From an uncultured Luminiphilus sp. (GTDB lineage: Bacteria > Pseudomonadota > Gammaproteobacteria > Pseudomonadales > Halieaceae), in the NCBI GenBank assembly GCA_938091995.1, contig CALKNZ010000043.1, positions 1 through 64,000 of the forward strand: a DNA stretch of 64,000 bases, read 5' to 3'. Positions 1 through 64,000 of this stretch are shown one piece after another (the first letter of the stretch is position 1; every line of letters begins with the position of its first letter). The position numbers were made by a program, and so were the translations under genes. Below the pieces are notes generated by a model that was given only the letters and a program-made list of their open reading frames with translations, was not told the origin of the DNA and did not search any database.

Positions 1-401
1 GTCTATATGACCGAGCCTCAGTCGGGCCCAAAGACGTCGACTTTTTGCAAACTTATGATGACTACCCGGTTATTAGCATGTTGCAGATGGAGGATCTGGG
101 GTTTTGTAAGAAAGGCGAGGCACCCGACTTCCTAAACAAGACCGATATGCGCTTTGACCACTCAGGACCGGGCGTTAATAAGCTGCCCCACAATACGTCG
201 GGCGGCCAATTGTCCTGTGGGCAGGCTGGAGCCGCCGCGGGATTTCTTGGTGTGACCGAGTCGCTGCGACAACTGACAGGACAATCCGGTGCCAACCAGG
301 TTGCCAAGGCACAAACCGGTCTAGTCAGCGGTTATGGCATGGTGAATTACGACCGCGGCATCTGCACAGCGGCGGCCATGCTGCAAGGAGTTGACGCTTG
401 A
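1..401 (+). CDS. Thiolase-like (SCP2/lipid-transfer type) protein, C-terminal part
   Basis: The left window edge cuts this gene. It is in frame from base 3 and the last 132 residues are present. They form the C-terminal part of a thiolase-fold protein of the acetyl-CoA acetyltransferase/SCP2 class. The glycine-rich segment NTSGGQLSCGQAGAAAG lies where classical thiolases have NxxGGxxxxGHPxGA. The His of GHP is replaced by Gln, which is usual in the SCP2-like branch. The nucleophile region is outside the window, so thiolase and retro-aldolase activity cannot be separated. The stop codon overlaps the TTG start of the next gene, a DUF35 protein, the normal partner of this subfamily. Family call firm, substrate unknown. 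Confidence 0.85.
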   Translation, partial: LYDRASVGPKDVDFLQTYDDYPVISMLQMEDLGFCKKGEAPDFLNKTDMRFDHSGPGVNKLPHNTSGGQLSCGQAGAAAGFLGVTESLRQLTGQSGANQVAKAQTGLVSGYGMVNYDRGICTAAAMLQGVDA

Positions 402-943
402 ACATCAAAGACAAGATGCGCAAAAGACTCAAGCTCAATCGCCCTTCACTCCGAGCGCGAGCGCGCCCGCCGAAACATCGCTCGGTATGCGGTAGCCAAT
501 TTTCTGCTGCGAACCTTCCCGGTATTTTACAACTCCAGAACTGCACTGACTGTGGTCACGTCCAGTATCCGCCTGCAGAGCTATGCGGTGCATGTTTGAG
601 CAGCACGCTAATTTATCGTGAGACACCGTGCACAGGGACCCTACTCGCTCAATCGCAGCTTCATCATAGCCTGTGGGAATACTTCAAACGACGCATTAAA
701 AAAGCGCCTTGGCCGATAGCGTCAGTGCAACTCGATGCCGGCCCTGTAGCCATTGTTCATTTGGTCGGGAACAGCTTTAGTACAGGAGACCGAGTAAAAG
801 TATTCTCGCATTCAGACGCCTCACGTTCTGTCGTACTTTTGGCAGTGCCTGAATCAGAAAGCATCGATACGCCGGCATTGCGACGAAATATTGTCGACAC
901 GATACAACTCGATCAATTCGCAGAGCACCAACAAGGTATCTAA
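398..943 (+). CDS. DUF35 OB-fold / zinc-ribbon protein, partner of the upstream thiolase
   Basis: This is a 181-residue protein with a rubredoxin-like zinc ribbon (CTDCG then CGAC, spaced as C-x2-C-x11-C-x2-C) followed by an OB-fold, the architecture of DUF35 acyl-CoA-associated proteins. Family members usually bind thiolase-fold enzymes and are needed for their activity or stability. The TTG start is chosen because a full AAGGAG lies at 385-390, seven bases upstream, and because it overlaps the stop of the thiolase gene; an in-frame ATG at 416 is the alternative. The first 40 residues are unusually basic and longer than in typical 130-145 residue members. Specific substrate unknown. Confidence 0.85.
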   Translation: MNIKDKMRKRLKLNRPSLRARARPPKHRSVCGSQFSAANLPGILQLQNCTDCGHVQYPPAELCGACLSSTLIYRETPCTGTLLAQSQLHHSLWEYFKRRIKKAPWPIASVQLDAGPVAIVHLVGNSFSTGDRVKVFSHSDASRSVVLLAVPESESIDTPALRRNIVDTIQLDQFAEHQQGI

Positions 944-976
944 GGACACTCATCGGTCTCAGGGAGAAGGTTCGCT

Positions 977-1705
977 ATGGTCCATGACAGTTTTATCGTA
1001 ACAGGTGGTAGCACCGGTATTGGGGCTGCCATTTGCTCCCGTTTACTGGCCCGGGGATCTCGCGTCATCAATCTTTCTCGTCGACCCCTAACCCACACCA
1101 GTGATCGACTGGAAAATGTCGCACTCGATCTTAGCGACAGAGCTGCGGTTCGTGAGGTGGCAGAAGAGATTACCCAGCGTCACAACATAACGGGACTGAT
1201 CCATAATGCGGGCCTCATTCGTCCAAATTTGATTGAAGACGTGAAACTAGAGGATTTCGACTACCTCAGCGAGGTGCATATCGGAGCAGCGATCACCCTG
1301 ACTCAGGCGGTAATACCCAATATGAAAGCACAGGCGTTTGGACGCATCGTTCTAATCACCTCTAGGGCGGCTCTCGGCCTCGCAACACGCACCAGTTACA
1401 GCGCAACTAAGTCAGGCATGATGGGGATGGCTCGAACTTGGGCTCTGGAGTTGGGTCAGTACGGCATTACTGTGAATACCGTTGCACCGGGCCCGATTCA
1501 AGATACCGAAATGTTCGAAGCTGTCGTACCTCCAGACAGCGATAAACTGGGCGATATGGCCGCCAGCATACCGGTCAAACGCCTTGGCCGATCGGCCGAT
1601 GTAGCCCATGCCGTGGACTTTCTGGCCGATGAGGCATCGAGCTTTATCACAGGTCAGACACTGATGGTTTGTGGTGGGGCCAGCCTCGGCTCTTTGGCCC
1701 TCTGA
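977..1705 (+). CDS. Short-chain dehydrogenase/reductase (FabG-like)
   Basis: This 242-residue classical SDR should oxidise or reduce an alcohol/ketone using NAD(P)H in the cytoplasm. It has the cofactor motif TGGSTGIG (residues 9-16), HNAG (76-79), and the catalytic residues Ser129, Tyr141 and Lys145 in SYSATK. The C-terminal substrate loop ends with the common GQTLMVCGG. The ATG is preceded by the strong ribosome site GGGAGAAGG. It lies between the thiolase/DUF35 pair and the Rieske oxygenase genes, so it probably acts on a hydroxylated or diol intermediate of the same pathway, for example as a cis-diol dehydrogenase. That role is inferred from context only. Confidence 0.85.
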   Translation: MVHDSFIVTGGSTGIGAAICSRLLARGSRVINLSRRPLTHTSDRLENVALDLSDRAAVREVAEEITQRHNITGLIHNAGLIRPNLIEDVKLEDFDYLSEVHIGAAITLTQAVIPNMKAQAFGRIVLITSRAALGLATRTSYSATKSGMMGMARTWALELGQYGITVNTVAPGPIQDTEMFEAVVPPDSDKLGDMAASIPVKRLGRSADVAHAVDFLADEASSFITGQTLMVCGGASLGSLAL

Positions 1706-1716
1706 AGGAGATCAAC

Positions 1717-3051
1717 ATGCAGCCAATTCCAGATCGTAACTTCGATGCTCTGGTCAAGCCAACCAAGCTGCATCGTAGCCTTTACACCGACCCCGATATC
1801 TTTGATTTGGAAATGAGCCGAATTTGGGGTGAGGCCTGGATTTATATTGGTCATGAATCTCAGGTACCGAACTCCGGGGATTACTTTACAACCCACATTA
1901 ACCACAACATACCGGTTGTAATGATTCGGGATAAAGACGCGACCGTACATGTACTCCATAACCGCTGCGGCCACAAAGGCGCCAAGGTCGTCGATAAGCA
2001 ATCGGGCAATGTTCGAGGGGCGTTGCGCTGTGCCTACCACGGCTGGAGCTATCGCTTCGATGGTTCACTGTTAAAAATCCCCAATGAGCAAGGCTATGAA
2101 GATACGGGCTTTGATGCCTCAGACCCCTGCTACAGCATGCAGCCGCTGGCGCAGGTTGCGAGTTATCGAGGTTTTGTCTTCGCAACCTTGTCCAACACCA
2201 TCACCGATCTCGTCAGCTGGATGGGCGGCGCGATTGCATGCTTCGACAATCTCTGTGATCGAGCACCAGAGGGTGAGGTAGAAGTCGCCGGTGGCGTTTT
2301 ACGCTATGAGCACGACTGTAACTGGAAGTTTATTCTCGAGAATCTCAATGACACGATGCACCCTATGGTCGTCCATGAATCATTGGTCAAAGCCGCGGAG
2401 GCCTACATTGCGACACTGCCCCCAGAGGCGGCAGAACAACGTCGGGAAGCTGAGATCATCCCTCCTTTTGGGGCAAGCTATGAAAATTTTGAGGACAGCG
2501 GCATCACAGGGTTTGACTACGGGCACCACTATGACGGCGGCAAGACCAGTATTCACGCAAACTATACCGTCGACCCAGATTATCACTCAGCCATGGTCGC
2601 GGCTTACGGTGAAGCCCGAAGTAGAGAGATCTATGCCTTTAATACCCACAACGTACTTTACTACCCATCTTTAACCATTAAGTGCGCAGTACAGAATATT
2701 CGTGTTATTCGCCCTATCAGCGTTGATCGCTTTGTCGTTGAGAGCTGGTCATTTCGACTCAAGGGCGCCCCCGATAGCATGTTGCAGCGGACCCTGCTCT
2801 ACAGCCGTCTTATTAACTCTGCGATGGGCATGGTCGGCCCCGATGACCTAGAGGTTTACCGACGGGCTCAGCAAGGCCTCCAATGTCCGACCAGTGAATG
2901 GGTCGAATTTCATCGGCAGTATGGAAAAGACCGTACATTGACCGATCGAGTCGAAGGTGGTGGCACCTCAGATTTAGATATGCGCACCCAATATCGAGCC
3001 TGGAAAGCTTACATGGAGCAAACACCGCACCGAGGAACGAATAATGACTGA
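1717..3051 (+). CDS. Aromatic-ring-hydroxylating (Rieske) dioxygenase, alpha subunit
   Basis: This 444-residue protein is the catalytic subunit of a Rieske non-haem iron oxygenase. The 2Fe-2S site is read directly as Cys84-x-His86 (RCGHKG) and Cys105-x2-His108 (CAYHGW). The mononuclear iron site is in NDTMHPMVVH (His215, His220, with bridging Asp212). The ATG at 1717 is preferred over an in-frame TTG at 1669 because GAAGGAG precedes it and the upstream SDR ends at 1705. The stop overlaps the beta-subunit gene by eight bases, so the two should be made together. No ferredoxin or reductase gene is in the visible part of the operon. Substrate not assignable. Confidence 0.9.
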   Translation: MQPIPDRNFDALVKPTKLHRSLYTDPDIFDLEMSRIWGEAWIYIGHESQVPNSGDYFTTHINHNIPVVMIRDKDATVHVLHNRCGHKGAKVVDKQSGNVRGALRCAYHGWSYRFDGSLLKIPNEQGYEDTGFDASDPCYSMQPLAQVASYRGFVFATLSNTITDLVSWMGGAIACFDNLCDRAPEGEVEVAGGVLRYEHDCNWKFILENLNDTMHPMVVHESLVKAAEAYIATLPPEAAEQRREAEIIPPFGASYENFEDSGITGFDYGHHYDGGKTSIHANYTVDPDYHSAMVAAYGEARSREIYAFNTHNVLYYPSLTIKCAVQNIRVIRPISVDRFVVESWSFRLKGAPDSMLQRTLLYSRLINSAMGMVGPDDLEVYRRAQQGLQCPTSEWVEFHRQYGKDRTLTDRVEGGGTSDLDMRTQYRAWKAYMEQTPHRGTNND

Positions 3052-3517
3052 TCTCGCTGCCGTCGAGGCTTTGCTTTATCAAGAAGCGAGCTTTCTAGAT
3101 CGCCCCGACCTTGATCGCTGGATAGCGCTTTACACCGAGGACGCCTACTACTGGATTCCCGCCACCGAGGACCAGGTAGATCCTATCAATCATGTCTCTC
3201 ATATTTATGACGATCGGGTCATGATGGAGATTCGACGACGCAACTTTGTTCACCCCCGCGCGGCCTCCAAAGACAGCCTGACCCGATGCTCACACCTCAT
3301 TGGCAATATCACACTTAAAGAGCAACGAGCTGACGGCGTGCTCCTCATCGAATCGACTCAGCATGTGGTGGTATGGTATCGAGACGAGCAACGTCTGTAT
3401 GCCTTTAACGCCCTACACGAGCTCAAACCTACTGGCAGCAGTTTTCAAATAAAGAGTAAACGGGTCAATCTGATTAATCCCGAGGCGCCCCAACGATCGC
3501 TGGTTATTTATTTGTAA
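3044..3517 (+). CDS. Aromatic-ring-hydroxylating dioxygenase, beta subunit
   Basis: This is a 157-residue NTF2/SnoaL-fold small subunit of a Rieske dioxygenase, normal in length for the family (155-190). It opens with the typical helix AVEALLYQEASFLDRPDLDRW and contains YTEDAYYWIPA and SHIYDDRVMMEIR, segments characteristic of these subunits. It has a structural role in the alpha3beta3 hexamer. Its ATG sits inside the last codons of the alpha gene (ATGACTGA overlap), which indicates translational coupling. It appears to be the last gene of the first operon, since a gap with a likely promoter follows. Confidence 0.88.
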   Translation: MTDLAAVEALLYQEASFLDRPDLDRWIALYTEDAYYWIPATEDQVDPINHVSHIYDDRVMMEIRRRNFVHPRAASKDSLTRCSHLIGNITLKEQRADGVLLIESTQHVVVWYRDEQRLYAFNALHELKPTGSSFQIKSKRVNLINPEAPQRSLVIYL

Positions 3518-3543
3518 AAAAGACCAGTCTAAATGAGGAGTGC

Positions 3544-3572
3544 TTGGTAAGCCTGTCTCAATACTTTAAACT
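3544..3572 (+). promoter_or_regulatory. Putative sigma70 promoter for the glutaryl-CoA dehydrogenase gene
   Basis: In the 88-base gap after the dioxygenase beta gene, TTGGTA (3544-3549) and TAAACT (3567-3572) are separated by exactly 17 bases, each matching consensus at four of six positions. The expected transcript start is about 27 bases before the ATG at 3606, which leaves room for the GGAG ribosome site at 3596-3599. Assigned by eye only. Confidence 0.4.
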
Positions 3573-3605
3573 TAAAACATATTGAAGAGAGCATCGGAGT
3601 TCAAA

Positions 3606-4790
3606 ATGGCGGTCAAAACTAACTGGACCCAACTCAACTGGGAAGACCCCTTTGAACTGGACAGCCAGCTCAACGATGAGCAACGCATGGTGCGCGATAG
3701 TGCAAGGCAATATGCTCAGGAACGATTGCTACCTCGGGTCAAAGACGCCTTCAGAAACGAAAGCACTGATCCTAATATTTTCAGAGAAATGGGCGAGATG
3801 GGGCTCTTAGGGTCCACGATCGACGGCTACGGCTGCCCCGGCGTTGATTACGTTTGCTACGGTCTCGTGGCGCGTGAAGTTGAGCGGGTCGATTCTGGCT
3901 ACCGTTCAATGCTTAGCGTTCAATCATCGCTCGTCATGTACCCTATTTATGCCTATGGCGATGACGCACAACGGGAAAAGTACTTACCTAAACTCGCCAC
4001 CGGTGAATGGATTGGGTGCTTCGGTCTCACCGAACCTGACCACGGCTCTGATCCGGGCGGCATGACCACTCGCGCTAAAAGCGTGGACGGTGGCTACCGA
4101 GTTTCTGGTGCGAAAATGTGGATATCCAACTCCCCTATTGCTGATGTTTTTGTGGTTTGGGCAAAAACTGACGATGACGTTATCCGTGGCTTCATCTTGG
4201 AAAAAGGGATGGAGGGGCTGAGTGCACCCAAGATAGAAGGAAAACTCGCACTGCGTGCCTCGGTCACGGGAGAAATTGTCATGGACGAAGTCTTCGTGCC
4301 GGAAGAAAACCTGTTACCCAACGTCAAAGGACTCAAGGGACCCTTTGGTTGCCTCAACAATGCCCGCTATGGGATTGCCTGGGGAACATTGGGCGCCGCT
4401 GAAACCTGTTGGCACACCGCGAGACAGTACACCCTCGATCGCCAGCAATTTGGCCGCCCACTCGCTGCCAACCAACTCATACAGTTGAAGTTGGCCGATA
4501 TGCAAACCGATATCTCTTTAGCGATGCAAGGCTGTTTACGCGCCGGAGAAATGCTATCTGCCGGCACCATTTCTCCCGATTTAATCAGCCTCATCAAACG
4601 AAATTCCTGTGGCAAAGCACTGGAAATAGCTCGCAAAGCACGCGATATGCTAGGAGGCAACGGTATATCTGACGAATACCCCGTGATGCGCCATATGATG
4701 AATTTGGAAGTTGTGAATACCTATGAGGGCACCCACGATATTCACGCGCTAATTCTTGGACGCAGCCAAACGGATATCCCCGCGTTTTAA
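3606..4790 (+). CDS. gcdH: Glutaryl-CoA dehydrogenase
   Basis: This 394-residue FAD-dependent acyl-CoA dehydrogenase oxidatively decarboxylates glutaryl-CoA to crotonyl-CoA, the end step of lysine, tryptophan and several aromatic degradation routes. Family-specific segments are intact: [17 protein letters not shown], whose Arg100 matches the Arg that holds the glutaryl carboxylate, [15 protein letters not shown], and the catalytic Glu374 in [16 protein letters not shown]. The ATG at 3606 has GGAG six bases upstream; an in-frame TTG at 3582 is less likely. The gene follows the ring-hydroxylating operon but has a likely promoter of its own, so its link to that pathway is suggestive, not proven. 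Confidence 0.93.
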
Positions 4791-4827
4791 CACAAAGGGT
4801 CTGCCGACAGCAGGTTTAGCTAGTGGC

Positions 4828-6765
4828 TCAAGGTTTACTGGCTTTCGCGTAAAGGTTGGCAACAGCATCTTCGAGAGCACCGTAAAGCGGGTCACCTTCA
4901 GGTAGGTGTTCTCGAACACGTCTCAGAGTCCGCAGTGGGGCCTCCCCAAACGGTCTATGCAAGCCGCGTTGCTCTAGACGTGAACAAAGGTCGACAAAAC
5001 GCCGCTCTTCCGGCAGCAACCGTTGAACGCTTCGCTCCCGACTCAGCCAGAGCATGAGCGGCAAGAGAATCGCCGCCCAGCTTCCCAGCAGTAACGTGAC
5101 AAACCAAGACACCTTAATCTCACCAAACCAGCCCCTCAGTAATTCGATCTGCCGAGCGCTGTCAAAACTCACAATAAAACTCTGCCAACCGAAAGCTAAG
5201 GCATCGTAACGAAGTCGCATCCAGTTCAGGACCCTGATACCCCTGAAGCGGTAGGCCGATATGATTGAGTCAGACAAAAAGCCGGATGCTCCCTCTAGAG
5301 CGGCTTCAAGACCGAATTCAATTCGACTCGGTGATACAGCCGCCGTAGGGTCAACCCGAATCCATCCCTCGCCGTCCATCCAAACCTCTGCCCAGGCATG
5401 GGCATCGAACTGCCTGACCACTACCGTGTTATTTAATGGGTTAACTTCGCCCCCTTGGTATCCGGCAACAATTCTTGCCGGTATCCCTACCATTCTCAGC
5501 ATCGCAACAAAGCTGTAGGCAAAGTGTTCACAAAAGCCTCGACGGGAATTGAATATGAATTGATCGACGAAATCTGATGACAGAATTTCTGGAGGTTCAA
5601 GTGTGTAGAAAAATGGCTGCGTTCTAAAATAATTGAGCAGTGCACCGACAAAATCTCGATCGTTACTGTATTGACGCCGCAAGTCTCTTACCCAGACCTC
5701 GGTCAACGGATTTATGCCCTTGGGAAATTCAGTTTCCACACGCCTGCGCCAATCGCTTAGGTTTGGCTGCAGAACTGACGCCGGCCATGAAGTCACGTCA
5801 TACCCGAACTGAAATTCAACGGGATTGACGACACCCAGTCGATAATCAGAGGCCTCATAAACACCCGCAGTCGGTGATTTGGCGTACGCTATTCCATACA
5901 ACCAGCGCTGTTGCGTGGGTTCCAATAAAACGCGGTACTGCAAGGGGTCACCGAAAACCTCAGGCGGTACGCCCTGTCTCTCCGATACTGGCAACTCACG
6001 CCACTGGAGTGTCCGCCAGGCACCCTCATCAAATTTACTGAGCACCAAGCCCCGCCAATATAACGCTGAATTAGCAGGAATAACGTCTGAAAAACCTGCT
6101 CGAAAAGCCACATCTGCCGAACGTCCCAGCTTGGTCACAGCACCCGGCCGGAGAAAATCACTCATCCCCGTCTTCCCCTGGCCCGATGACGACGGCACGC
6201 TCCAAATTGGGCCAATACGGGGGAATAAAAAAAACAAAACGACCATCATAGGTACGGCGAGAGTTAACATTTTTATCGCAAGCGCAGGCTCACGGTTAGA
6301 AATGCCTCCGCTGGGATTTTGATTCAAAGTGATCAATGCCGTTACTAATAGCCCAGTGCAGCACACCGTATACAGCGTGGCAGGCAAGGTCTGGATAAAA
6401 ATGAAATGGGTTACACAAATAAAAAACCCTAAAAAAACCAATAGGTAGCCATCTCTTTCACGGATAGACTCAAGAATCTTCAGGGCTGCCGCGACCAGTA
6501 ATAAAGCCACCATAGGCTCTAGACCTACGAATGTTCCATAACTGATAAAAAGGAGTGTCGCGCCCGCGATACCCAATAATAAACGCAGCCACTTGTTTGG
6601 CATCTCCGCGCGCTGACGAAACATCTGTAAACGCCACAGAGCTGTTGCCAGATAGATCATCACCACCCAAAGTGGGACCCGCTCCAAATGCGGCAACATG
6701 ACAGCAATTTGGCAAGCAATCAGCCAAAGCAAAGATCGACGAGGGAGCTGCTCACCGGAAATCAC
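4828..6765 (-). CDS. TgpA-like membrane transglutaminase (DUF3488 / transglutaminase core)
   Basis: This 645-residue inner-membrane protein has about six hydrophobic segments in residues 10-185 (DUF3488), then a large periplasmic part with a transglutaminase-like cysteine-protease core. The triad is visible as Cys412 (RRGFCEH), His456 (DAHAWAEVW) and Asp472 (RVDPTA). One more membrane segment near 555-580 precedes a short cytoplasmic tail. In Pseudomonas aeruginosa the homologue TgpA is essential for growth, but its substrate is not settled. The start overlaps the end of the DUF58 gene by four bases (ATGA), so the MoxR, DUF58 and TgpA genes form one operon. Confidence 0.9.
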   Translation of the reverse strand: MISGEQLPRRSLLWLIACQIAVMLPHLERVPLWVVMIYLATALWRLQMFRQRAEMPNKWLRLLLGIAGATLLFISYGTFVGLEPMVALLLVAAALKILESIRERDGYLLVFLGFFICVTHFIFIQTLPATLYTVCCTGLLVTALITLNQNPSGGISNREPALAIKMLTLAVPMMVVLFFLFPRIGPIWSVPSSSGQGKTGMSDFLRPGAVTKLGRSADVAFRAGFSDVIPANSALYWRGLVLSKFDEGAWRTLQWRELPVSERQGVPPEVFGDPLQYRVLLEPTQQRWLYGIAYAKSPTAGVYEASDYRLGVVNPVEFQFGYDVTSWPASVLQPNLSDWRRRVETEFPKGINPLTEVWVRDLRRQYSNDRDFVGALLNYFRTQPFFYTLEPPEILSSDFVDQFIFNSRRGFCEHFAYSFVAMLRMVGIPARIVAGYQGGEVNPLNNTVVVRQFDAHAWAEVWMDGEGWIRVDPTAAVSPSRIEFGLEAALEGASGFLSDSIISAYRFRGIRVLNWMRLRYDALAFGWQSFIVSFDSARQIELLRGWFGEIKVSWFVTLLLGSWAAILLPLMLWLSRERSVQRLLPEERRFVDLCSRLEQRGLHRPFGEAPLRTLRRVREHLPEGDPLYGALEDAVANLYAKASKP

Positions 6766-7757
6766 TCCGCTCTTCCCTCACTTAGTCCATATAATGCCAA
6801 GGCGCGAAGCGCTAAGTCGCGCTGCCGGTCTCCGGCAGCGACTGAGAGCTCTGCATCGGGCAGACGGAGGCCAAAGTTTTCTCCTCGCTGATGATGCTGC
6901 AGTACTAACCAGCACAACCAAGAGAGTCTTTGCTCAACGGATCCAGCGCCCAAATTATGCCAATCAAGCCAGTGATCCTCCTGTACGGGTAGAGAATACA
7001 GTTTGGTCTGTAACGGTTGCCCTCGGGCATGACTTCGCCAATCAATCAAACGGGGGGCATCACCGACACGATAATTCCGAAATCCCATGAGATCATCAAG
7101 ACCTTCCTGCTCGCTAAAGCCTACGCTAGCCTTTTCTGTATCGGGAGAGGTCCACTGGTTGATACTGACTGGCTTAGGCCACACCAATGCTCGGACATCG
7201 AACTGCGCGAAGCTCCAGCAGCGAAGAAGCCCCAGAGGATACGTCGACTCAATACGCAATCGAGGCGCTTCAAACCAGCCGCGTGAGTTGACCTTATGGT
7301 GAAGTGATACGTCGACCTCTCCAGCCGCTGGCACGTCGATCATAACCTCACTATCGGACCAGATCAGTTTCACGGCGTGATGCCCTCGCCTCGGACTTGT
7401 ACAACTGATTCGGAAGAAAAACTCAGCCTGCTGACCGGGATACACCGACTCCGCGCCCATACTGGTTATCACCATTTTGAGCAGGTTAGCGTGGGTAAAA
7501 TGAACCGCCACAATGAATAGCATGGCTAACCAAAAGGTCAGCCCATAGGCGAGATTGTTTTGGTAGTTGATAGCGGTGAGCAGCATGAGTAACAGCGTGA
7601 AGGCAAATAAAAAGCCCTGCCGCGATGGGAAAATGAATAGCCGGCGTTGTTCTAAGGTGATGGTACGTGCTGCGGGTAGCCGTCGACTCAGCCAACGGCG
7701 ATAGCGTTGGAGCAGAAATTTTTTGAGGCCACCCTGCTGTCTAGTCTGGGATAACAT
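6762..7757 (-). CDS. DUF58 domain protein (MoxR-associated, vWA-like)
   Basis: This membrane protein has two hydrophobic segments near its N-terminus (around FLFAFTLLLMLLTA and LTFWLAMLFIVAVHF) and a C-terminal DUF58 region with the signature FRNYRVGDAPRLIDWRSHAR, typical of the partners of MoxR ATPases. The exact role is unknown; family members are thought to be assembled or remodelled by MoxR. The start is uncertain: the ATG at 7757 gives 331 residues and a short overlap with the MoxR gene, while ATGs at 7796 or 7805 would give up to 347 residues with a 65-base overlap. No candidate has a convincing ribosome site. Confidence 0.85.
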   Translation of the reverse strand: MLSQTRQQGGLKKFLLQRYRRWLSRRLPAARTITLEQRRLFIFPSRQGFLFAFTLLLMLLTAINYQNNLAYGLTFWLAMLFIVAVHFTHANLLKMVITSMGAESVYPGQQAEFFFRISCTSPRRGHHAVKLIWSDSEVMIDVPAAGEVDVSLHHKVNSRGWFEAPRLRIESTYPLGLLRCWSFAQFDVRALVWPKPVSINQWTSPDTEKASVGFSEQEGLDDLMGFRNYRVGDAPRLIDWRSHARGQPLQTKLYSLPVQEDHWLDWHNLGAGSVEQRLSWLCWLVLQHHQRGENFGLRLPDAELSVAAGDRQRDLALRALALYGLSEGRAE

Positions 7758-8673
7758 CAACTTGGCTACGCAAGAGCGCCACCAACGCTTCGCCATCTCC
7801 CGCATAGTCAGCGCTGGGAATCAATCGATGGGCGATGACAGGGGCAAGTACCGCCTGAACATCGTCGGGCGTCACGTAATCCCTGCCTTCCATTTGCGCC
7901 CAGGTTTTGGCCGCACCCACAAGTGCCAAAGCTCCCCGTGGAGAGAGTCCCACCGCAAACTCAGGAGCTTCCCGTGTAAAGGCCGTCAATCGCTGGATAT
8001 ATCGCAACAAACTATCGGAAAGCGCAGTCTCATGAATAACAGCCCTCATGGCGAGAAGCTGCTGCGATGTCATAGTCCGATTAATGACCGCTTTGGTTGG
8101 CAGCGCTCCCCGCTGTAATAACTCCCGCTCAGCCTCAAAATGGGGGTACCCCAATGACAGTCGCATGAGAAAACGATCAAGCTGGGATTCAGGCAGCGCA
8201 TAAGTACCCGACTGATGCATAGGGTTTTGCGTAGCAATGACAAAAAATAGCTCAGGTAAGGGGCGAGAGGCGCCATCAATGCTTACCTGTTGTTCGGCCA
8301 TGGCCTCCAAAAGCGCACTTTGCGTACGGGGTGTCGCGCGGTTTATCTCATCAGCAAGCAGCAATTGATTAAAAATTGGACCGGGACGAAACTGAAACGC
8401 TTCTTGGTCTCGATTGAACACTGATACGCCCAGAATATCCGAAGGTAAAAGGTCGGAAGTAAACTGGACTCTGGCATAACTGAGCCCTAAAACGTCAGCC
8501 AATGCATGGGCTAAGGTTGTTTTTCCCATGCCGGGAAGGTCTTCAAGTAGCAAGTGCCCTGAGGTCAGTAAGCAGCACAGCGCCTGTCTCACGGTCTGCT
8601 CTTTACCTAACAACACCTCACCAATTTCGGATACGGCGCGATCGATCAGGGCGGGTAGGTCAATTACTGGCAT
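7741..8673 (-). CDS. MoxR family AAA+ ATPase
   Basis: This 310-residue AAA+ ATPase of the MoxR class is a chaperone-like protein that works on partners with von Willebrand A or DUF58 domains. Walker A is GMGKTT (Gly48-Thr53), Walker B is LLLADE (Asp108, Glu109) with the following NRATPRTQSALLEAM, and sensor 1 is VIATQNP. The C-terminal lid carries LSPRGALALV. It is the first gene of the moxR-DUF58-tgpA operon, starts only ten bases after the end of metZ and may be partly read through from it. Confidence 0.92.
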   Translation of the reverse strand: MPVIDLPALIDRAVSEIGEVLLGKEQTVRQALCCLLTSGHLLLEDLPGMGKTTLAHALADVLGLSYARVQFTSDLLPSDILGVSVFNRDQEAFQFRPGPIFNQLLLADEINRATPRTQSALLEAMAEQQVSIDGASRPLPELFFVIATQNPMHQSGTYALPESQLDRFLMRLSLGYPHFEAERELLQRGALPTKAVINRTMTSQQLLAMRAVIHETALSDSLLRYIQRLTAFTREAPEFAVGLSPRGALALVGAAKTWAQMEGRDYVTPDDVQAVLAPVIAHRLIPSADYAGDGEALVALLRSQVDVIPD

Positions 8674-8683
8674 GGCGTAATAC

Positions 8684-9898
8684 CTAGACGCTGAGCGCGT
8701 CGAACCCTCTCTGGCAATCGACTTTCAAATCGTCGATATGCTCAAGTCCAACGGCAATCCGTATGAGCCCCGGTGTAATACCTGCCGCAGTTCGTTGCGC
8801 CGGCGACAAGCGACCATGGGTAGTCGTGGCGGGATGCACTATGGTTGTTTTTACGTCACCCAAATTTGCCGTGAGTGACATGAGCATCGTTGCATCGATG
8901 AAGCGCCAAGCAGCATCCTTCCCCCCAGGCACCTCAAAGGACAACACGCCGCCAAACCCGCTTTGCTGACGAGTGGCTAATTGATGGCCCGGATGATCAG
9001 CCAGCCCTGCATAGTGAACGCGAGATACGTCGGGACATCGTTGCAACCAACGGGCAAGATCGTTGGCGTTCTCACAGTGAGCGCGCATGCGCAGACTCAG
9101 GGTTTCAAGTCCCTTTAAAAAAATCCAGGCATTAAACGGACTCATGGAAGGGCCACAGGTGCGAATAAAGTTGGTGACCTCAGCCATATCGTCAGCTGAG
9201 CCTACCACCGCACCTCCTAACATGCGTCCCTGCCCGTCTAGATACTTCGTCGCAGAGTGAATAACGATATCTGCGCCGTGCTCCAGGGGTTTCTGAAGCG
9301 CTGGTGTACAAAAGCAATTATCAACGACTAGACGAGCCTCATATTCCTTTGCCACACCTGCCAGCGCAGCGATATCAGCCACTTCACAGGTGGGATTAGA
9401 GGGTGTCTCACAATAGAATAATCGAGTCTTTGACGTCGCCGCAGCCCGCCATGCCTCGAGGTCACCCAGGGGCACAAAGGAAACCGATACCCCCATCCGA
9501 GGAAGGTATTTATCAAAGAGTCCCACGGTACTGCCAAACACATCTCTCGAACAAACGACGTGATCACCGCTACTAAGGAAAGCCATACAAGTTGCCAAAA
9601 TAGCTGACATTCCTGATGCCGTTCCGACCGCAGATTCAGCGTTTTCTAAAGCCGCTAAACGCTCTTCAAAGGCTCGAACGGTGGGGTTAGTGTAGCGCGA
9701 GTAAACGTTACCACCAGTCTCACCGCTGAAACGAGCAGCGGCGTCTGCTGCGCTATCAAAAACATAGCTTGACGTCGTGAATATGGGTTCGCCATGTTCA
9801 CCTTCTCCACTGCGCGTGGTACCTGCACGGATACCCAACGTCTCTGCATGGGCGTCATGCAGCCAATCGGGTAAGGCCGTCCCATTGCTAGGCTTCAT
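8684..9898 (-). CDS. metZ: O-succinylhomoserine sulfhydrylase
   Basis: This 404-residue pyridoxal-phosphate enzyme of the Cys/Met metabolism family makes homocysteine from O-succinylhomoserine and sulfide in direct-sulfhydrylation methionine synthesis. The PLP lysine is Lys218 in HSATKYLDGQG. The segments SRYTNPTVRAFE and GMSAILA are as in MetZ of pseudomonads. The position directly after purF is the one metZ holds in Pseudomonas. MetB (cystathionine gamma-synthase) is the alternative reading, but context and length favour MetZ. A 42-base gap separates it from purF. Confidence 0.92.
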   Translation of the reverse strand: MKPSNGTALPDWLHDAHAETLGIRAGTTRSGEGEHGEPIFTTSSYVFDSAADAAARFSGETGGNVYSRYTNPTVRAFEERLAALENAESAVGTASGMSAILATCMAFLSSGDHVVCSRDVFGSTVGLFDKYLPRMGVSVSFVPLGDLEAWRAAATSKTRLFYCETPSNPTCEVADIAALAGVAKEYEARLVVDNCFCTPALQKPLEHGADIVIHSATKYLDGQGRMLGGAVVGSADDMAEVTNFIRTCGPSMSPFNAWIFLKGLETLSLRMRAHCENANDLARWLQRCPDVSRVHYAGLADHPGHQLATRQQSGFGGVLSFEVPGGKDAAWRFIDATMLMSLTANLGDVKTTIVHPATTTHGRLSPAQRTAAGITPGLIRIAVGLEHIDDLKVDCQRGFDALSV

Positions 9899-9940
9899 AA
9901 CGTAACGCTGAGTGTGGCCACTAAATTGAGTGGTTTAGCT

Positions 9941-11458
9941 TTAAACGTCATTATGCAAACCCACGATCGCACCATCTTGAGACGCCGCAAGTCGCATCTC
10001 AGAACCTTCAGAGCGCAAGGCCTCAACCGTGTTGAGATACTGTGCGTCAATTCGACCCGCCTTGTAACAGCCATCAAACACCGAGCACTCAAAGTCTTCA
10101 ATGGCTTCATTGCCTTCATAGGAACAGGCCAATAAGTCTTCTAAATCCTGATACACCAACCAATCTGCTCCGATCAATTCGGCAATCTCTTCCTCTGTAC
10201 GATTATGAGCGATCAGCTCATTAGCCGCGGGCATATCGATACCATAAACATTGGGAAAACGAATGGCAGGCGCTGCTGAGGCGAAGTACACATTTTTTGC
10301 CCCGGCATCCCTAGCCATTTGAATAATCTGACCGCAGGTCGTGCCACGAACGATTGAATCATCCACCAACATCACATTCTTACCCGCAAACTCCAGAGGT
10401 ACAGGATTCAGCTTTTGTCGCACTGATTTTTTCCGCTGACTTTGACCCGGCATAATAAAGGTCCTGCCGATATACCGATTCTTCATGAACCCTTCACGAA
10501 ATTTTACGCCCAGCTCATGGGCAAGGGACTGCCCCGCAACGCGACTGGTATCCGGTATTGGAATAACGACATCAATATCATGATTAGGTCGCAACTTTAG
10601 GACTTTACGTGCCAATCGTTCACCTTGACGCATCCGCGTTTTATAAACTGAAACACCATCAATTAACGAATCAGGGCGCGCAAAATAAACGTGCTCAAAA
10701 ATACAGGGCATCAGCTTGGTCACTTGTGCGCACTGCCGCCGGATTAATGTTCCTGATCCGGAAATAAAAATTCCTTCACCGGGTGCCACATCGCCCACCA
10801 GACGAAAACCCAGCACATCTAACGCCACGCTTTCTGAGGCCACCATGTATTCAGGCTCGTCGCCGTCACACTCGCGAACGCCAATAACTAAGGGACGGAT
10901 TCCAAAGGGATCCCGGAATGCAACAATGCCGACGTTGGCTATCATTGCAACCGCTGCATAACCACCTTCGCACCGCTCATGCATGGCCGAAATTGCCGCA
11001 AAAATGTCGTCAGCATCTGGAAACAACTTTCCTAATCGCTGTAGTTCGTGCGCAAAGACGTTTAACAGCACTTCAGAGTCAGAGTCCGTGTTCAGATGTC
11101 GACAGTCACTCTGGAAAATTTCAGCACTGAGCTGAGCCGCGTTAGTAAGATTGCCATTGTGGGCAAGCGCTATGCCGTGAGGCGAGTTCACATAAAAAGG
11201 CTGAGCAAGCGCTGTTCCCGAACTACCTTGAGTTGGATAACGCACATGACCAATACCCACTGAGCCCAATAAACTTGACATATGCTGTGTGCGGAAAACA
11301 TCTTTAACGAGACCTTCGCCTTTGCGCTGTAGAAACTTCCCGCGATGGCAGGTCATGATACCGGCTGCATCCTGGCCTCGGTGCTGGAGCATCGTTAGAG
11401 CATCATAAATGTCCGCCGCAACGTCATTACTGCCGACGATACCTACCAATCCACACAT
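9941..11458 (-). CDS. purF: Amidophosphoribosyltransferase
   Basis: This 505-residue enzyme catalyses the first committed step of purine synthesis, PRPP plus glutamine to phosphoribosylamine. It begins MCGLVGIVG, so Cys2 becomes the N-terminal nucleophile of a class II glutamine amidotransferase after Met removal. LQHRGQDAAGI follows. The C-terminal phosphoribosyltransferase domain has the PRPP loop VMLVDDSIVRGTT. Length equals the usual 500-505. It follows cvpA with a 15-base gap, the conserved cvpA-purF arrangement. Confidence 0.97.
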   Translation of the reverse strand: MCGLVGIVGSNDVAADIYDALTMLQHRGQDAAGIMTCHRGKFLQRKGEGLVKDVFRTQHMSSLLGSVGIGHVRYPTQGSSGTALAQPFYVNSPHGIALAHNGNLTNAAQLSAEIFQSDCRHLNTDSDSEVLLNVFAHELQRLGKLFPDADDIFAAISAMHERCEGGYAAVAMIANVGIVAFRDPFGIRPLVIGVRECDGDEPEYMVASESVALDVLGFRLVGDVAPGEGIFISGSGTLIRRQCAQVTKLMPCIFEHVYFARPDSLIDGVSVYKTRMRQGERLARKVLKLRPNHDIDVVIPIPDTSRVAGQSLAHELGVKFREGFMKNRYIGRTFIMPGQSQRKKSVRQKLNPVPLEFAGKNVMLVDDSIVRGTTCGQIIQMARDAGAKNVYFASAAPAIRFPNVYGIDMPAANELIAHNRTEEEIAELIGADWLVYQDLEDLLACSYEGNEAIEDFECSVFDGCYKAGRIDAQYLNTVEALRSEGSEMRLAASQDGAIVGLHNDV

Positions 11459-11473
11459 GGATATGTCTCCGAA

Positions 11474-12043
11474 TCAGATCATGTCAGCAGACTCGAGGGT
11501 TTCCTCGATCTGCTCAACGGGTTCAGCTTTTAAGATTTCACTGGTATGACCACCTAGCTGAGATGACAGCTCATCAATGGTCGGCATGAGTGTGGCGCGA
11601 TTGATGAGGTCTTGCTCTGAATCAGGGACGACTGAACGCAGCAAAAAGGTCACAACAATTACTAAAACAACGCCCCGCAACAGACCAAATAAGCCCCCCA
11701 AAATACGGTTACCCAAGTTAAACCCCGGTTGACGCATCTGACGTGCCATTAAACGGCCGAGTACGCTAAAAATAGCGAGGATACCGACAAATATCAGTGC
11801 CCAACCTCCGAGGTAACGGAGTGTCTCACTGTCCATAACCGAGGTCAGGGAGTTAGCCAGGGATTGCGCCAGCAGGTTGGCGCCGATAAAAGCACACAGC
11901 CATCCCGCTAAAGACAAAATTTCGCGACCGAAGCCCCGATAGAGCCCTACCAAAAGAGAAATGCCTAACATCAGCACAATAAACCAGTCAAAACCGTTAA
12001 AACCTGCGGTAGCGCCATTGAGTTGCTGTTCAATTTCATTCAT
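11474..12043 (-). CDS. cvpA: CvpA family inner-membrane protein
   Basis: This 189-residue membrane protein has four hydrophobic helices (around residues 18-35, 45-65, 78-100 and 115-140), the CvpA topology. CvpA was named for colicin V production; in other bacteria it is linked to envelope stress tolerance and to purF expression, but its activity is unknown. The start overlaps the stop of the SPOR-domain gene by four bases (ATGA). The hydrophilic tail ends in an acidic stretch. Confidence 0.92.
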   Translation of the reverse strand: MNEIEQQLNGATAGFNGFDWFIVLMLGISLLVGLYRGFGREILSLAGWLCAFIGANLLAQSLANSLTSVMDSETLRYLGGWALIFVGILAIFSVLGRLMARQMRQPGFNLGNRILGGLFGLLRGVVLVIVVTFLLRSVVPDSEQDLINRATLMPTIDELSSQLGGHTSEILKAEPVEQIEETLESADMI

Positions 12044-12654
12044 AGCGGTTGCTGATACCTGACGATCATGGATTGCACCCTCAGCACGCGATCGACTTCT
12101 AATTTTATCGAGTCGAAGCTGCTCTTTTCAAACTTTGGACCGATCTGAATGCGCCATTGTGCTGATGTGCCATTAGCAAAACGCGCGTGAAAAGCCGGGT
12201 AACCCTTGTTCACGAGCTGCTCAACCAGGGTTTTTGCTCGAGATTCTGAGCTGACTGTCGCAACCTGAAGCACCCACGCCTGCGGATACCCAGAGGCATC
12301 AAGCACCGGCGTCACTAGTGCCTCGTCACGCAGTTTGAGCTGCTCAACTGAATCTACGGTATTCAAGTCGGAAAGATTACGATCATCTTCGCCATCTTCC
12401 AGACGTGTCAGTTCATCCGCTCGTATTTGAGATTCGCGGTCAATCTCTGGTGTCTCTACGCTGTCCCGAATCATCGCCTCGGGAGACTGGGGCTTCGCTA
12501 TTGGAGACGTATCGATGCGCGGGCGCTCGGGTGTTGGTCGCAACTCAATAGGCTGCTCATCGAGGGGCTCCACGAAAACAATGGGCCAGAAAACTACACA
12601 CAGAGCTATGAGGACCAGAGCACCAACCAATCGCTGACGGAGAATGGGGTTCAT
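12040..12654 (-). CDS. SPOR domain protein (DedD-like)
   Basis: This 204-residue single-pass membrane protein has a transmembrane helix at residues 9-27 (VGALVLIALCVVFWPIVFV), a long acidic and proline-containing linker, and a C-terminal SPOR domain starting near AWVLQVATVSSESRAKTLVEQ. SPOR domains bind denuded glycan strands at the division septum, and DedD of Escherichia coli sits at the same place between folC and cvpA. A role in cell constriction is inferred from family and synteny. It starts directly after the folC stop with no gap. Confidence 0.9.
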   Translation of the reverse strand: MNPILRQRLVGALVLIALCVVFWPIVFVEPLDEQPIELRPTPERPRIDTSPIAKPQSPEAMIRDSVETPEIDRESQIRADELTRLEDGEDDRNLSDLNTVDSVEQLKLRDEALVTPVLDASGYPQAWVLQVATVSSESRAKTLVEQLVNKGYPAFHARFANGTSAQWRIQIGPKFEKSSFDSIKLEVDRVLRVQSMIVRYQQPL

Positions 12655-13932
12655 TCAGTCAAAGGTCTCCTGACCCGTAGGCACCTGCTTTAGGCAGGCT
12701 AGTTGCGCACCAACTGTCACAAAAGATCCAAATACCAAAATACGATCTCCGGGTTTAGAAGCGTTCTCAACACCCTCGAACGCCAACTCCGGGGTAGAAT
12801 AACACTGCACTGTCGCCTCCGGTGAGATGGTTTTAATAAGCTGGGCTAAATCAGCGGGTTTCGCCGCCCTTGCCACATGATGAGTGGGCAAATGCCAACT
12901 CGAGATACGGTCAGCCAATAGCTCAATCATAGCACGCAGAGGTTTGTCAGCCATGGCACCAAAAATTGCATGAGTCGCTAGTTCGCCAGATTGCTCGGTC
13001 AGCGCAGTAGCCAAGCGCGTCACTGACTCTCGGTTATGTGCGACATCCAGCCACCAAACTCGATCCAAGGCCTGGAGTTTTTGTTGGCGCCCAGGAACGA
13101 TCAACGCCTGCAGTGCCTGATCAATACCGTCTTGGCTGGGCGTGAGTTTCAAGGCAGCCGCTGCGACGATCGCAGCACCAAGATTACTAATTTGTAAGGC
13201 AGGTAGCTTGGGCAGGCTTCGCTGACTACCATCAGGCAAGGTCAGTGTTTGATCGCAAATGAGCCATTCCCGATCGATGAGAGCGACATCCGCTCCCGCA
13301 TCTTCCAAGCTAGGCAATAATGTCGAAGGCAGGTCTGCTTCAGCAACAATCGCCGGCTTTCCCGACCTCGCCACTCCAGCCTTTTCTATCGCGATCAGAT
13401 CTCGAGTGTCACCCAGCCATTCTGTGTGATCTATACCAATACTGGTGATAACACAGGCATCAGCGTCAACCATATTAACCGCATCGAGTCGGCCCCCCAG
13501 ACCCACCTCTAATATCTGCACATCGACGCCCTTCTCTTGAAATAACAGCAAGGCCGCCAAAGTGGCAAATTCAAAATAACTGAGCGAGATAGACTCTCTA
13601 CGTTGTTCAATAGCCGCGAACGCGCCCATGATTTCAGCATCAGTTGCGGGGAGACCATCGATAGTGATGCGTTCATTAAAATTCAGCAAATGCGGTGAGG
13701 TATAGCAGCCTACTGAGAGCCCTTGTTGGCGGAGTAGCTCTGCCAACGCCGCTACACAACTGCCTTTTCCATTCGTACCAGCGACAGTAATTGTTCGGCA
13801 AGATGCAGGCAAAAGCCCGAGTTCCTGTGCCACCGTCTTTACACGAACTAACTCAAGGTCTATTTTCTGCGGATGCAGTGTTTCAAGGTGCGTCAGCCAA
13901 GCGTCGAGCGTGTCGGCACCAGCCAGTACCAT
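12655..13932 (-). CDS. folC: Dihydrofolate synthase / folylpolyglutamate synthase
   Basis: This 425-residue Mur-ligase-type enzyme adds glutamate to dihydropteroate and then to folates using ATP. The P-loop is VAGTNGKGSCV, followed by the folate-binding region SPHLLNFNERI, GLGGRLDAVN and ITSIGIDHTEWLGDT. Length is normal for bacterial FolC. It sits five bases after accD, the accD-folC-SPOR-cvpA-purF order being widespread in gammaproteobacteria. Confidence 0.95.
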   Translation of the reverse strand: MVLAGADTLDAWLTHLETLHPQKIDLELVRVKTVAQELGLLPASCRTITVAGTNGKGSCVAALAELLRQQGLSVGCYTSPHLLNFNERITIDGLPATDAEIMGAFAAIEQRRESISLSYFEFATLAALLLFQEKGVDVQILEVGLGGRLDAVNMVDADACVITSIGIDHTEWLGDTRDLIAIEKAGVARSGKPAIVAEADLPSTLLPSLEDAGADVALIDREWLICDQTLTLPDGSQRSLPKLPALQISNLGAAIVAAAALKLTPSQDGIDQALQALIVPGRQQKLQALDRVWWLDVAHNRESVTRLATALTEQSGELATHAIFGAMADKPLRAMIELLADRISSWHLPTHHVARAAKPADLAQLIKTISPEATVQCYSTPELAFEGVENASKPGDRILVFGSFVTVGAQLACLKQVPTGQETFD

Positions 13933-13937
13933 ATAAG

Positions 13938-14843
13938 TTATTCGACAGGCTCAGGCTCAGATGCCGCCAAATCCCCTGAGCTAGCCTCCTCACCCGCTAA
14001 CTTAAATAAAATGCGCCCTAAGGTGTCACGCATCTCTGCACGGTGCACGATCATGTCTATAGCGCCGTGTTCCAGTAAAAATTCGCTGCGCTGGAAGCCT
14101 TTGGGCAGCTTTTGCCGAATGGTCTGCTCAATAATATTGGGACCGGCGAAGCCTGCCCGAGCATCAGGCTCAGCGACGTTAATATCACCCAATAGCGCAA
14201 GAGACGCTGAAACACCACCGTAGATGGGATCGGTCATAACCGATATAAATGGCAGGCCGTTACGCTTCAGGCGCTCAAGCACTGCTGAAGTTTTAGCCAT
14301 TTGCATTAAAGAAATTAATGCCTCCTGCATTCTGGCCCCACCCGATGCCGCAAAGCATACCATCGGTAGACCATTATTCAGGGCATGAGTCGCAGACCGG
14401 GTAAATTTCTCACCGACTGCGTAACCCATTGAACCACCGTGAAAATTGAACTCGAAGGCGACAGTGACTAAATCCAAGCCATGCAGTCGCCCCTGCATCG
14501 CAATTAATGCATCGCGCTCACCGGTGCTTTTTTGGGCGGCAGTCAATCGGTCACGGTACTTGCGTTTATCTTTGAATTTCAGTCTATCGATGGGCTCAAG
14601 TTCAGCGAACAGTTCTTGGCGGCCCTCTTCGTCTAAAAATATGTCCAGCCTTCTTCGTGCACCAACACGCATATGGTGGTCACACTTAGGGCATACCTCT
14701 AGATTGCGATCTAGGTCAGGCCAATACAGTACCGCATCGCATTTGATGCACTTCTTCCAGAGTCCTTCTGGCACGCTCACGCGCTTTTGCTCAGCTTCAT
14801 CCTTGCGCACGCCGGAAGGTAGAATTTTGTCGATCCAGCTCAT
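13938..14843 (-). CDS. accD: Acetyl-CoA carboxylase carboxyltransferase, beta subunit
   Basis: This 301-residue beta chain works with AccA to transfer the carboxyl group from biotin to acetyl-CoA, the first step of fatty-acid synthesis. The N-terminal zinc finger is Cys32-x2-Cys35 and Cys51-x2-Cys54 (CIKC, CPKC). The crotonase-fold body carries [18 protein letters not shown] and the typical end of domain [14 protein letters not shown]. The last 20 residues are an acidic tail ([14 protein letters not shown]). A 65-base gap separates it from trpA. Confidence 0.96.
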
Positions 14844-14908
14844 ATCGGACTCCGTTCAAGTAACGGCTAAGTTTATAACCCTACGCTAGCCAACAACAGT
14901 GGACACAA

Positions 14909-15724
14909 TTACATATTATCAACGCCGGCACGAATAGACCGCAATAGCGTTACCGCTTTCTCAATACCTTCATCAAGGCTGCTGCCGGACTCCATTGCGT
15001 TCGTCATCGTATCGATCAAGGCACTCCCCACAACAACACCATCAGCCATGACGCCCACCGCAGCCGCTGACTCAGCGTCTTTGATACCAAAACCGACACA
15101 AATGGGAAGCCCGGTCTCTGCACGAATTAAATCAAGGTGCACACCCACATCGGAACTATCGAGGTTTCCAGCTCCGGTTACACCTTTAACCGCCACATAA
15201 TAAATAAAGCCAGAGGCGTTAGCTGTGATTGTCTTGATTCTCTGCGCCGGAGTAGTAGGGGAAATCAAAAAGATATTATCGATCGCTACCTTGTGCAGTT
15301 CGACATTAAGGGGCCCGACTTCTTCAGGAGGCAAATCGACTGTGATCAGGCCATCCACACCCGCAGTTGCACATTCGGAAGCAAACACGGCGTATCCCAT
15401 CCTCTCTACAGGGTTCGCGTACCCCATAATAATCACAGGGGTGGCCTGATCCTGCTGTCGAAACTCAGTCACCATCTCAAGCACTTGGGTAAGGGAAACC
15501 TGATTTGCAAGCCCGCGCTCATGCCCCCGTTGTATGACTGGACCTTCAGACATTGGATCGGAGAACGGCACACCCAGTTCAAGCACGTCTGCCCCAGCAG
15601 CAACAAGGCTATGCAGCATAGGTACTGTGGAAGCAACGGTAGGATCCCCAGCCACTATGTAAGGAATAACCGCTTTTCGCCCGGCGTTACTGAGCGTTTC
15701 AAAACATTGAGTGAGTCTGCTCAC
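14909..15724 (-). CDS. trpA: Tryptophan synthase alpha chain
   Basis: This 271-residue TIM-barrel alpha subunit cleaves indole-3-glycerol phosphate to indole and glyceraldehyde phosphate. The catalytic Glu49 is in LELGVPFSDP. The second acid, Asp60 in the Escherichia coli enzyme (DPLADGPTIQ), is Glu60 here (DPMSEGPVIQ), a variant I recall from other proteobacteria. The phosphate-binding segments VGFGIKDAESAA and GVVVGSALI are present. It lies 21 bases after trpB in a trpF-trpB-trpA-accD order. Confidence 0.95.
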   Translation of the reverse strand: MSRLTQCFETLSNAGRKAVIPYIVAGDPTVASTVPMLHSLVAAGADVLELGVPFSDPMSEGPVIQRGHERGLANQVSLTQVLEMVTEFRQQDQATPVIIMGYANPVERMGYAVFASECATAGVDGLITVDLPPEEVGPLNVELHKVAIDNIFLISPTTPAQRIKTITANASGFIYYVAVKGVTGAGNLDSSDVGVHLDLIRAETGLPICVGFGIKDAESAAAVGVMADGVVVGSALIDTMTNAMESGSSLDEGIEKAVTLLRSIRAGVDNM

Positions 15725-15745
15725 GTTCTACCCTACTTTTGCAAT

Positions 15746-16966
15746 TTAAACTTCAATACCTTCGATCGCTGCGACAGTGAGGATATCTTTATCTCCGCGC
15801 CCTGAAAGGTTCACAATAATGTGTTGATCCGGCGTCATTTCGGCCGCTAACTTTTCCGCATAAGCCAAGGCATGCGCCGTTTCCAACGCCGGCATAATGC
15901 CTTCTGTTCTGGTCCAGTGGTGAAAGGCCGCCAGCGCTTCGTCATCATTAGCGGCGACATAGTTAACCCGACCAATGTCTTTTAACCAAGCGTGCTCAGG
16001 CCCAACACCCGGATAATCGAGGCCTGCCGATACTGAGTGTGTCTCCATAATTTGACCATTTTGATCTTGCATTAAATAGGTCCGATTACCGTGCAAAACA
16101 CCCGGCACACCCGCCGACAGGGGGGCCGCGTGCTGGCCGGTTTCCACACCATGCCCACCTGCTTCAACTCCATACATGGTCACCTTTTCGTCGGCGAGGA
16201 ACGGATGGAACAACCCGATTGCATTTGAGCCGCCGCCCACACATGCAACTAGTGCATCGGGGAGTTTTCCGGTCATTGCAAGCGACTGTCTGCGAGCCTC
16301 ACGGCCAATCACGCTTTGAAAATCACGCACTAACATCGGGTAAGGATGCGGACCTGCGACAGTACCAATAATGTAAAACGTATTATCAACGTATGTAACC
16401 CAGTCTCTGAGTGCTTCGTTCATGGCATCTTTGAGGGTCTTTGAGCCTGAAGTTACCGGTACGACTTCAGCGCCCAACAACTTCATTCGGTAGACATTCA
16501 GGGACTGACGCTTTATGTCCTCAGCGCCCATAAAAACGTGGCATTCCAAGCCAAGACGAGCAGCGACGGTAGCGCTCGCTACGCCATGCTGCCCCGCGCC
16601 TGTTTCGGCGATGATGCGCTTCTTCCCCATATGCTTGGCCAATAAGGCTTGACCGATCGTATTGTTCACTTTGTGGGCGCCTGTGTGATTTAGGTCTTCC
16701 CGCTTCAGAAAAATCCGCGCCCCACCAATAGCATCAGACATTCGACTTGCCTCGTACAGCGGCGAGGGTCTGCCTACGTAATGCGCAAGATCAGAATCGA
16801 ATTCCCTTTGAAAGTCCGAATCGCAGGAGAGATCGCGATAGACACGCTCCAGATCTGCCAAAGCTGACATGAGGGTCTCCGCTACAAATTTGCCGCCGTA
16901 GGGACCGAAACGTCCATCAGGATCAGGCACGGAGGCGAATAAGTCTGGGCTAATCATTTCAGTCAT
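15746..16966 (-). CDS. trpB: Tryptophan synthase beta chain
   Basis: This 406-residue PLP enzyme condenses indole with serine to tryptophan inside the alpha2beta2 complex. The PLP lysine is Lys99 in HTGAHKVNN, the phosphate loop is GGGSNAIG, and Glu in the segment AETGAGQHG matches the catalytic acid of TrpB1-type enzymes. Its ATG overlaps the trpF stop by four bases (ATGA), so trpF, trpB and trpA are one unit. Length is as expected for the canonical, complex-forming TrpB. Confidence 0.97.
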
Positions 16967-17598
16967 AAAGTTACTGCCTCAGCCGCCTCACGTGCGGCAC
17001 TTATAAATTGCTGAATTTTCTCTGCTTGCTTGATACCCGGTGAGCACTCAACACCACTACTGACATCTACGGCCGAGGGACGCACCTTGGTCACCGCTTC
17101 GGCAACATTAGCGGGATTGAGCCCCCCCGCCAAAATGATCGGCCTGCTTCTTACCGATGGAATCAAATCCCAATCGAAGCGATGACCCGTCCCCCCAAAT
17201 TGCCCGTTGGCCACCGCGTCCAGAAGAAACCCTCTAGCACCGGGGTAATCCGCCATAACGGCTTCAAGCTTGCCGCAAATATGCCCGGGTAACGCTTTGA
17301 TGTAGGGGACCCGCCATTGTTCACAAAATTCAGGGGCTTCATTGCCATGCCACTGAATAAGGTTAATCGGTAATGACTCCAACAGTTCCTCGACTTCTTC
17401 AGCGGTTGGATCAACCATTAATGCGGTCACAGTGAGCAGTGGCGGAATTATTGAACAAATTTCAGCTGCCTTTTCCAACGATACCGCCCGCTTACTGCCA
17501 GACCAAAATACAAGGCCGATCGCATCCGCTCCGGCGTTTGCCGCAGCCAGAGCATCTAATTCCTGAGTGATACCACAAATTTTAACCTGAACCGACAC
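16963..17598 (-). CDS. trpF: Phosphoribosylanthranilate isomerase
   Basis: This 211-residue TIM-barrel enzyme performs the Amadori rearrangement of phosphoribosylanthranilate in tryptophan synthesis. It starts with VQVKICGIT, whose Cys is the catalytic base, then [14 protein letters not shown]. The later Asp is in [21 protein letters not shown], and [13 protein letters not shown] and DVSSGVE form the phosphate site. The 53-base gap to truA shows no clear terminator, so it may be co-transcribed from upstream. Confidence 0.95.
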
Positions 17599-17651
17599 GC
17601 GCTAACCCCAGTGCCCGATAAAGCGGTGGATTGTAGCAAACCTCGAGGGGC

Positions 17652-18497
17652 TTAACCGCCCCCCAGGAATAATGCGTTTGATGTTTGATTAACCGGCAAT
17701 TGGAAATGTTTTGGATAGGTAATGGACTGCAAATAAAGGCCACTGGCACTGGCCGTATCACCGCCCATCGTTCTGTCTTTTCCCGCCAACAATTCCTCGA
17801 TCCATGTCTCAGGCCTCAGCCCTAAACCGACCATCTGTAGTGAGCCAACCAAATTTCGGACCATATGATAAAGAAATGCATTAGCTTCAACATCTAAAAC
17901 AACAAAGTCGGCAACACGCTTCACGCTAATATCGAGAATTTCTCTGCGGGGATGGGAAGCCTGACATTGAGCCGCACGAAAAGCGCTGAAATCGTGCTCA
18001 CCTTTTAGAATCTGACTCGCATCGTGCATCGCCTGTTCGTCCAGTGGTCGGCGACAATGACTGACAAGCCCTGCATGGTGGGGAGACTGAATAGCACGAT
18101 TACTGATCACGTAGCGATAGTGACGTGAGGTGGCGCTAAACCGTGCGTGAAACTCACTGGGCACAGATTTCGCCCAGAATACTCGAACTGACGGTGGAAG
18201 ATTACGATTACAGCCCATAACCCACGCCTTTTGGGAACGACCGACAGGATCGTCAAAGTGCACAATCTGAGCAACGCCGTGCACACCGGTGTCCGTTCGC
18301 CCGGCACAATGAGTAGTCACAGATGTCGCGGCGACTGTACCCAGCGCCTGCTCTAGCGTCTTTTGAACGGTTGCGACTGGAAGGTGCGGCTGCGCCTGCC
18401 AGCCACAAAAATCCCCGCCATAATAACTCACACACAATGCGACACGTGTGCCTGATGGCCAGCTATCTGAGCTAAATGAGGGAAAAGCTTCAGTCAA
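17652..18497 (-). CDS. truA: tRNA pseudouridine(38-40) synthase
   Basis: This enzyme isomerises uridines 38-40 in tRNA anticodon arms. The catalytic Asp is in CAGRTDTGVHG. FCGWQAQ near the N-terminus and NAFLYHMVRNLVGSL near the C-terminus are TruA signatures. No ATG is available near the conserved start. The TTG at 18497 lies within the last codons of fimV and gives 281 residues; a TTG at 18551 would add 18 residues but overlap fimV by 62 bases. Neither has a strong ribosome site. The fimV-truA overlap is common in pseudomonads. Confidence 0.9.
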   Translation of the reverse strand: MTEAFPSFSSDSWPSGTRVALCVSYYGGDFCGWQAQPHLPVATVQKTLEQALGTVAATSVTTHCAGRTDTGVHGVAQIVHFDDPVGRSQKAWVMGCNRNLPPSVRVFWAKSVPSEFHARFSATSRHYRYVISNRAIQSPHHAGLVSHCRRPLDEQAMHDASQILKGEHDFSAFRAAQCQASHPRREILDISVKRVADFVVLDVEANAFLYHMVRNLVGSLQMVGLGLRPETWIEELLAGKDRTMGGDTASASGLYLQSITYPKHFQLPVNQTSNALFLGGG

Positions 18498-20844
18498 TAT
18501 TAATAAGAAGCTCGCGGGCTTCTGCTTGCTGGCGTAAATCACCAGCGGCAATCACCTCTTTTAATACTGGACGCGCTCCGTCTTCGTCGCCCATATCAAT
18601 GTAGGCTCTCGCCAGGTCCAACTGAGTGTCTACAGGATCGACCTCGGTAGCATAAACCAGCCCCTCTGGCTCACTATCAGCCTCTGCACTTGGTGGGGCA
18701 ACTTCTGTCCCCAATACTGCAGCAAGCTCTGGCGGCAGCATCTCGTCCTGCTCGGTCGAAGCGTCATCTGACAAGTACCCGGGATGATCACTCGCCAGCT
18801 CCCCCTCTGCTGTACCCATACGGTCCGTACCTGTGGCATTCGCTCCCGAACCATCGATCGAACTGTCAAGCGAAGGGGTTGAATGGGGCATTATTTCCTC
18901 GAGAACTTCATCCTCAAGGTCCAGAGTCAACGGAGCATCAGAAACAGGCTCTGCAAGCTCGCCCAAATCAAGGTTACTGGCTGCTGAAACAGCTTCAGCA
19001 ATCATTCTGGAGGCTTCCCCAAAGGCGTGCCCATTACCCATACCTTCAAGCTTCTGTGCCGTAATTTTTGCCTCTTCCTGCCGATCATTTTTCAGGTATA
19101 TCTCGACCATCTTCAACAGAGCTTGAACATTCTCTGGATTAGACTCTGCTGCCGCCTCCAGTAAATTTAGCGCTTGCTGATGACGTCCATAAGCCATATA
19201 AATTTCAGCTTCGGCAATGGCATCAGCAACCACACCTTCGTCGACATAATCATTATGCAGGCGTTGACCATAGCCGCGCTCTCCGTCACTGGACTGCTGC
19301 GACGAGGCGCTCTTTCCATCGGGTTTTTCTTGCCGAGAAGGTGGGGCGGGTGCCGGAGCTGGCGCAGGTGCTGGCCTGGGCTCAAGTTCCTTCGGCCGGT
19401 TAACCGCCGGTTCGCGTTCGCTGGGTAAATTCCGCTTCAAAATCATCACGGGCTGTTGAACCCGTCGAGAATAAACCACAGCACCAATGGCCAACAAAGC
19501 AACGCCCCCCAGCGCGAAGGCCCACCAGGGAAAGCCCCTATCAACCGGGGCAAAGGATCTGGGACTTACGGCAGCGGCGTTATCGCCAACTGCAGCGGCT
19601 TCTCGTTGAGCGGCTAACTGGGCCTCTAATGCTGCAATTTGCTGGTCTTTAAGTACCACCAAATCGCGTAAATTCCCCATCTGCTCAGACAGCGCCGTGA
19701 GCCTGTCCTGAATTTCTAAGAGTTCTCTTGAGTTTGGCCCCCCTTCCTGCTGAGCCAAATCGGTTTCCGTTCCGCTGGTGCTCGCCGCTGGCAATTCGGG
19801 CTTTTCTACCGGCGCCTCTGGATCTGCTGCCTTGTTATCCTCTGAACCTACGGCCAGGACCTCGTCGTCTCGGGTTTCATCGGAGTTCGAATAACCGTCA
19901 TCCTCTGAGGCAAAGTCATCCTCAAAGTCATCAGCACTCAAGGGAGCGTCATCGGCATCATCGGCCACAACCCGCAATGAAGGCGTCCTGCGGATGCCGT
20001 TACGCCAGTCTTGATTGGCCTGATCAACAGCCGCTAACGCCTCGCTCTGGGAAGTTAAAATATCGCCTTCAGCGGGTAATTCCAGCACATACCCCGCCTT
20101 CAAACCGTTAATGTTTCCACCCAGAAACGCATCCGTGTTCATTTGCACGGTTGCTAACATTGTTTGCTCCACCGTGGCGCCATCAGGAACTGCTTCCAAA
20201 GCGATCTCCCAGAGCGTATCGGCATGTTGCACCAAATACCGACCACCAACACTAGGACCCTCTTGGGTATCACGATCGAAGTTTCTTTCAGGACTTGGTG
20301 CTGGCGACGTTGAACTGCCGGTTAACTGTGAAACTGTTGCATCCAAAGCCGCACGGTCTTGCTCTTCACTCGACTCCAAGGCACTAAAGCCCATAGTTTG
20401 CGCACTTTCTGGTGGCTGTATCGGCAAATCAACCAAGACGGTGTATTCACGCAATAGGCGTCCATCTGGCCATCGCGTCTCAACTAAAAAGTCTAAATAA
20501 GGCTCGAGTAAAGGCTTCGTCGTGGTTAGAAGAATGCGTCCCTCACTTTCCTCAATCACCACTTCAAATTTAATGTTAGTAAGAAAGTAAGCCCGTTCTA
20601 CACCGAGGCGATCAAAGGCGTCCTGAGTCCCCAGTCGAACCCTGATGTCGTCAGCCGTCAGGTCTTGGACATCGAGGAGAGTCACCTCGGCAGCGAGTGG
20701 CTCGTTTAAGTAAGAATTGAGCGTAATATCGCCCAGCCCTAGCCCCCAAGAGAATACCGGTGCCAGTGCCGCCAGACCAACAACAGATTTCCACAATGCT
20801 AGTGCTCGAGTTGTGTCCTGCTTACCCATCAAATCTCTCAGCAT
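18490..20844 (-). CDS. fimV: FimV-like polar/peptidoglycan-binding hub protein
   Basis: This 784-residue protein is built like Pseudomonas FimV, which organises polar structures, type IV pili and cAMP signalling. In order: an N-terminal signal segment; a periplasmic beta domain opening GDITLNSYLNEPLAAEVTL; a LysM-type segment (YLVQHADTLWEIALEAVPD); a coiled coil around residues 385-425; a transmembrane helix (WWAFALGGVALLAIGAVVY); a proline-alanine linker; a TPR-like region with ALNLLEAAAESNPENVQAL; a long acidic stretch; and the conserved C-terminal domain DTQLDLARAYIDMGDEDGAR. An ATG at 20829 preceded by GAGAG is an alternative start. It sits between asd and truA, as in pseudomonads. Confidence 0.93.
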   Translation of the reverse strand: MLRDLMGKQDTTRALALWKSVVGLAALAPVFSWGLGLGDITLNSYLNEPLAAEVTLLDVQDLTADDIRVRLGTQDAFDRLGVERAYFLTNIKFEVVIEESEGRILLTTTKPLLEPYLDFLVETRWPDGRLLREYTVLVDLPIQPPESAQTMGFSALESSEEQDRAALDATVSQLTGSSTSPAPSPERNFDRDTQEGPSVGGRYLVQHADTLWEIALEAVPDGATVEQTMLATVQMNTDAFLGGNINGLKAGYVLELPAEGDILTSQSEALAAVDQANQDWRNGIRRTPSLRVVADDADDAPLSADDFEDDFASEDDGYSNSDETRDDEVLAVGSEDNKAADPEAPVEKPELPAASTSGTETDLAQQEGGPNSRELLEIQDRLTALSEQMGNLRDLVVLKDQQIAALEAQLAAQREAAAVGDNAAAVSPRSFAPVDRGFPWWAFALGGVALLAIGAVVYSRRVQQPVMILKRNLPSEREPAVNRPKELEPRPAPAPAPAPAPPSRQEKPDGKSASSQQSSDGERGYGQRLHNDYVDEGVVADAIAEAEIYMAYGRHQQALNLLEAAAESNPENVQALLKMVEIYLKNDRQEEAKITAQKLEGMGNGHAFGEASRMIAEAVSAASNLDLGELAEPVSDAPLTLDLEDEVLEEIMPHSTPSLDSSIDGSGANATGTDRMGTAEGELASDHPGYLSDDASTEQDEMLPPELAAVLGTEVAPPSAEADSEPEGLVYATEVDPVDTQLDLARAYIDMGDEDGARPVLKEVIAAGDLRQQAEARELLINID

Positions 20845-20852
20845 TACTCACC

Positions 20853-20871
20853 AGACCCATAATCGGGGTCT
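20853..20871 (-). promoter_or_regulatory. Small hairpin just upstream of fimV
   Basis: AGACCC (20853-20858) and GGGTCT (20866-20871) form a six-base inverted repeat with a seven-base loop, nine bases before the first possible fimV ATG. It lacks a U-run, so it is not a good terminator for asd. It could occlude the upper ATG in favour of the one at 20829. Weak evidence. Confidence 0.3.
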
Positions 20872-20941
20872 TACTAACATACAATACCCGTTTTTTTACC
20901 ATTTGATGTATCAACCTTGAAACTTTTTGCTGTGTCCACGG

Positions 20942-21964
20942 CTAAAGGTGGTCTTTTACCAGTAGCTCAGCAATCTGAATGCTATTTAAGGCTGCTCCTT
21001 TTCGAAGATTATCGGCAACAACCCAGAGATTCAGTCCGGTTGGATGGGATATATCCTCCCTAATCCTGCCCACGAATACCGCATTGCTGCCGGCTCCATC
21101 AGTCACAGCAGTGGGATAAGCACCATCTTCAGTGCCATCTACAAGCGTCACTCCCGGCGCCGCTGCCAATATTTCTCGGGTCTCATCGGCCGTTAATTTA
21201 GTCTTTGTCTCGATATGAACAGCTTCTGAATGTCCGAAGAACACGGGCACCCGAACGCAGGTTGGATTCACTGTAATGTTAGGGTCCTGCAAAATCTTCT
21301 GCGTCTCCCACACCATCTTCATCTCTTCTCGGGTGTATCCATTTTCCTCAAACGTATCGATGTGCGGCAGGGCGTTAAAGGCAATTTGCTTGGGATATAC
21401 CTTGGTCTCAGCGGGCTGACCGTTTAATAACCGTGCTGTTTGTCCTGCGAGTTCTTCAATAGCCGATTTACCGGTACCGCTGACCGCTTGGTAGGTCGCA
21501 ACGTTGATTCTAGAAATACCGGCGGCGTCATAAATAGGTTTAAGCGCCACCAACATCTGTATGGTGGAACAATTGGGATTAGCGATAATACCGGTCGATT
21601 GGTAGCCCGCTATTGCCTCAGGGTTCACTTCCGGAACGACGAGTGGTATCGCAGCTTCTCGGCGAAAATGTGAAGTATTGTCGATCACTACGCATCCCGA
21701 AGCTGAGGCCCGAGGTGCATGCTCTTTGGAAACACTACCCCCAGCTGAAAACAATGCGATAGCGACTTTTGAAAAATCAAATTCTGCAAGATTAGAGACC
21801 GTGATCGACTTACCCCTAAAGCGAAGGGTTTTACCTGCGGAGCGCTCCGACGCCAACGCATACAAATGACCTACTGGAAACTCTCTCTGCTCGAGAATCT
21901 CGATCATGGCCTCACCTACAGCCCCGGTCGCTCCCACAACGGCAACATCAATCATCTGACTCAT
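20942..21964 (-). CDS. asd: Aspartate-semialdehyde dehydrogenase
   Basis: This 340-residue NADPH enzyme reduces aspartyl phosphate to aspartate semialdehyde, the branch point to lysine/diaminopimelate, threonine and methionine. The nucleotide loop is [12 protein letters not shown]. The catalytic Cys is in [12 protein letters not shown], and [14 protein letters not shown] and the substrate Arg region [16 protein letters not shown] follow. Its ATG overlaps the leuB stop by four bases (ATGA). The leuB-asd-fimV order matches Pseudomonas. Confidence 0.95.
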
Positions 21965-23058
21965 TGTAAAATTCCTTCTCGGCCTTTCAAGGCACCCAGT
22001 ACTGCCGAGCCCATAGCCTCGGTACCCATGACGACGTCGTCTTTAGCCGCGATATCCGCAGTCCTGCACCCTTGATCAAGCACGGCTGATACGGCGGCCT
22101 CTACCGCAACGGCCGCATCACCTGCATTGAGGGAATAGCGCAACAACATTGCCACCGATAATATCGTTGCCAGTGGATTAGCCCGATCCTGTCCAGCAAT
22201 ATCGGGAGCTGAGCCATGCACAGGTTCGTATAAGCCCGCCGCCTGCGCATTGAGCGATGCCGAGGGCAACATGCCAATTGACCCTGTTAGCATAGCCGCA
22301 GTGTCGGACAGAATATCCCCAAAAATATTGCCCGTGACTAAAACGTCGAACTGCTTGGGCTGACGCACAAGTTGCATCGCCGCGTTGTCGACGTAAATGT
22401 GTTCCAGGTCAATATCTGAAAAGCGCTCTGCCACACGGGTGACAACCTCTCGCCAAAGTTGGGTCACTTCAAGCACATTGGCTTTGTCGACGGAGGTTAC
22501 CCTCCCGCCCCGCTTAGCCGCCAGCTCAAAAGCCAGCTGTGCTATCCGTTCAATTTCACTCTCGCGGTAAATGTAAGTGTTGTATCCCTCTCGCTCTCCA
22601 TCCTCGAGCGTGCGAATACCGCGAGGTTCACCAAAGTAAATCCCCCCGGTGAGCTCCCTCACAATTAAAATATCAAGCCCGGCAACTAACTCGGGTTTTA
22701 GGCTAGAGGCATCAGCCAACTGGGGAAACAAAATGGCAGGGCGCAGGTTAGCGAACAGATCCAAATCTGCTCGAATTGCCAACAGACCACGTTCTGGGCG
22801 CTGTGCGGCGGGCAAACCATCCCATTGAGGTCCACCGACGGCCCCAAGTAGCAGTGCATCTGCAGCTCGCGCTTTTGCCTGAGTGCTCTCGGGATAGGCC
22901 TGCCCCTCACGTTCGATTGCGACGCCGCCTAAATTAGCTTCATCGAGCTCGATAGACAGCTGATATAGGTCTGCCACACGCTCCAGAACGCGACGAGCCT
23001 GAGCCACGACCTCGGGCCCGATGCCATCCCCGGGCAACAGCAATATGGAGTGACTCAT
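21961..23058 (-). CDS. leuB: 3-isopropylmalate dehydrogenase
   Basis: This 365-residue NAD-dependent beta-decarboxylating dehydrogenase performs the third dedicated step of leucine synthesis. Signatures seen are [26 protein letters not shown], the metal-binding segment [10 protein letters not shown] and [24 protein letters not shown]. Its ATG shares a base with the leuD stop (TAATG), and its stop overlaps asd by four bases, so leuC-leuD-leuB-asd are translationally coupled. Confidence 0.97.
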
Positions 23059-23708
23059 TAGACCTCCAAAGTCTCAAATACCCAGGGGAAACGTGCTTGA
23101 TGCTGGCGTTCAAAATCGCGAATAACGTTTGCCTGCTGCAGCGTAATTCCAATATCGTCCAAACCCTTGAGCAAGCAATTTCGACCAAAATCATCTGTTT
23201 CAAAGGGAATGGTTTCGCCATTAGGTATTTCAATTAGCTGTTGCTCGAGATCGATGACCAAACGAAATCCTTCGGTTTCGTACATTTGGGTAAATAGCTG
23301 ATCAACCCGCTTGGTGTCTAGGGCTATGGGCAGCAATCCATTCTTGAAACAGTTGGAGCGGAAGATATCGGCAAAGCTTGGCGCGATAATGGCGCGAAAA
23401 CCTGCCCCATCGAGCGCCCAAGGTGCATGCTCGCGACTCGAGCCACAGCCAAAATTCTCTCTGGCGAGCAAAATGCTTGCCCCTTGATAACGCGGGAAAT
23501 TGAGCGGAAATTCCTCATTCAAAGGACGCCCGCTGCAGTCTGAGTCGGGCTGACCTTCATCTAGGTACCGTAACTCATCAAATAGGTTGGGACCAAACCC
23601 GGTCCTACGAATTGATTTGAGAAACTGTTTGGGAATGATCAGATCAGTATCGACATTGGCACGATCCATCGGTGCCACTAGACCGTCAAGTCGCTGGAAT
23701 ACTTTCAT
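23058..23708 (-). CDS. leuD: 3-isopropylmalate dehydratase, small subunit
   Basis: This 216-residue swivel-domain subunit pairs with LeuC to isomerise 2- to 3-isopropylmalate. Diagnostic segments are [19 protein letters not shown] and the substrate loop [16 protein letters not shown]. The length is that of the proteobacterial LeuD. Its ATG overlaps the leuC stop by four bases (ATGA). Confidence 0.97.
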
Positions 23709-25135
23709 AATCCACCCTCCATGACATCACGGACATCGGTAAAATGCCCTGCCACCGCCGCAGCCGCCGCCATGGCGGGACTGACAAGATGGGTGCGTCC
23801 ACCAAACCCCTGTCGCCCCTCAAAATTACGATTTGAGGTACTCGCACATCGCTGACCCGGTTCTAGCTTGTCAGCATTCATTGCAAGACACATAGAACAC
23901 CCGGGCTCACGCCACTCCATACCCGCATCTTTAAAGACCTGATCAAGCCCCTCTGCCTCGGCCTGCTGTTTTACCAAGCCAGAGCCGGGCACAACTAAAG
24001 CCTGGGTGATGTTGGCTGCAACTCGCTTACCCTTAAGTACCGCAGCGGCCGCTCGCATATCTTCGATACGTGAATTAGTACAGGAGCCTATGAAAATAAC
24101 GTCCGGTCTTATATCGGTAATCGACATTCCCGGTTCTAGCCCCATGTAAGTCAACGCACGCTCAAGTCCTTGGCGAGCAGTATCTGTCGCCATGTCTTCA
24201 AGCCTGGGCACCCGTCCAGAGACGGCGGCAACCATTTCTGGGGAGGTTCCCCATGTCACTTGAGGCTGAATCTTCGCCGCATCGAGGAGCACCTCCCGAT
24301 CAAAGACTGCGTCAGCGTCACTGTGCAGTGTGCGCCAGTAGGCTTCTGCCTGCTCCCACTGAGAATCTCGGGGCGCGAAGGGTGTTTGTGCTACGTATTG
24401 CAGGGTACGCTCATCGACAGCAACCAGCCCTGCTCGAGCCCCGGCTTCAATCGCCATGTTGCATAGAGTCATACGCCCCTCCATCGTGAGGTCGCGAATA
24501 GCCGAGCCAGCGAACTCTATGGCAGAACCCGTTCCCCCTGCGGTGCCAATTTCACCAACGATAGCTAAAGCAATATCTTTTCCTGTCACGCCGGCCGGCA
24601 ACACGCCCTCGACGGTAACACGGAGGTTTTTCATTTTTCGCTGGATGAGGCACCCAGTAGCCATCACATGCTCGACTTCAGACGTACCAATACCATGAGC
24701 CAAAGCAGCCATAGCCCCATGGGTTGAGGTATGGGAATCACCGCAAACAATCGTCATTCCAGGTAAGGTCGCACCCTGCTCAGGTCCCATGACATGAACA
24801 ATACCCTGACGTATATCATTCAATGGAATTTCTGGAATCTGATATTCCGCGCAGTTGTCGTCAAGGGTCTGCAGTTGAATACGGGACACCTGATCTGCAA
24901 CGCCCGCCAGCCCCTGAGCCCGCTCATTGGCTTTGGTAGACACATTGTGGTCTGGCACGGCAATGTTGGCACTTATTCGCCAGGGCTGGCGTCCTGCGAG
25001 CCTAAGCCCTTCAAAAGCCTGGGGCGATGTAACCTCGTGCAGTAGCTGACGGTCTATGTAAATTAACGCGGTTCCATCATCACGGGCCTCGACCAAATGA
25101 CTTTCCCACAGTTTGTCATATAAGGTTTTGCCCAT
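23705..25135 (-). CDS. leuC: 3-isopropylmalate dehydratase, large subunit
   Basis: This 476-residue aconitase-family subunit holds the catalytic 4Fe-4S cluster through Cys residues in IGSCTNSR and [11 protein letters not shown]. It begins [13 protein letters not shown] and has [12 protein letters not shown], all typical of LeuC. It is the first gene of the long leuCDB-asd unit. The 380-base region upstream carries two matching repeats described separately. No leuA or LysR-type regulator gene is next to it in this window. Confidence 0.97.
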
Positions 25136-25515
25136 AAGTCCGCTCCAGGATCAACAGTTTCTGCGACGCACCTTCGTCTCAGGAAGGCAATAATTTCAAG
25201 GGGTATGCCATCTTTGCTCAAGGGTCCAGTAACCCCCGCCACATAACACCATAGGGCAGGTACAAAGCTTCAGAAATTTTGGCGAGCAAAGTATAACACC
25301 ACAGGGGGAAATTTAGGACTGAAATGTACAGTTCAGGAGCTTCATACTTGCACTGACTAATCCTTTCAATCGACCCATACAAACCTCAGATGCAAGCTAA
25401 CCGGTGTTTCTAACCACATCGTGGGGGTGGAATTACAAAGTTAGCCTAGGCCGCGTTAAACCTCCGGGCTGCGCTGGATATTTGAGCCCTCAGGCAAATC
25501 CAAAGCCGCGATGAT
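25136..25515. other. Non-coding region upstream of leuC
   Basis: These 380 bases between the leuC start and the rlmKL stop hold no convincing gene. On the - strand a TATACT (25290-25295) could be a -10 element for leuC, giving a leader of about 150 bases; no good -35 is visible. Two near-identical 14-base repeats lie at 25243 and 25293. No run of leucine codons suggesting a leader peptide was noticed. Confidence 0.5.
25243..25306. repeat. Pair of 14-bp direct repeats upstream of leuC
   Basis: ATAACACCATAGGG (25243-25256) and ATAACACCACAGGG (25293-25306) match at 13 of 14 bases and start exactly 50 bases apart, close to five helical turns. On the - strand they read CCCTRTGGTGTTAT, and the upstream copy covers the possible -10 of leuC. 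They look like paired sites for a regulator; this is inference. Confidence 0.4.
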
Positions 25516-27723
25516 TTATGAGCGTGACCACGGATTCTTGGAGCGGTGCTGGAAACGCCAACAGTGATGAATGTCTTTACGACGGTTAAAGTCTTCGGGG
25601 ATAGTCTGACGAGTAATATCTTTTGTGCAATAACGCTGCTGTAAATCCTCTGCAAGCTCAAAACGGCGGTGATTATTTGAAAAATAAAGCGTGCCACCCG
25701 GGCTGAGCACTGACATCGCGGCATCAACCAGTCTAATTTGGTCCCGGATGATGTCCAGGGTACCGTCAGTAGCCTTCGAATTAGAGAATGACGGCGGGTC
25801 AAGGAGGATTAAGTCGAATTTTCGATCACAGGCCTCGAGCCAGGTCATACAGTCAGCCCGAAGCACGCGATGTTGACGCTCTGAAAGCCCGTTCAACGCT
25901 AAATTATCCGTCAGCCACTTTAGATAGGTGTTGGATAGGTCAACACTTGTCGATGTTGCCGCCCCACCGAGCGCAGCGTGAATGGTCGCGGCGCCGGTAT
26001 AGCAAAAAAGATTCAAAAAATGTTTTCCTGCGGCCTCTTCGCCCAAGGTCAGCCGCAGCGGTCGGTGGTCAAGAAACAAACCGGTATCGAGGTAATCGTT
26101 TAGGTTGACCAGAAGTCGAGCGGGTCCCTCACGAACCGTTATTCGCTCTCCTTTTTGATCCAGCTTGTTGTATTGATCTGTGCCGCGCTGACGCTGACGT
26201 CGCTTGGCTGCAATCGGTTTATCCTCTGGCCACTGCAGCACCGCGCGTACAGCCGATAGCGCCTCTTGAAACCGGTTTTCCGCAGCTTTTTCATCAATTG
26301 TTTTCGGGGGCGCATATTCAGCAACATGGGGGTGTCCCTCGTAAACATCGATGGCCACTGCGTACTCAGGCATATCGGCATCATACAATCGGTAGCACGA
26401 CGTATTGCTGGACTTCAGCCATGATTTCAAACGGCGCTTATTTTTCACCAGTCGGTTGGCCAGCATAGTGGCTCCCTCGGAAAGCGGCTCTGGCGGCACT
26501 TCGGCCTCAGCAAGGCTGGGGGTTTGTGACATTTCGTCGGCGGGATTTGACGCGAGTCGGTTGTTCGGACTGAGATCGAAGAGCAAAAGTTGAATATCAA
26601 TTGAACCATTATTGAATGCGTACTGTCTGTGGCTGCGAAGGCCAACCGCGCGCCCCAACTCATTGTGGGCCGTCAGGATACCGGCTTGCCAGCCCTGGAA
26701 TTCTCGATGTATCACCTGCCCCAGCTCCCGATAAAGTAACCGCATCGTCGATAGCTGCCCCAAACGCTCCCCCCAGGGCGGATTACAAACAATAAGGCCC
26801 TCAGGCATTGATCGATGGGTTGGTCTTGTTAGCGTATTGAGCGCCTTTGGACGCACTCTAATCAGATCATCGAGACCCAGCGCGGCTATGCTCACCTCAG
26901 CACGCCTCACCGCGCGAATATCGCCATCGTAACCGCGCAACTCCACCCCATCGGGTGCCGATCTCACCCGACTCCTGCCATCAGCTTCGATGGTTTGCCA
27001 CTGAGTTGGACTATGACCGAGCCAACCCTCAAAGCCCCAGCGTTTGCGATCGAGTCCGGCCGGTCGTGCTGTTGCCATCATGGCGCCCTCTATTAAAAAG
27101 GTTCCTGAACCGCACATGGGGTCGATCAGAGGTTGACCCGCTTCGAGCAACGCCGGCCAGCCACTTCGAATCAATACCGCAGCGGCGAGGTTTTCCTTAA
27201 GTGGCGCTTTCCCAGGCTCGGTGCGATAGCCACGTTGGTGTAAACTCGTCCCCGACAAATCAATTCCGACGCTGACACGGCCTCGATGCAGCCTGACATG
27301 AATACGTAAGTCGGGAGCCCGAGTATCAACACTGGGGCGACTCAAGCCGCGACTCCGAAATACATCGACGATCGCATCTTTACAACGCTGAGCACCAAAC
27401 TGTGTATTTCGTATATCTTCTGAGCGTCCAGAAAAATCGATGGCCAGGGTGCTACTGGGAGCCAAATGGTCACACCACGGTAAGTTCGCTATGCCATCGT
27501 ATAAATCATCCGCACGACTGGCTGCGAATTCACTGAGCTGTAAAATAATGCGATTGGCTAAGCGGCTGTGAAGGCACGCGCGATATCCGACTCCAAGCCC
27601 GCCATTGAAGGTGACTCCAGCCACCGTCTCACGAACATCAAGGCCGCCCAAGTCACTGATCTCTGGAACTAGTAGGCTTCCCAGCCCCTTGGGACTTGTT
27701 GCAAGAAAACGATACTGGGTCAC
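25516..27723 (-). CDS. rlmKL: Bifunctional 23S rRNA methyltransferase (m2G2445 / m7G2069)
   Basis: This 735-residue protein fuses RlmL and RlmK, which methylate G2445 and G2069 of 23S rRNA. It has an N-terminal THUMP region, a first methyltransferase with DPMCGSGTFLIEGA and the catalytic NPPWGERLG, then a second with LFCYTGAATIHAAL and LDPPSFSN. The GTG start at 27723 forms a GTGA overlap with the upstream gene and gives the expected N-terminus (TQYRFLATSPKGLGSLL); an upstream in-frame start at 27771 would add 16 residues unlike the family. Escherichia coli RlmKL has 702 residues. Confidence 0.94.
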   Translation of the reverse strand: MTQYRFLATSPKGLGSLLVPEISDLGGLDVRETVAGVTFNGGLGVGYRACLHSRLANRIILQLSEFAASRADDLYDGIANLPWCDHLAPSSTLAIDFSGRSEDIRNTQFGAQRCKDAIVDVFRSRGLSRPSVDTRAPDLRIHVRLHRGRVSVGIDLSGTSLHQRGYRTEPGKAPLKENLAAAVLIRSGWPALLEAGQPLIDPMCGSGTFLIEGAMMATARPAGLDRKRWGFEGWLGHSPTQWQTIEADGRSRVRSAPDGVELRGYDGDIRAVRRAEVSIAALGLDDLIRVRPKALNTLTRPTHRSMPEGLIVCNPPWGERLGQLSTMRLLYRELGQVIHREFQGWQAGILTAHNELGRAVGLRSHRQYAFNNGSIDIQLLLFDLSPNNRLASNPADEMSQTPSLAEAEVPPEPLSEGATMLANRLVKNKRRLKSWLKSSNTSCYRLYDADMPEYAVAIDVYEGHPHVAEYAPPKTIDEKAAENRFQEALSAVRAVLQWPEDKPIAAKRRQRQRGTDQYNKLDQKGERITVREGPARLLVNLNDYLDTGLFLDHRPLRLTLGEEAAGKHFLNLFCYTGAATIHAALGGAATSTSVDLSNTYLKWLTDNLALNGLSERQHRVLRADCMTWLEACDRKFDLILLDPPSFSNSKATDGTLDIIRDQIRLVDAAMSVLSPGGTLYFSNNHRRFELAEDLQQRYCTKDITRQTIPEDFNRRKDIHHCWRFQHRSKNPWSRS

Positions 27724-28850
27724 AAAGCGCCCTGCTCTATCACAATAATTTGCCCAAGAATGCGCCGCCATTGAGAATACTGCTCATCTAAGGTGCCCCC
27801 AAGGCGCACCACATTCTCGCCTACCTCTAGCACAGTAGGGGCGGTTTCGTTATCGAAACCGGTGGCCAGCTCGAACAAATCCTGCTCCTGTATGCGTACA
27901 GAGCGATAGGCAGAATAGACTTGCTGCATCGCGGCAAAACTGCCCTGCTTCGCTTTCAGTTCTCGACCCGAAGCTCGCTCGGTATACGCCTCAAGATACT
28001 CAGCCTGCTCAAAACTTGAGCGGCGCCATAAGCGATAAGTGGGGCCTAGTTCCTCTCTCAAATCGACATACTGCTCATCGACAGTGTCAATAAAAAGTGC
28101 CTCCTGATTACGTATTCGCGCTATGCGAGCCATCATTGGGTCTGAGTCAGCAGGCAAACGATTGGGTTGCAGGAAGCCATTCTCCTCCGATAAATATGCC
28201 GAAAAAGCCTCAGGGGCCAACTCCTGGGCATAACGCAAATCGGCGACCCCCATCAGTCTCGCCATATCTGTAGAGGCTAAATCTTCGGCGGCAACGCGCA
28301 ACCGATTGGCAATCGCGACGAACAGAGGCCTAAAGGGCTCCGTGGTGGTATCAAGGTATTCCACTGCGGAAGCTTGACTGTGAAAGCGTGCATCGAGCCA
28401 CACCCGATTTGTGGCATCCACGGCCTTAATGTCGACCACGAAATCTCTACCATCCGAGTGAATGATGACGCCTGACAAGGTAAGCGCAGCGAAGTGGCTA
28501 GCCCCGGGTAAAACCCTCACTGCACCCCACTGTCCCGATTCCGTCAGAATATCGCGCAAGTACGCAGCAGCTAGGCGCGTTTCCACTGAGCGCAGTTTAT
28601 CACGGGCATCTTGTGCATCCGGGTTGCGAAGCCCCTCCTCAAAAACAACAACGCCGACTTCCAATGGCAGAGGTTCACTCTCAAGTTGTAACTCGGCTTT
28701 TGCAACCGGTGGCGGCCAATCAGCCGCGCCTGAAACATCTGCAGCTGTATAAACCGGCAGCCCCGTCGTGGACTCTCGCGGACTACTGCAGCTCATTCCA
28801 ACAATGCTCAGGAGCAAAGTTAATATCGCTAAGCTCGGTGACGCATTCAT
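27720..28850 (-). CDS. Secreted protein of unknown function, possible lipoprotein
   Basis: I do not recognise this 376-residue protein. It starts with a hydrophobic segment (LAILTLLLSIVG) ending in MSCSS, which may be a weak lipobox although the -3 residue is Gly. The middle has an alpha/beta pattern with VGVVVFEEGLRN and an area predicting adjacent strands (HFAALTLSGVIIHSDG), and the last 100 residues are helical and rich in Glu, Gln and Tyr. The ATG at 28850 shares a base with the stop of the upstream lipoprotein gene (TGATG), and its own stop overlaps rlmKL. The upstream partner is also a lipoprotein, so the two may act together in the envelope. Confidence 0.75.
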   Translation of the reverse strand: MNASPSLAILTLLLSIVGMSCSSPRESTTGLPVYTAADVSGAADWPPPVAKAELQLESEPLPLEVGVVVFEEGLRNPDAQDARDKLRSVETRLAAAYLRDILTESGQWGAVRVLPGASHFAALTLSGVIIHSDGRDFVVDIKAVDATNRVWLDARFHSQASAVEYLDTTTEPFRPLFVAIANRLRVAAEDLASTDMARLMGVADLRYAQELAPEAFSAYLSEENGFLQPNRLPADSDPMMARIARIRNQEALFIDTVDEQYVDLREELGPTYRLWRRSSFEQAEYLEAYTERASGRELKAKQGSFAAMQQVYSAYRSVRIQEQDLFELATGFDNETAPTVLEVGENVVRLGGTLDEQYSQWRRILGQIIVIEQGAL

Positions 28851-29524
28851 CAGTTGGGCTTCTCTGTGGTGCAAACCGTCCCTTTACTGAGGGTCTGCGT
28901 ACAACGATAGCCTGCCTTTGACGGATCAAATCGAGAGAAGACGCGATTGACAATAAAGGGCTCGCGCACAGTAGGAGAATAAACCGCCGTTTGAAGCACC
29001 AGTGAATCAGCCAGAGCAGAGCGCGTTAAACGATGCCGGATCGAAAGTCCGTCAGGCAATGTAATGTCAAAAAACAACTGATGCCCATCCCACCCGCAGC
29101 GCTCCTCACCAAAGGGTGTTTGCGTAATCGTGGGCGGTGGTCGATCGGTAACGCAAATCAAGGCAAAACTATTTTCGCGTTTGACTCTTACGGTATTGTC
29201 CGTCTGGATCACCTCTAGTAACTCCGGAGCGGTAATGATTTCAGCCATTTCCGCCAGCGCTAGTAGCTCTCGACCCGATGACATTGGAGCACCCGAATAA
29301 CTCTGCCCTCGCTCGGCGGCTCTGGCCCGGCGTTCCGCCTCTTGCTGTAACTGCCTAATAATAGTGTTAAACCGACGCTGTATATTATCACTACGGGCGT
29401 AATCCACCTCCCAATTCCCAGTCATATCTATGGGATCAGCAGGCGCATAGCGGGCTGGCTTTGGTCCATCGGTCTGGCAACCGATCAAAAGGAGCATCAC
29501 CGCAAAGAACAGAGGTTTTCTCAT
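28850..29524 (-). CDS. Lipoprotein of unknown function
   Basis: This is a 224-residue protein with a clear lipoprotein signal, MRKPLFFAVMLLLIGC, with the lipobox LIGC putting the lipidated Cys at position 16. The mature part has a predicted coiled coil (residues 50-72, IIRQLQQEAERRARAAER) and a C-terminal beta-rich area with several Cys (CVTDR, RCGWDG, YRCTQTLSKGTVC) that could form disulfides. It resembles no family I can name. It heads a coupled set with the next secreted protein and rlmKL. Confidence 0.75.
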   Translation of the reverse strand: MRKPLFFAVMLLLIGCQTDGPKPARYAPADPIDMTGNWEVDYARSDNIQRRFNTIIRQLQQEAERRARAAERGQSYSGAPMSSGRELLALAEMAEIITAPELLEVIQTDNTVRVKRENSFALICVTDRPPPTITQTPFGEERCGWDGHQLFFDITLPDGLSIRHRLTRSALADSLVLQTAVYSPTVREPFIVNRVFSRFDPSKAGYRCTQTLSKGTVCTTEKPN

Positions 29525-29836
29525 GGGGCGCAGTGTAGCCTACCCTCAGCGCCAACATTCACAGCGCACCTCGACTGTTGCAACTTCAATGGAACGACTC
29601 GGGTCATAAAAACCTTCAACAATTTCCGACGAAAACCTGAGATAAAACCGTGCCGATGAGCAAATCTGTACTCAGCTCAAATAAAACGCGCGATTTATTT
29701 GCCCCGCCAGCACGCCTACTTTTACCGAATCTTTCCTCACGCTAAGCCTGTAATTCCACACGAGGCTACTGACCCGCAACCAGCGCTGCTGCGCCACGAG
29801 TTCGCAAAAGCACCACTGGGCGTACACCGGCACCGG
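29525..29836. other. Non-coding region between two - strand units
   Basis: About 310 bases lie between the lipoprotein start and the end of the methyltransferase gene. An open frame runs on the + strand from 29699 but it continues antisense through the methyltransferase and is best read as a shadow. I saw no strong hairpin or promoter here. Confidence 0.4.
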
Positions 29837-30457
29837 CTAATCTGGACGTGCCGTACCCCAGATATTAAAACCCGCGACTCGCGGCGTGCCGGGCAAATAC
29901 ATTTGATCAACATTGTCCAAACGAAAACCATTACCACCGATAAGCTCGACAATATTGCGATTCAGGTTACAGCCGCCGAACAACCGCTTCCAAATAGGAT
30001 TAACCCGAGCCTGCCAGCGCGCCACGTCGGCATCTGGCGCTTTACCATGCTCACAAAACACAAGCTTGCCGGAGGGACGTAGAACACGACGTGCCTCTTT
30101 TACCGCAGCTTCCGGGTCTGGAATCGTGCACAAGGCAAAGGTCAGCAGCACGGTATCGAAGCTTGCATCCTCGGCAGGGATGTCCTCAGCGGAGCCGGCC
30201 TTGAACTCTACCTCAAAAGGTACCGCACGTACTCGAGGCTTGGCCAGTCGCCAAGATTCTTCGCAGGGATCAACACCGACAACACGTTCCACTTGACGAT
30301 GATCATAGTGCGGCAAATTGTGACCCGCTCCCAAACCAATTTCCAAAATACGTCCCTGAGCCTGAGGAACCACTTTCTGACGCTGACGAATGATAGGCTT
30401 TGTGCCGCAGGCGCATGTCACTAACCGAGGTACAATGTAGCGGCTATACAACCCCAT
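29837..30457 (-). CDS. Class I SAM-dependent methyltransferase
   Basis: This is a 206-residue Rossmann-fold methyltransferase of the UbiE/Methyltransf_11 kind. Motif I is LEIGLGAGHNL, motif II ends VVGVDPCEESW, and the post-I region AGSAEDIPAEDASFDTVLLTF and RRVLRPSGKLVFCEHG are characteristic. The N-terminus MGLYSRYIVPRLVTCACG and the C-terminal segment with NPIWKRLFGGCNLNRN match the group often annotated as phosphatidylethanolamine or methyltransferase-like proteins of unknown substrate. The ATG shares a base with the stop of the dienelactone hydrolase gene (TGATG), so the pair is coupled. Confidence 0.88.
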   Translation of the reverse strand: MGLYSRYIVPRLVTCACGTKPIIRQRQKVVPQAQGRILEIGLGAGHNLPHYDHRQVERVVGVDPCEESWRLAKPRVRAVPFEVEFKAGSAEDIPAEDASFDTVLLTFALCTIPDPEAAVKEARRVLRPSGKLVFCEHGKAPDADVARWQARVNPIWKRLFGGCNLNRNIVELIGGNGFRLDNVDQMYLPGTPRVAGFNIWGTARPD

Positions 30458-31173
30458 CAGGACAGAACCTCACTCAAAAAATCATCCAAAGCGCGATAGG
30501 CGCGACGGCTGGCTGTGGGACTGTAAACGGTGCCAAAATCGGGATCATTAGCCTCAGGGTTGGTAAACGCATGCAGAGTTTGCCCGTAAGCATGCAACTG
30601 CCAATCACAGCCCGTGGCCGTCATCTCAGTGGTAAAAGCTAGCATTTGTTCTGGCAAAACCATGGGGTCGTCGTAGCCATGCAGCACTAAAACCTTAGCC
30701 CGGATGTCGGGGTCCGACACGTTATCGGCGGGCAGCAATAACCCGTGCAGCGAAACGACGCCCGCTATGTCTTGCCTGGTACGAGCTAGATCGAGCACAC
30801 AGAGGCCGCCAAAACAAAATCCAATAGCCGCGACAGCCTCATCCGCCGCCTCAGGCTGGATCCGGATTGCATCGACCGCCGCACCAATTCGCGCTTGTAA
30901 TAACGCGCGATCTGACATCATAGGCGTCATTAAAGCCGTACACTCGGCCTTATCTGCTCCCACCGCCCCGCCACCGTACATATCCACAGCCAAACCGACG
31001 TAACCCAGCCCAGCGAGTCGCAGTGCTTGCTCACGTTCAAAATCAGTGCAACCAGCCCAAGTTGGCGCAACCAGCACGGCGGGCCTGGGACCCAGCGTGT
31101 CGTCCCACGCCATCGTACTGTGAAAAATGACTCCCGAGGACTCATAGGTCAACTCACGCGTCTGTACTGTCAT
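30457..31173 (-). CDS. Dienelactone hydrolase family protein
   Basis: This 238-residue alpha/beta hydrolase has the Cys-Asp-His triad of dienelactone hydrolases: Cys120 in GFCFGGL, Asp168/169 in HGYDDPM and His201 in TLHAFTNP. It lacks a signal peptide. True dienelactone hydrolases act in chlorocatechol degradation, but most relatives outside such operons have unknown substrates, and the neighbour here is a methyltransferase, not ortho-cleavage genes. A GGAG lies nine bases before the ATG. Confidence 0.88.
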   Translation of the reverse strand: MTVQTRELTYESSGVIFHSTMAWDDTLGPRPAVLVAPTWAGCTDFEREQALRLAGLGYVGLAVDMYGGGAVGADKAECTALMTPMMSDRALLQARIGAAVDAIRIQPEAADEAVAAIGFCFGGLCVLDLARTRQDIAGVVSLHGLLLPADNVSDPDIRAKVLVLHGYDDPMVLPEQMLAFTTEMTATGCDWQLHAYGQTLHAFTNPEANDPDFGTVYSPTASRRAYRALDDFLSEVLS

Positions 31174-31316
31174 AGCTTGCTGCTCCTAAAACATTCATAA
31201 AAGTATCGTTTTCAACCCAGGTCAATACGCACTCATAGATCCAATCGCGCCTAAAGTATACCTATGACGCTCACCATTGAAAGAATGTGGCAGCCTGATG
31301 AACTCGGTCTAACAAA

Positions 31317-32066
31317 CTACGATTGAGGATATGCCAAGGGGTCTATGACACGCATTTCAGTCTCAATCCACTCCTCGACCCTGCCGATCAATTCCAGTGG
31401 GGACTCCCCAGGCAAAGCGTTAATAGGCTCACCAATAGAGACGTCGATAACTCCGGGAACAAAACGCCAACTCTTCCTAGGCCAACAACGACCTGACGAC
31501 ACCGCTATGGGAATAATTTTTGCACCAGTAGCTAGCGCCAACCGCGCTGCCCCGTTTTTATAATCGCCTTGTTGGCCCCGTCGCGTGCGCGTGCCCTCGG
31601 GAAACATAATGACCCACTTGCCCTTATCCATCAGCTTGACGCCTAAGTCTGCAACCTTAGCCCAAGCCTCACTTCGGGCGCTTCGATCTATATGCACCAT
31701 GTCGAGTCTAGCCATAGCCCAGCCAAAAAAGGGGATTAATAAAAGCTCGCGCTTAAACACATAGGCCAGTGGATGTGGGGTCATGCTGGGAATGAAAAAT
31801 GTTTCCCAAGTAGACTGATGTTTGGGACATAAAATGATGCGCTGGTTATCGTCAACCTCAGGCAAGTGCTCCAAGCCCACCACTCGATATTTAACGCCAC
31901 CAATCCAGCGAACGGCAAAAATTGCCCATGACAGGTAGGGCTGCGCAAACCACCACCACAAGCGCTCTGCGTTCACAAAAAGTGAAAAAACCAGCAACAA
32001 TGTGCCCACAGGGATAACGGAGAGTGCGATCCATAAAAATGTCAGCAGGGATCTAATTCCCCTCAT
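31317..32066 (-). CDS. 1-acyl-sn-glycerol-3-phosphate acyltransferase (PlsC family)
   Basis: This 249-residue membrane acyltransferase adds an acyl chain to lysophosphatidic acid. An N-terminal hydrophobic segment (FLWIALSVIPVGTLLLVFSLF) precedes the acyltransferase domain. The catalytic box reads PKHQSTWET, that is His-x4-Glu instead of the usual His-x4-Asp, a variant I recall from beta- and gammaproteobacterial PlsC proteins. The substrate box MFPEGTRTRRG is intact, as is IPIAVSSGRCWPR. A paralogue of the essential plsC may exist elsewhere, so no symbol is given. Confidence 0.9.
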   Translation of the reverse strand: MRGIRSLLTFLWIALSVIPVGTLLLVFSLFVNAERLWWWFAQPYLSWAIFAVRWIGGVKYRVVGLEHLPEVDDNQRIILCPKHQSTWETFFIPSMTPHPLAYVFKRELLLIPFFGWAMARLDMVHIDRSARSEAWAKVADLGVKLMDKGKWVIMFPEGTRTRRGQQGDYKNGAARLALATGAKIIPIAVSSGRCWPRKSWRFVPGVIDVSIGEPINALPGESPLELIGRVEEWIETEMRVIDPLAYPQS

Positions 32067-32198
32067 ACCTGCATCACCCCTTTGACCGCTTCACCTGCGG
32101 ATCGATTCTTTCTCGAGAAGACGGCATTTAAACAGAAAAAACGGTATCACGGGCAACGATTAACATAGCTATCGAATGAACTCTGCAAAGGGGATCGC

Positions 32199-32204
32199 TA
32201 TACT
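32199..32204 (+). promoter_or_regulatory. -10-like element immediately before the 114-residue gene
   Basis: TATACT lies eight bases before the only usable ATG at 32213, with no ribosome site between. A transcript starting about seven bases downstream of it would begin at or next to the ATG. The -35 region is poor. Confidence 0.35.
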
Positions 32205-32212
32205 GCACTCCC

Positions 32213-32557
32213 ATGAAGCGCAAATTCTATAATCAGACGGCTGACAAAGCCGATTTACGCAACGACCTAGATCGAGACATCGAGTCCTTTCTGGCTGGGG
32301 GCGGACAAATCGTGAATGTTCAGGCCGGCGAGACAGCACTCGAGTCACGGGCGGCCCCACTGCGCACACCTATTTTTAATGAACCCAGAATATCACGGAC
32401 GCCTCTTGATGATGTCGTTGCCACTTTGGATGAACGCCGCAAAACCCAGTTGAAAGGTGCGGCCAAGCCAAAACGGCCTCGCAAGACACAGCCTCGAAAG
32501 CGCGTGATATACGACGATTTTGGTGAAGCGGTGCGAACAGTTTGGTCTGATGAGTGA
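32213..32557 (+). CDS. Small basic protein of unknown function
   Basis: This 114-residue cytoplasmic protein has a helical N-terminus with DLDRDIESFLAGGGQIVNV and a strongly basic segment (KGAAKPKRPRKTQPRKR), then a short tail YDDFGEAVRTVW. The FLxxGGxI pattern recalls a segment of several small gammaproteobacterial proteins, including the RNA-polymerase-associated SutA, but this is from memory and not an assignment. The basic stretch suggests nucleic-acid binding. It is transcribed away from plsC, and a TATACT eight bases before the ATG suggests leaderless expression. Confidence 0.7.
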   Translation: MKRKFYNQTADKADLRNDLDRDIESFLAGGGQIVNVQAGETALESRAAPLRTPIFNEPRISRTPLDDVVATLDERRKTQLKGAAKPKRPRKTQPRKRVIYDDFGEAVRTVWSDE

Positions 32558-32625
32558 AACGTCGGTGAACTATTAACCAGCGGTCATCGTACTTTTACTA
32601 ACTTTCCAACAGATCCCGGGCGATC

Positions 32626-34038
32626 ATGATTACACTCCATGAAGAGATCACGGTGCAGCGGACCCTGAAAGACTGCTTCCGCTACGTCGCCGATTTCAGA
32701 ACCGTTGCTGAATGGGATGCAACTGCCCTTGATGCCAAGAAATGTACACCCGGCCCCATAGGGCTGGGGTCCCGCTTTATCGTGCACTGCGCGGTCGGAC
32801 CTACAAAAGTTAGGCTAGCCTATGAGATCGTCGAATACTCCCCTTGGGCATCGATTGTTTTAGTCGGGAAGAGTCGATTTTTTGAGGTGCGGGACGTGAT
32901 CAGTTTTACAGAAACAGAATCACAGACGCATATCAGCTATACCGCAGAATTCTCCTACCGCTGGGGCCTGAGTAATTTCGAGCACCAGTTAGAGTCAGGA
33001 ATGCGTGCCATGGGCAGCGAGAGTCTGCGCGGCCTGAAGGACGCCCTCGACAACTCCGCTTCTGCACCCGGGCTGTCGGACTGTACCGCCCGAGCCGATC
33101 GTTGGGTTGCCCCAGGTGTTGCCATGTTTTCAAAATGGGGATACCGCCGCAGCATTTCTCAGAGGCAACCAAACTCACACTTTCTCGATGGCCGGCACGT
33201 TGTTTTAACAGGAGCCAACAGCGGCTTGGGACTCGCCACAGGTATTGCTCTGGCAGAGGCAGGTGCAGATTTAACGCTTGTCATAAGGAACCCAGAAAAA
33301 CGCGAAGAACTGCTGCAGACCCTTAAATCAGAGACGGGCAGATCTGACATTACCATTGAGATTGCAGATCTCTCATTAATGGCCGACGTGAGAGCGCTTT
33401 CGGAGCGATTACTGGCCAAAGGCACACCCATCGACGTTTTGATCAACAACGCGGGTGCCCTATTCAACGATTATCGCGTGACCCGTGAAGGCTTAGAGCA
33501 AAGCTTCGCCCTCTTGCTTGCTAGCCCCTCGTTGTTAACACACACCTTACGACCTCTACTGACAGGGCACAGCACACCCGCTCGAGTCATTAATGTTGTC
33601 TCGGGAGGCATGTATACCGAAAAGCTGGTCTGTGAGCGTCTTATTATGACGCCTTCCAACTATCACGGCGCTCAGGCCTATGCACGAGCCAAGCGTGCAT
33701 TAACCGTATTAAGTGAGTTATGGGCACAGCAATGGCGCACGGATGGCATCATCGTTAACGCGATGCATCCGGGCTGGGCCGACACCCCTGGGGTGGCGTC
33801 AGCGTTACCCACCTTTCGCAGCATCACCAAGCGAATTCTACGCACTGCTGATGAGGGCGCGGATACCATCATTTGGCTTGCAAGAGCCTCAGAGGCTGGC
33901 GCTATTTCAGGAAAGCTGTTCCTCGATAGAGAGCCTCGTACACCGTACCTATTGGCTAAAACGAGGGAATCTACCGCCCAGCGAGCCCAGCTTGAAGCAT
34001 TCATAAGCGCACAGATTGATGCTGCATCCATGGCATAA
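32626..34038 (+). CDS. SRPBCC (polyketide-cyclase-like) domain fused to short-chain dehydrogenase
   Basis: This 470-residue protein has two domains. Residues 1-145 look like an SRPBCC lipid/ligand-binding domain (ITVQRTLKDCFRYVADF, then EWDATALDAKKC, and a C-terminal helix MRAMGSESLRGLKDAL). Residues 188-470 are an SDR of the retinol-dehydrogenase type with TGANSGLG (195-202), INNAG, Ser326, Tyr352 and Lys356. The usual Asn-containing segment between NNAG and the active Ser is replaced by FALLLASPSLLTH. It precedes an epoxide hydrolase and a thioesterase on the same strand. The fusion suggests that a hydrophobic ligand is handed to the dehydrogenase; that is inference. Confidence 0.85.
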   Translation: MITLHEEITVQRTLKDCFRYVADFRTVAEWDATALDAKKCTPGPIGLGSRFIVHCAVGPTKVRLAYEIVEYSPWASIVLVGKSRFFEVRDVISFTETESQTHISYTAEFSYRWGLSNFEHQLESGMRAMGSESLRGLKDALDNSASAPGLSDCTARADRWVAPGVAMFSKWGYRRSISQRQPNSHFLDGRHVVLTGANSGLGLATGIALAEAGADLTLVIRNPEKREELLQTLKSETGRSDITIEIADLSLMADVRALSERLLAKGTPIDVLINNAGALFNDYRVTREGLEQSFALLLASPSLLTHTLRPLLTGHSTPARVINVVSGGMYTEKLVCERLIMTPSNYHGAQAYARAKRALTVLSELWAQQWRTDGIIVNAMHPGWADTPGVASALPTFRSITKRILRTADEGADTIIWLARASEAGAISGKLFLDREPRTPYLLAKTRESTAQRAQLEAFISAQIDAASMA

Positions 34039-34195
34039 GTGGCTTTTCCTCTGGCCTGCGATTTACCGGTTAGGTAACAAGCTAAATAAAAGCCCTCCAA
34101 ATTGATCTTCACGGCCTCACTGCCATCGCTAACACTGGTCTGAGCCCGCATCTGCAGATAAGCTGGTCGAACCTATAAACTCCTGAGAGTTACCT

Positions 34196-35368
34196 ATGGC
34201 ATCACCTATTACTCCCTTCGAGCCTAACATTGACGATAAGGCCATTGCTGACCTCAAGGAGCGCTTAAGGTTGGCTCGCTTTCCCGACGAGGAAACCGTA
34301 GAAGACTGGAGCCAAGGTGTGCCCTTGGCCTATGTCAGAGAACTGACCGATTACTGGTCATCTCAGTACGACATGAGCCGAGTCTCGACGGCGCTCAACT
34401 GCTGGCCAAATTTTAAGACTGATATTGAGGGGCTAGATATTCACTTTATTTATCAGCGATCTCCCCACACTGAAGCGACCCCATTACTGCTTACCCACGG
34501 TTGGCCAGGTTCAGTTCTGGAATTTCGGCATGTCATTGATCGACTGAGCAATCCCACGCAATATGGTGGCAGCCCAGCAAACGCGTTTCATGTGGTGGTA
34601 CCTGCACTGCCTGGCTATGGCTTTTCAGCGAAACCCAGAGCTCCAGGAACCAGCGTGCAGAAGATCGCTGATCTATGGATCGCCCTCATGAAGCGCTTAG
34701 GCCACGAAACCTTCCTTGCTCACGGCGGTGATTGGGGCTCCTTGGTCACCCAAGCTATAGCTTTGGCACCCAACACGCCCTGCGCCGGCATACACATTAC
34801 GCTGCCCGTGGTTGCTCCTGACCCTGAAACCCTTGAATCGCTGCTACCCGAGGAGGTTCGTGCTCTCGAAGCCTTCAACTTCTATCAAGACTGGGACTCG
34901 GGCTACTCTAAGCAACAGAGTACTCGTCCGCAGACCCTTGGCTACGGTCTCGCAGACTCACCCACAGGACAGATGGCTTGGATAATCGAAAAATATGCCC
35001 AGTGGTGTGATTGCGAGGTCAATGGTTCAAGACACCCTGAAAATGCCATCAATCGAGACGAGCTTTTAGATACCGTTATGATTTACTGGCTGACTAACTC
35101 CGGGGCAAGCTCGGCCCGTCTTTACTGGGAAAGCTTCAATAACCCTGATATGTCAGAGGTTGAGCTATCCACGGCAATATCCCTCTTCCCCACGGAAATT
35201 TTTCGTTCAAGTGAACGCTGGGCTCGCAAGAAATTTATCAACCTGCATTATTTCAATGATCAAATAGCTAAGGGTGGACATTTTTCTGCACTTGAGGTCC
35301 CCGAAGTACTGGCGCAGGAATTATGGCAGTGGCGCGAAAGCCTGCGCACATTAGAGATCTTAAATTAA
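34196..35368 (+). CDS. Epoxide hydrolase (alpha/beta hydrolase with EHN domain)
   Basis: This 390-residue hydrolase resembles microsomal/juvenile-hormone epoxide hydrolases. The N-terminal EHN domain (FEPNIDDKAIADLKERL) is followed by the oxyanion motif HGWPGS (101-106), the nucleophile Asp179 in HGGDWGS and His362 in KGGHFSALE. It has no signal peptide. A GAGAG ribosome site lies six bases before the ATG. The stop shares bases with the start of the next gene (TAATG), so the epoxide hydrolase and thioesterase are co-translated. Likely role: opening an epoxide in a hydrophobic xenobiotic or terpenoid; substrate unknown. Confidence 0.9.
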   Translation: MASPITPFEPNIDDKAIADLKERLRLARFPDEETVEDWSQGVPLAYVRELTDYWSSQYDMSRVSTALNCWPNFKTDIEGLDIHFIYQRSPHTEATPLLLTHGWPGSVLEFRHVIDRLSNPTQYGGSPANAFHVVVPALPGYGFSAKPRAPGTSVQKIADLWIALMKRLGHETFLAHGGDWGSLVTQAIALAPNTPCAGIHITLPVVAPDPETLESLLPEEVRALEAFNFYQDWDSGYSKQQSTRPQTLGYGLADSPTGQMAWIIEKYAQWCDCEVNGSRHPENAINRDELLDTVMIYWLTNSGASSARLYWESFNNPDMSEVELSTAISLFPTEIFRSSERWARKKFINLHYFNDQIAKGGHFSALEVPEVLAQELWQWRESLRTLEILN

Positions 35369-36039
35369 TGGAAAAGCGCTACACCTCACCCTTTGTTACC
35401 GAAGATATTGATGAGAATCATAGATTGTATTGGAAGGCCCGTCGCCAAGTTGCTGATGCGGTTAACGCATTGATCGAGGCCGCAACTACCAGCGATGTCG
35501 ATCCATTGGCGGCCGACACTATTGCTCAGAGTATTGACGCCATTACAGAGCAGCTCAAAGGTTACCGAAACCTGAGCGGCGTAGTTGCCCACGCTAAAGC
35601 CTACGGCAGTTACCCCGTGGCCAATCACGAAATGCTGTGTGTCGGTGGCGCTAGCCATCCTATGTCACCAGGTTTGCGCCATTGGTTTGATGGGGAAAAA
35701 GTTTACGGTTCAGTCACCTTTAATTGGTCTTATGAGGGCCCGCCCAACCATGTACACGGCGGCTGGGTGGCTGCGATATTGGATCACTTTATGGGCATGG
35801 CTCAAGTCCGTGCTGGCAATGCGGGTATGACTGGGGGGCTGGATATTCGTTACCGCCGCCCCACCCCTCTTAACTGTGAGTTAGACCTTATTGCAAATCT
35901 CACACCGCTGTCGGAGCGAAAGATGCAAGTCGAAGCTGAACTCAGCCACAAAGGTCAGGTTACGGCTTCAGCGAGCGCGGTATTCGTCAAACCTCGCAAC
36001 CCGATTTTCACAGAGAGCATAGGCACGGTGCCCATCTGA
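35368..36039 (+). CDS. PaaI-like hot-dog thioesterase
   Basis: This 223-residue protein has a C-terminal hot-dog domain with the acyl-CoA thioesterase signature VHGGWVAAILDHFMG and TGGLDIRYRRPTPL, and an N-terminal helical extension of about 90 residues. The ATG at 35368 is chosen because it forms a TAATG overlap with the epoxide hydrolase stop; an in-frame ATG at 35323 would overlap that gene by 46 bases. It ends 13 bases before the convergent TonB receptor gene. It may release a CoA-bound product of the same pathway. Confidence 0.85.
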   Translation: MEKRYTSPFVTEDIDENHRLYWKARRQVADAVNALIEAATTSDVDPLAADTIAQSIDAITEQLKGYRNLSGVVAHAKAYGSYPVANHEMLCVGGASHPMSPGLRHWFDGEKVYGSVTFNWSYEGPPNHVHGGWVAAILDHFMGMAQVRAGNAGMTGGLDIRYRRPTPLNCELDLIANLTPLSERKMQVEAELSHKGQVTASASAVFVKPRNPIFTESIGTVPI

Positions 36040-36052
36040 TCGACCTTATGCC

Positions 36053-38524
36053 TTACCAGCTCAGGCGCATACCTCCCTCTATGCCAATCGTCTCGGGCTC
36101 GCCATAAAACGACATCATCCACAGATTGGCCACGGGAAGATCACCTACGCGATACCGTTCGTCTGTGAGATTTTTACCGTATAGACGCACCCACCAGCGT
36201 CCGTCACGCGCTGTATAAGTGGCCGAAGCATTGACCAATGTTCTCTCGTCGGTGAGGCCGTTATCGGACCCCGGGACTGAGGTGTAGGCATAGACGGCCT
36301 CGTCCTCGTAGTTCACATTCAATGCCAAATCGAGATAACCCCCAGCGAGTGGCAAGTTATAAAGAAAATCGAGGTTCCAGGTAGTCTCGGGCGCCCGGGC
36401 GACGGGACTTCCTGTTAAATCGGCGTCGATCGTCCCATCAAAATTGGTATCTGCCTCAAAAGACTTAAACTCAGCATCCAGCATCCCAAGACTTCCCATG
36501 ACAGTGAAGTTGTCGGTTAATAGCCAGGCGGCCTCTAACTCTAAACCAGTGACTTCAATCTCAGCGGCGTTGAAGTAACGAGTCTCTTGAAACTCACTTT
36601 CATCGATTCCATCACCGTCACGGTCTGCCGTAATTCGGGCCAGCAGTTGCTGCTGAGAATCATCGTAGGTGACATAAAACCCCGTTAAATTCAGGCGCAG
36701 CCGGTTATCGAGGAACTCCGAACGCAGTCCCAGCTCAAAGGAGTCTGCAATCTCTGGATCCGTCGGGCGCGCCTGTCTAGGTTCAATGGGGTTGCCACTG
36801 GTGCCCGTCTGATCGTTATAACCACCACTCTTAAAGCCCCGAGCATAGGTGGCATAAGTGTAAAGGTCATCGGTGGCCTGGTAGCCCAAATTCAAACGCC
36901 AGGTAGGCTCGCTCCAGCTTTGTTCATCCTGCACCACCCCGACAGGGTATTTGGTGAAATCTGCCGCCGCAATGGGCTCTCCAAGAACCTGCCAGGTCAA
37001 TGACGGATCGAACCCTCCATTCAGTGCTTGGACGAACACTTGATTTCGCCCTGTCCACTTTTTCTTCTCATGGGTATAGCGTATGCCTGCGCCCAGAGTA
37101 AATTTTTCAGTTAGATCAAAAGTCCCATCCAAATACAACGCTTCTGCGGAGGCATCCTGACCGTTGGAGAGGATCTGTGGGTTGTTGTTAAAGTAAAAGG
37201 GATCGCCAAAAGCCAAGCCTGAAGGGATCGTCATATCCACAAAGCCCAGCACCTGTGCCACGGTGAATGCCGTTTCGTCTTGCTGGTAAAAGACCCCGCC
37301 CACCCAATTGAAGGCTCCGTCTAGATCCGACGCAATACGCAGCTCTAACTGAGTCGTTTCACGGACATCCTGTCGATTGGCATCAAACAATGACACCGGA
37401 CCAACCTCACCAGTGTAGGTGCTGGGAAGCTGAGAGTCAGTCTCTCTGTAACCGGCAAAAGCACTCACCTTGTAATCGCTATTGAGGTCCCAGTCGACGT
37501 TTAAATAATACCCATCGACGTCGATTTGATGGCCTGCCTCCATGTTCAAAAGAACGTCATTGCGGTTGGTTATCGCTGCATTATCGAGGGGGTCACCAGC
37601 ATCACGAGTAAAGCCCAGAGTATTCCAGAGATAGTCAGTGTCAGTTGGCGTATTGTTATAGGATGGCGGAGCATCACTATCGTCACGCACCATTTCGTAC
37701 GCGAGGTTAATGTCTAGCGCATCCGTGGGCTGCCAACGCAGCTTAAATCGGCCACTAAATACATCATCACCACCTACATCGGCACCATCCCCCTGCCCTG
37801 TGGCGCCGGCCAGTGGAAAACCTACGCCAAAATCTGTGACGGGGCCGTATACCGCACTGTTCGAGTACCAGCCGTCTGATTTCATGTAAACACCGGCCGC
37901 TCTTAACGCCATGTTTTCGCCCAAGGCAAGGTTAAGAATCCCTTGGCCCTCATAGCGACCGTACTGTGCCACCTGTCCTCGTACATCTAAGAAATTTTGA
38001 TCCAGTTCAGGGCGACTCGTTTTAACGTTAATAGCTCCCCCAGTTGTGTTTTTACCAAAAAGTGTACCTTGGGGGCCTCGAAGAATTTCAACGCTGGCGA
38101 TATCGAGCATCTCGATATTAGCCGTTTGAATATGTGGAATAACGAAGTCATCAACGATTACCCCCACTTGATTTTCGTAGTAGAGAATAATTCCGTTCTG
38201 ACCCACACCGCGAATCGCAAAGTTTGCAGAATTGAAACCGGGTTGCTTGCCCGCCACTACATTGGGCGCATATTTGGCAACGTCCAGCAAATCTCGAGGT
38301 ACAGCCCTTTGTATCTGCTCTGCGCTAACTTGAGTCACCGCAATTGGGGTTGACTGAATATCCGTCTCGGCTCGACGGGTGGCCGTCACCAAGACTTCTT
38401 CAAGCCTCGCCTCCTCTTGCCCAGAGGCTGGCACGGCAACGCTCAGTAACGCGGAAGCCACAGCCACAGCCAGTGGTGTGAGAGGCAAGGCGCTATCGCC
38501 GCAGGAGCTTGTCAATGTTTTCAT
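36053..38524 (-). CDS. TonB-dependent outer-membrane receptor (first copy)
   Basis: This 823-residue receptor should import a specific ligand across the outer membrane using TonB energy. A signal peptide ends near VAVPASGQ. A TonB-box-like segment (LEEVLVTATRR) precedes the plug domain with ILRGPQGTLFGKNTTGGAI. The remainder is a beta barrel ending in the aromatic terminus MRLSW. It belongs to the large group found in sphingomonads and marine gammaproteobacteria, whose ligands include aromatics, steroids and cofactors as well as siderophores. No iron-uptake genes are nearby; the neighbours are catabolic. It is transcribed divergently from the AhpD-quinoprotein-cupin operon. Confidence 0.93.
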   Translation of the reverse strand: MKTLTSSCGDSALPLTPLAVAVASALLSVAVPASGQEEARLEEVLVTATRRAETDIQSTPIAVTQVSAEQIQRAVPRDLLDVAKYAPNVVAGKQPGFNSANFAIRGVGQNGIILYYENQVGVIVDDFVIPHIQTANIEMLDIASVEILRGPQGTLFGKNTTGGAINVKTSRPELDQNFLDVRGQVAQYGRYEGQGILNLALGENMALRAAGVYMKSDGWYSNSAVYGPVTDFGVGFPLAGATGQGDGADVGGDDVFSGRFKLRWQPTDALDINLAYEMVRDDSDAPPSYNNTPTDTDYLWNTLGFTRDAGDPLDNAAITNRNDVLLNMEAGHQIDVDGYYLNVDWDLNSDYKVSAFAGYRETDSQLPSTYTGEVGPVSLFDANRQDVRETTQLELRIASDLDGAFNWVGGVFYQQDETAFTVAQVLGFVDMTIPSGLAFGDPFYFNNNPQILSNGQDASAEALYLDGTFDLTEKFTLGAGIRYTHEKKKWTGRNQVFVQALNGGFDPSLTWQVLGEPIAAADFTKYPVGVVQDEQSWSEPTWRLNLGYQATDDLYTYATYARGFKSGGYNDQTGTSGNPIEPRQARPTDPEIADSFELGLRSEFLDNRLRLNLTGFYVTYDDSQQQLLARITADRDGDGIDESEFQETRYFNAAEIEVTGLELEAAWLLTDNFTVMGSLGMLDAEFKSFEADTNFDGTIDADLTGSPVARAPETTWNLDFLYNLPLAGGYLDLALNVNYEDEAVYAYTSVPGSDNGLTDERTLVNASATYTARDGRWWVRLYGKNLTDERYRVGDLPVANLWMMSFYGEPETIGIEGGMRLSW

Positions 38525-38861
38525 ATCGCAGTGGCCTCTTTATCGTTTTTTTAACTGCCTTACATAGAGTATTCATGTTAGTTCAGAAAAAAACAAACTT
38601 CTCCGAGCGGTATACGCCACGAGAAACGAGTACCCCGCAACGCCAATTAACAATAACCAACCTTCGCCATATTCGAGTCCTAAGAATTGAGACCTTAGAA
38701 TTAGCAAAAAGCAGGCTTAATCTTTCAAGTAATTATTAACTGTGGCCTCGAGAGGTGTCATAGCAGCGGTTAAGACCCCGATTTTTCGCCCAGTTAAGGT
38801 TGATTAATAAGATCAAACTACTACCACCCGAGCCAACAAGTGAATCGATCAACAGCCGACA

Positions 38862-38871
38862 AGAATATTCT
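38862..38871. promoter_or_regulatory. Perfect 10-bp palindrome in the divergent region
   Basis: AGAATATTCT at 38862-38871 is a perfect palindrome, and it lies between CGATCAA (38846-38852) and TTGATCG (38875-38881), which are inverted copies of each other. It could be an operator but could also be chance in an AT-rich stretch. Confidence 0.25.
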
Positions 38872-38918
38872 GTATTGATCGCAGATAATTGGTAAGTTAG
38901 CGCATTGGCATCCTGTGA

Positions 38919-38934
38919 TGCCGCCACGGCGGCA
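38919..38934. promoter_or_regulatory. 16-bp dyad upstream of the AhpD-quinoprotein operon
   Basis: TGCCGCC and GGCGGCA face each other across two bases, about 113 bases before the AhpD-like ATG. The loop is too short for an RNA hairpin, so a dimeric DNA-binding regulator is more likely. Inference. Confidence 0.3.
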
Positions 38935-39046
38935 AAGTCGGGGGTTGAAGTGAGGTTGCGCAGCCAACGTTGTACTGACTGTCACCTAAGGCGAAGCTGC
39001 CGATCGATTGAATACGGATGAAAACACAGCGTCATTGAGGTCAACT

Positions 39047-39637
39047 ATGAGCAGAATAAGTTTCGTCCCCACCGACGAATGGCCCAAGACATTACGCGAC
39101 TTTGCTCAAGCCGACGCCGCCAGCAATATCGAATTGGGGATCACGCGGATGCTGGCCCATGCGCCAGGGGCGGCCATGGGCCCTCTTCAGTTTGGGGCCG
39201 CTCTGGGGACTAATAGAACCCTGCCAGAACGACTCATCGAACTGATGCGTTTGCGAATAGCGTTCCACAATCAATGCCGCAGCTGCATGGCCATTCGCTA
39301 CTCATCCGCCGAAGGCAGTTTCGACGAGACCACCGCTTGTGCTTTGGAGCGCCCCGAAATACCCAGCAACCTGTCGAAACCTGAACAGCTTGCAATTGAG
39401 CTAGGCGACCGATTTGCAACGGACCATCTCACCATCGATGGTGAATTTTTTGACCGGCTCAAAGTGTCTTTCAGCGAACCTGAAATTATGGAACTTCTTA
39501 TGCACTGCGCGCTTTATGTCGGTATGGGGCGGTTGGCTGCCGTAGTAGATATGACCGAAGACCTCCCCAATGGCTTTGCAAAACCCTTTGGTGAAAACGT
39601 TAAGCTATCTGCTGATAAACCCATCTCCGTTGCATGA
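39047..39637 (+). CDS. Carboxymuconolactone decarboxylase / AhpD-like protein
   Basis: This 196-residue protein of the AhpD/CMD fold has the redox pair Cys77-Arg-Ser-Cys80 (FHNQCRSCMAIRY), preceded by LPERLIELMRLRIA, typical for the family. Members are peroxidase-type or decarboxylase-type; with an intact CxxC a redox role is more likely. The ATG at 39047 has GAGG at 39037-39040 six bases upstream; an in-frame TTG at 39008 is not favoured. Its stop overlaps the quinoprotein start (ATGA), so the two are coupled. Confidence 0.88.
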   Translation: MSRISFVPTDEWPKTLRDFAQADAASNIELGITRMLAHAPGAAMGPLQFGAALGTNRTLPERLIELMRLRIAFHNQCRSCMAIRYSSAEGSFDETTACALERPEIPSNLSKPEQLAIELGDRFATDHLTIDGEFFDRLKVSFSEPEIMELLMHCALYVGMGRLAAVVDMTEDLPNGFAKPFGENVKLSADKPISVA

Positions 39638-41688
39638 GTTCACCTATGAACAACTGGCCCACTTTTTTCATCATCCTCGTCGCACTTACGAACTGCTGGT
39701 CAAATTATGCTGCGGGAGAAACTGCCGACTGGCCACTACCGGGTGGACAGGCTGGGGGCGGACATTTCAGCCCGGCAACGGGTATAACTCCAAAAAATGT
39801 GAATAAACTCGCGATAGCGTGGGCTCACCGGTCCGGAGATTATCAAGAAGGCGCCAACTTTCGTGATGGGTTGGAGTCTGGCCTCGCACTGCAATCTTCC
39901 TGGCAAGCGACGCCAATTCTGGTCGGTGACAATCTCGTTATTTGTACACCGTTCAATCGCATCATTGCCGTGAGTGCCGCAACGGGCGAGCAAAAATGGA
40001 GTTACACCCCCGACATTAATCTCGATGATTACGCAATGCCTCGCTGCAGGGGCGTCACCCAATGGCAGCATCCCGACAATAATAGCCCGACAGAAACCTG
40101 CAGCACCATCGTTATAGCGCCACTCATGAATGCCAAGGTAGTCGGCCTTGATGCTCGCACAGGGGAGCGCTGCAACTTTGGCACTGTGACTGAGATTAAT
40201 TTGCGCGAAGGTTTACGACCCCATACTCCGGGTGACTACACGTTAAATACCCCTCCCGCAATTTTGGGCAACTTAATGATCACCGGCGCGTCGGTCGCAG
40301 ATAATATTTCAACCGACGTCCCCAGCGGGGTCGTTCGAGCCTATAGCTTATTAACCGGCGAGCTCAGTTGGGACTGGGATCCGGTAGCCCCCAGAGCGGG
40401 GTCCGCAGATCAAAATACGGGCGAAGCTGACGGTAATCTGGATACAAAAAGCCAACTTCCTGATACTACCTTGACAGCGGTCGCACAGAATCAAGGTGGG
40501 CCATACCAACCGGGAACCAGCAATGTCTGGTCCTACATCTCGGTGGACGAAGCGCTTAATCGCGTCTATGTACCCACGGGCAATACATCACCCGATTACT
40601 ACGGAGGTCACAGAAATGGCTCTGATTTTTATTCGAGCTCGGTTGTCGCCCTAGAAGGTCATACCGGTAAAGTGATCTGGCATTACCAGACGGTTCGCCA
40701 CGATATCTGGGATTTCGACGTACCATCCCAACCCACTCTATTTGATGTCGCAACTGAAACTGGTGTGGTTCACGGCTTAGCCCAAACAACGAAACAGGGT
40801 TATGTATTTCTGCTGGATCGAGTCACCGGCGAGCCCTTATTTCCTGTCATAGATCAGCCGACACCCCAGGGTACCGTGCCCGGAGACTACACGGCCGCCA
40901 CGCAACCAGTTCCCACCAAGCCGCGGTCATTACTGGACCTCCCCGGGGATCAAGACGAGGTATGGGGGCTCACTTTCTGGGACCGCAAGGCCTGCGCCAA
41001 GGTATTGGAAAACATACGCTATGAAGGTCCTTTCACGCCAACCTCTTTGGAGGGCTCCTTGCACATGCCCAGCGCTTTTGGCGGGCAAAATTGGGGAGGG
41101 CCGGCATTGGATCCCCAGCGAAATATTCTCGTGGTGAACACCCAGCATGTGGGTACGATCGTGCAATTACTGCCGCGGGAAGCATGCGCTCCCGGTGCCG
41201 GCCCTGAGCCCATCGCTCATGGCCCGTTTCTACAGGAACCTTCGGAAGGAACACCTTATTGCGACCGTCGCTGGCTGGGCTTTGTCTCGCCGCTAGGTGC
41301 CCCCTGCTCACCACCACCCTGGGGAACCCTTGCCGGCATCAACCTGACCACCGGTGAAGTGCAATGGCAGGTCCCGCTGGGCACCTCTCGAGACATGGCA
41401 CCCTTCCCGTTTTGGTATATCAAAGGCGCCCCCAATATAGGAGGGCCCGTGACGACCGCTTCTGGACTCACCTTCATTGCCGCTACAACCGATCGGTATG
41501 TGCGGGCTTTTGCCACCGAAACGGGCGATGAGCTGTGGAAGGGACGTTTACCCACAACCGCCCATGGATTACCTATCACCTATCAATTAGCAGATGGCGA
41601 ACAGTATGTTGTGGTTGCCGCAGGGGGACATGCCGCTTTGGGAACCCCTCCGGGTGACCATTTAATCGCTTTCAAGCTCAAGCCTTAA
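39634..41688 (+). CDS. PQQ-dependent quinoprotein dehydrogenase, periplasmic
   Basis: This 684-residue beta-propeller dehydrogenase carries a signal sequence (FFIILVALTNCWSNYAAG). It opens with ADWPLPGGQAGGGHFSPATG, and repeats such as VVALEGHTGKVIWHYQTVRHD are of the PQQ alcohol/glucose dehydrogenase propeller. No CxxCH haem site and no N-terminal membrane helices are seen, unlike membrane glucose dehydrogenase. It likely oxidises an alcohol or polyol in the periplasm, passing electrons to a separate cytochrome. No PQQ synthesis genes are in the window. It follows the AhpD-like gene and precedes the cupin. Confidence 0.9.
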   Translation: MSSPMNNWPTFFIILVALTNCWSNYAAGETADWPLPGGQAGGGHFSPATGITPKNVNKLAIAWAHRSGDYQEGANFRDGLESGLALQSSWQATPILVGDNLVICTPFNRIIAVSAATGEQKWSYTPDINLDDYAMPRCRGVTQWQHPDNNSPTETCSTIVIAPLMNAKVVGLDARTGERCNFGTVTEINLREGLRPHTPGDYTLNTPPAILGNLMITGASVADNISTDVPSGVVRAYSLLTGELSWDWDPVAPRAGSADQNTGEADGNLDTKSQLPDTTLTAVAQNQGGPYQPGTSNVWSYISVDEALNRVYVPTGNTSPDYYGGHRNGSDFYSSSVVALEGHTGKVIWHYQTVRHDIWDFDVPSQPTLFDVATETGVVHGLAQTTKQGYVFLLDRVTGEPLFPVIDQPTPQGTVPGDYTAATQPVPTKPRSLLDLPGDQDEVWGLTFWDRKACAKVLENIRYEGPFTPTSLEGSLHMPSAFGGQNWGGPALDPQRNILVVNTQHVGTIVQLLPREACAPGAGPEPIAHGPFLQEPSEGTPYCDRRWLGFVSPLGAPCSPPPWGTLAGINLTTGEVQWQVPLGTSRDMAPFPFWYIKGAPNIGGPVTTASGLTFIAATTDRYVRAFATETGDELWKGRLPTTAHGLPITYQLADGEQYVVVAAGGHAALGTPPGDHLIAFKLKP

Positions 41689-41700
41689 AAGGAAAAGAAC

Positions 41701-42132
41701 GTGACCCGAAAAGGAATCAGCACCACTGAACACGGCGACATTCTAGCAGACACCACAACGATGGAGTGGCTTGATGTGGGGGGAGGAACTCACTTTCAAG
41801 TATTGCGGCTGTGTGAACAAACGGGCCAGTGGGCCTTGTATGTACACATGGCCCCCGGGGCTCGCTTTCAAGCACACCGTCATGAAGGCACAGGTCAATT
41901 TTTTGTCACCAAAGGAGAACTTATCTACGATGCCGGCCGTGCCAGACCGGGCACCTACGGATTCGAACCGATTTTTGCTACCCACGTCGACGCGCACTGT
42001 GTTGAAGAAACCGAAATGCTGTTTTTAGGCGAAGGTGCCGTGACCTATTTTAAAGAAGACGGCAGCATTGACTACGTTTTCAATGCTCGCTCACTAGCAG
42101 ACGCGTTAACCCAGCAGGTGAAACAAACATAG
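41701..42132 (+). CDS. Cupin protein of the 2,4'-dihydroxyacetophenone dioxygenase / diketone-cleaving type
   Basis: This is a 143-residue single-domain cupin with a GTG start. Candidate metal ligands are His59 and His61 (AHRHEG), with a further His95/His99 pair (THVDAH), fitting the three-His iron site of enzymes that cleave C-C bonds next to carbonyl groups (2,4'-dihydroxyacetophenone dioxygenase and the diketone-cleaving enzyme Dke1). The segments WLDVGGGTHFQVLRLCEQTG and PGTYGFEPIFATH resemble that family. It is 12 bases after the quinoprotein. A role in cleaving a ketone made by the quinoprotein is inference. Confidence 0.75.
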   Translation: MTRKGISTTEHGDILADTTTMEWLDVGGGTHFQVLRLCEQTGQWALYVHMAPGARFQAHRHEGTGQFFVTKGELIYDAGRARPGTYGFEPIFATHVDAHCVEETEMLFLGEGAVTYFKEDGSIDYVFNARSLADALTQQVKQT

Positions 42133-42152
42133 CGCAGGAGCAACTGCCCCAG

Positions 42153-43325
42153 TCAATTCTGTATGAAGTCCGCTAACGCCTTAAGCAGCTGAGCCCCCTG
42201 CGCGCCGTTGACCCAGCGGTGATCGCATCCCAGGGTAATATCGAGGCATTCCTTGGGTTCAAGGGTTTGCGTCTCTGCATTCCATACAGCCTGTATTTGA
42301 AGCATACCAACAGATAGCACCATGACTTGCGGCGGCGTCACCATGGCCGTGAAGGCAGTCACTTCGTACATACCCAAATTACTGATAGTAATCGCTGCAG
42401 GCTGCTGATCGACGGCCGTTAGGCGACCTTGGCGGGCCCTATCCACTATCTCAGCAACTCGCTGCCCCAGCTGTGCAATCGACTCATTAGGCGCATCATC
42501 AATTACAGGAGCCGATACAGCCCCATCCGTGCGGGAAACGGCCAAGGCAACATTGAACCCCGGCACCGGACGAACGGCATCACCTTGAAGCTGAATGTTT
42601 AATTCAGGATGGCGAGCCAATGCAGCGCGCAAACCCTGAATCAACATCAGCGTAATCACGCTGCTTAAATTAGGGTTGTCACGTTTCACTGCGGCTATCG
42701 CACTGGCCACATCAAGACGCCGCTGAATATGAAAAAGTGGCACTGAATTCTGAGCATCAACCAGAGTTTTAGCGATGCGATTTTGAGTTGCTGACAGTGT
42801 CTGAGCACTGTTCCCTGAATCAGTTTTAGTACTCGCGATAGCTCGATCAATATCTTCTTTCAAAATACGTCCATCATGACCCGTACCGGTAACGTCTGCG
42901 GTGGAAAGCCCGGCCTTTTCAAGCTTGCGGCTGAGAGCAGGACTGATTTTTGCGGTTGGGGATGCGTTACCCTGAGCGGTTGCGAGGTCGCTCGAAGCAC
43001 TCGTCTCTGGCTCTGCAGTCAGTATTTCAGCCGTGGTTTGCGCGGCGATAAAAGCCTCAAGCTCGGCGGGTTCAAAGTTTGCCAGGGCAAGCACCCCAAT
43101 AAGGGTTCCCACCGGTAATTCTTCCCCCTCTGGCACAAGAATCTTTGCCAAAGACCCAGAGACTCGCGCCTCAAAGCTATTGACGATTTTATCAGTTTCA
43201 ATATCGACGAGCTCTGCTCCAGCGGCAATCTGCTCGCCTTCCTCGTAACGCCAGGCGACAATTCTGCCATGGGTCATCTCGATGCCCCATTTCGGAATGG
43301 TCACCGCTTCAAATTGTTTACTCAC
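42153..43325 (-). CDS. 2-oxo acid (or acetoin) dehydrogenase E2, dihydrolipoyl acyltransferase
   Basis: This 390-residue E2 has one lipoyl domain (lipoyl Lys46 in DIETDKIVNS), one peripheral-subunit-binding domain (KISPALSRKLEKAGLSTADV) and a catalytic domain. The C-terminal active-site motif reads DHRWVNGAQGA: His369 is kept, but the Asp of HRxxDG is Asn373. The ATG lies inside the end of the cytochrome-quinoprotein gene (8-base overlap). E1 alpha and beta are upstream in the same run; no E3 gene is seen. Acetoin-type complexes are the best guess among the 2-oxo acid family, but a branched-chain or pyruvate substrate cannot be excluded. Confidence 0.9.
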   Translation of the reverse strand: MSKQFEAVTIPKWGIEMTHGRIVAWRYEEGEQIAAGAELVDIETDKIVNSFEARVSGSLAKILVPEGEELPVGTLIGVLALANFEPAELEAFIAAQTTAEILTAEPETSASSDLATAQGNASPTAKISPALSRKLEKAGLSTADVTGTGHDGRILKEDIDRAIASTKTDSGNSAQTLSATQNRIAKTLVDAQNSVPLFHIQRRLDVASAIAAVKRDNPNLSSVITLMLIQGLRAALARHPELNIQLQGDAVRPVPGFNVALAVSRTDGAVSAPVIDDAPNESIAQLGQRVAEIVDRARQGRLTAVDQQPAAITISNLGMYEVTAFTAMVTPPQVMVLSVGMLQIQAVWNAETQTLEPKECLDITLGCDHRWVNGAQGAQLLKALADFIQN

Positions 43326-45216
43326 TCACTAACCCCTCGGTGACTTCGGCGGGCGACAGGCCAAAAACTAATAAAACGTTCCCGGGCATACGACTGCCAA
43401 ACTGATATCCTGAATTCACCAATAAGTGTCCATTGGCGACAACCGGACCGTCAGATTCGATAGACCCACCGCGACCCAGTTCTCCCGATACGGTTTCAAA
43501 CTCCGCCAAGGAATTGTATTTCCAGCGAACCTCACCAGATGCGGCATCATAGACACGCAACAGACCATCAAAACCTCCCGCAAATATAAGGTCATTGGAG
43601 CTTGTCGCAGCGGCGGATAGACCCGGATCGCAAGCTGGTTTCTTATTTTCTGGACACTCGTCCAGTGCCGGTGTGTACCAAAGAACCGACCCCGTTAAGG
43701 GGTCCAGAGCATGTAGTCCCGGAAACCCCGGGTCGTTAGGAAGACCTGGAAAATAGGTATCTGCGATGGGAACAAACAAAGTATCCGCGTTGGCGGTCAT
43801 GCCCCAGTGCACACCCCCAGCGTAACCCCCTCGACCGAGTTTTTTATGCCAAGTAATTTTCCCTGCCGCATTGGGGTCGAGAGCATAGACATCACCGCTT
43901 TTTTGTCCCACCAGCAGCAAATCTCCCGTCGGGCCTTGCCAGAGAATGGTCGCAGCGCCAATATCCAAATCAGGACCATTCTCCTCGGGGCAATTGCCTC
44001 CGCCACCAATGAAGCAGGCCATATTCCAAGCATCCCCAGCCATGAGTTGCTGTGACCAAACAATATCTCCGTCGCTTAGGCGCATAGCAACGACAGCATC
44101 ACTCGTCTTCACCGCTGGAGACGTATAACCCTCTCCCGTACCGACATAGAGCAGCCCACGCTGTGCATCAATGGTGGGTGAATTCCAAACGGGCGCACCC
44201 GCAGGTGCCATTCGCTTCGCGCCCGCCGGATTGATTTCACCTGTCTCATGGGGTGTTGTCTGGATCACAAAACTGTTCCACAAGAGGGTGCCATCATCGG
44301 CGTCTAGGGCGGCAACGCTACCGCGGAAGGTGCAGCAGGGGTAGCCAGGGTCAGCCGCAGTTGCCCATTCAGATGATGAGATGGGCACATAGAGTCGCCC
44401 CTCATAATATTTGACCGATCCTGTGATCGTGGCGTCAGTATGGGTCGACACAGACTTGTTCCAGACAGGTAATCCAGTTCGTGCGGAAACCGCATGGACT
44501 CGCGCTTTGAAATCACCAAAAAAAAGCACGGTATCCGATGGGTGGCCCATATCAGCCACCGTTAGGCCATTGCGAACTTCCGCGCCCGCTTCGTACTGCC
44601 AATGGGCGCAGCCGCTATTTAGATCCAACGCATAAACAGTGCCCTGCTGCGAGCCTACAAATACCGTATTGCCATGAACTAGGGGTTGGGAGCGTGCCCG
44701 TGTAGCGCCAGGATAAGCAAAGGCCCATTTTAGTGCTAACTGGTCTAAGGTATTTGGGCTAATGCCCGCTGCTTCAGTGTCTTGAAAGCGCTGGTTTTTA
44801 ATACCCCCACCCCAACCATTCCACTGCGGGTTCTTATTTGCGAGAACTGGCGTAATCTCATTACCGCATGCCTTAACCTCATGGGCGACCGAATCGACAG
44901 TCTCGCTAAGATACTGAGCAATTTGAACACGCTCTTGTGGAGACAAATGCGCCGCTTGCTGACGCATGACCCCTTCTGAAAGTGCGGTGACAATACTCGC
45001 GGTAGACATCATGTTGAAACTAATAGCATGAGGTGCCTTAGGAACTGAACCGTTGTGGCAGTGCAGGCAATTGTTTTGGAACAGGGTGGCACCCGATGTC
45101 ACCTCTTGGTGTGACTCGTTAGTCGCTGACTCAGTCTCAATTATCGCGACAGCCAAACTCGCGGAAGCAAAACTGCACAGAGCAGTGCCCACCAACCACG
45201 CCATCAGTGTTTTCAT
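43318..45216 (-). CDS. Cytochrome c-containing quinoprotein, polyvinyl-alcohol-dehydrogenase-like
   Basis: This 632-residue periplasmic protein has a signal peptide (MKTLMAWLVGTALCSFASAS), a small haem c domain (Cys50-x2-Cys53-His54 in CLHCHNG), then a PQQ-type beta propeller. The adjacent Cys pair in DPGYPCCTFRGSV matches the vicinal disulfide of polyvinyl alcohol dehydrogenase (cytochrome). It probably oxidises secondary alcohol groups and passes electrons to its own haem. The ATG at 45216 has GGGA close upstream; an in-frame upstream start would break the signal peptide. Oddly, it sits between the E1 beta and E2 genes of a cytoplasmic complex and overlaps the E2 start. Confidence 0.9.
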   Translation of the reverse strand: MKTLMAWLVGTALCSFASASLAVAIIETESATNESHQEVTSGATLFQNNCLHCHNGSVPKAPHAISFNMMSTASIVTALSEGVMRQQAAHLSPQERVQIAQYLSETVDSVAHEVKACGNEITPVLANKNPQWNGWGGGIKNQRFQDTEAAGISPNTLDQLALKWAFAYPGATRARSQPLVHGNTVFVGSQQGTVYALDLNSGCAHWQYEAGAEVRNGLTVADMGHPSDTVLFFGDFKARVHAVSARTGLPVWNKSVSTHTDATITGSVKYYEGRLYVPISSSEWATAADPGYPCCTFRGSVAALDADDGTLLWNSFVIQTTPHETGEINPAGAKRMAPAGAPVWNSPTIDAQRGLLYVGTGEGYTSPAVKTSDAVVAMRLSDGDIVWSQQLMAGDAWNMACFIGGGGNCPEENGPDLDIGAATILWQGPTGDLLLVGQKSGDVYALDPNAAGKITWHKKLGRGGYAGGVHWGMTANADTLFVPIADTYFPGLPNDPGFPGLHALDPLTGSVLWYTPALDECPENKKPACDPGLSAAATSSNDLIFAGGFDGLLRVYDAASGEVRWKYNSLAEFETVSGELGRGGSIESDGPVVANGHLLVNSGYQFGSRMPGNVLLVFGLSPAEVTEGLVSE

Positions 45217-45252
45217 TCCCGGGACCCCTTTATCAAAACCCAATTTTTATTG

Positions 45253-46230
45253 TTAGTACGCCAGCGCCTTCTTTGCCGCGCGGACAATGTCGGCAACGCT
45301 CGGCACATAGTCTTTTTCCAAGCAAGGTGTTGCCGGAACTGGAGTATGAGGCGCCGTCACGCGTTGCACCGGCGCATCGAGGTAGTCAAAACCAAACTCG
45401 GCCACCATACCGGAAATTTCGCTCGCCATACTGCACAGCGGGTTGGATTCATCCACCACAACCAAGCGTCCAGTTTTCGAAACACTGGCAAGAATCGACT
45501 CTTCATCTAGAGGCGACAGCGTACGTGGATCGATAACTTCGGCACTTATACCCTCAGCGGCCAATTCAGCCGCGGCCTGCTCAGCCAATACAGCCATTCG
45601 AGATAATCCACACAGGGTAATATCCGTTCCTTCGACAACGGTACGGGCTTTGCCAAAAGGAATGACGTAATCACCCTCAGGCACGTCACACTCGCTTAAA
45701 TAAAGCGCTTTGTGCTCACAGAAAACAACGGGATCATCCTGCCTGATGGCTTCAGCAAGCAACCCCTTGGCGTCCGCCGCGTTGGAGGGAGTTACCACTT
45801 TAATGCCCGGTATTGCAGCGAGCATAGAGTACAAAATTTGCGAATGCTGTGGCCCCGTGCCTTCGCCCGCGCCAATCATCGTTCTAATCACCAATGGTGT
45901 TCGGGCCTGTCCACCAAACATGTAACGAAATTTGGCAATTTGATTGAGTAATTGATCGAGACAGACGCCTAAAAAGTCGATGAACATCAGCTCAGCTACG
46001 GGACGTAATCCGGTTAGCGCCGCCCCTCCCGCAGCTCCCACGATGGCACTCTCTGTAATGGGCGTATCAATGACCCGAGCCACACCAAACTTCTCTGTGA
46101 GGCCCGCAGTAACACCGTAAACTCCGCCCTGACCGCTGGCCACGTCCTCCCCCATAATCACCACGCGATTGTCCCGTGCCATTTCCTCGTGGAGAGTCAG
46201 GTTGATCGCTTCGCGCATAGACATCTTCAT
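45253..46230 (-). CDS. 2-oxo acid (or acetoin) dehydrogenase E1, beta subunit
   Basis: This 325-residue transketolase-like beta subunit has the segments GEDVASGQGGVYGVTAGL, DTPITESAIVGAAGGAAL and the C-terminal half DESNPLCSMASEISGMV. With the alpha chain it forms the thiamine-diphosphate E1 of a 2-oxo acid or acetoin dehydrogenase. The length is that of AcoB/BkdB/PdhB types. Its ATG overlaps the alpha stop by four bases (ATGA). Confidence 0.93.
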   Translation of the reverse strand: MKMSMREAINLTLHEEMARDNRVVIMGEDVASGQGGVYGVTAGLTEKFGVARVIDTPITESAIVGAAGGAALTGLRPVAELMFIDFLGVCLDQLLNQIAKFRYMFGGQARTPLVIRTMIGAGEGTGPQHSQILYSMLAAIPGIKVVTPSNAADAKGLLAEAIRQDDPVVFCEHKALYLSECDVPEGDYVIPFGKARTVVEGTDITLCGLSRMAVLAEQAAAELAAEGISAEVIDPRTLSPLDEESILASVSKTGRLVVVDESNPLCSMASEISGMVAEFGFDYLDAPVQRVTAPHTPVPATPCLEKDYVPSVADIVRAAKKALAY

Positions 46231-47204
46231 TGCATTGCCCTCCCCTCGTAGTTCACATAAACATCGGTATAGAGCTTTTCAGGGGTTGGATCTGCTGCGG
46301 CTAACGCCAGCTCAACGGTACGGTCAAGTTCAGCAAAGATAGCGGCGTCTACTTCCGCAACTGTCTTCACGTCCAGTGATGCCGTACGTGGATCCGCTAA
46401 AAAGTGTGGCAGGGGATCTCCAGCCTCGCGCTGGGCACGCAGTTCAGCCTCGTCACGATAGGCCTGAGGATCCCCCTCAAAATGACCATAATAACGCGCA
46501 GACACCGCCTCTATCGCCGTGGGGCCACCGCCGTTGCGACCTCGCTCAATAGCTTCACGACAGGCCGCATGAACAGCAAAAAAATCAGAACCATCCACCA
46601 CCACTGAAGGCATGCCAAAAGCTCCCGCCCGTTCAGCAATGCGCCCCTCTGGCTTAGGATTACGGGTAAATTCCGCATAAAAATTATTTTCATACATAAA
46701 TATCATAGGCAGCTGTAGTACTACTGCCAAGTTCAAAGCCTCGGCAACTGTCCCTTGGTCAGAAGCACCGTCGCCAATAAATGCCATGGAAACGCCTCCC
46801 GTCTGAAGGGTTTTTGCCGTCAATGCCGCTCCAGCCGCAATCGGTGGACCCCCACCCACAATAGCGTTGGCACCCAGCATGCCTTTGGTCATATCGGCAA
46901 TATGCATCGAGCCGCCTTTGCCATTGCACAAGCCATCTTGTTTACAAGCTAGCTCTAACATCATCCCCTCGAGCTCGCAGCCTTTGGCAATACAGTGCCC
47001 ATGGCCTCGGTGAGTGCTCGCGATGTAATCATCGTTGGTCATATCGAGGCAAGCACCCACAGCGATAGCCTCTTGATTACGGTACATATGAATAAACCCT
47101 GGCAACTTGCCCTGCTGATATTCAGATCGTATCCGTTCTTCAAATTCACGAATGGTCTTCATCAATCGATAGGCGCGGGTCAGTTCGTTAAGGCTATAGT
47201 CCAT
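46227..47204 (-). CDS. 2-oxo acid (or acetoin) dehydrogenase E1, alpha subunit
   Basis: This 325-residue thiamine-diphosphate subunit has the cofactor motif from GDG (144-146) to NN (173-174), and HRGHGHCIAKG and NGKGGSMHI, as in AcoA and PdhA proteins. The size and the GGSMHIAD segment suit the acetoin-dehydrogenase/pyruvate-dehydrogenase branch. A GAGGA ribosome site precedes the ATG. The gene begins only 26 bases after a strong terminator of the upstream receptor gene, so its own promoter or read-through must supply it. Confidence 0.93.
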   Translation of the reverse strand: MDYSLNELTRAYRLMKTIREFEERIRSEYQQGKLPGFIHMYRNQEAIAVGACLDMTNDDYIASTHRGHGHCIAKGCELEGMMLELACKQDGLCNGKGGSMHIADMTKGMLGANAIVGGGPPIAAGAALTAKTLQTGGVSMAFIGDGASDQGTVAEALNLAVVLQLPMIFMYENNFYAEFTRNPKPEGRIAERAGAFGMPSVVVDGSDFFAVHAACREAIERGRNGGGPTAIEAVSARYYGHFEGDPQAYRDEAELRAQREAGDPLPHFLADPRTASLDVKTVAEVDAAIFAELDRTVELALAAADPTPEKLYTDVYVNYEGRAMQ

Positions 47205-47229
47205 GACTAATCCTCATCTCAATCAAAGG

Positions 47230-47257
47230 AAAAAAAAGGGGCCTGCAAGGCCCCTTT
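47230..47257 (-). terminator. Rho-independent terminator after the second TonB receptor
   Basis: AAAGGGGCC (47235-47243) and GGCCCCTTT (47249-47257) form a nine-base perfect stem with a five-base loop. On the - strand it is followed directly by eight Us (complement of 47230-47237), a textbook intrinsic terminator for the receptor gene ending at 47273. The E1 alpha start lies 26 bases further on. Confidence 0.9.
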
Positions 47258-47272
47258 AACCATACCTATTGT

Positions 47273-49795
47273 TTAAAAATTGTAACCAATTTGAACGCCG
47301 TACTCACGAGGGGCGCCGTGACGGGTAAAGTTCCAAAGTGTTGCAACCGGGTTAGCCGCGACACGATAGGTCTCATTACCGAGGTTTTTACCGTAAACAG
47401 ACACCTCAACACCACCGTTAGGCCCTGTGTAAGTGATGTAGCCATTGACCAAAGTTCGCTCTTCCATCTGGGTATTGGCTTTCTGCACAATGACAGGAGA
47501 ACCGCTCGCATCTGCACCTTGGAAGTTCGCAGGGAACGGACTCGTCTCCGCATCGTCCTGATAGTGCATGTTCAAGTTATACGTCACGGTTGCACCATTA
47601 CGTAGGTCTTGAAAGAACGTTGCACCCAACGCGTAGGTCAACTCTGGTGAAAATGGCACCCGCAGGCCCGACAAATCAGGATTGATGGCATCGCCTGCCG
47701 GCAAGCCAAGATCCGCCGGGTTGATGCCGGGCCTGTAGTCGTCATACTCATGATCGAGGTAGCCCATCATGCCGTCGAGACGGAAGTTATCAGTTACGGC
47801 CCATTGAAATTCTGCCTCAACACCCCTTGCCGTGGAGGTGCCCTCGTTAACCGAGACCGTTTCCTGGAAGGTATTACCCGCAGCGTCCTTAATTGTCACC
47901 ACAGTGTCACGCTGCAAGTTTTCATACTCGGTATTAAACGCCGCCAGATTCAAGCGCAGCGTTCCATCGAGTAAATCAGACTTCAAACCAACCTCAAAGT
48001 TCTCGTTTTCTTCACTTTCATACGGTGAGCACGAAAACTCAGAGCCGCAGGTTTCAGAGAAACCACCAGCGACAAAGCCCGTCGCAAAGCTAGCATAAGC
48101 CATGATTTCATCGGTAAACCGATAATCTGCCACCAATCGGTAGGTCACTTTGTCAAACGTCTTCGAGTTTTTCTGAACGTTACCAAACGCAGATTCTGGT
48201 AGGGGGTTGGTGTAAGGCCCCTGATACTGATCAAGATCAATAATATTACTCACGGGGTTATCCGCAGTGCCCAAGTTAAATCGCTGAAAGTCTTTCTTGT
48301 CTTCGGTGTAACGTACACCGGCACTAATAGTCAGCTGCTCAGTGACATCGAAAGAGCCGTCAACATAGGCTGCCCACGCAGTACGATCCTGCGTGGTCTC
48401 CTGCACTTCGTAACGATTATCGTAAAAATTAGTCGCCGCGAGCGGGCCAAAGAAGCCTAAGTTGCCGAACACGATGAACTCAACGTCATCACGGTAAGCG
48501 GCTACGCCACCGACCCAGTTAAAGGGTCCGTCGAACTGACTGGCCAAGCGAAATTCCTGCTGGAATTGCTCACGTTTGGTATTTCGGCTCGCGTCATAGA
48601 GTGACGTATACGCCTCGCCGGTATAGGTGCTTGCCAAAATCTCATCTTGATCGCGCATACCCGTAATCGACTTCAGCTGATAGTCACCCAAAGTGAACGA
48701 CTGATTTAGGTAGATACCTGAGGCCTCAACTTGGTGGCCACCACTCATGTTGATAATTGCGTTCTGAGTATACGACTGTCCCGTGTTGAAAGGGCTATCC
48801 ACTCCGGCGTCTTCAATGCCAGGGAAGCCAATAACAGGCCAAACATAACCTTCATTTCCAGGAGTCTCGTTAGCGGTCGCCACGGTTTCCGATTGATCGT
48901 CTAAGTATTCAAAAATCAAATCAGCTTCATACCAATCTGATGGCTCCCAGCGAAACTTAAGTTTGCCGGCGAGAACATCTTTACCACCAATATCGGAGCC
49001 ATCGCCTGTTGTTGGATAGGTGCTTTTTATTTCGGCCGTACTGGGATTCCCAGGCGTTGGGAACAAACCATCACTACAAACAAAACAGGTGAACGTGCCG
49101 CCCATGGGTTTGGTGTTGGAATAATAGCCATCCGAATAATCCCGAATCACCGATATGCGCGCTGCCAAGGTGTCGGTCAAGGGCACGTTGAGTGCGAATT
49201 TAAATTTATTCAGGTCACTATCATTACTCGCATAGCGGCCAAAATTGACTTCGACATTACCCGCAACTTCGCCACCGACTTCGGGCTTTACTGTGGTGAA
49301 GGCGATAGCGCCTGCTGTCGTATTTTTGCCAAACAGCGTGCCTTGGGGCCCACGGAAAATCTCGACTTGCTCAATATCAAAGACTTCAATGAACTGCGAC
49401 TGCACGTGGTTAAAGGCGAAGTCATCAACGGTTATACCCACTGATGGATCTTTAGTCACCAAAATCGAAATAAAGCCCGTGCCCCTCATACCACCTGCGA
49501 TAGCATTGAAGCCATTTTGGGGCGTTAGGGTGACATTGGGCGCAAATTGGGCTAACTCAGTCACTGAGTTTTGAAAAGTTTTACTCAGCTGCTCAGCGGT
49601 GATGGTGCTTACAGCGATAGGCAAATCTTGCTGACTGATGTCCCGCTTTGTTCCCGTGACAACGATTTCCTCAAGAGCTGCACCTCCCTCATCTTGAGCT
49701 AGAGTTACCGAGCTTGCGACTAGAGTCGCTACGGCTGTCGCGAGGGCAGAACGCACGAACGTACGGTTGCGCTTAACTGGATTGGGATTATCCAT
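47273..49795 (-). CDS. TonB-dependent outer-membrane receptor (second copy)
   Basis: This 840-residue receptor is related to the one at 36053-38524. A signal peptide (LATAVATLVASSVTLAQ) and a TonB-box-like LEEIVVTGTKR lead into the plug (FRGPQGTLFGKNTTAGAIA). The barrel ends REYGVQIGYNF with the expected terminal Phe. It contains an internal CFVC pair near residue 240 in an extracellular-loop region. It is upstream of, and in the same direction as, the E1-quinoprotein-E2 genes, so its ligand may be their substrate or PQQ; both are guesses. Confidence 0.93.
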   Translation of the reverse strand: MDNPNPVKRNRTFVRSALATAVATLVASSVTLAQDEGGAALEEIVVTGTKRDISQQDLPIAVSTITAEQLSKTFQNSVTELAQFAPNVTLTPQNGFNAIAGGMRGTGFISILVTKDPSVGITVDDFAFNHVQSQFIEVFDIEQVEIFRGPQGTLFGKNTTAGAIAFTTVKPEVGGEVAGNVEVNFGRYASNDSDLNKFKFALNVPLTDTLAARISVIRDYSDGYYSNTKPMGGTFTCFVCSDGLFPTPGNPSTAEIKSTYPTTGDGSDIGGKDVLAGKLKFRWEPSDWYEADLIFEYLDDQSETVATANETPGNEGYVWPVIGFPGIEDAGVDSPFNTGQSYTQNAIINMSGGHQVEASGIYLNQSFTLGDYQLKSITGMRDQDEILASTYTGEAYTSLYDASRNTKREQFQQEFRLASQFDGPFNWVGGVAAYRDDVEFIVFGNLGFFGPLAATNFYDNRYEVQETTQDRTAWAAYVDGSFDVTEQLTISAGVRYTEDKKDFQRFNLGTADNPVSNIIDLDQYQGPYTNPLPESAFGNVQKNSKTFDKVTYRLVADYRFTDEIMAYASFATGFVAGGFSETCGSEFSCSPYESEENENFEVGLKSDLLDGTLRLNLAAFNTEYENLQRDTVVTIKDAAGNTFQETVSVNEGTSTARGVEAEFQWAVTDNFRLDGMMGYLDHEYDDYRPGINPADLGLPAGDAINPDLSGLRVPFSPELTYALGATFFQDLRNGATVTYNLNMHYQDDAETSPFPANFQGADASGSPVIVQKANTQMEERTLVNGYITYTGPNGGVEVSVYGKNLGNETYRVAANPVATLWNFTRHGAPREYGVQIGYNF

Positions 49796-49862
49796 AGTGT
49801 TCTCCTGATGATGATGATTATTTTTTTATTTCGAACCCGTAATTTTTTTGGCTGGATCATGT

Positions 49863-49914
49863 GCAAGTCTATTACTTGCTTGTGTATAACAAGGATACTA
49901 TAGCCTCGCTATAG
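49863..49914. promoter_or_regulatory. Three adjacent dyads with a putative promoter
   Basis: Between the receptor and the M24 gene lie GCAAGTCTATTACTTGC (49863-49879), CTTGTGTATAACAAG (49879-49893) and CTATAGCCTCGCTATAG (49898-49914), each a perfect inverted repeat with a five-base spacer. TTGCTT (49876-49881) and TATAGC (49899-49904), 17 bases apart, could be the + strand promoter, with the middle dyad between them, a common operator position. Inference from sequence only. Confidence 0.45.
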
Positions 49915-49969
49915 CGGACGCAATAGCCAATCAGCACAGTCGCCATACAATATCGATGGAGAGGACTTA

Positions 49970-51235
49970 ATGATCGAAAACGACAAGATAACTGCGATCC
50001 GGGACCAGCTGGAGGCATGCCAGGCGTCAGGCATTGTATTGACTGAAGTAGACAACGTTGGCTACGCCAGCGGCTTTACGTCGGTCATGGACGGCTGGAA
50101 CCTCATAGAGCCTATTGCCGGGGTATTTGTACCGGCAAACCCCAACATTCCCGTGACGCTTTTTTTACCGGAAGCTAGCCTCATTTCCCTGGTGGTTGCA
50201 CAGCGCGAGGGTCAAGAAATTGTGTATGAGCGACTTCGCACCTACGACATGCTCAATTTTTGTGAAACGGCCCGAGCGCAAGATGCGCATTTGTCGTTAC
50301 CTGTCGACCTCGTTAATCAGCTATCGGTAATCACCCAAGAGGTTGAAGGTCCCTGCGCCCCGACAATTCTAGAAGCCATTGGAGCGTGTCTTCAGTCTTA
50401 TGCATTAGATAACACGACCGTACTTTTCGATGATCTGCGTGTTGCCAACCGGTTGCAACGTCGCCATGAGCAGGTTTGGGAGGATGGTCTCGATGTGATT
50501 TTAGCTTGTCGCTCCATAAAACATGCCGATGAGATCGCATTGCTTAAGGAGAGTGGCCGAATCGCAGATAACATTCTCAAATATACCGTGTCACAACTTG
50601 GTATCGGGGTCCGCTGGAGTGACGTCGAAAAATCTGTTGCCAAGTTTATGATTGATCAGCATGTTGATCCGCTTCCCGGCAGCCCCCTGCTTTTTGGCGG
50701 CAGCTATGACTTGGTCTTTCGGCCCGACCTATTTCGCACCTACTTTGATCGGCCATTTGAGGGCGGTGAAATCACCATATTGGAAACCCAAGGGCGCTAC
50801 CGGAGCTACTGGATTGATATCAATCGGACCGCTCATATCGGCAGAGCCTCACAAGCCTACAAAGACCAGCATGCTTGCGTACAAGAAATTTTTGAGACCC
50901 TAAGCAAAAGGCTAAAGGTCGGCTGCAACTCGGCGGAAATCACTCGCATAGATAATATTAAGGCGGCGCAACGACTTGCTGCGCCTGAAAAGCTTTTAGT
51001 GGTTGTACACTCGGTTGGCAGAGCACCCTTAGAAAGCCCTGTCGCTTTTCCCGGCACTGGTCTACACGCCGCCAAACAAGGCTTTCAAATAAAGAATGGC
51101 ATGGTCATTAGCATCGACTGCCTTTACTTCGGGAGTAAATTGGGTCCCTCCCATATGGAAAATGTATTCCTGGTCACAGCAGACGGCAGCGAGTCTCTGT
51201 ATCACTACCCCCTAGACCTCATAGAAATTATTTGA
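49970..51235 (+). CDS. M24 (aminopeptidase P / creatinase fold) family protein with altered metal site
   Basis: This 421-residue protein has the creatinase N-terminal domain (residues 1-165) and the pita-bread domain. Residues at the five metal positions differ from a normal peptidase: the first Asp is replaced by Glu272 (LETQGRYRSYW), Asp283 is kept (WIDINRT), the His is in VVHSVGRAP (347), the first Glu is Asp383 (SIDCLYFG), and the last Glu397 is kept (HMENVFLV). It may be a creatinase-like, metal-free hydrolase or a weak dipeptidase. A GAGAGGA ribosome site precedes the ATG. It is divergent from the TonB receptor. Confidence 0.82.
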   Translation: MIENDKITAIRDQLEACQASGIVLTEVDNVGYASGFTSVMDGWNLIEPIAGVFVPANPNIPVTLFLPEASLISLVVAQREGQEIVYERLRTYDMLNFCETARAQDAHLSLPVDLVNQLSVITQEVEGPCAPTILEAIGACLQSYALDNTTVLFDDLRVANRLQRRHEQVWEDGLDVILACRSIKHADEIALLKESGRIADNILKYTVSQLGIGVRWSDVEKSVAKFMIDQHVDPLPGSPLLFGGSYDLVFRPDLFRTYFDRPFEGGEITILETQGRYRSYWIDINRTAHIGRASQAYKDQHACVQEIFETLSKRLKVGCNSAEITRIDNIKAAQRLAAPEKLLVVVHSVGRAPLESPVAFPGTGLHAAKQGFQIKNGMVISIDCLYFGSKLGPSHMENVFLVTADGSESLYHYPLDLIEII

Positions 51236-51245
51236 TGCAAAGAAT

Positions 51246-51270
51246 CCGCGCAATTGTCGCTATTGCGCGG
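51246..51270. terminator. Hairpin between convergent genes
   Basis: CCGCGCAAT (51246-51254) and ATTGCGCGG (51262-51270) form a perfect nine-base stem with a seven-base loop, between the M24 stop (51235) and the SDR stop (51260), with the right arm inside the SDR's last codons. There is no clear U-run on either side, so it is a terminator-like or transcript-end hairpin shared by both genes. Confidence 0.5.
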
Positions 51271-52081
51271 TGTAACCACCATCGACCAACATTTCAGAAC
51301 CGGTCATAAAGCGCGATAGGTCCGACGCCAAAAATACGATGGCATCTGCAATATCGTCCCCTTGAGCCATATCTCCGATAGGGTGCGCCGCTCGAATCGC
51401 CGCCCTTGCTTCCGCCGGACTGGGTGCGAAGCCCGCTTCACCCAACTCAGTCAAGCATTGCGCAGCGAAGGCTGTATCGACAGTCCCGGGATGGATGGAG
51501 TTAATCCGTAACTGCAAGCCTAAAGCACCAAACTCCACCGCCGCAGCTTTTGTAAACATGCGTACAGCTCCCTTGGTTGCGGAGTAGGCGCTCTGAAATG
51601 CAACGCCCACATTGCCACAAATCGACGACATATTAACAATCGAACTGCGCACACCGGACGTTTGCCCTGCAGTATGAAGATCATCGAGAAAACACTGGGT
51701 CCCCAAAAACATTCCCGTGCTATTGACGCGAAATAAACGGTCCCAATCAGCCAAGGTGGTATCAGCCACGCTCTTAACGACGTCAATTCCTGCATTATTC
51801 ACCAGAACTGACAGTGGACCCCAGTGATCGAGAACCTGCTGCCTTGCCCGCTGCCAACTATCAGGATCACCCACATCTAGAGCGGTTGCCATAGCTACAC
51901 CACCTTTTGCGCGGATAGTATTTACAATGTCATTCAACCCTGCCTCATTGACATCAGTGACCATAACTTTCGCCCCATGCATGGCCAAGGCTTCAGCAGT
52001 GGCAGAACCTATGCCACCGGCACCGCCTGTGACTAGGGCCACACGTGCGCTGCCATCTTTAAATTCCAGTAATTGACTCAT
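51260..52081 (-). CDS. Short-chain dehydrogenase/reductase
   Basis: This 273-residue classical SDR has the cofactor loop TGGAGGIG (18-25), NNAG (95-98), Asn120, Ser152/153, Tyr166 and Lys170 in YSATK. The C-terminus MTGSEMLVDGGYTAQ is the usual SDR tail. It is the last gene of the long - strand run that includes two GST-like genes, a DUF3604 protein and a Rieske oxygenase, and probably oxidises a hydroxyl group in that pathway. Substrate not readable. Confidence 0.9.
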   Translation of the reverse strand: MSQLLEFKDGSARVALVTGGAGGIGSATAEALAMHGAKVMVTDVNEAGLNDIVNTIRAKGGVAMATALDVGDPDSWQRARQQVLDHWGPLSVLVNNAGIDVVKSVADTTLADWDRLFRVNSTGMFLGTQCFLDDLHTAGQTSGVRSSIVNMSSICGNVGVAFQSAYSATKGAVRMFTKAAAVEFGALGLQLRINSIHPGTVDTAFAAQCLTELGEAGFAPSPAEARAAIRAAHPIGDMAQGDDIADAIVFLASDLSRFMTGSEMLVDGGYTAQ

Positions 52082-52115
52082 TATTAGCTGTTCCCTATTG
52101 CTAGCTACTGACTAT

Positions 52116-53039
52116 TTAAACTTGCTTGATGTCGTATCCTTGCCGCGGAAAGTGAATATGTCGCTTTGGCAGGTCATCTCCCTCGAGTCTGACGGTGGTC
52201 AGCCGGTCACCCTGCCCCACTAAAATACCCCTGACTCCACCCCGTTCTGCCCCTACCGCTGACACCTTCACCGGCGTATCCCACCAGCCTTCAAGATAAC
52301 TACTACGCCCTCGAGCACCGGGCAAACTGCTAACGTCTGCAGGTGGCTGCAGCAAGGCCGCTCTTGCTGTTTCATAATCTGAGACCAGCCGCTCTCCCGA
52401 ACCCAGATGATCCATTTGATCTGCCCAGTGAGTCAGAGCCTCTAGGTTAGTCAGCTCATTGGCAACCTGAGGCAAACCATTTCGAACAAACCAAAGAATT
52501 CCCCAGCAATGTACATCTCCCAAGCTGCACTCACCCCCGTTTAAATAGCTTCGACCATCACTGAGGTGGGCATTCAACTGCCGCGATAACTGAATAATAC
52601 GATCAGTCAGCAGATCTTGAACGTCAGGGAGTGCCTCAAAATCAAGATGCGGAAATACGGCCGCCCGATCATTGTAAAAATGTTCATCCCAATCGGCGGC
52701 ATAAAGTGCAACCGCTGATTTCAAAACCGAATCAAACAGGCTATCGGCCCACAGCCCCATAGCATCACTCAGTAACTTTGAGGCGTCGGTCAGCTGTTGG
52801 GTCTCTGGGAAGAAGTGGTCAAGTGCATCGGCTATTGCAACGGTATCAATAAATACGTCACTGCCTAACTGAAGAACCGGCGTCCCCCGATAACCACCGG
52901 TTATGGCTTCCAGGTCAGGCTTGGGAGCTGTCATCGGCATTTCCACTGAGTGCCATTTGATTTGTTTAACACCCAGAATTTTTTGGGCCTTCTGAGAGAA
53001 AGGCGACGCATCGTAATGATGAAGAATGGGGTTGGGCAT
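52116..53039 (-). CDS. Glutathione S-transferase-like protein with extra C-terminal domain
   Basis: This is a 307-residue protein with a GST thioredoxin-like N-terminal domain (LHHYDASPFSQKAQKIL, then YRGTPVLQLGSDVFIDTVAI) and a helical C-terminal domain to about residue 230. A further 75 residues (from around SSLPGARGRSSY to the end) form a beta-rich tail with RGILVGQGDRLTTVRLEG that ordinary GSTs of 200-230 residues lack. It follows another GST-like gene by 12 bases. It may be a lyase- or isomerase-type GST acting on a reactive intermediate; function unknown. Confidence 0.85.
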   Translation of the reverse strand: MPNPILHHYDASPFSQKAQKILGVKQIKWHSVEMPMTAPKPDLEAITGGYRGTPVLQLGSDVFIDTVAIADALDHFFPETQQLTDASKLLSDAMGLWADSLFDSVLKSAVALYAADWDEHFYNDRAAVFPHLDFEALPDVQDLLTDRIIQLSRQLNAHLSDGRSYLNGGECSLGDVHCWGILWFVRNGLPQVANELTNLEALTHWADQMDHLGSGERLVSDYETARAALLQPPADVSSLPGARGRSSYLEGWWDTPVKVSAVGAERGGVRGILVGQGDRLTTVRLEGDDLPKRHIHFPRQGYDIKQV

Positions 53040-53051
53040 GGGCTCTCCGAT

Positions 53052-53792
53052 TTATTCGCTAGGGTTTGTGGCGTTTGCCCTTTGATTAAGCAAAATTCCA
53101 TAGTCTTCCGGAGGAATTTCTCGGGTGGGATAAGACCTCCATGCTGCGGCCACAGCTGAGCGCGACTGCATCGCTTGATACCAATCGGCCAAGGCTGGGA
53201 ATTCGCTAACACGCTGACCTTGCCAATCAGCGTGGACCAACCAAGGCCATACGGCCATATCGGCGACTGAATAACTACCGCATAACCAGGGTGACTGTGA
53301 CAGCCGTTCATTTAATACACCGTATAGTCGATGGCTCTCATCGGTGTACCGTCGAATGGCGTAGGGCACATGCTCCGGCGCGAATTTGCGAAAATGATGC
53401 GCTTGTCCTGCGATAGGCCCTAGCGCCGACATTTGCCAATAAAGCCACTGCTTACACTGCCAACGCTCATGGTCATTAGCACCCATAAATCTGTCGAAAC
53501 GCTCGGCTAAGAACTCCAAAATAGCGCCCGATTCAAACAAGACCTCACCAATACTTGACTCAAGTACGGGAACTTTACAATTTGGATTCATCGCCGCAAA
53601 TTCTGACGTCAGCTGATCACCAGCTGCAAGATCAACGTAGCGCCCCTCCCAATCCAGCTCAAGCTCCTTAAGCAGGATGATCACCTTGAGAGAATTGGGC
53701 GATGGGTAATAGTGCAGCACATAGGATGCAGCAGGCTGTTCCGAATGATTTTCCTTAGCGGTCAATGGACATTTTCCGCCGCGCCGTGTCAT
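53052..53792 (-). CDS. Glutathione S-transferase-like protein
   Basis: This 246-residue GST-fold protein has the N-terminal domain YYPSPNSLKVIILLKELELD and NPNCKVPVLE, with Ser in SPNS as the likely thiolate-stabilising position, and the C-terminal helical domain with SVADMAVWPWLVHAD (the conserved N-capping/hydrophobic-staple Asp). The YfcG/Nu-class GSTs are the closest in feel. The first 20 residues before YVLHYYPS are longer than usual. Its ATG overlaps the DUF3604 gene stop (ATGA). A second, different GST follows at once. Confidence 0.88.
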   Translation of the reverse strand: MTRRGGKCPLTAKENHSEQPAASYVLHYYPSPNSLKVIILLKELELDWEGRYVDLAAGDQLTSEFAAMNPNCKVPVLESSIGEVLFESGAILEFLAERFDRFMGANDHERWQCKQWLYWQMSALGPIAGQAHHFRKFAPEHVPYAIRRYTDESHRLYGVLNERLSQSPWLCGSYSVADMAVWPWLVHADWQGQRVSEFPALADWYQAMQSRSAVAAAWRSYPTREIPPEDYGILLNQRANATNPSE

Positions 53793-55624
53793 AGCCGCGT
53801 GGCAGCTTGGTACCAGATGGGCGAACTGTACGCTCTATCTTGAATGAACTCTGGGGCTTTAGCTGGTCGTTCGACACCGAAGAAATCCGCATCGCGAGTT
53901 GTCCAACGCTTGCGCGGCACTTCAACAACACGTGCGTAATACACCGCATCTTCAGCCGCATTAAAAGTGGGGTCCATCCAAACAGCCCGCAAAGATGCAC
54001 TACCGTCAACCTCTTCAGTACCGGCGAGTGCCACATCATAAACGCGCTCTTTTGGCTCACCCCCTTCATCTATCCAAGCCTTCACCATTTGCAGCGCATG
54101 CAGATCGGGACCATCGGGCTCTTTCATCGCCATTAAGATAAATCGAGGCGCTGCAGACGCCAGAGAATCAGCGTCTAGCTTTGTCAAAGTGCCACCCATC
54201 GGCACCCCCCGCTGATAGCCAACGGAAGAGAGCGGCACAGACTTTAGATCTTGCTCGTTGAAGTCCCAGCCGCCAAAAACCCGCAGCTGAATTCGAGAGC
54301 CTGTGGTCGCGTAAACCTCCTTGCGTTGCATGGCATCAAACAAACTCTCCCGAGTATTTTCCTTGGCCCAAACCCCGGTAAGGCCAGAAGCACTCAATCG
54401 CCAGTTCTCGTTGAGGACTTGCGCCATCTTAGTGAACATGCGTTCTGCTGAGGGCTCTGTGGAACGGAATTTCCCGAAGAAATTATCCTCCGCCACGGCG
54501 CTGTAGCCGGTATGTGAATCTGTCGCACCTATCATCCCAAACTGATATGGATTAGCTCCCAGGTTCTGACGGTATGCCAACCCCTGTGCCAACGCGGGCC
54601 GCGCGTACTCTTGAGCAAACATCCAGTCAGCTTTGTCGGCAGTGAGCGCAATGTTCCCCTCATCCCAGCGCTCAAAGTCTGCATAGCGGTCCTCTGGGGA
54701 TAGAAAAGGATGGGTTTCAGAGTCGCCCTTTACCTGAGTCACCTCCAGAAGTGGTTCCCAGCGGGCTCTGGCTTGTGCATATTCTCGAGTCAGCGGCTCG
54801 CCGGCCAATGTGGCTGGGGCAAACATACGGCCATTACTGACATTAGAATTGTGAGGAATGGCAAGCACTAGGCCTTCGGTCACCGATTCGTAATAAGCCA
54901 TGGCCTTCCACAGATCTTCTGGATCGTTACTGTCCTGAGAGGAAAATGGAACAAGCTGGTCGGCATGACCCTGTCCCTCGCGATAAAGAACCACTCGGTG
55001 CAGGTTGTCTCCAGAGATCGTAGAAGTCCATTCATAAGCTGGAAATGCCGTGAACAAGTGCGGCTGATTGTGACGATCCGCCGCCGCAACAGCCGCCTGC
55101 CAAGCCGCAGAGACGACCGCGGGAGGTGTCTTATTTTCCGGCGTCGGATTTTGAAAAGCGTCGGAGAATGCCATGGTAAGCTCGCCCATACGGTCGCTAC
55201 GCAGCAGAGCCAGCCAGTCTTTGCCTAGCGCCCAATCCTTTAGTCGCGAGTCTTCGGCATCTAGCAGTCGATAAACAGAGAGATATTCCGCATGGTCACT
55301 GATCGCGAGAAAATCGTGACGGTACCGCGGTCGAACTGACATGCCGTTACCCGCCTGCACCACTTCCCCCCTGGCAAAGCGGTAGGCCGTTTCCGGGGTT
55401 ATCCGCGAGCCCATGGTGTAGGCATCGGCTGAATTGCTAGTGTGCAGGTGTAAATCACCCCAATAGAGCTGGGTTCGATCAGAATCTGGATTAGGCGAGT
55501 AACTTTCACTGGCAGCTACCGCGAGCGTCAATACTCCCGCACTCAACGTCAATCCCGTCTGTAAACCTCTGACGCAAAGTTTGAACGGGAGGGTCCTGTG
55601 TCGCACACCGGCCAATAACTTCAC
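53789..55624 (-). CDS. DUF3604 domain protein, probable periplasmic metal-dependent hydrolase
   Basis: This 611-residue protein has an N-terminal signal segment (LTLSAGVLTLAVAASE) and the DUF3604 fold, a PHP-like metal-binding domain. Candidate metal-binding segments are GDLHLHTS (His59, His61), ISDHAEYLS, IPHNSNVS and ATDSHTGYS, all intact. DUF3604 has no established activity; genes of this type are common beside TonB receptors and Rieske oxygenases in marine and soil bacteria. The ATG overlaps the Rieske stop and its own stop overlaps the first GST gene, both by four bases, so the three are a coupled set. Exported, unlike its neighbours. Confidence 0.88.
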   Translation of the reverse strand: MKLLAGVRHRTLPFKLCVRGLQTGLTLSAGVLTLAVAASESYSPNPDSDRTQLYWGDLHLHTSNSADAYTMGSRITPETAYRFARGEVVQAGNGMSVRPRYRHDFLAISDHAEYLSVYRLLDAEDSRLKDWALGKDWLALLRSDRMGELTMAFSDAFQNPTPENKTPPAVVSAAWQAAVAAADRHNQPHLFTAFPAYEWTSTISGDNLHRVVLYREGQGHADQLVPFSSQDSNDPEDLWKAMAYYESVTEGLVLAIPHNSNVSNGRMFAPATLAGEPLTREYAQARARWEPLLEVTQVKGDSETHPFLSPEDRYADFERWDEGNIALTADKADWMFAQEYARPALAQGLAYRQNLGANPYQFGMIGATDSHTGYSAVAEDNFFGKFRSTEPSAERMFTKMAQVLNENWRLSASGLTGVWAKENTRESLFDAMQRKEVYATTGSRIQLRVFGGWDFNEQDLKSVPLSSVGYQRGVPMGGTLTKLDADSLASAAPRFILMAMKEPDGPDLHALQMVKAWIDEGGEPKERVYDVALAGTEEVDGSASLRAVWMDPTFNAAEDAVYYARVVEVPRKRWTTRDADFFGVERPAKAPEFIQDRAYSSPIWYQAATRL

Positions 55625-57009
55625 GGCTGTTTAATGCCTAAGCGCTTCTCAAGCTCAACGTGAAAGTGGCGTAGGCGCTGCTCCTGTTCACCCCAAAGTT
55701 GACCCTGAAAAGCCCTGCTATTCATGCCCTCTTGAACAGAGGGTAAAAACGCCGCATCTTGTCCGAGCACCAGACCCAGCCCGGGATCCTCATCTTTGAG
55801 ATAAGTTTCCGTGGGCGCTCGGTCACGCCCCGTCACATCGGTATGTTCAGGCAGCCCCATCCATGCCGGTGGGCAATAGTTAGGATCGTCCACGGGAAAC
55901 ATCAGGGTCATTGTGTCGTACCAAAATTTTTGTGGGTCAGTATCGTGGGGTAAAAAGCGCATCAGAAAGATGGCTTCGGGATGACAACCAATCTGTACGT
56001 TGGGAAAGATCCCCGTCGCCCAGCTATCGGACAGTTGTCCGTCGGTAAAACGTTCATAACCCAGTTGTAAACGCTGAGAGCGAGCTCGCTTACCTTGCTG
56101 AATGGCAGCACGAACCTCCAAGGCAGTTCCTGTGAAAGACTCGGGGTCAACCCCAGCCTCCCGCAGCATAAACTGCAAGCCCTCGTTGACGGTTACCTGA
56201 TCGGGAAAGCGGGGGCTAGGTTGACCTAGAGGCACAATCATACGACTGGCGCCCTTGGGATAGAGATCATACTGAACGTTCATATCACTCATGACGCCCC
56301 GAGTCTCCGGATGAACGGCGTGCAGGTGGTAGCTCTCATAAAACGCCTCAACGCCTACCTTCCAGTTTGAGCACCATTCACTGCGGACGTGTCGAACAAC
56401 CTTCATTTGATCAATCTGATAATTTTCTAAATATCCTTCAGGTAGTCCAATTTCGTGATTAACAGGCGCGGCGTCTTCGTCCATGTTGATAAAGATCAGG
56501 CCTGCGTGAACTTCACACCGTGCACGCTTGAGGCTGGGACGGTGACTCACCACCTCAGGCTTAAACGTTTCCTCATCGGTAATACTGCGCAGCGCACCGC
56601 CGTTGGTGAAACTCCAACTGTGAAACGGACACACAAACACCTTACGATTACCGCGTTCCTCAGACAACAGACGCGAGCCGCGATGTGGACAAACGTTATA
56701 AAAAGCGACCACGCCTTCAGAGGTATTCGAAATAATGAATGACTCATGCCGGATGCGGAATAAAAAATAATCACCCGTATTGGGCACATCGCTAACAACC
56801 CCTGCGAGCAGCCAGCTGCGAGTCCACATATCGTCCCATTCTCGGGCCATGTACTCCTGAGAAAAATAGCCGCTTTTGTCGTGGACCGCGGTGCCATTGT
56901 CAATATCAGGTTGTTTAGCCTCCAAGCAATCGACGGGGGCGTCTGGGTTGATGACCGCCGTTGGTATCAATTTACTATTCACACGCGTCTCCTCATTTGG
57001 GGTAGGCAT
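55621..57009 (-). CDS. Rieske non-haem iron oxygenase alpha subunit, alpha-only type
   Basis: This 462-residue oxygenase has a 2Fe-2S site at Cys107/His109 (CPHRG) and Cys127/His130 (CPFHSW), and a mononuclear iron site in EAFYESYHLHAVH (His228, His233). The residue that usually bridges the two iron centres is Asp; here it is Glu225, a variant described for CntA-like carnitine oxygenases. No beta-subunit gene is next to it, in contrast to the oxygenase at 1717-3051, so it is probably a homotrimer. Electron-transfer partners are not in the window. It is coupled to the DUF3604 gene downstream and lies three bases after the DUF35 gene. Confidence 0.9.
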   Translation of the reverse strand: MPTPNEETRVNSKLIPTAVINPDAPVDCLEAKQPDIDNGTAVHDKSGYFSQEYMAREWDDMWTRSWLLAGVVSDVPNTGDYFLFRIRHESFIISNTSEGVVAFYNVCPHRGSRLLSEERGNRKVFVCPFHSWSFTNGGALRSITDEETFKPEVVSHRPSLKRARCEVHAGLIFINMDEDAAPVNHEIGLPEGYLENYQIDQMKVVRHVRSEWCSNWKVGVEAFYESYHLHAVHPETRGVMSDMNVQYDLYPKGASRMIVPLGQPSPRFPDQVTVNEGLQFMLREAGVDPESFTGTALEVRAAIQQGKRARSQRLQLGYERFTDGQLSDSWATGIFPNVQIGCHPEAIFLMRFLPHDTDPQKFWYDTMTLMFPVDDPNYCPPAWMGLPEHTDVTGRDRAPTETYLKDEDPGLGLVLGQDAAFLPSVQEGMNSRAFQGQLWGEQEQRLRHFHVELEKRLGIKQP

Positions 57010-57012
57010 TTA

Positions 57013-57402
57013 TCAACTTTTCGATGCAGGTATAAAAACGGGCCTGATATCGGCGCCTCCCACCGTCCTAAACGTCAGCGTTACGGCCATACCACTGATC
57101 ACTTGATTGGGGTCCACATCAACGACATGACTCATCATTGTCACGCCCTCCTCCAACTCGATAAGAGCCACGATGTAAGGTGCCGCAAAGTCGGCTGAGA
57201 CCCCTCTTCGAACCACACTAAAGCTCGCCACCTGTCCTCGACCCGATGCCACCTTCCAGTGAACATGCTCACTGCCACAAAGCTTACAGACAACCCTTGG
57301 ATAAAACTGATAGGCACCGCAATCACCACATTGTTGAATGCGTAACTGTCCTTCGGCGACACCGTCAAAAAAAACCTGATTGAGCTGATCAACCCCAGCC
57401 AT
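57013..57402 (-). CDS. DUF35 OB-fold / zinc-ribbon protein, partner of the thiolase-fold enzyme
   Basis: This is a 129-residue protein with a zinc ribbon (CGDCG and CKLCG, 11 residues between the pairs) and an OB-fold ending in a long strand pattern (ALIELEEGVTMMSHVV). It is the standard DUF35 architecture. In steroid side-chain catabolism, retro-aldolases of the Ltp2 type need a DUF35 domain to be active. It starts 12 bases after the stop of the thiolase-fold gene, the normal partner order. Confidence 0.9.
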   Translation of the reverse strand: MAGVDQLNQVFFDGVAEGQLRIQQCGDCGAYQFYPRVVCKLCGSEHVHWKVASGRGQVASFSVVRRGVSADFAAPYIVALIELEEGVTMMSHVVDVDPNQVISGMAVTLTFRTVGGADIRPVFIPASKS

Positions 57403-57414
57403 CTTTTGACCTCA

Positions 57415-58575
57415 TCAATTTTCTCTTCCCAGGATCACGGTCGCGTGACTGGACATAATGCCGCCCTGAGCGTGCAACAATGTATGTTCAAGATGCGCCA
57501 ACTGTCGCTCATTAGCCGCTCCTCGGTACTGACGAACGGCCTCGGTCAGTCCAAATATGGCGCCTGGATTACCCGGATGACAATGGGACAGCATACCGCC
57601 GTGGGTATTCACTGGCAGCGTCCCGCCAGGCTGTGTCACACCACTAGCTAAAAATTCACCGCCCGCGCCTTTATCACAAAAACCAAGGTCTTCGAGCTGT
57701 ATCAACAAGGCCGGCGAAAAACAGTCATAAAGCTGTGCCAGCTGAATGTCAGCCGGCTCAATGCCCGCCTGCTCGAAAGCGGCCTTACCGGAATCCGCAG
57801 CGGCAGACTGGGTGAGATCGGTTGCCTGACTGATGTGCTCGTAATGATGCCCCTCACCGTAGCCCTTGAGCACAATAGGAGCATGAGGTAGGTCACGTGC
57901 TCGTTCAAGGGTCGTCAGCACTACCGCCGCGCCACCATCAGAGACAATCGAACAATCAAGTAATTTTAAGGGGTCGGCAATGGGTTTGGAGGCAAGAACG
58001 TCATCAACAGTCACCCGCTCGCGATACTGTGCCGTCGGGTTTTGGTGTGCCCAAGCTCGGGATGACACCATGGCCTCGGCAAATTGTGCTTCAGTGGTGC
58101 CAAAGGCATCCATGTGCGCACGGGCTATTAACGCATAGTAGGCTGGTACCGTCGGTCCGTAGGGCTGCTCAAATTGTGGATGCCCGGAGCTGGACTGTAC
58201 CGCCATCGCCCGGTCGCGTGTCATAAAACTCCGCATGCTGTCTGCCATGGACACCACCACCGTCGTGGCGAGCCCCGTTTGGATAGCTGCCGCGGCATAG
58301 CGCAAAGCGGTATAAGTTGTACCGCCCCCTGTACCAACGCTTAAACAATGTCCCGGAGTGAGCCCGGCATACTCAGCGGTAGCTTCTGCGTGATACATGA
58401 CCGGAGCGACCAGCGAATTACAGGTAATCAATCCATCAATAGCACTGGGCTGGAGACCGGCATCGGCAATCGCCCCCAGTGTCGCCTGCACCCCCAACGC
58501 CATGGGACCGCGATCAGTGACTATCCCAAGGTCCGTTTCAAAACTTCCGACGATCGCAACATTGGCAAGATCCAT
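57415..58575 (-). CDS. Thiolase-fold acyl-CoA enzyme without the usual Cys nucleophile (Ltp2/lipid-transfer like)
   Basis: This 386-residue thiolase-fold protein has TCNSLVAP and the Gly-rich area SVGTGGGTTYTAL around residue 83, where ordinary thiolases carry the nucleophilic Cys in CxSG. Here that place is Gly/Thr, so classic thiolysis is unlikely. The C-terminal segment NTHGGMLSHCHPGNPG keeps a His. This pattern is that of aldolase-type relatives (Ltp2), which release a ketone from a beta-hydroxy-acyl-CoA with a DUF35 partner. The gene follows two MaoC hydratases and precedes DUF35. Confidence 0.88.
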   Translation of the reverse strand: MDLANVAIVGSFETDLGIVTDRGPMALGVQATLGAIADAGLQPSAIDGLITCNSLVAPVMYHAEATAEYAGLTPGHCLSVGTGGGTTYTALRYAAAAIQTGLATTVVVSMADSMRSFMTRDRAMAVQSSSGHPQFEQPYGPTVPAYYALIARAHMDAFGTTEAQFAEAMVSSRAWAHQNPTAQYRERVTVDDVLASKPIADPLKLLDCSIVSDGGAAVVLTTLERARDLPHAPIVLKGYGEGHHYEHISQATDLTQSAAADSGKAAFEQAGIEPADIQLAQLYDCFSPALLIQLEDLGFCDKGAGGEFLASGVTQPGGTLPVNTHGGMLSHCHPGNPGAIFGLTEAVRQYRGAANERQLAHLEHTLLHAQGGIMSSHATVILGREN

Positions 58576-58578
58576 AAG

Positions 58579-58995
58579 TCAGCCCACCGCTGCAAATAAC
58601 TTTGCACCAATCGTTCCAGGCGCAACAACCTCACCAGCCTCGTTACGAATCCCTACGTCAATTTCTAATGCACCACTAGGGGCATCATAGGCGGTAATCG
58701 AGGCCGTCGCCGTCAATGTCTCACCAATGTAGGTAGCACCGCGGTTCGAGTAGGATACGGAAGTAATCATGCCCGCATCGCCCAGCCATTCATCGACTAA
58801 CTGATGCAACCAGTCACCAAGCATAGGGCCTGCAAGCACCAAACCGGGATACCCCTCAACCTCCGTTGCGTAGGGCAGATCAAAATGAATACGGTGGCCA
58901 TTCCAAAGTGACGCGTTATAAAGCATAAGCTGTACGTTGTCGGGGGTGTGTTGCCGCTCGGGCAATGGCATACCAACGGCGGGTTCCGGGATCAT
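58579..58995 (-). CDS. MaoC-like acyl-CoA hydratase, hydratase-2 type
   Basis: This is a 138-residue hot-dog protein with the hydratase signature WNGHRIHFD (residues 31-39), carrying the catalytic Asn/His/Asp set of R-specific hydratases. The rest matches the acyl-dehydratase C-terminal halves. Its ATG overlaps the stop of the other MaoC gene (ATGA), so the two are made in step and may pair into one hydratase, as ChsH1 and ChsH2 do in steroid degradation. It lies four bases before the thiolase-fold gene. Confidence 0.88.
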   Translation of the reverse strand: MIPEPAVGMPLPERQHTPDNVQLMLYNASLWNGHRIHFDLPYATEVEGYPGLVLAGPMLGDWLHQLVDEWLGDAGMITSVSYSNRGATYIGETLTATASITAYDAPSGALEIDVGIRNEAGEVVAPGTIGAKLFAAVG

Positions 58996-59447
58996 CGCAG
59001 GATCCTTGTCGTTTTTTCACGAATCACCAGCTCATCATCGTCATTGCGGATATCCATAATAATCTCGTAAAAAATAAGCGATCCAGAGCGCCCCGCCTTT
59101 TCATAAATAGCCGTGAGTGTGCGGACCGAGGTCAGCCAGTCCCCCGGACGTATGGGCATTAGGTACTCGATGTCGAGCCCCCCCGCCATGGCCCGCTCTA
59201 GCGGAAATTTCGGCAGCAGCGTGTCTATGGATACACCATCGGGCGTAAGTCGATCGAGCTCAACAACATCCCAAAACAGCGGCACATGAAACATGGGGGG
59301 TGCAACATCACCATCCAAATACTTACGCTGGCGATTACCTGTGGCGACCGCATATTTGCGAATGTCCCGACGCGTTACGATCTCTCGTTGAGGTTTACTT
59401 TTGCGACCTATGTTGGTCAGCAACTCATCAGAGATTAATCCCGTCAT
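58992..59447 (-). CDS. MaoC-like N-terminal dehydratase domain protein
   Basis: This 151-residue hot-dog protein of the FAS1-like/MaoC N-terminal type has EIVTRRDIRKYAVATGN and MPIRPGDWLTSVRTLTAI, and lacks the HRIHxD motif. It is probably the inactive or structural half of a two-chain hydratase, with the downstream chain carrying the active site. The ATG at 59447 forms an ATGA overlap with the acyl-CoA synthetase stop; an upstream GTG or ATG at 59465 is possible but would overlap that gene by 22 bases. Confidence 0.85.
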   Translation of the reverse strand: MTGLISDELLTNIGRKSKPQREIVTRRDIRKYAVATGNRQRKYLDGDVAPPMFHVPLFWDVVELDRLTPDGVSIDTLLPKFPLERAMAGGLDIEYLMPIRPGDWLTSVRTLTAIYEKAGRSGSLIFYEIIMDIRNDDDELVIREKTTRILR

Positions 59448-60994
59448 ACGGTGCGCTCCTGCCAATAGGGGTCTCGCAACTCGCGCTTCAGAATTTTTCC
59501 TGTGGGTGCCTTTGGAAGCGCCTCGACAAAATCAACACTTTTGGGTTTTTGATAGGACGCTAAATGCTCACTGGCGACGGTGATAATCTCTGCCTCAGTG
59601 GCCGTATGATCTGGCTTCAGGACGACGACCGCTTTCACAGCTTCGCCCCAAGTATCATCGGGAATACCAAATACCGCCGATTCCAAAACTGCGGGATGTT
59701 GATGAATAGCAGCCTCAACCTGGGTGCTGTAGATATTTTCACCACCAGATATGATCATGTCTTTTGCACGATCAACAATAAACAGATAACCCTGCGCGTC
59801 CCAGACCGCTATGTCACCGGTCCACATCCAACCATCTCGCAGTATTTCAGCTGTGAGTTCGGGTCGCTGCCAATAACCCACCATGTTGGCCTCAGAGCGC
59901 ACCACGATCTCGCCTGGTGTCTGGCTGTCTCTGGGAACAGGCAATCCTGACGGATCCACCACCTGAACCTCGGTGACAAAACCGGGACGACCACAGGAGC
60001 TAAGGCGTTCACTATGGCGCCCTTCTAAAGCGTCGATATGATCTTCTTGAGTCAAAAAAGTCATGGTCATACCTTCGGTCTGACCATAGCCTTGAATCAA
60101 GGTGCAGGGAAACGCTTTCATCGCCGCTTCAACAACGGAACGCGGCATAGGTCCGCCACCGTATTGAAAATTGCGCAAGCTACTGAGGTCGTAGTCGGAA
60201 AAGCCATCCACTGCCATCATCCAGTTGATCATGGTAGTGATGCCCAAAAAGGCAGAAACACGCTCTCGCTGAATAACTTCAAGTGCCAATTTTGCCTCAA
60301 AGTTAATCAGCACAACCGGACAACCGTGGGCCATATAGTTCATTGCCAGAGCCACAGGAATGTGAAACATCTGTCCTGTCAGCATGTAGACATCCGTGGG
60401 AACGATTCGCTCAGCCACCGTTTGATTAATCATGCCCATGTAAAGGGAGTGGTGAGTATGCAATGCGCCCTTGGATAGTCCGGTAGTGCCACCCGTGTAG
60501 AGGATAAGTACGGGGTCATCAGCAGATACTTGTGCCGCTGCAGCGGGTTCCTCGCTTGAGGCAGCGGCGACTAGACGTTCGTAGTCATCCTCAGGCTGGT
60601 CTTCAAAAATAAACCAATGATCAATGTGAATCTTTTGACGAAGGCGTTCAGCCAACTCACGATACTCGGACGAAACAACAATGACACGAGGTTCACCATC
60701 TTCAAGTAGGCGCAGCAATTCCACATCACTGAGGCGCCAGTTTAATGGCAATGCGATCAACCCGCAGCGCGCAGCGCCGTAAAATACTTCCATGTACTGA
60801 ATACAGTTTTTGGACAGGATCGCCACCCGGTCACCCTTAGACAAACCAAGATCATCCCGCAACGCGTTGGCGAGTCGTCTAACACGCTCGTCTAGGTCAC
60901 CAAAGGTAATTCGACGTCCATTAGGCACATCGACCAACGCCTCCCGCTGAGGTTCTAGGCTCGCGGTTTTTGCCGGGATACTTCCAATATTCAT
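59444..60994 (-). CDS. Acyl-CoA synthetase (AMP-forming, class I adenylate-forming)
   Basis: This 516-residue ligase activates a carboxylic acid through an acyl-AMP to acyl-CoA. The phosphate loop is LYTGGTTGLSKGA, then GYGQTEGM, MWTGDIA and the catalytic C-terminal lysine region PKAPTGKILKREL. The ATG at 60994 (MNIGSIPAKTASLEP) matches the family N-terminus and leaves a short gap to the SnoaL gene; an in-frame ATG at 61030 would give 528 residues and overlap that gene by 26 bases. It follows the SnoaL gene and precedes the MaoC pair. Confidence 0.9.
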   Translation of the reverse strand: MNIGSIPAKTASLEPQREALVDVPNGRRITFGDLDERVRRLANALRDDLGLSKGDRVAILSKNCIQYMEVFYGAARCGLIALPLNWRLSDVELLRLLEDGEPRVIVVSSEYRELAERLRQKIHIDHWFIFEDQPEDDYERLVAAASSEEPAAAAQVSADDPVLILYTGGTTGLSKGALHTHHSLYMGMINQTVAERIVPTDVYMLTGQMFHIPVALAMNYMAHGCPVVLINFEAKLALEVIQRERVSAFLGITTMINWMMAVDGFSDYDLSSLRNFQYGGGPMPRSVVEAAMKAFPCTLIQGYGQTEGMTMTFLTQEDHIDALEGRHSERLSSCGRPGFVTEVQVVDPSGLPVPRDSQTPGEIVVRSEANMVGYWQRPELTAEILRDGWMWTGDIAVWDAQGYLFIVDRAKDMIISGGENIYSTQVEAAIHQHPAVLESAVFGIPDDTWGEAVKAVVVLKPDHTATEAEIITVASEHLASYQKPKSVDFVEALPKAPTGKILKRELRDPYWQERTV

Positions 60995-61004
60995 GCCCGC
61001 GATC

Positions 61005-61433
61005 TCAGTAGGCGCTGTCAAGGTCGACATGACGGGTTGCAATGCGCCATTGGTTGTCGACCAGACGAACCGTATCGCGATACAAACCAGTGCTAAGCAA
61101 CTTCGTGGTGCCTTCTTCGGTCGCAAATAACGTGAGGTTAGAGGTCACTTCAACAACACCCTCCGAGGCAGTAAAAAAAGAGTTCGACACAACGTGTCGT
61201 CTCACGTCGTTTTGGGAGGCCATAGCATCTCGATATAGCTGCATGACGTTATCACGCCCCTCGAAGGGCCCCACCAGGTCACCACCAGCAATGCATAAGC
61301 TGACAACGGCATCCTCACAGAAGCCTGACTCGAGCAATTCAAGGTCACGTTGATCATAGGCATATGAGGCCCGCGCGAGTAATTCGGTGATAGCAAACTT
61401 GTCATCAGCAGACGGCATAATGGGAATCTCCAT
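61005..61433 (-). CDS. SnoaL-like / ring-hydroxylating dioxygenase beta-like protein
   Basis: This 142-residue NTF2-fold protein (SnoaL_4 type) has the segments FAITELLARASYAYDQRDL, ESGFCEDAVVSL and DTVRLVDNQWRIATRHV. The ATG at 61433 has GAGA about five bases upstream; an ATG at 61418 or a longer in-frame version from 61550 lacks a good ribosome site. It is not adjacent to the Rieske gene, so a role as its small subunit is unlikely; an isomerase or accessory role is possible. Substrate unknown. Confidence 0.8.
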   Translation of the reverse strand: MEIPIMPSADDKFAITELLARASYAYDQRDLELLESGFCEDAVVSLCIAGGDLVGPFEGRDNVMQLYRDAMASQNDVRRHVVSNSFFTASEGVVEVTSNLTLFATEEGTTKLLSTGLYRDTVRLVDNQWRIATRHVDLDSAY

Positions 61434-61802
61434 TTTCTCTATATGGCGCCACCTTCTCGATAACGGCAGCTTTGAATGTTGGTGCAACACACTGAAATCC
61501 CTGGAAGGGCTTTCCCTCAACAAAGGCATCATCGGTGTTGTTTGCGACAATCTCGTAGAATTCAGTCATCGAGTGGAATCCTCAATAACCGCCGATTTCA
61601 ATTACCCGACGGCACCAGAAAGTTTTCTTATTTCAGGGGCACTCACGGGTGACAGCCCCGGGCCCCACTATCAGCATTTTCCGTCACCGGGTTAGCCAAC
61701 ACGCGCCACCAAGGGTATTACGCTTACTTGTGCCGAACAAGTCTTATAGGAAGTCTATTAAAAGGCCCCAAAAAAGGGGCTCAAAGAAATGCGGAGGCGG
61801 TG
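61434..61802. other. Non-coding region between the SnoaL and VOC genes
   Basis: These 369 bases contain no convincing gene on either strand; open frames on + overlap the SnoaL or VOC genes and lack a ribosome site. A hairpin at 61765-61780 may end the VOC-P450-MDR transcripts. A promoter for the SnoaL-to-SDR run should lie nearer the SnoaL start, but I cannot point to good hexamers. Confidence 0.4.
61765..61780 (-). terminator. Possible weak terminator after the VOC gene
   Basis: GCCCC (61765-61769) and GGGGC (61776-61780) form a five-base stem with an A6 loop. On the - strand it is followed by CTTTTAAT. The stem is short and the U-run brief, so confidence is modest. Confidence 0.4.
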
Positions 61803-62267
61803 TTATTCGATGGCAGCGACCCACTCAGCGATTACTGGCTGTAATGCTGTACCCACCAACTCGATGACCAAGCCACCCTCTGGTGGGGACAAATAACAAA
61901 TCAAGCCATAACCATCATCGGGTGAGGCACCTGCAGCCAGGGCCCGCCAGCCCTGGGATTGCATGGCATTGGCAGCATCAGCCAGGTCCTCGGTCCAAAA
62001 GCCAATGTGACGACTGTCAGGCGACTTAGACGGATCATAAAAGGGTGAACTGCCCTGGCAGAGCTCGAGGTGCACCGGGCCTTCTCTGCTGTAGCACGCA
62101 TGAACCACTATTTCATGCACACCTGCTTCAGGCGTCCAAAAAGGCAGTGGGTCAAAGCTGCGTACCGGGCTCCATTCGACCCCTAGGCTTTGACCAAGAG
62201 AATCTCGCGCCGAGTAGATATCTGCCACTGCGATACCGTTGTGGAAACAATCACTCATTCTTAACAT
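61803..62267 (-). CDS. VOC / glyoxalase-like protein
   Basis: This 154-residue vicinal-oxygen-chelate protein starts MLRMSDCFHNGIAVAD, with the likely metal His near position 9 followed by the betaalphabetabetabeta pattern; further candidates lie in VHLELCQG and RHIGFWTEDL. The ATG at 62267 has GGAGGGA in a good position upstream; an in-frame ATG at 62258 is possible. It sits 45 bases after the P450 stop. Members include dioxygenases, epimerases and glyoxalases, so the role is not assigned. Confidence 0.85.
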   Translation of the reverse strand: MLRMSDCFHNGIAVADIYSARDSLGQSLGVEWSPVRSFDPLPFWTPEAGVHEIVVHACYSREGPVHLELCQGSSPFYDPSKSPDSRHIGFWTEDLADAANAMQSQGWRALAAGASPDDGYGLICYLSPPEGGLVIELVGTALQPVIAEWVAAIE

Positions 62268-62312
62268 ACAGTCCCTCCTCGGGATCGCCACCGTTACTTT
62301 ACGAAGGACCTG

Positions 62313-63527
62313 CTAGGTGGCCCACTGAAGATCGATAGGCAAGGTATCAAGTCCCATTGTTGTGCCACCGTGACCGATAATTTTTCGGTCTGTGCTCAAA
62401 GAGACTGAACTCACCCTTCGGCAAAATTCTTCAAGAACCACTCTGACTTCAAGTTTCGCAAGGTGTAACCCTATACATTTATGCGCGCCCGCGCCGAAGG
62501 CGTGATGCCGATTTAGTTCCCCGCGACTCCGGTCAGTATCGAAGGTGTCCGGCGCCCCAAATACTCTAGGATCCCTGGAGGTTATCGCACTAGGAATCAC
62601 CACGTTATCGCCGGCCTTAATCAGCACCCCCTCAAGTTGAGTATCTTGTTCGCAAATGCGATTTAAACTAATAAAAGCATTCAAACGCAGAAACTCATCA
62701 ACCGAAGCGGCAACCTTTTCCGGGTCTTGATGCAACTGCGCATACTGGTGCGGATTACGGGCTAAGTGCAAAATGGTGAAGGAGAGCATCGACGCAACCG
62801 TATCGATACCGGCCAAAAATAGCAGATAAGCAATACCCTGAACTTCCTCAGCGGCTAGTCCCTCCCCATCTACCTCGGCGGCCAGCAGTAAATCAACAAT
62901 ATCCCCAGCACCGGGTCGCTGCTGATGTTGCTCTACAACTTGCTGTAGGTGCGACGCTATTTTCTGACCACAGGCTAGTCGCTCTTCAAGGGTCGGCGCC
63001 CGATAGAAACCTGTTTCCCATTCGTAGAAGTGCGGCAACATTGCCGCCTCCAAGCCCATCTGATCGGCAAAAACGCGGGTTGGAATTGGCTTGGCTATAT
63101 CACTTAGGAAGTCAATTTTTTCATTACTCATGACCGCGTCAAGTACGGCACAGGCTTGTCTGCGAACACCCGACTCCATATTTTTTATAACGTCTGGCTG
63201 AAACACCGGCAGCAGCAAACGCCGATAGCGTCGGTGCTCATCGGGACCACTTTCCAGGGGAATCAATCTCGGGCGTTGTTCATAGTTTGCGGGCACACCG
63301 ATGGGGAAGGAACCAAAAGTTTGGGCATCGCAGAGCACAGTGTGGGCCAAGCTGTGCGTAAAGATAATCCAATGCCCACCGTTATGAGGCGTATACGCCA
63401 AAGGACGCTGCTCTTGGGCCAACCAAGCCAGCATACAAGCCTGAGGATCCTCGCTCAGGTCAGGATCCGCTACGATGTCAATATCACATCTAAGGCTTTC
63501 TGGCACATCTTCCCAAGCAGTAGGCAT
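62313..63527 (-). CDS. Cytochrome P450
   Basis: This is a 404-residue soluble bacterial P450. The haem Cys351 is in FGAGAHKCIGLHLAKLE, the I-helix has AGIDT (239-243) and the ExxR motif is EFLR (278-281). The start at 63527 is five bases after the stop of the MDR gene; an in-frame ATG at 63554 would overlap it. Redox partners are not present. Together with the downstream acyl-CoA synthetase and MaoC/thiolase set, it is a candidate for terminal hydroxylation of a hydrophobic side chain; the substrate class cannot be told. Confidence 0.92.
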   Translation of the reverse strand: MPTAWEDVPESLRCDIDIVADPDLSEDPQACMLAWLAQEQRPLAYTPHNGGHWIIFTHSLAHTVLCDAQTFGSFPIGVPANYEQRPRLIPLESGPDEHRRYRRLLLPVFQPDVIKNMESGVRRQACAVLDAVMSNEKIDFLSDIAKPIPTRVFADQMGLEAAMLPHFYEWETGFYRAPTLEERLACGQKIASHLQQVVEQHQQRPGAGDIVDLLLAAEVDGEGLAAEEVQGIAYLLFLAGIDTVASMLSFTILHLARNPHQYAQLHQDPEKVAASVDEFLRLNAFISLNRICEQDTQLEGVLIKAGDNVVIPSAITSRDPRVFGAPDTFDTDRSRGELNRHHAFGAGAHKCIGLHLAKLEVRVVLEEFCRRVSSVSLSTDRKIIGHGGTTMGLDTLPIDLQWAT

Positions 63528-63532
63528 CGTAT

Positions 63533-64000
63533 TCAATCCAGTATCACCAAACATTTACCTTTAGAAGCACCGCTCATCATGTCGCAGAACGCAACTGGGG
63601 TTTGCTCAATCCCCTGATAGCGCTGGTCAAAGGTTTTCAGCGCACCCGTCCGCAACTGGGATTCTAAGATTTGAATCACGGCAGGAAATTCTTCGGCGTA
63701 GTCAGAAAACATAAAGCCTTCCATTCGTGCGCGTTTGGTGATGAGTTCCCAGGTGTTCGTGACAGGCTCTACCTCCGCCTCGTATTGCGATATTGCCCCG
63801 CACAGCACAAGCCTTGCACCCTCGCGTAGCTGCTGCATCACGGTGTTCAATACAGAACCACCTACATTGTCGAAAAACAGATCAATACCATCAGGCGCCG
63901 CTTCTGCTAGGGCGCGATCAAGGTCTGGCTGGGCTTCTCTTGATATCGCTACGTCATAACCCACTTCTTCAGTCAACCACTGGGCTTTCTCTGTCGTACT
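63533..64000 (-). CDS. Zinc-independent MDR oxidoreductase (CurA/prostaglandin-reductase-like), C-terminal part
   Basis: The right window edge cuts the N-terminus; the frame is open to the last base. The visible 155 residues are the NADPH-binding half of a medium-chain reductase: DGIDLFFDNVGGSVLNTVM, VLCGAISQYEAE and MEGFMFSDYAEEF are typical of 2-alkenal or prostaglandin reductases (CurA/YncB type), which reduce enone double bonds. It is co-directional with the P450 gene, which starts six bases after its stop. Confidence 0.88.
   Translation of the reverse strand, partial: STTEKAQWLTEEVGYDVAISREAQPDLDRALAEAAPDGIDLFFDNVGGSVLNTVMQQLREGARLVLCGAISQYEAEVEPVTNTWELITKRARMEGFMFSDYAEEFPAVIQILESQLRTGALKTFDQRYQGIEQTPVAFCDMMSGASKGKCLVILD

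Follow-up and report, generated by a model that had tools for sequence, protein, structure and literature searches.

Introduction

Enzymes of the polyvinyl alcohol dehydrogenase (PVADH) family are marked by a PQQ propeller, a haem c, and a conserved Cys-Cys pair. We take the plasmid locus of Sphingopyxis 113P3 to be a characterized polyvinyl alcohol (PVA) degradation locus and the gene adjoining its PVADH homologue to be the oxidized-PVA hydrolase. Dihydrolipoyl acyltransferases (E2) bear the active-site motif HxxxDG, and M24 metallopeptidases possess the five ligands D, D, H, E, and E. The active site of Dke1, an acetylacetone-cleaving cupin, has been described as His62, His64, His104, and Glu98, with a cupin-signature Glu69 that is dispensable and a Tyr70 whose exchange to Phe costs just threefold (PMC4019311). 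Acetoin:DCPIP oxidoreductase is described as accepting methylacetoin or diketones as donors (PMC12247030).

We are interested in a locus of the Halieaceae, which have been described as abundant in coastal seawater and responsive to phytoplankton blooms (PMC10100682). The window analyzed here comprises 64,000 nucleotides from an uncultured Luminiphilus sp. (contig CALKNZ010000043.1), whose genome assembly is 80.75% complete, with 2.88 Mb in 130 contigs. For a locus framed by two TonB-dependent receptors, a preliminary description of the window had proposed import, oxidation of secondary alcohols to (di)ketones, C-C cleavage by a cupin, and capture of a 2-oxo product as acyl-CoA. The block looks like an undescribed catabolic route, and its gene set is described in none of the papers among the matches listed in our literature searches, which mostly covered literature outside subscription.

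Gene content and layout of the locus

All nine genes of the preliminary description are present between positions 36053 and 49795 with the domains claimed for them. Two TonB-dependent receptors frame the block: receptor 1 (36053..38524, minus strand, 823 residues), with plug and beta-barrel Pfam domains, and receptor 2 (47273..49795, minus strand, 840 residues). The plus strand encodes an AhpD/CMD-like protein (39008..39637, 209 residues; PF02627, 28.9 bits), a quinoprotein dehydrogenase nearest to the glucose/quinate type (39634..41688, 684 residues; PF01011, 675 bits), and a Cupin_7 protein (41701..42132, 143 residues; 117.5 bits). Encoded on the minus strand are E2 (42153..43325, 390 residues), composed of lipoyl, E3-binding, and acyltransferase domains; a PVADH-like quinohaemoprotein (43318..45243, 641 residues) with a PQQ propeller and a Cytochrome_CBB3 domain; TPP-dependent E1 beta (45253..46230, 325 residues; Transket_pyr and Transketolase_C); and E1 alpha of the acetoin-dehydrogenase type (46227..47204, 325 residues; E1_dh), with the TPP motif GDG..N at 144. 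The cupin and E2 genes belong to two oppositely oriented groups, which meet tail to tail at 42132/42153.

The linked unit reaches past 49795, up to an M24-family protein with the prolidase/creatinase fold (49970..51235, plus strand; PF00557, 52.8 bits), which the preliminary description had missed. The M24 positions E272, D283, H347, D383, and E397 are invariant in 12 of 12 aligned rows; compared with the canonical ligands, the His and four acids are kept and the first Asp and first Glu are exchanged. The HNQCRSCMAIRY motif of the AhpD-like protein is identical in the six rows compared. Genes for SDR, GST, Rieske, and thiolase proteins come next after the block; genes of AMP-ligase-like and P450-like type lie farther along. 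Neither an E3 gene nor a permease or inner-membrane carrier was seen among the genes of the block; an E3 gene is present elsewhere in the genome (G000:C85). In a crude hydropathy scan, both quinoproteins show an N-terminal hydrophobic stretch, whereas a signal-like hydrophobic start is absent from the cupin, E1, E2, AhpD, and M24 proteins.

The cupin and the metal site of Dke1

The best solved relatives of the cupin are 2o1q (2.1e-9) and 3bal (8.8e-8), followed in third place by ChrR, 3o14 (1.3e-5). 3bal is the acetylacetone-cleaving enzyme and, among the solved relatives with a named activity, the best match. In the alignment with 3bal, the described metal-site residues His62, His64, His104, and Glu98 of Dke1 correspond to H59, H61, H95, and E89 of the window cupin, which are invariant in all 19 rows. 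Tyr70, Arg80, and Thr107 are replaced by F67, D77, and A98, whereby the hydrophilic gate and the second-shell Thr of Dke1 are lost, and Gln66 occupies the position of Glu69. Because the positions of Tyr70, Arg80, and Thr107 have changed, the cupin is not Dke1 itself; it is likely a metal-dependent dioxygenase of the Dke1 type acting on another substrate. The preliminary description had held that its pathway would fall if the cupin clustered with non-enzymatic cupins. Judged by the ranking of 2o1q and 3bal ahead of ChrR and by the kept metal residues, the cupin sides with Dke1, and the proposed C-C cleavage, with E1/E2 as partner, stands as a supported, sequence-based proposal. In the cupin tree, the deep forks of which are mostly unstarred, sphingomonad cupins join those of the Halieaceae genus g30 at 96/97.

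Quinoproteins and PQQ supply

The quinoprotein at 39634, for which 10 rows were aligned, resembles the glucose/quinate-type PQQ dehydrogenases in scoring 623 bits with TIGR03074 but differs from them in that the score is below the model's cut-off of 833 and no membrane domain is seen in the hydropathy scan. The PVADH-like protein has a CxxCH motif that begins at residue 59 and a Cys-Cys pair at 303-304, in agreement with the haem c and vicinal Cys pair of the preliminary description. Neither feature varies across 10 aligned rows from nine genomes or across seven rows including the Sphingopyxis 113P3 plasmid homologue. The latter, 33.9% identical to the window protein over 90% of the query, is adjoined by a gene for a 357-residue hypothetical protein, with a c-type cytochrome two genes on.

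The window's genome carries PqqC and PqqE on contig C3. Among the 31 carriers tested (of the 34 cupin-bearing genomes described below), PqqE was found in seven, in one of them below the cut-off, and in none of eight genomes of g30, g31, and g48. Scavenging of PQQ has been described as a known process (PMC12124388). As a PQQ supply for the genomes without PQQ synthesis, PqqU was provisionally rejected: none of 23 genomes matched the curated model at E 1e-60, with a positive E. coli control and, in most genomes, the first 32 candidates scored.

The E1 and E2 components

E1 beta scores 350 bits with NF006667, over the cut-off of 321. In a 29-row tree of E1 alpha, 10 Halieaceae block rows and four acetoin-type rows fall into an 18-row clade (95/90), with two PDH rows, two BCKDH rows, and the Halieaceae row g28_G091 outside. 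The acetoin-type operons were labeled from their neighbors, namely 2,3-butanediol dehydrogenase, acetoin reductase, or an annotated acetoin-dehydrogenase E2. The acetoin clade was found again (99/94) in a 24-row tree, from which seven rows had been dropped (the long-branched g28_G091 and TomTYG72, two BCKDH, g31_G108, g48_G159, and Luminiphilus G020) and to which two g30 rows had been added; here, two PDH and four sphingomonad rows lie outside, and the Halieaceae rows form a single clade at only 70/59. Because E1 alpha is acetoin-dehydrogenase-like, an alpha-diketone or acyloin would be a better substrate for this E1 than a 2-oxo acid.

The window's E2 carries HRWVNG, with Asn where HxxxDG has Asp. 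This motif, HRxxNG, is found in 11 of 11 aligned rows and also in additional E2 rows from the window's genus and genus g31. HxxxDG is kept in the E2 rows reaching the motif from the g30, g48, G077, and g28 loci, and in five of six E2 from other operons; the sixth, annotated as an acetoin-dehydrogenase subunit, is without the motif. E2 is fast-changing, with 40-78% identity to the window compared with 78-97% for full-length E1 matches. Delivery to CoA is in doubt because of HxxxNG in E2 and because the sphingomonad cassettes described below have a free lipoyl domain alone. The transfer to CoA is the weakest step of the acyl-CoA account.

Conservation in the Halieaceae

Searched with a profile built from 14 cupins, 34 of the 140 family genomes gave a match at E 1e-12, distributed over six of 28 genera; 23 of the 34 belong to the window's genus, from which 57 genomes were searched. 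The unit is patchy in its distribution in the family. In the fetched stretches, 29 of these 34 genomes have an E1 or E2 gene no more than 12 kb from the cupin, one of them (G008) entering via a decayed cupin copy. Counted over the same distance, E2 occurs in 29 genomes, E1 beta in 24, E1 alpha in 21, the glucose-type quinoprotein in 23, the PVADH-like gene in 21, a TonB receptor matched by the receptor 2 queries, which can also pick up receptor 1, in 17, AhpD in 16, and M24 in eight, all counts being bounded by contig ends and by the lengths of the stretches fetched. No E1/E2 was found near the cupin in G076, G083, and G085 (5, 14, and 20 kb fetched, respectively) or in G021 and G031, in which the cupin lies at a contig end.

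HTCC2080, described as grouping with Luminiphilus syltensis (PMC10100682), has the identical gene order from SRPBCC-SDR through Rieske at 72-97% identity, M24 not being matched at its block. TonB receptor 1 is 92% identical to the HTCC2080 counterpart at the same place, and receptor 2 is 96% identical to its counterpart. Among the named genomes, the PVADH-like query retrieved three loci, one in HTCC2080 and the others in two MAGs, of a Luminiphilus sp. and of the Halieaceae. Genomes of the genus repeat the arrangement, either whole or in whatever part the contig holds: AhpD, quinoprotein, and cupin, with E2, the PVADH-like gene, E1 beta, E1 alpha, and TonB receptor 2 facing them. As departures, the cupin and quinoprotein are inverted in G073, AhpD directly adjoins the cupin fragment at the contig end in G031, the PVADH-like gene is not matched in the G059 stretch, and G032 holds two copies, one broken in several frames. 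The in-block cupin copy of G008 no longer has the metal-ligand stretch, the surrounding block persists, and a further cupin copy with an open frame of 148 codons is located on contig C29.

The genera g31, g48, and g30 differ from the window in gene order, and a single g30 locus contains two cupins together with PVADH-like, E1, E2, and E3-like genes. That the set is kept despite the changed order is what a functional unit would give. The preliminary description had tied its pathway to conserved gene order among relatives; the order is kept in the genus, and the set, reshuffled, in other genera. This conservation, rather than a statistic, is the argument that the block is beyond chance. An even sample of the class at E 1e-15 gave two of 369 genomes, the own genome and one 61-bit match, and an even sample of the phylum at E 1e-25 gave one of 398, the own genome. 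These samples tell little about rarity since they are even samples and the sphingomonad cassettes came from a plasmid collection.

Partly parallel cassettes on sphingomonad plasmids

The plasmid collection yielded 12 cupin records at E 1e-5, five of which, all from Sphingomonadales, are at 44-51% identity; only these five best records also matched the Croceicoccus M24 protein at E 1e-30. We inspected four loci, from Croceicoccus marinus pCME4A9I, Sphingobium RAC03, Novosphingobium SA1, and Novosphingobium PP1Y, leaving out a second Croceicoccus record. The four cassettes share one run consisting of a TonB receptor, an ABM protein, one or two SDRs, the cupin, M24, E1 alpha, E1 beta, and a lipoyl protein. 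A quinoprotein adjoins the run, in Croceicoccus at its other end. The lipoyl protein, of about 79 residues, stands free in place of E2; no acyltransferase gene was found within the run of the cassettes inspected, and AhpD and PVADH-like queries had no match in the four loci.

Forcing the 13 block E1 alpha rows of sphingomonads and Halieaceae together in the 24-row tree was 54 log-likelihood units worse (AU p 4e-6), and one E1 alpha clade for both groups was thereby rejected. That the two groups do not form one clade suggests separate recruitment of E1. The plainest reading of these sequences is that the cupin may have moved between the classes and E1 was probably taken up separately.

Proposed pathway and alternatives

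Tentatively, and at somewhat less than an even chance, we regard the block as a conserved unit for the catabolism of an imported compound that carries alcohol groups, a route which would proceed from diol to diketone, alpha-dicarbonyl, and acyl transfer. We infer the chemical steps, their order and direction, the compartment of each enzyme, the substrate, and its inner-membrane transport as follows. The TonB receptors would import the compound into the periplasm, where the PVADH-like and glucose/quinate-type quinoproteins would oxidize hydroxyls, the former converting a 1,3-diol to a beta-hydroxyketone or beta-diketone. The substrate would have to cross the inner membrane, given that the quinoproteins start with a hydrophobic stretch and the cupin, E1, and E2 do not. 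In the cytoplasm, the presumed Fe(II) cupin would act like Dke1 and cleave the beta-diketone with O2, leaving an acid and an alpha-dicarbonyl. This alpha-dicarbonyl, or an acyloin derived from it through an SDR, could then be passed by the acetoin-dehydrogenase-type E1 via TPP to the lipoyl group of E2; E2, together with an E3 encoded outside the block, would convert acyl-lipoyl to acyl-CoA. Linkage is no proof of a common substrate; the pairing of the cupin with E1/E2 in 29 of 34 genomes, the reordering in other genera, the sphingomonad parallel, the kept metal-site residues, and the E1 alpha clade argue for the pathway. Against it speak the Asn of E2, the free lipoyl protein of the sphingomonads, the changed Dke1 positions of the cupin, the absence of a permease from the block, the PVADH-like gene near the cupin in just 21 of 34 genomes and in none of the four sphingomonad loci, the five genomes with no E1/E2 near the cupin, the patchy distribution, and the low number of carriers with PqqE.

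The same linkage could arise from two or more unrelated catabolic modules on one genomic island, with the cupin and E1/E2 acting on different compounds. The oppositely transcribed groups, the cupins without E1/E2 in the G076, G083, and G085 stretches, the unmatched PVADH-like gene of G059, and the G008 block persisting around a decayed cupin would all fit such an island. However, the cupin-E1/E2 pairing survives reordering in several genera and is met again, with E1 of a different lineage, in a second class, which leaves separate modules as quite improbable. We find it unlikely, if worth serious consideration, that the cupin cleaves an alpha-hydroxyketone like 2,4'-dihydroxyacetophenone dioxygenase in the breakdown of aromatic or terpenoid side chains, with E1/E2 taking the second fragment. 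The SDR, GST, Rieske, thiolase, AMP-ligase-like, and P450-like genes beyond the block, like kinds of which surround the Croceicoccus and RAC03 cassettes, speak for it, as does the annotation of four distant matches, among the 12 plasmid records with a cupin, as that dioxygenase family. Yet the two dioxygenases of this kind placed on the tree lie far from the cupin, with end branches of 8.5 and 6.2, and among solved structures of named activity the acetylacetone enzyme is its best match.

As for the acyl end of the route, the preliminary description had a 2-oxo acid as the E1 substrate and acyl-CoA as the product. E1 alpha, E1 beta, a lipoyl E2 with an E3-binding domain, and the genomic E3 are present as this version requires, and HxxxDG is intact in the E2 of the g30, g48, G077, and g28 loci; but E1 alpha falls among the acetoin dehydrogenases, apart from the PDH and BCKDH rows, the window's E2 has HxxxNG, and the sphingomonad runs lack an acyltransferase, so that we consider it distinctly doubtful. 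The altered transferase of the Luminiphilus-type and g31 E2, with its Asn, and its absence in sphingomonads are the ground for another reading, in which a TPP-dependent E1 and a lipoyl carrier would work without a normal acyltransferase, the acyl group leaving by another route, perhaps M24, after oxygenolytic rather than hydrolytic cleavage of beta-diketones supplied by a periplasmic quinoprotein. Such a system, which would have come together on two or more occasions around the same cupin but with distinct lineages of E1, seems rather improbable to us. Degradation of PVA itself is highly improbable: the identity and query coverage shared with the 113P3 homologue would favor it, but the neighbor gene of that homologue, the presumed oxidized-PVA hydrolase, matched none of 12 genomes in a search run without a positive control, and the polymer would not reach a cupin that has no signal-like stretch.

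Returning to the diol-to-acyl route, the unit of the preliminary description is real and conserved, and the chemistry proposed for it is partly supported, with revision needed in the type of E1, the delivery to CoA, and the omission of M24. The block names testable chemistry, from a 1,3-diol through a diketone and an alpha-dicarbonyl to acyl-lipoyl, with enzymes that can be assayed singly. If this is true, the hydrolytic PVA route would have a counterpart that depends on oxygen, and the acetoin-dehydrogenase-type E1 would gain a catabolic use beyond acetoin.

Comparison with known systems

The cupin shares a similar length and the three metal His residues plus Glu98 with Dke1 from Acinetobacter johnsonii (PDB 3bal). 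It differs in its low similarity (35.6 bits) and in its locus, which holds quinoproteins and E1/E2. Like the PVA degradation genes (pvaA/pvaB of VM15C; 113P3), the block possesses a haem-c quinoprotein with a conserved Cys-Cys and presumably a beta-diketone chemistry, whereas the identity is 34-36%, no hydrolase was matched in the 12 genomes searched without a positive control, and oxygenolysis by the cupin would replace hydrolysis. Compared with acetoin dehydrogenase of the aco operon, the window's E1 alpha is 49-55% identical to those of four acetoin-type operons and lies inside their clade. Unlike in the aco operon, no E3, acetoin reductase, or butanediol dehydrogenase is seen in the block, E2 bears HxxxNG, and E1 stands beside a cupin and quinoproteins. 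The sphingomonad cassette is partly parallel to the Halieaceae block, sharing the TonB receptor, cupin, M24, E1 alpha, E1 beta, lipoyl domain, and quinoprotein, but its lipoyl protein stands alone where the block has E2, SDRs and an ABM protein are added, and its E1 is of another lineage.

PQQ Supply in the Carrier Genomes

No PqqE was found in 24 of the 31 tested genomes of the family that carry the block or the cupin, nor was PqqC found in 16 of the 23 carriers belonging to the genus of the window, and several carrier genomes without a PqqE or PqqC match are 96–100% complete. A curated PqqU model matched none of 23 genomes, the first 32 candidates having been scored in most of them. The quinoproteins of carriers lacking these matches would need PQQ from an external source.

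Gene Content Around the Block and in Relatives

The region 51260-63554 of the window contains Pfam-assigned genes for an SDR, two GST-like proteins, a DUF3604 protein, a Rieske oxygenase, and a thiolase, followed by AMP-ligase-like and P450-like genes; SnoaL-like and VOC-like ORFs were recognized by eye. Judging from these genes, the region probably constitutes an additional catabolic run adjoining the block. A separate run at 398-4790 of the window was likewise assigned by eye: it would comprise SDR and acyl-CoA dehydrogenase genes along with Rieske alpha-like and small-subunit-like ones.

In another genus of the family, g30, a locus (L089, L130, and L131) contains two cupins and three PVADH-like paralogues, together with haem-c quinoprotein, P450-like, E1, E2, and E3-like genes. 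Genome G005 carries a second PVADH-like paralogue (44%; L037, 2023-3768), flanked by Rieske and DUF3604 genes. In genome G008, the cupin copy on contig C6 (L049, 9903-10157) has lost the metal-ligand stretch within an otherwise whole-looking block, and contig C29 bears another cupin with an open frame.

Related Gene Sets on Plasmids

On the Novosphingobium THN1 plasmid pTHN (L113), a PVADH-like gene (43%) is grouped with two TonB receptors and the genes for E1 and E2, with no cupin match in this locus. On Niveispirillum and Terrarubrum plasmids (L111 and L118), E1 of the acetoin clade and E2 genes reside within runs holding SDR, Rieske, MaoC, and ThuA-domain genes, which suggests that this E1 type is used more widely across catabolic islands.
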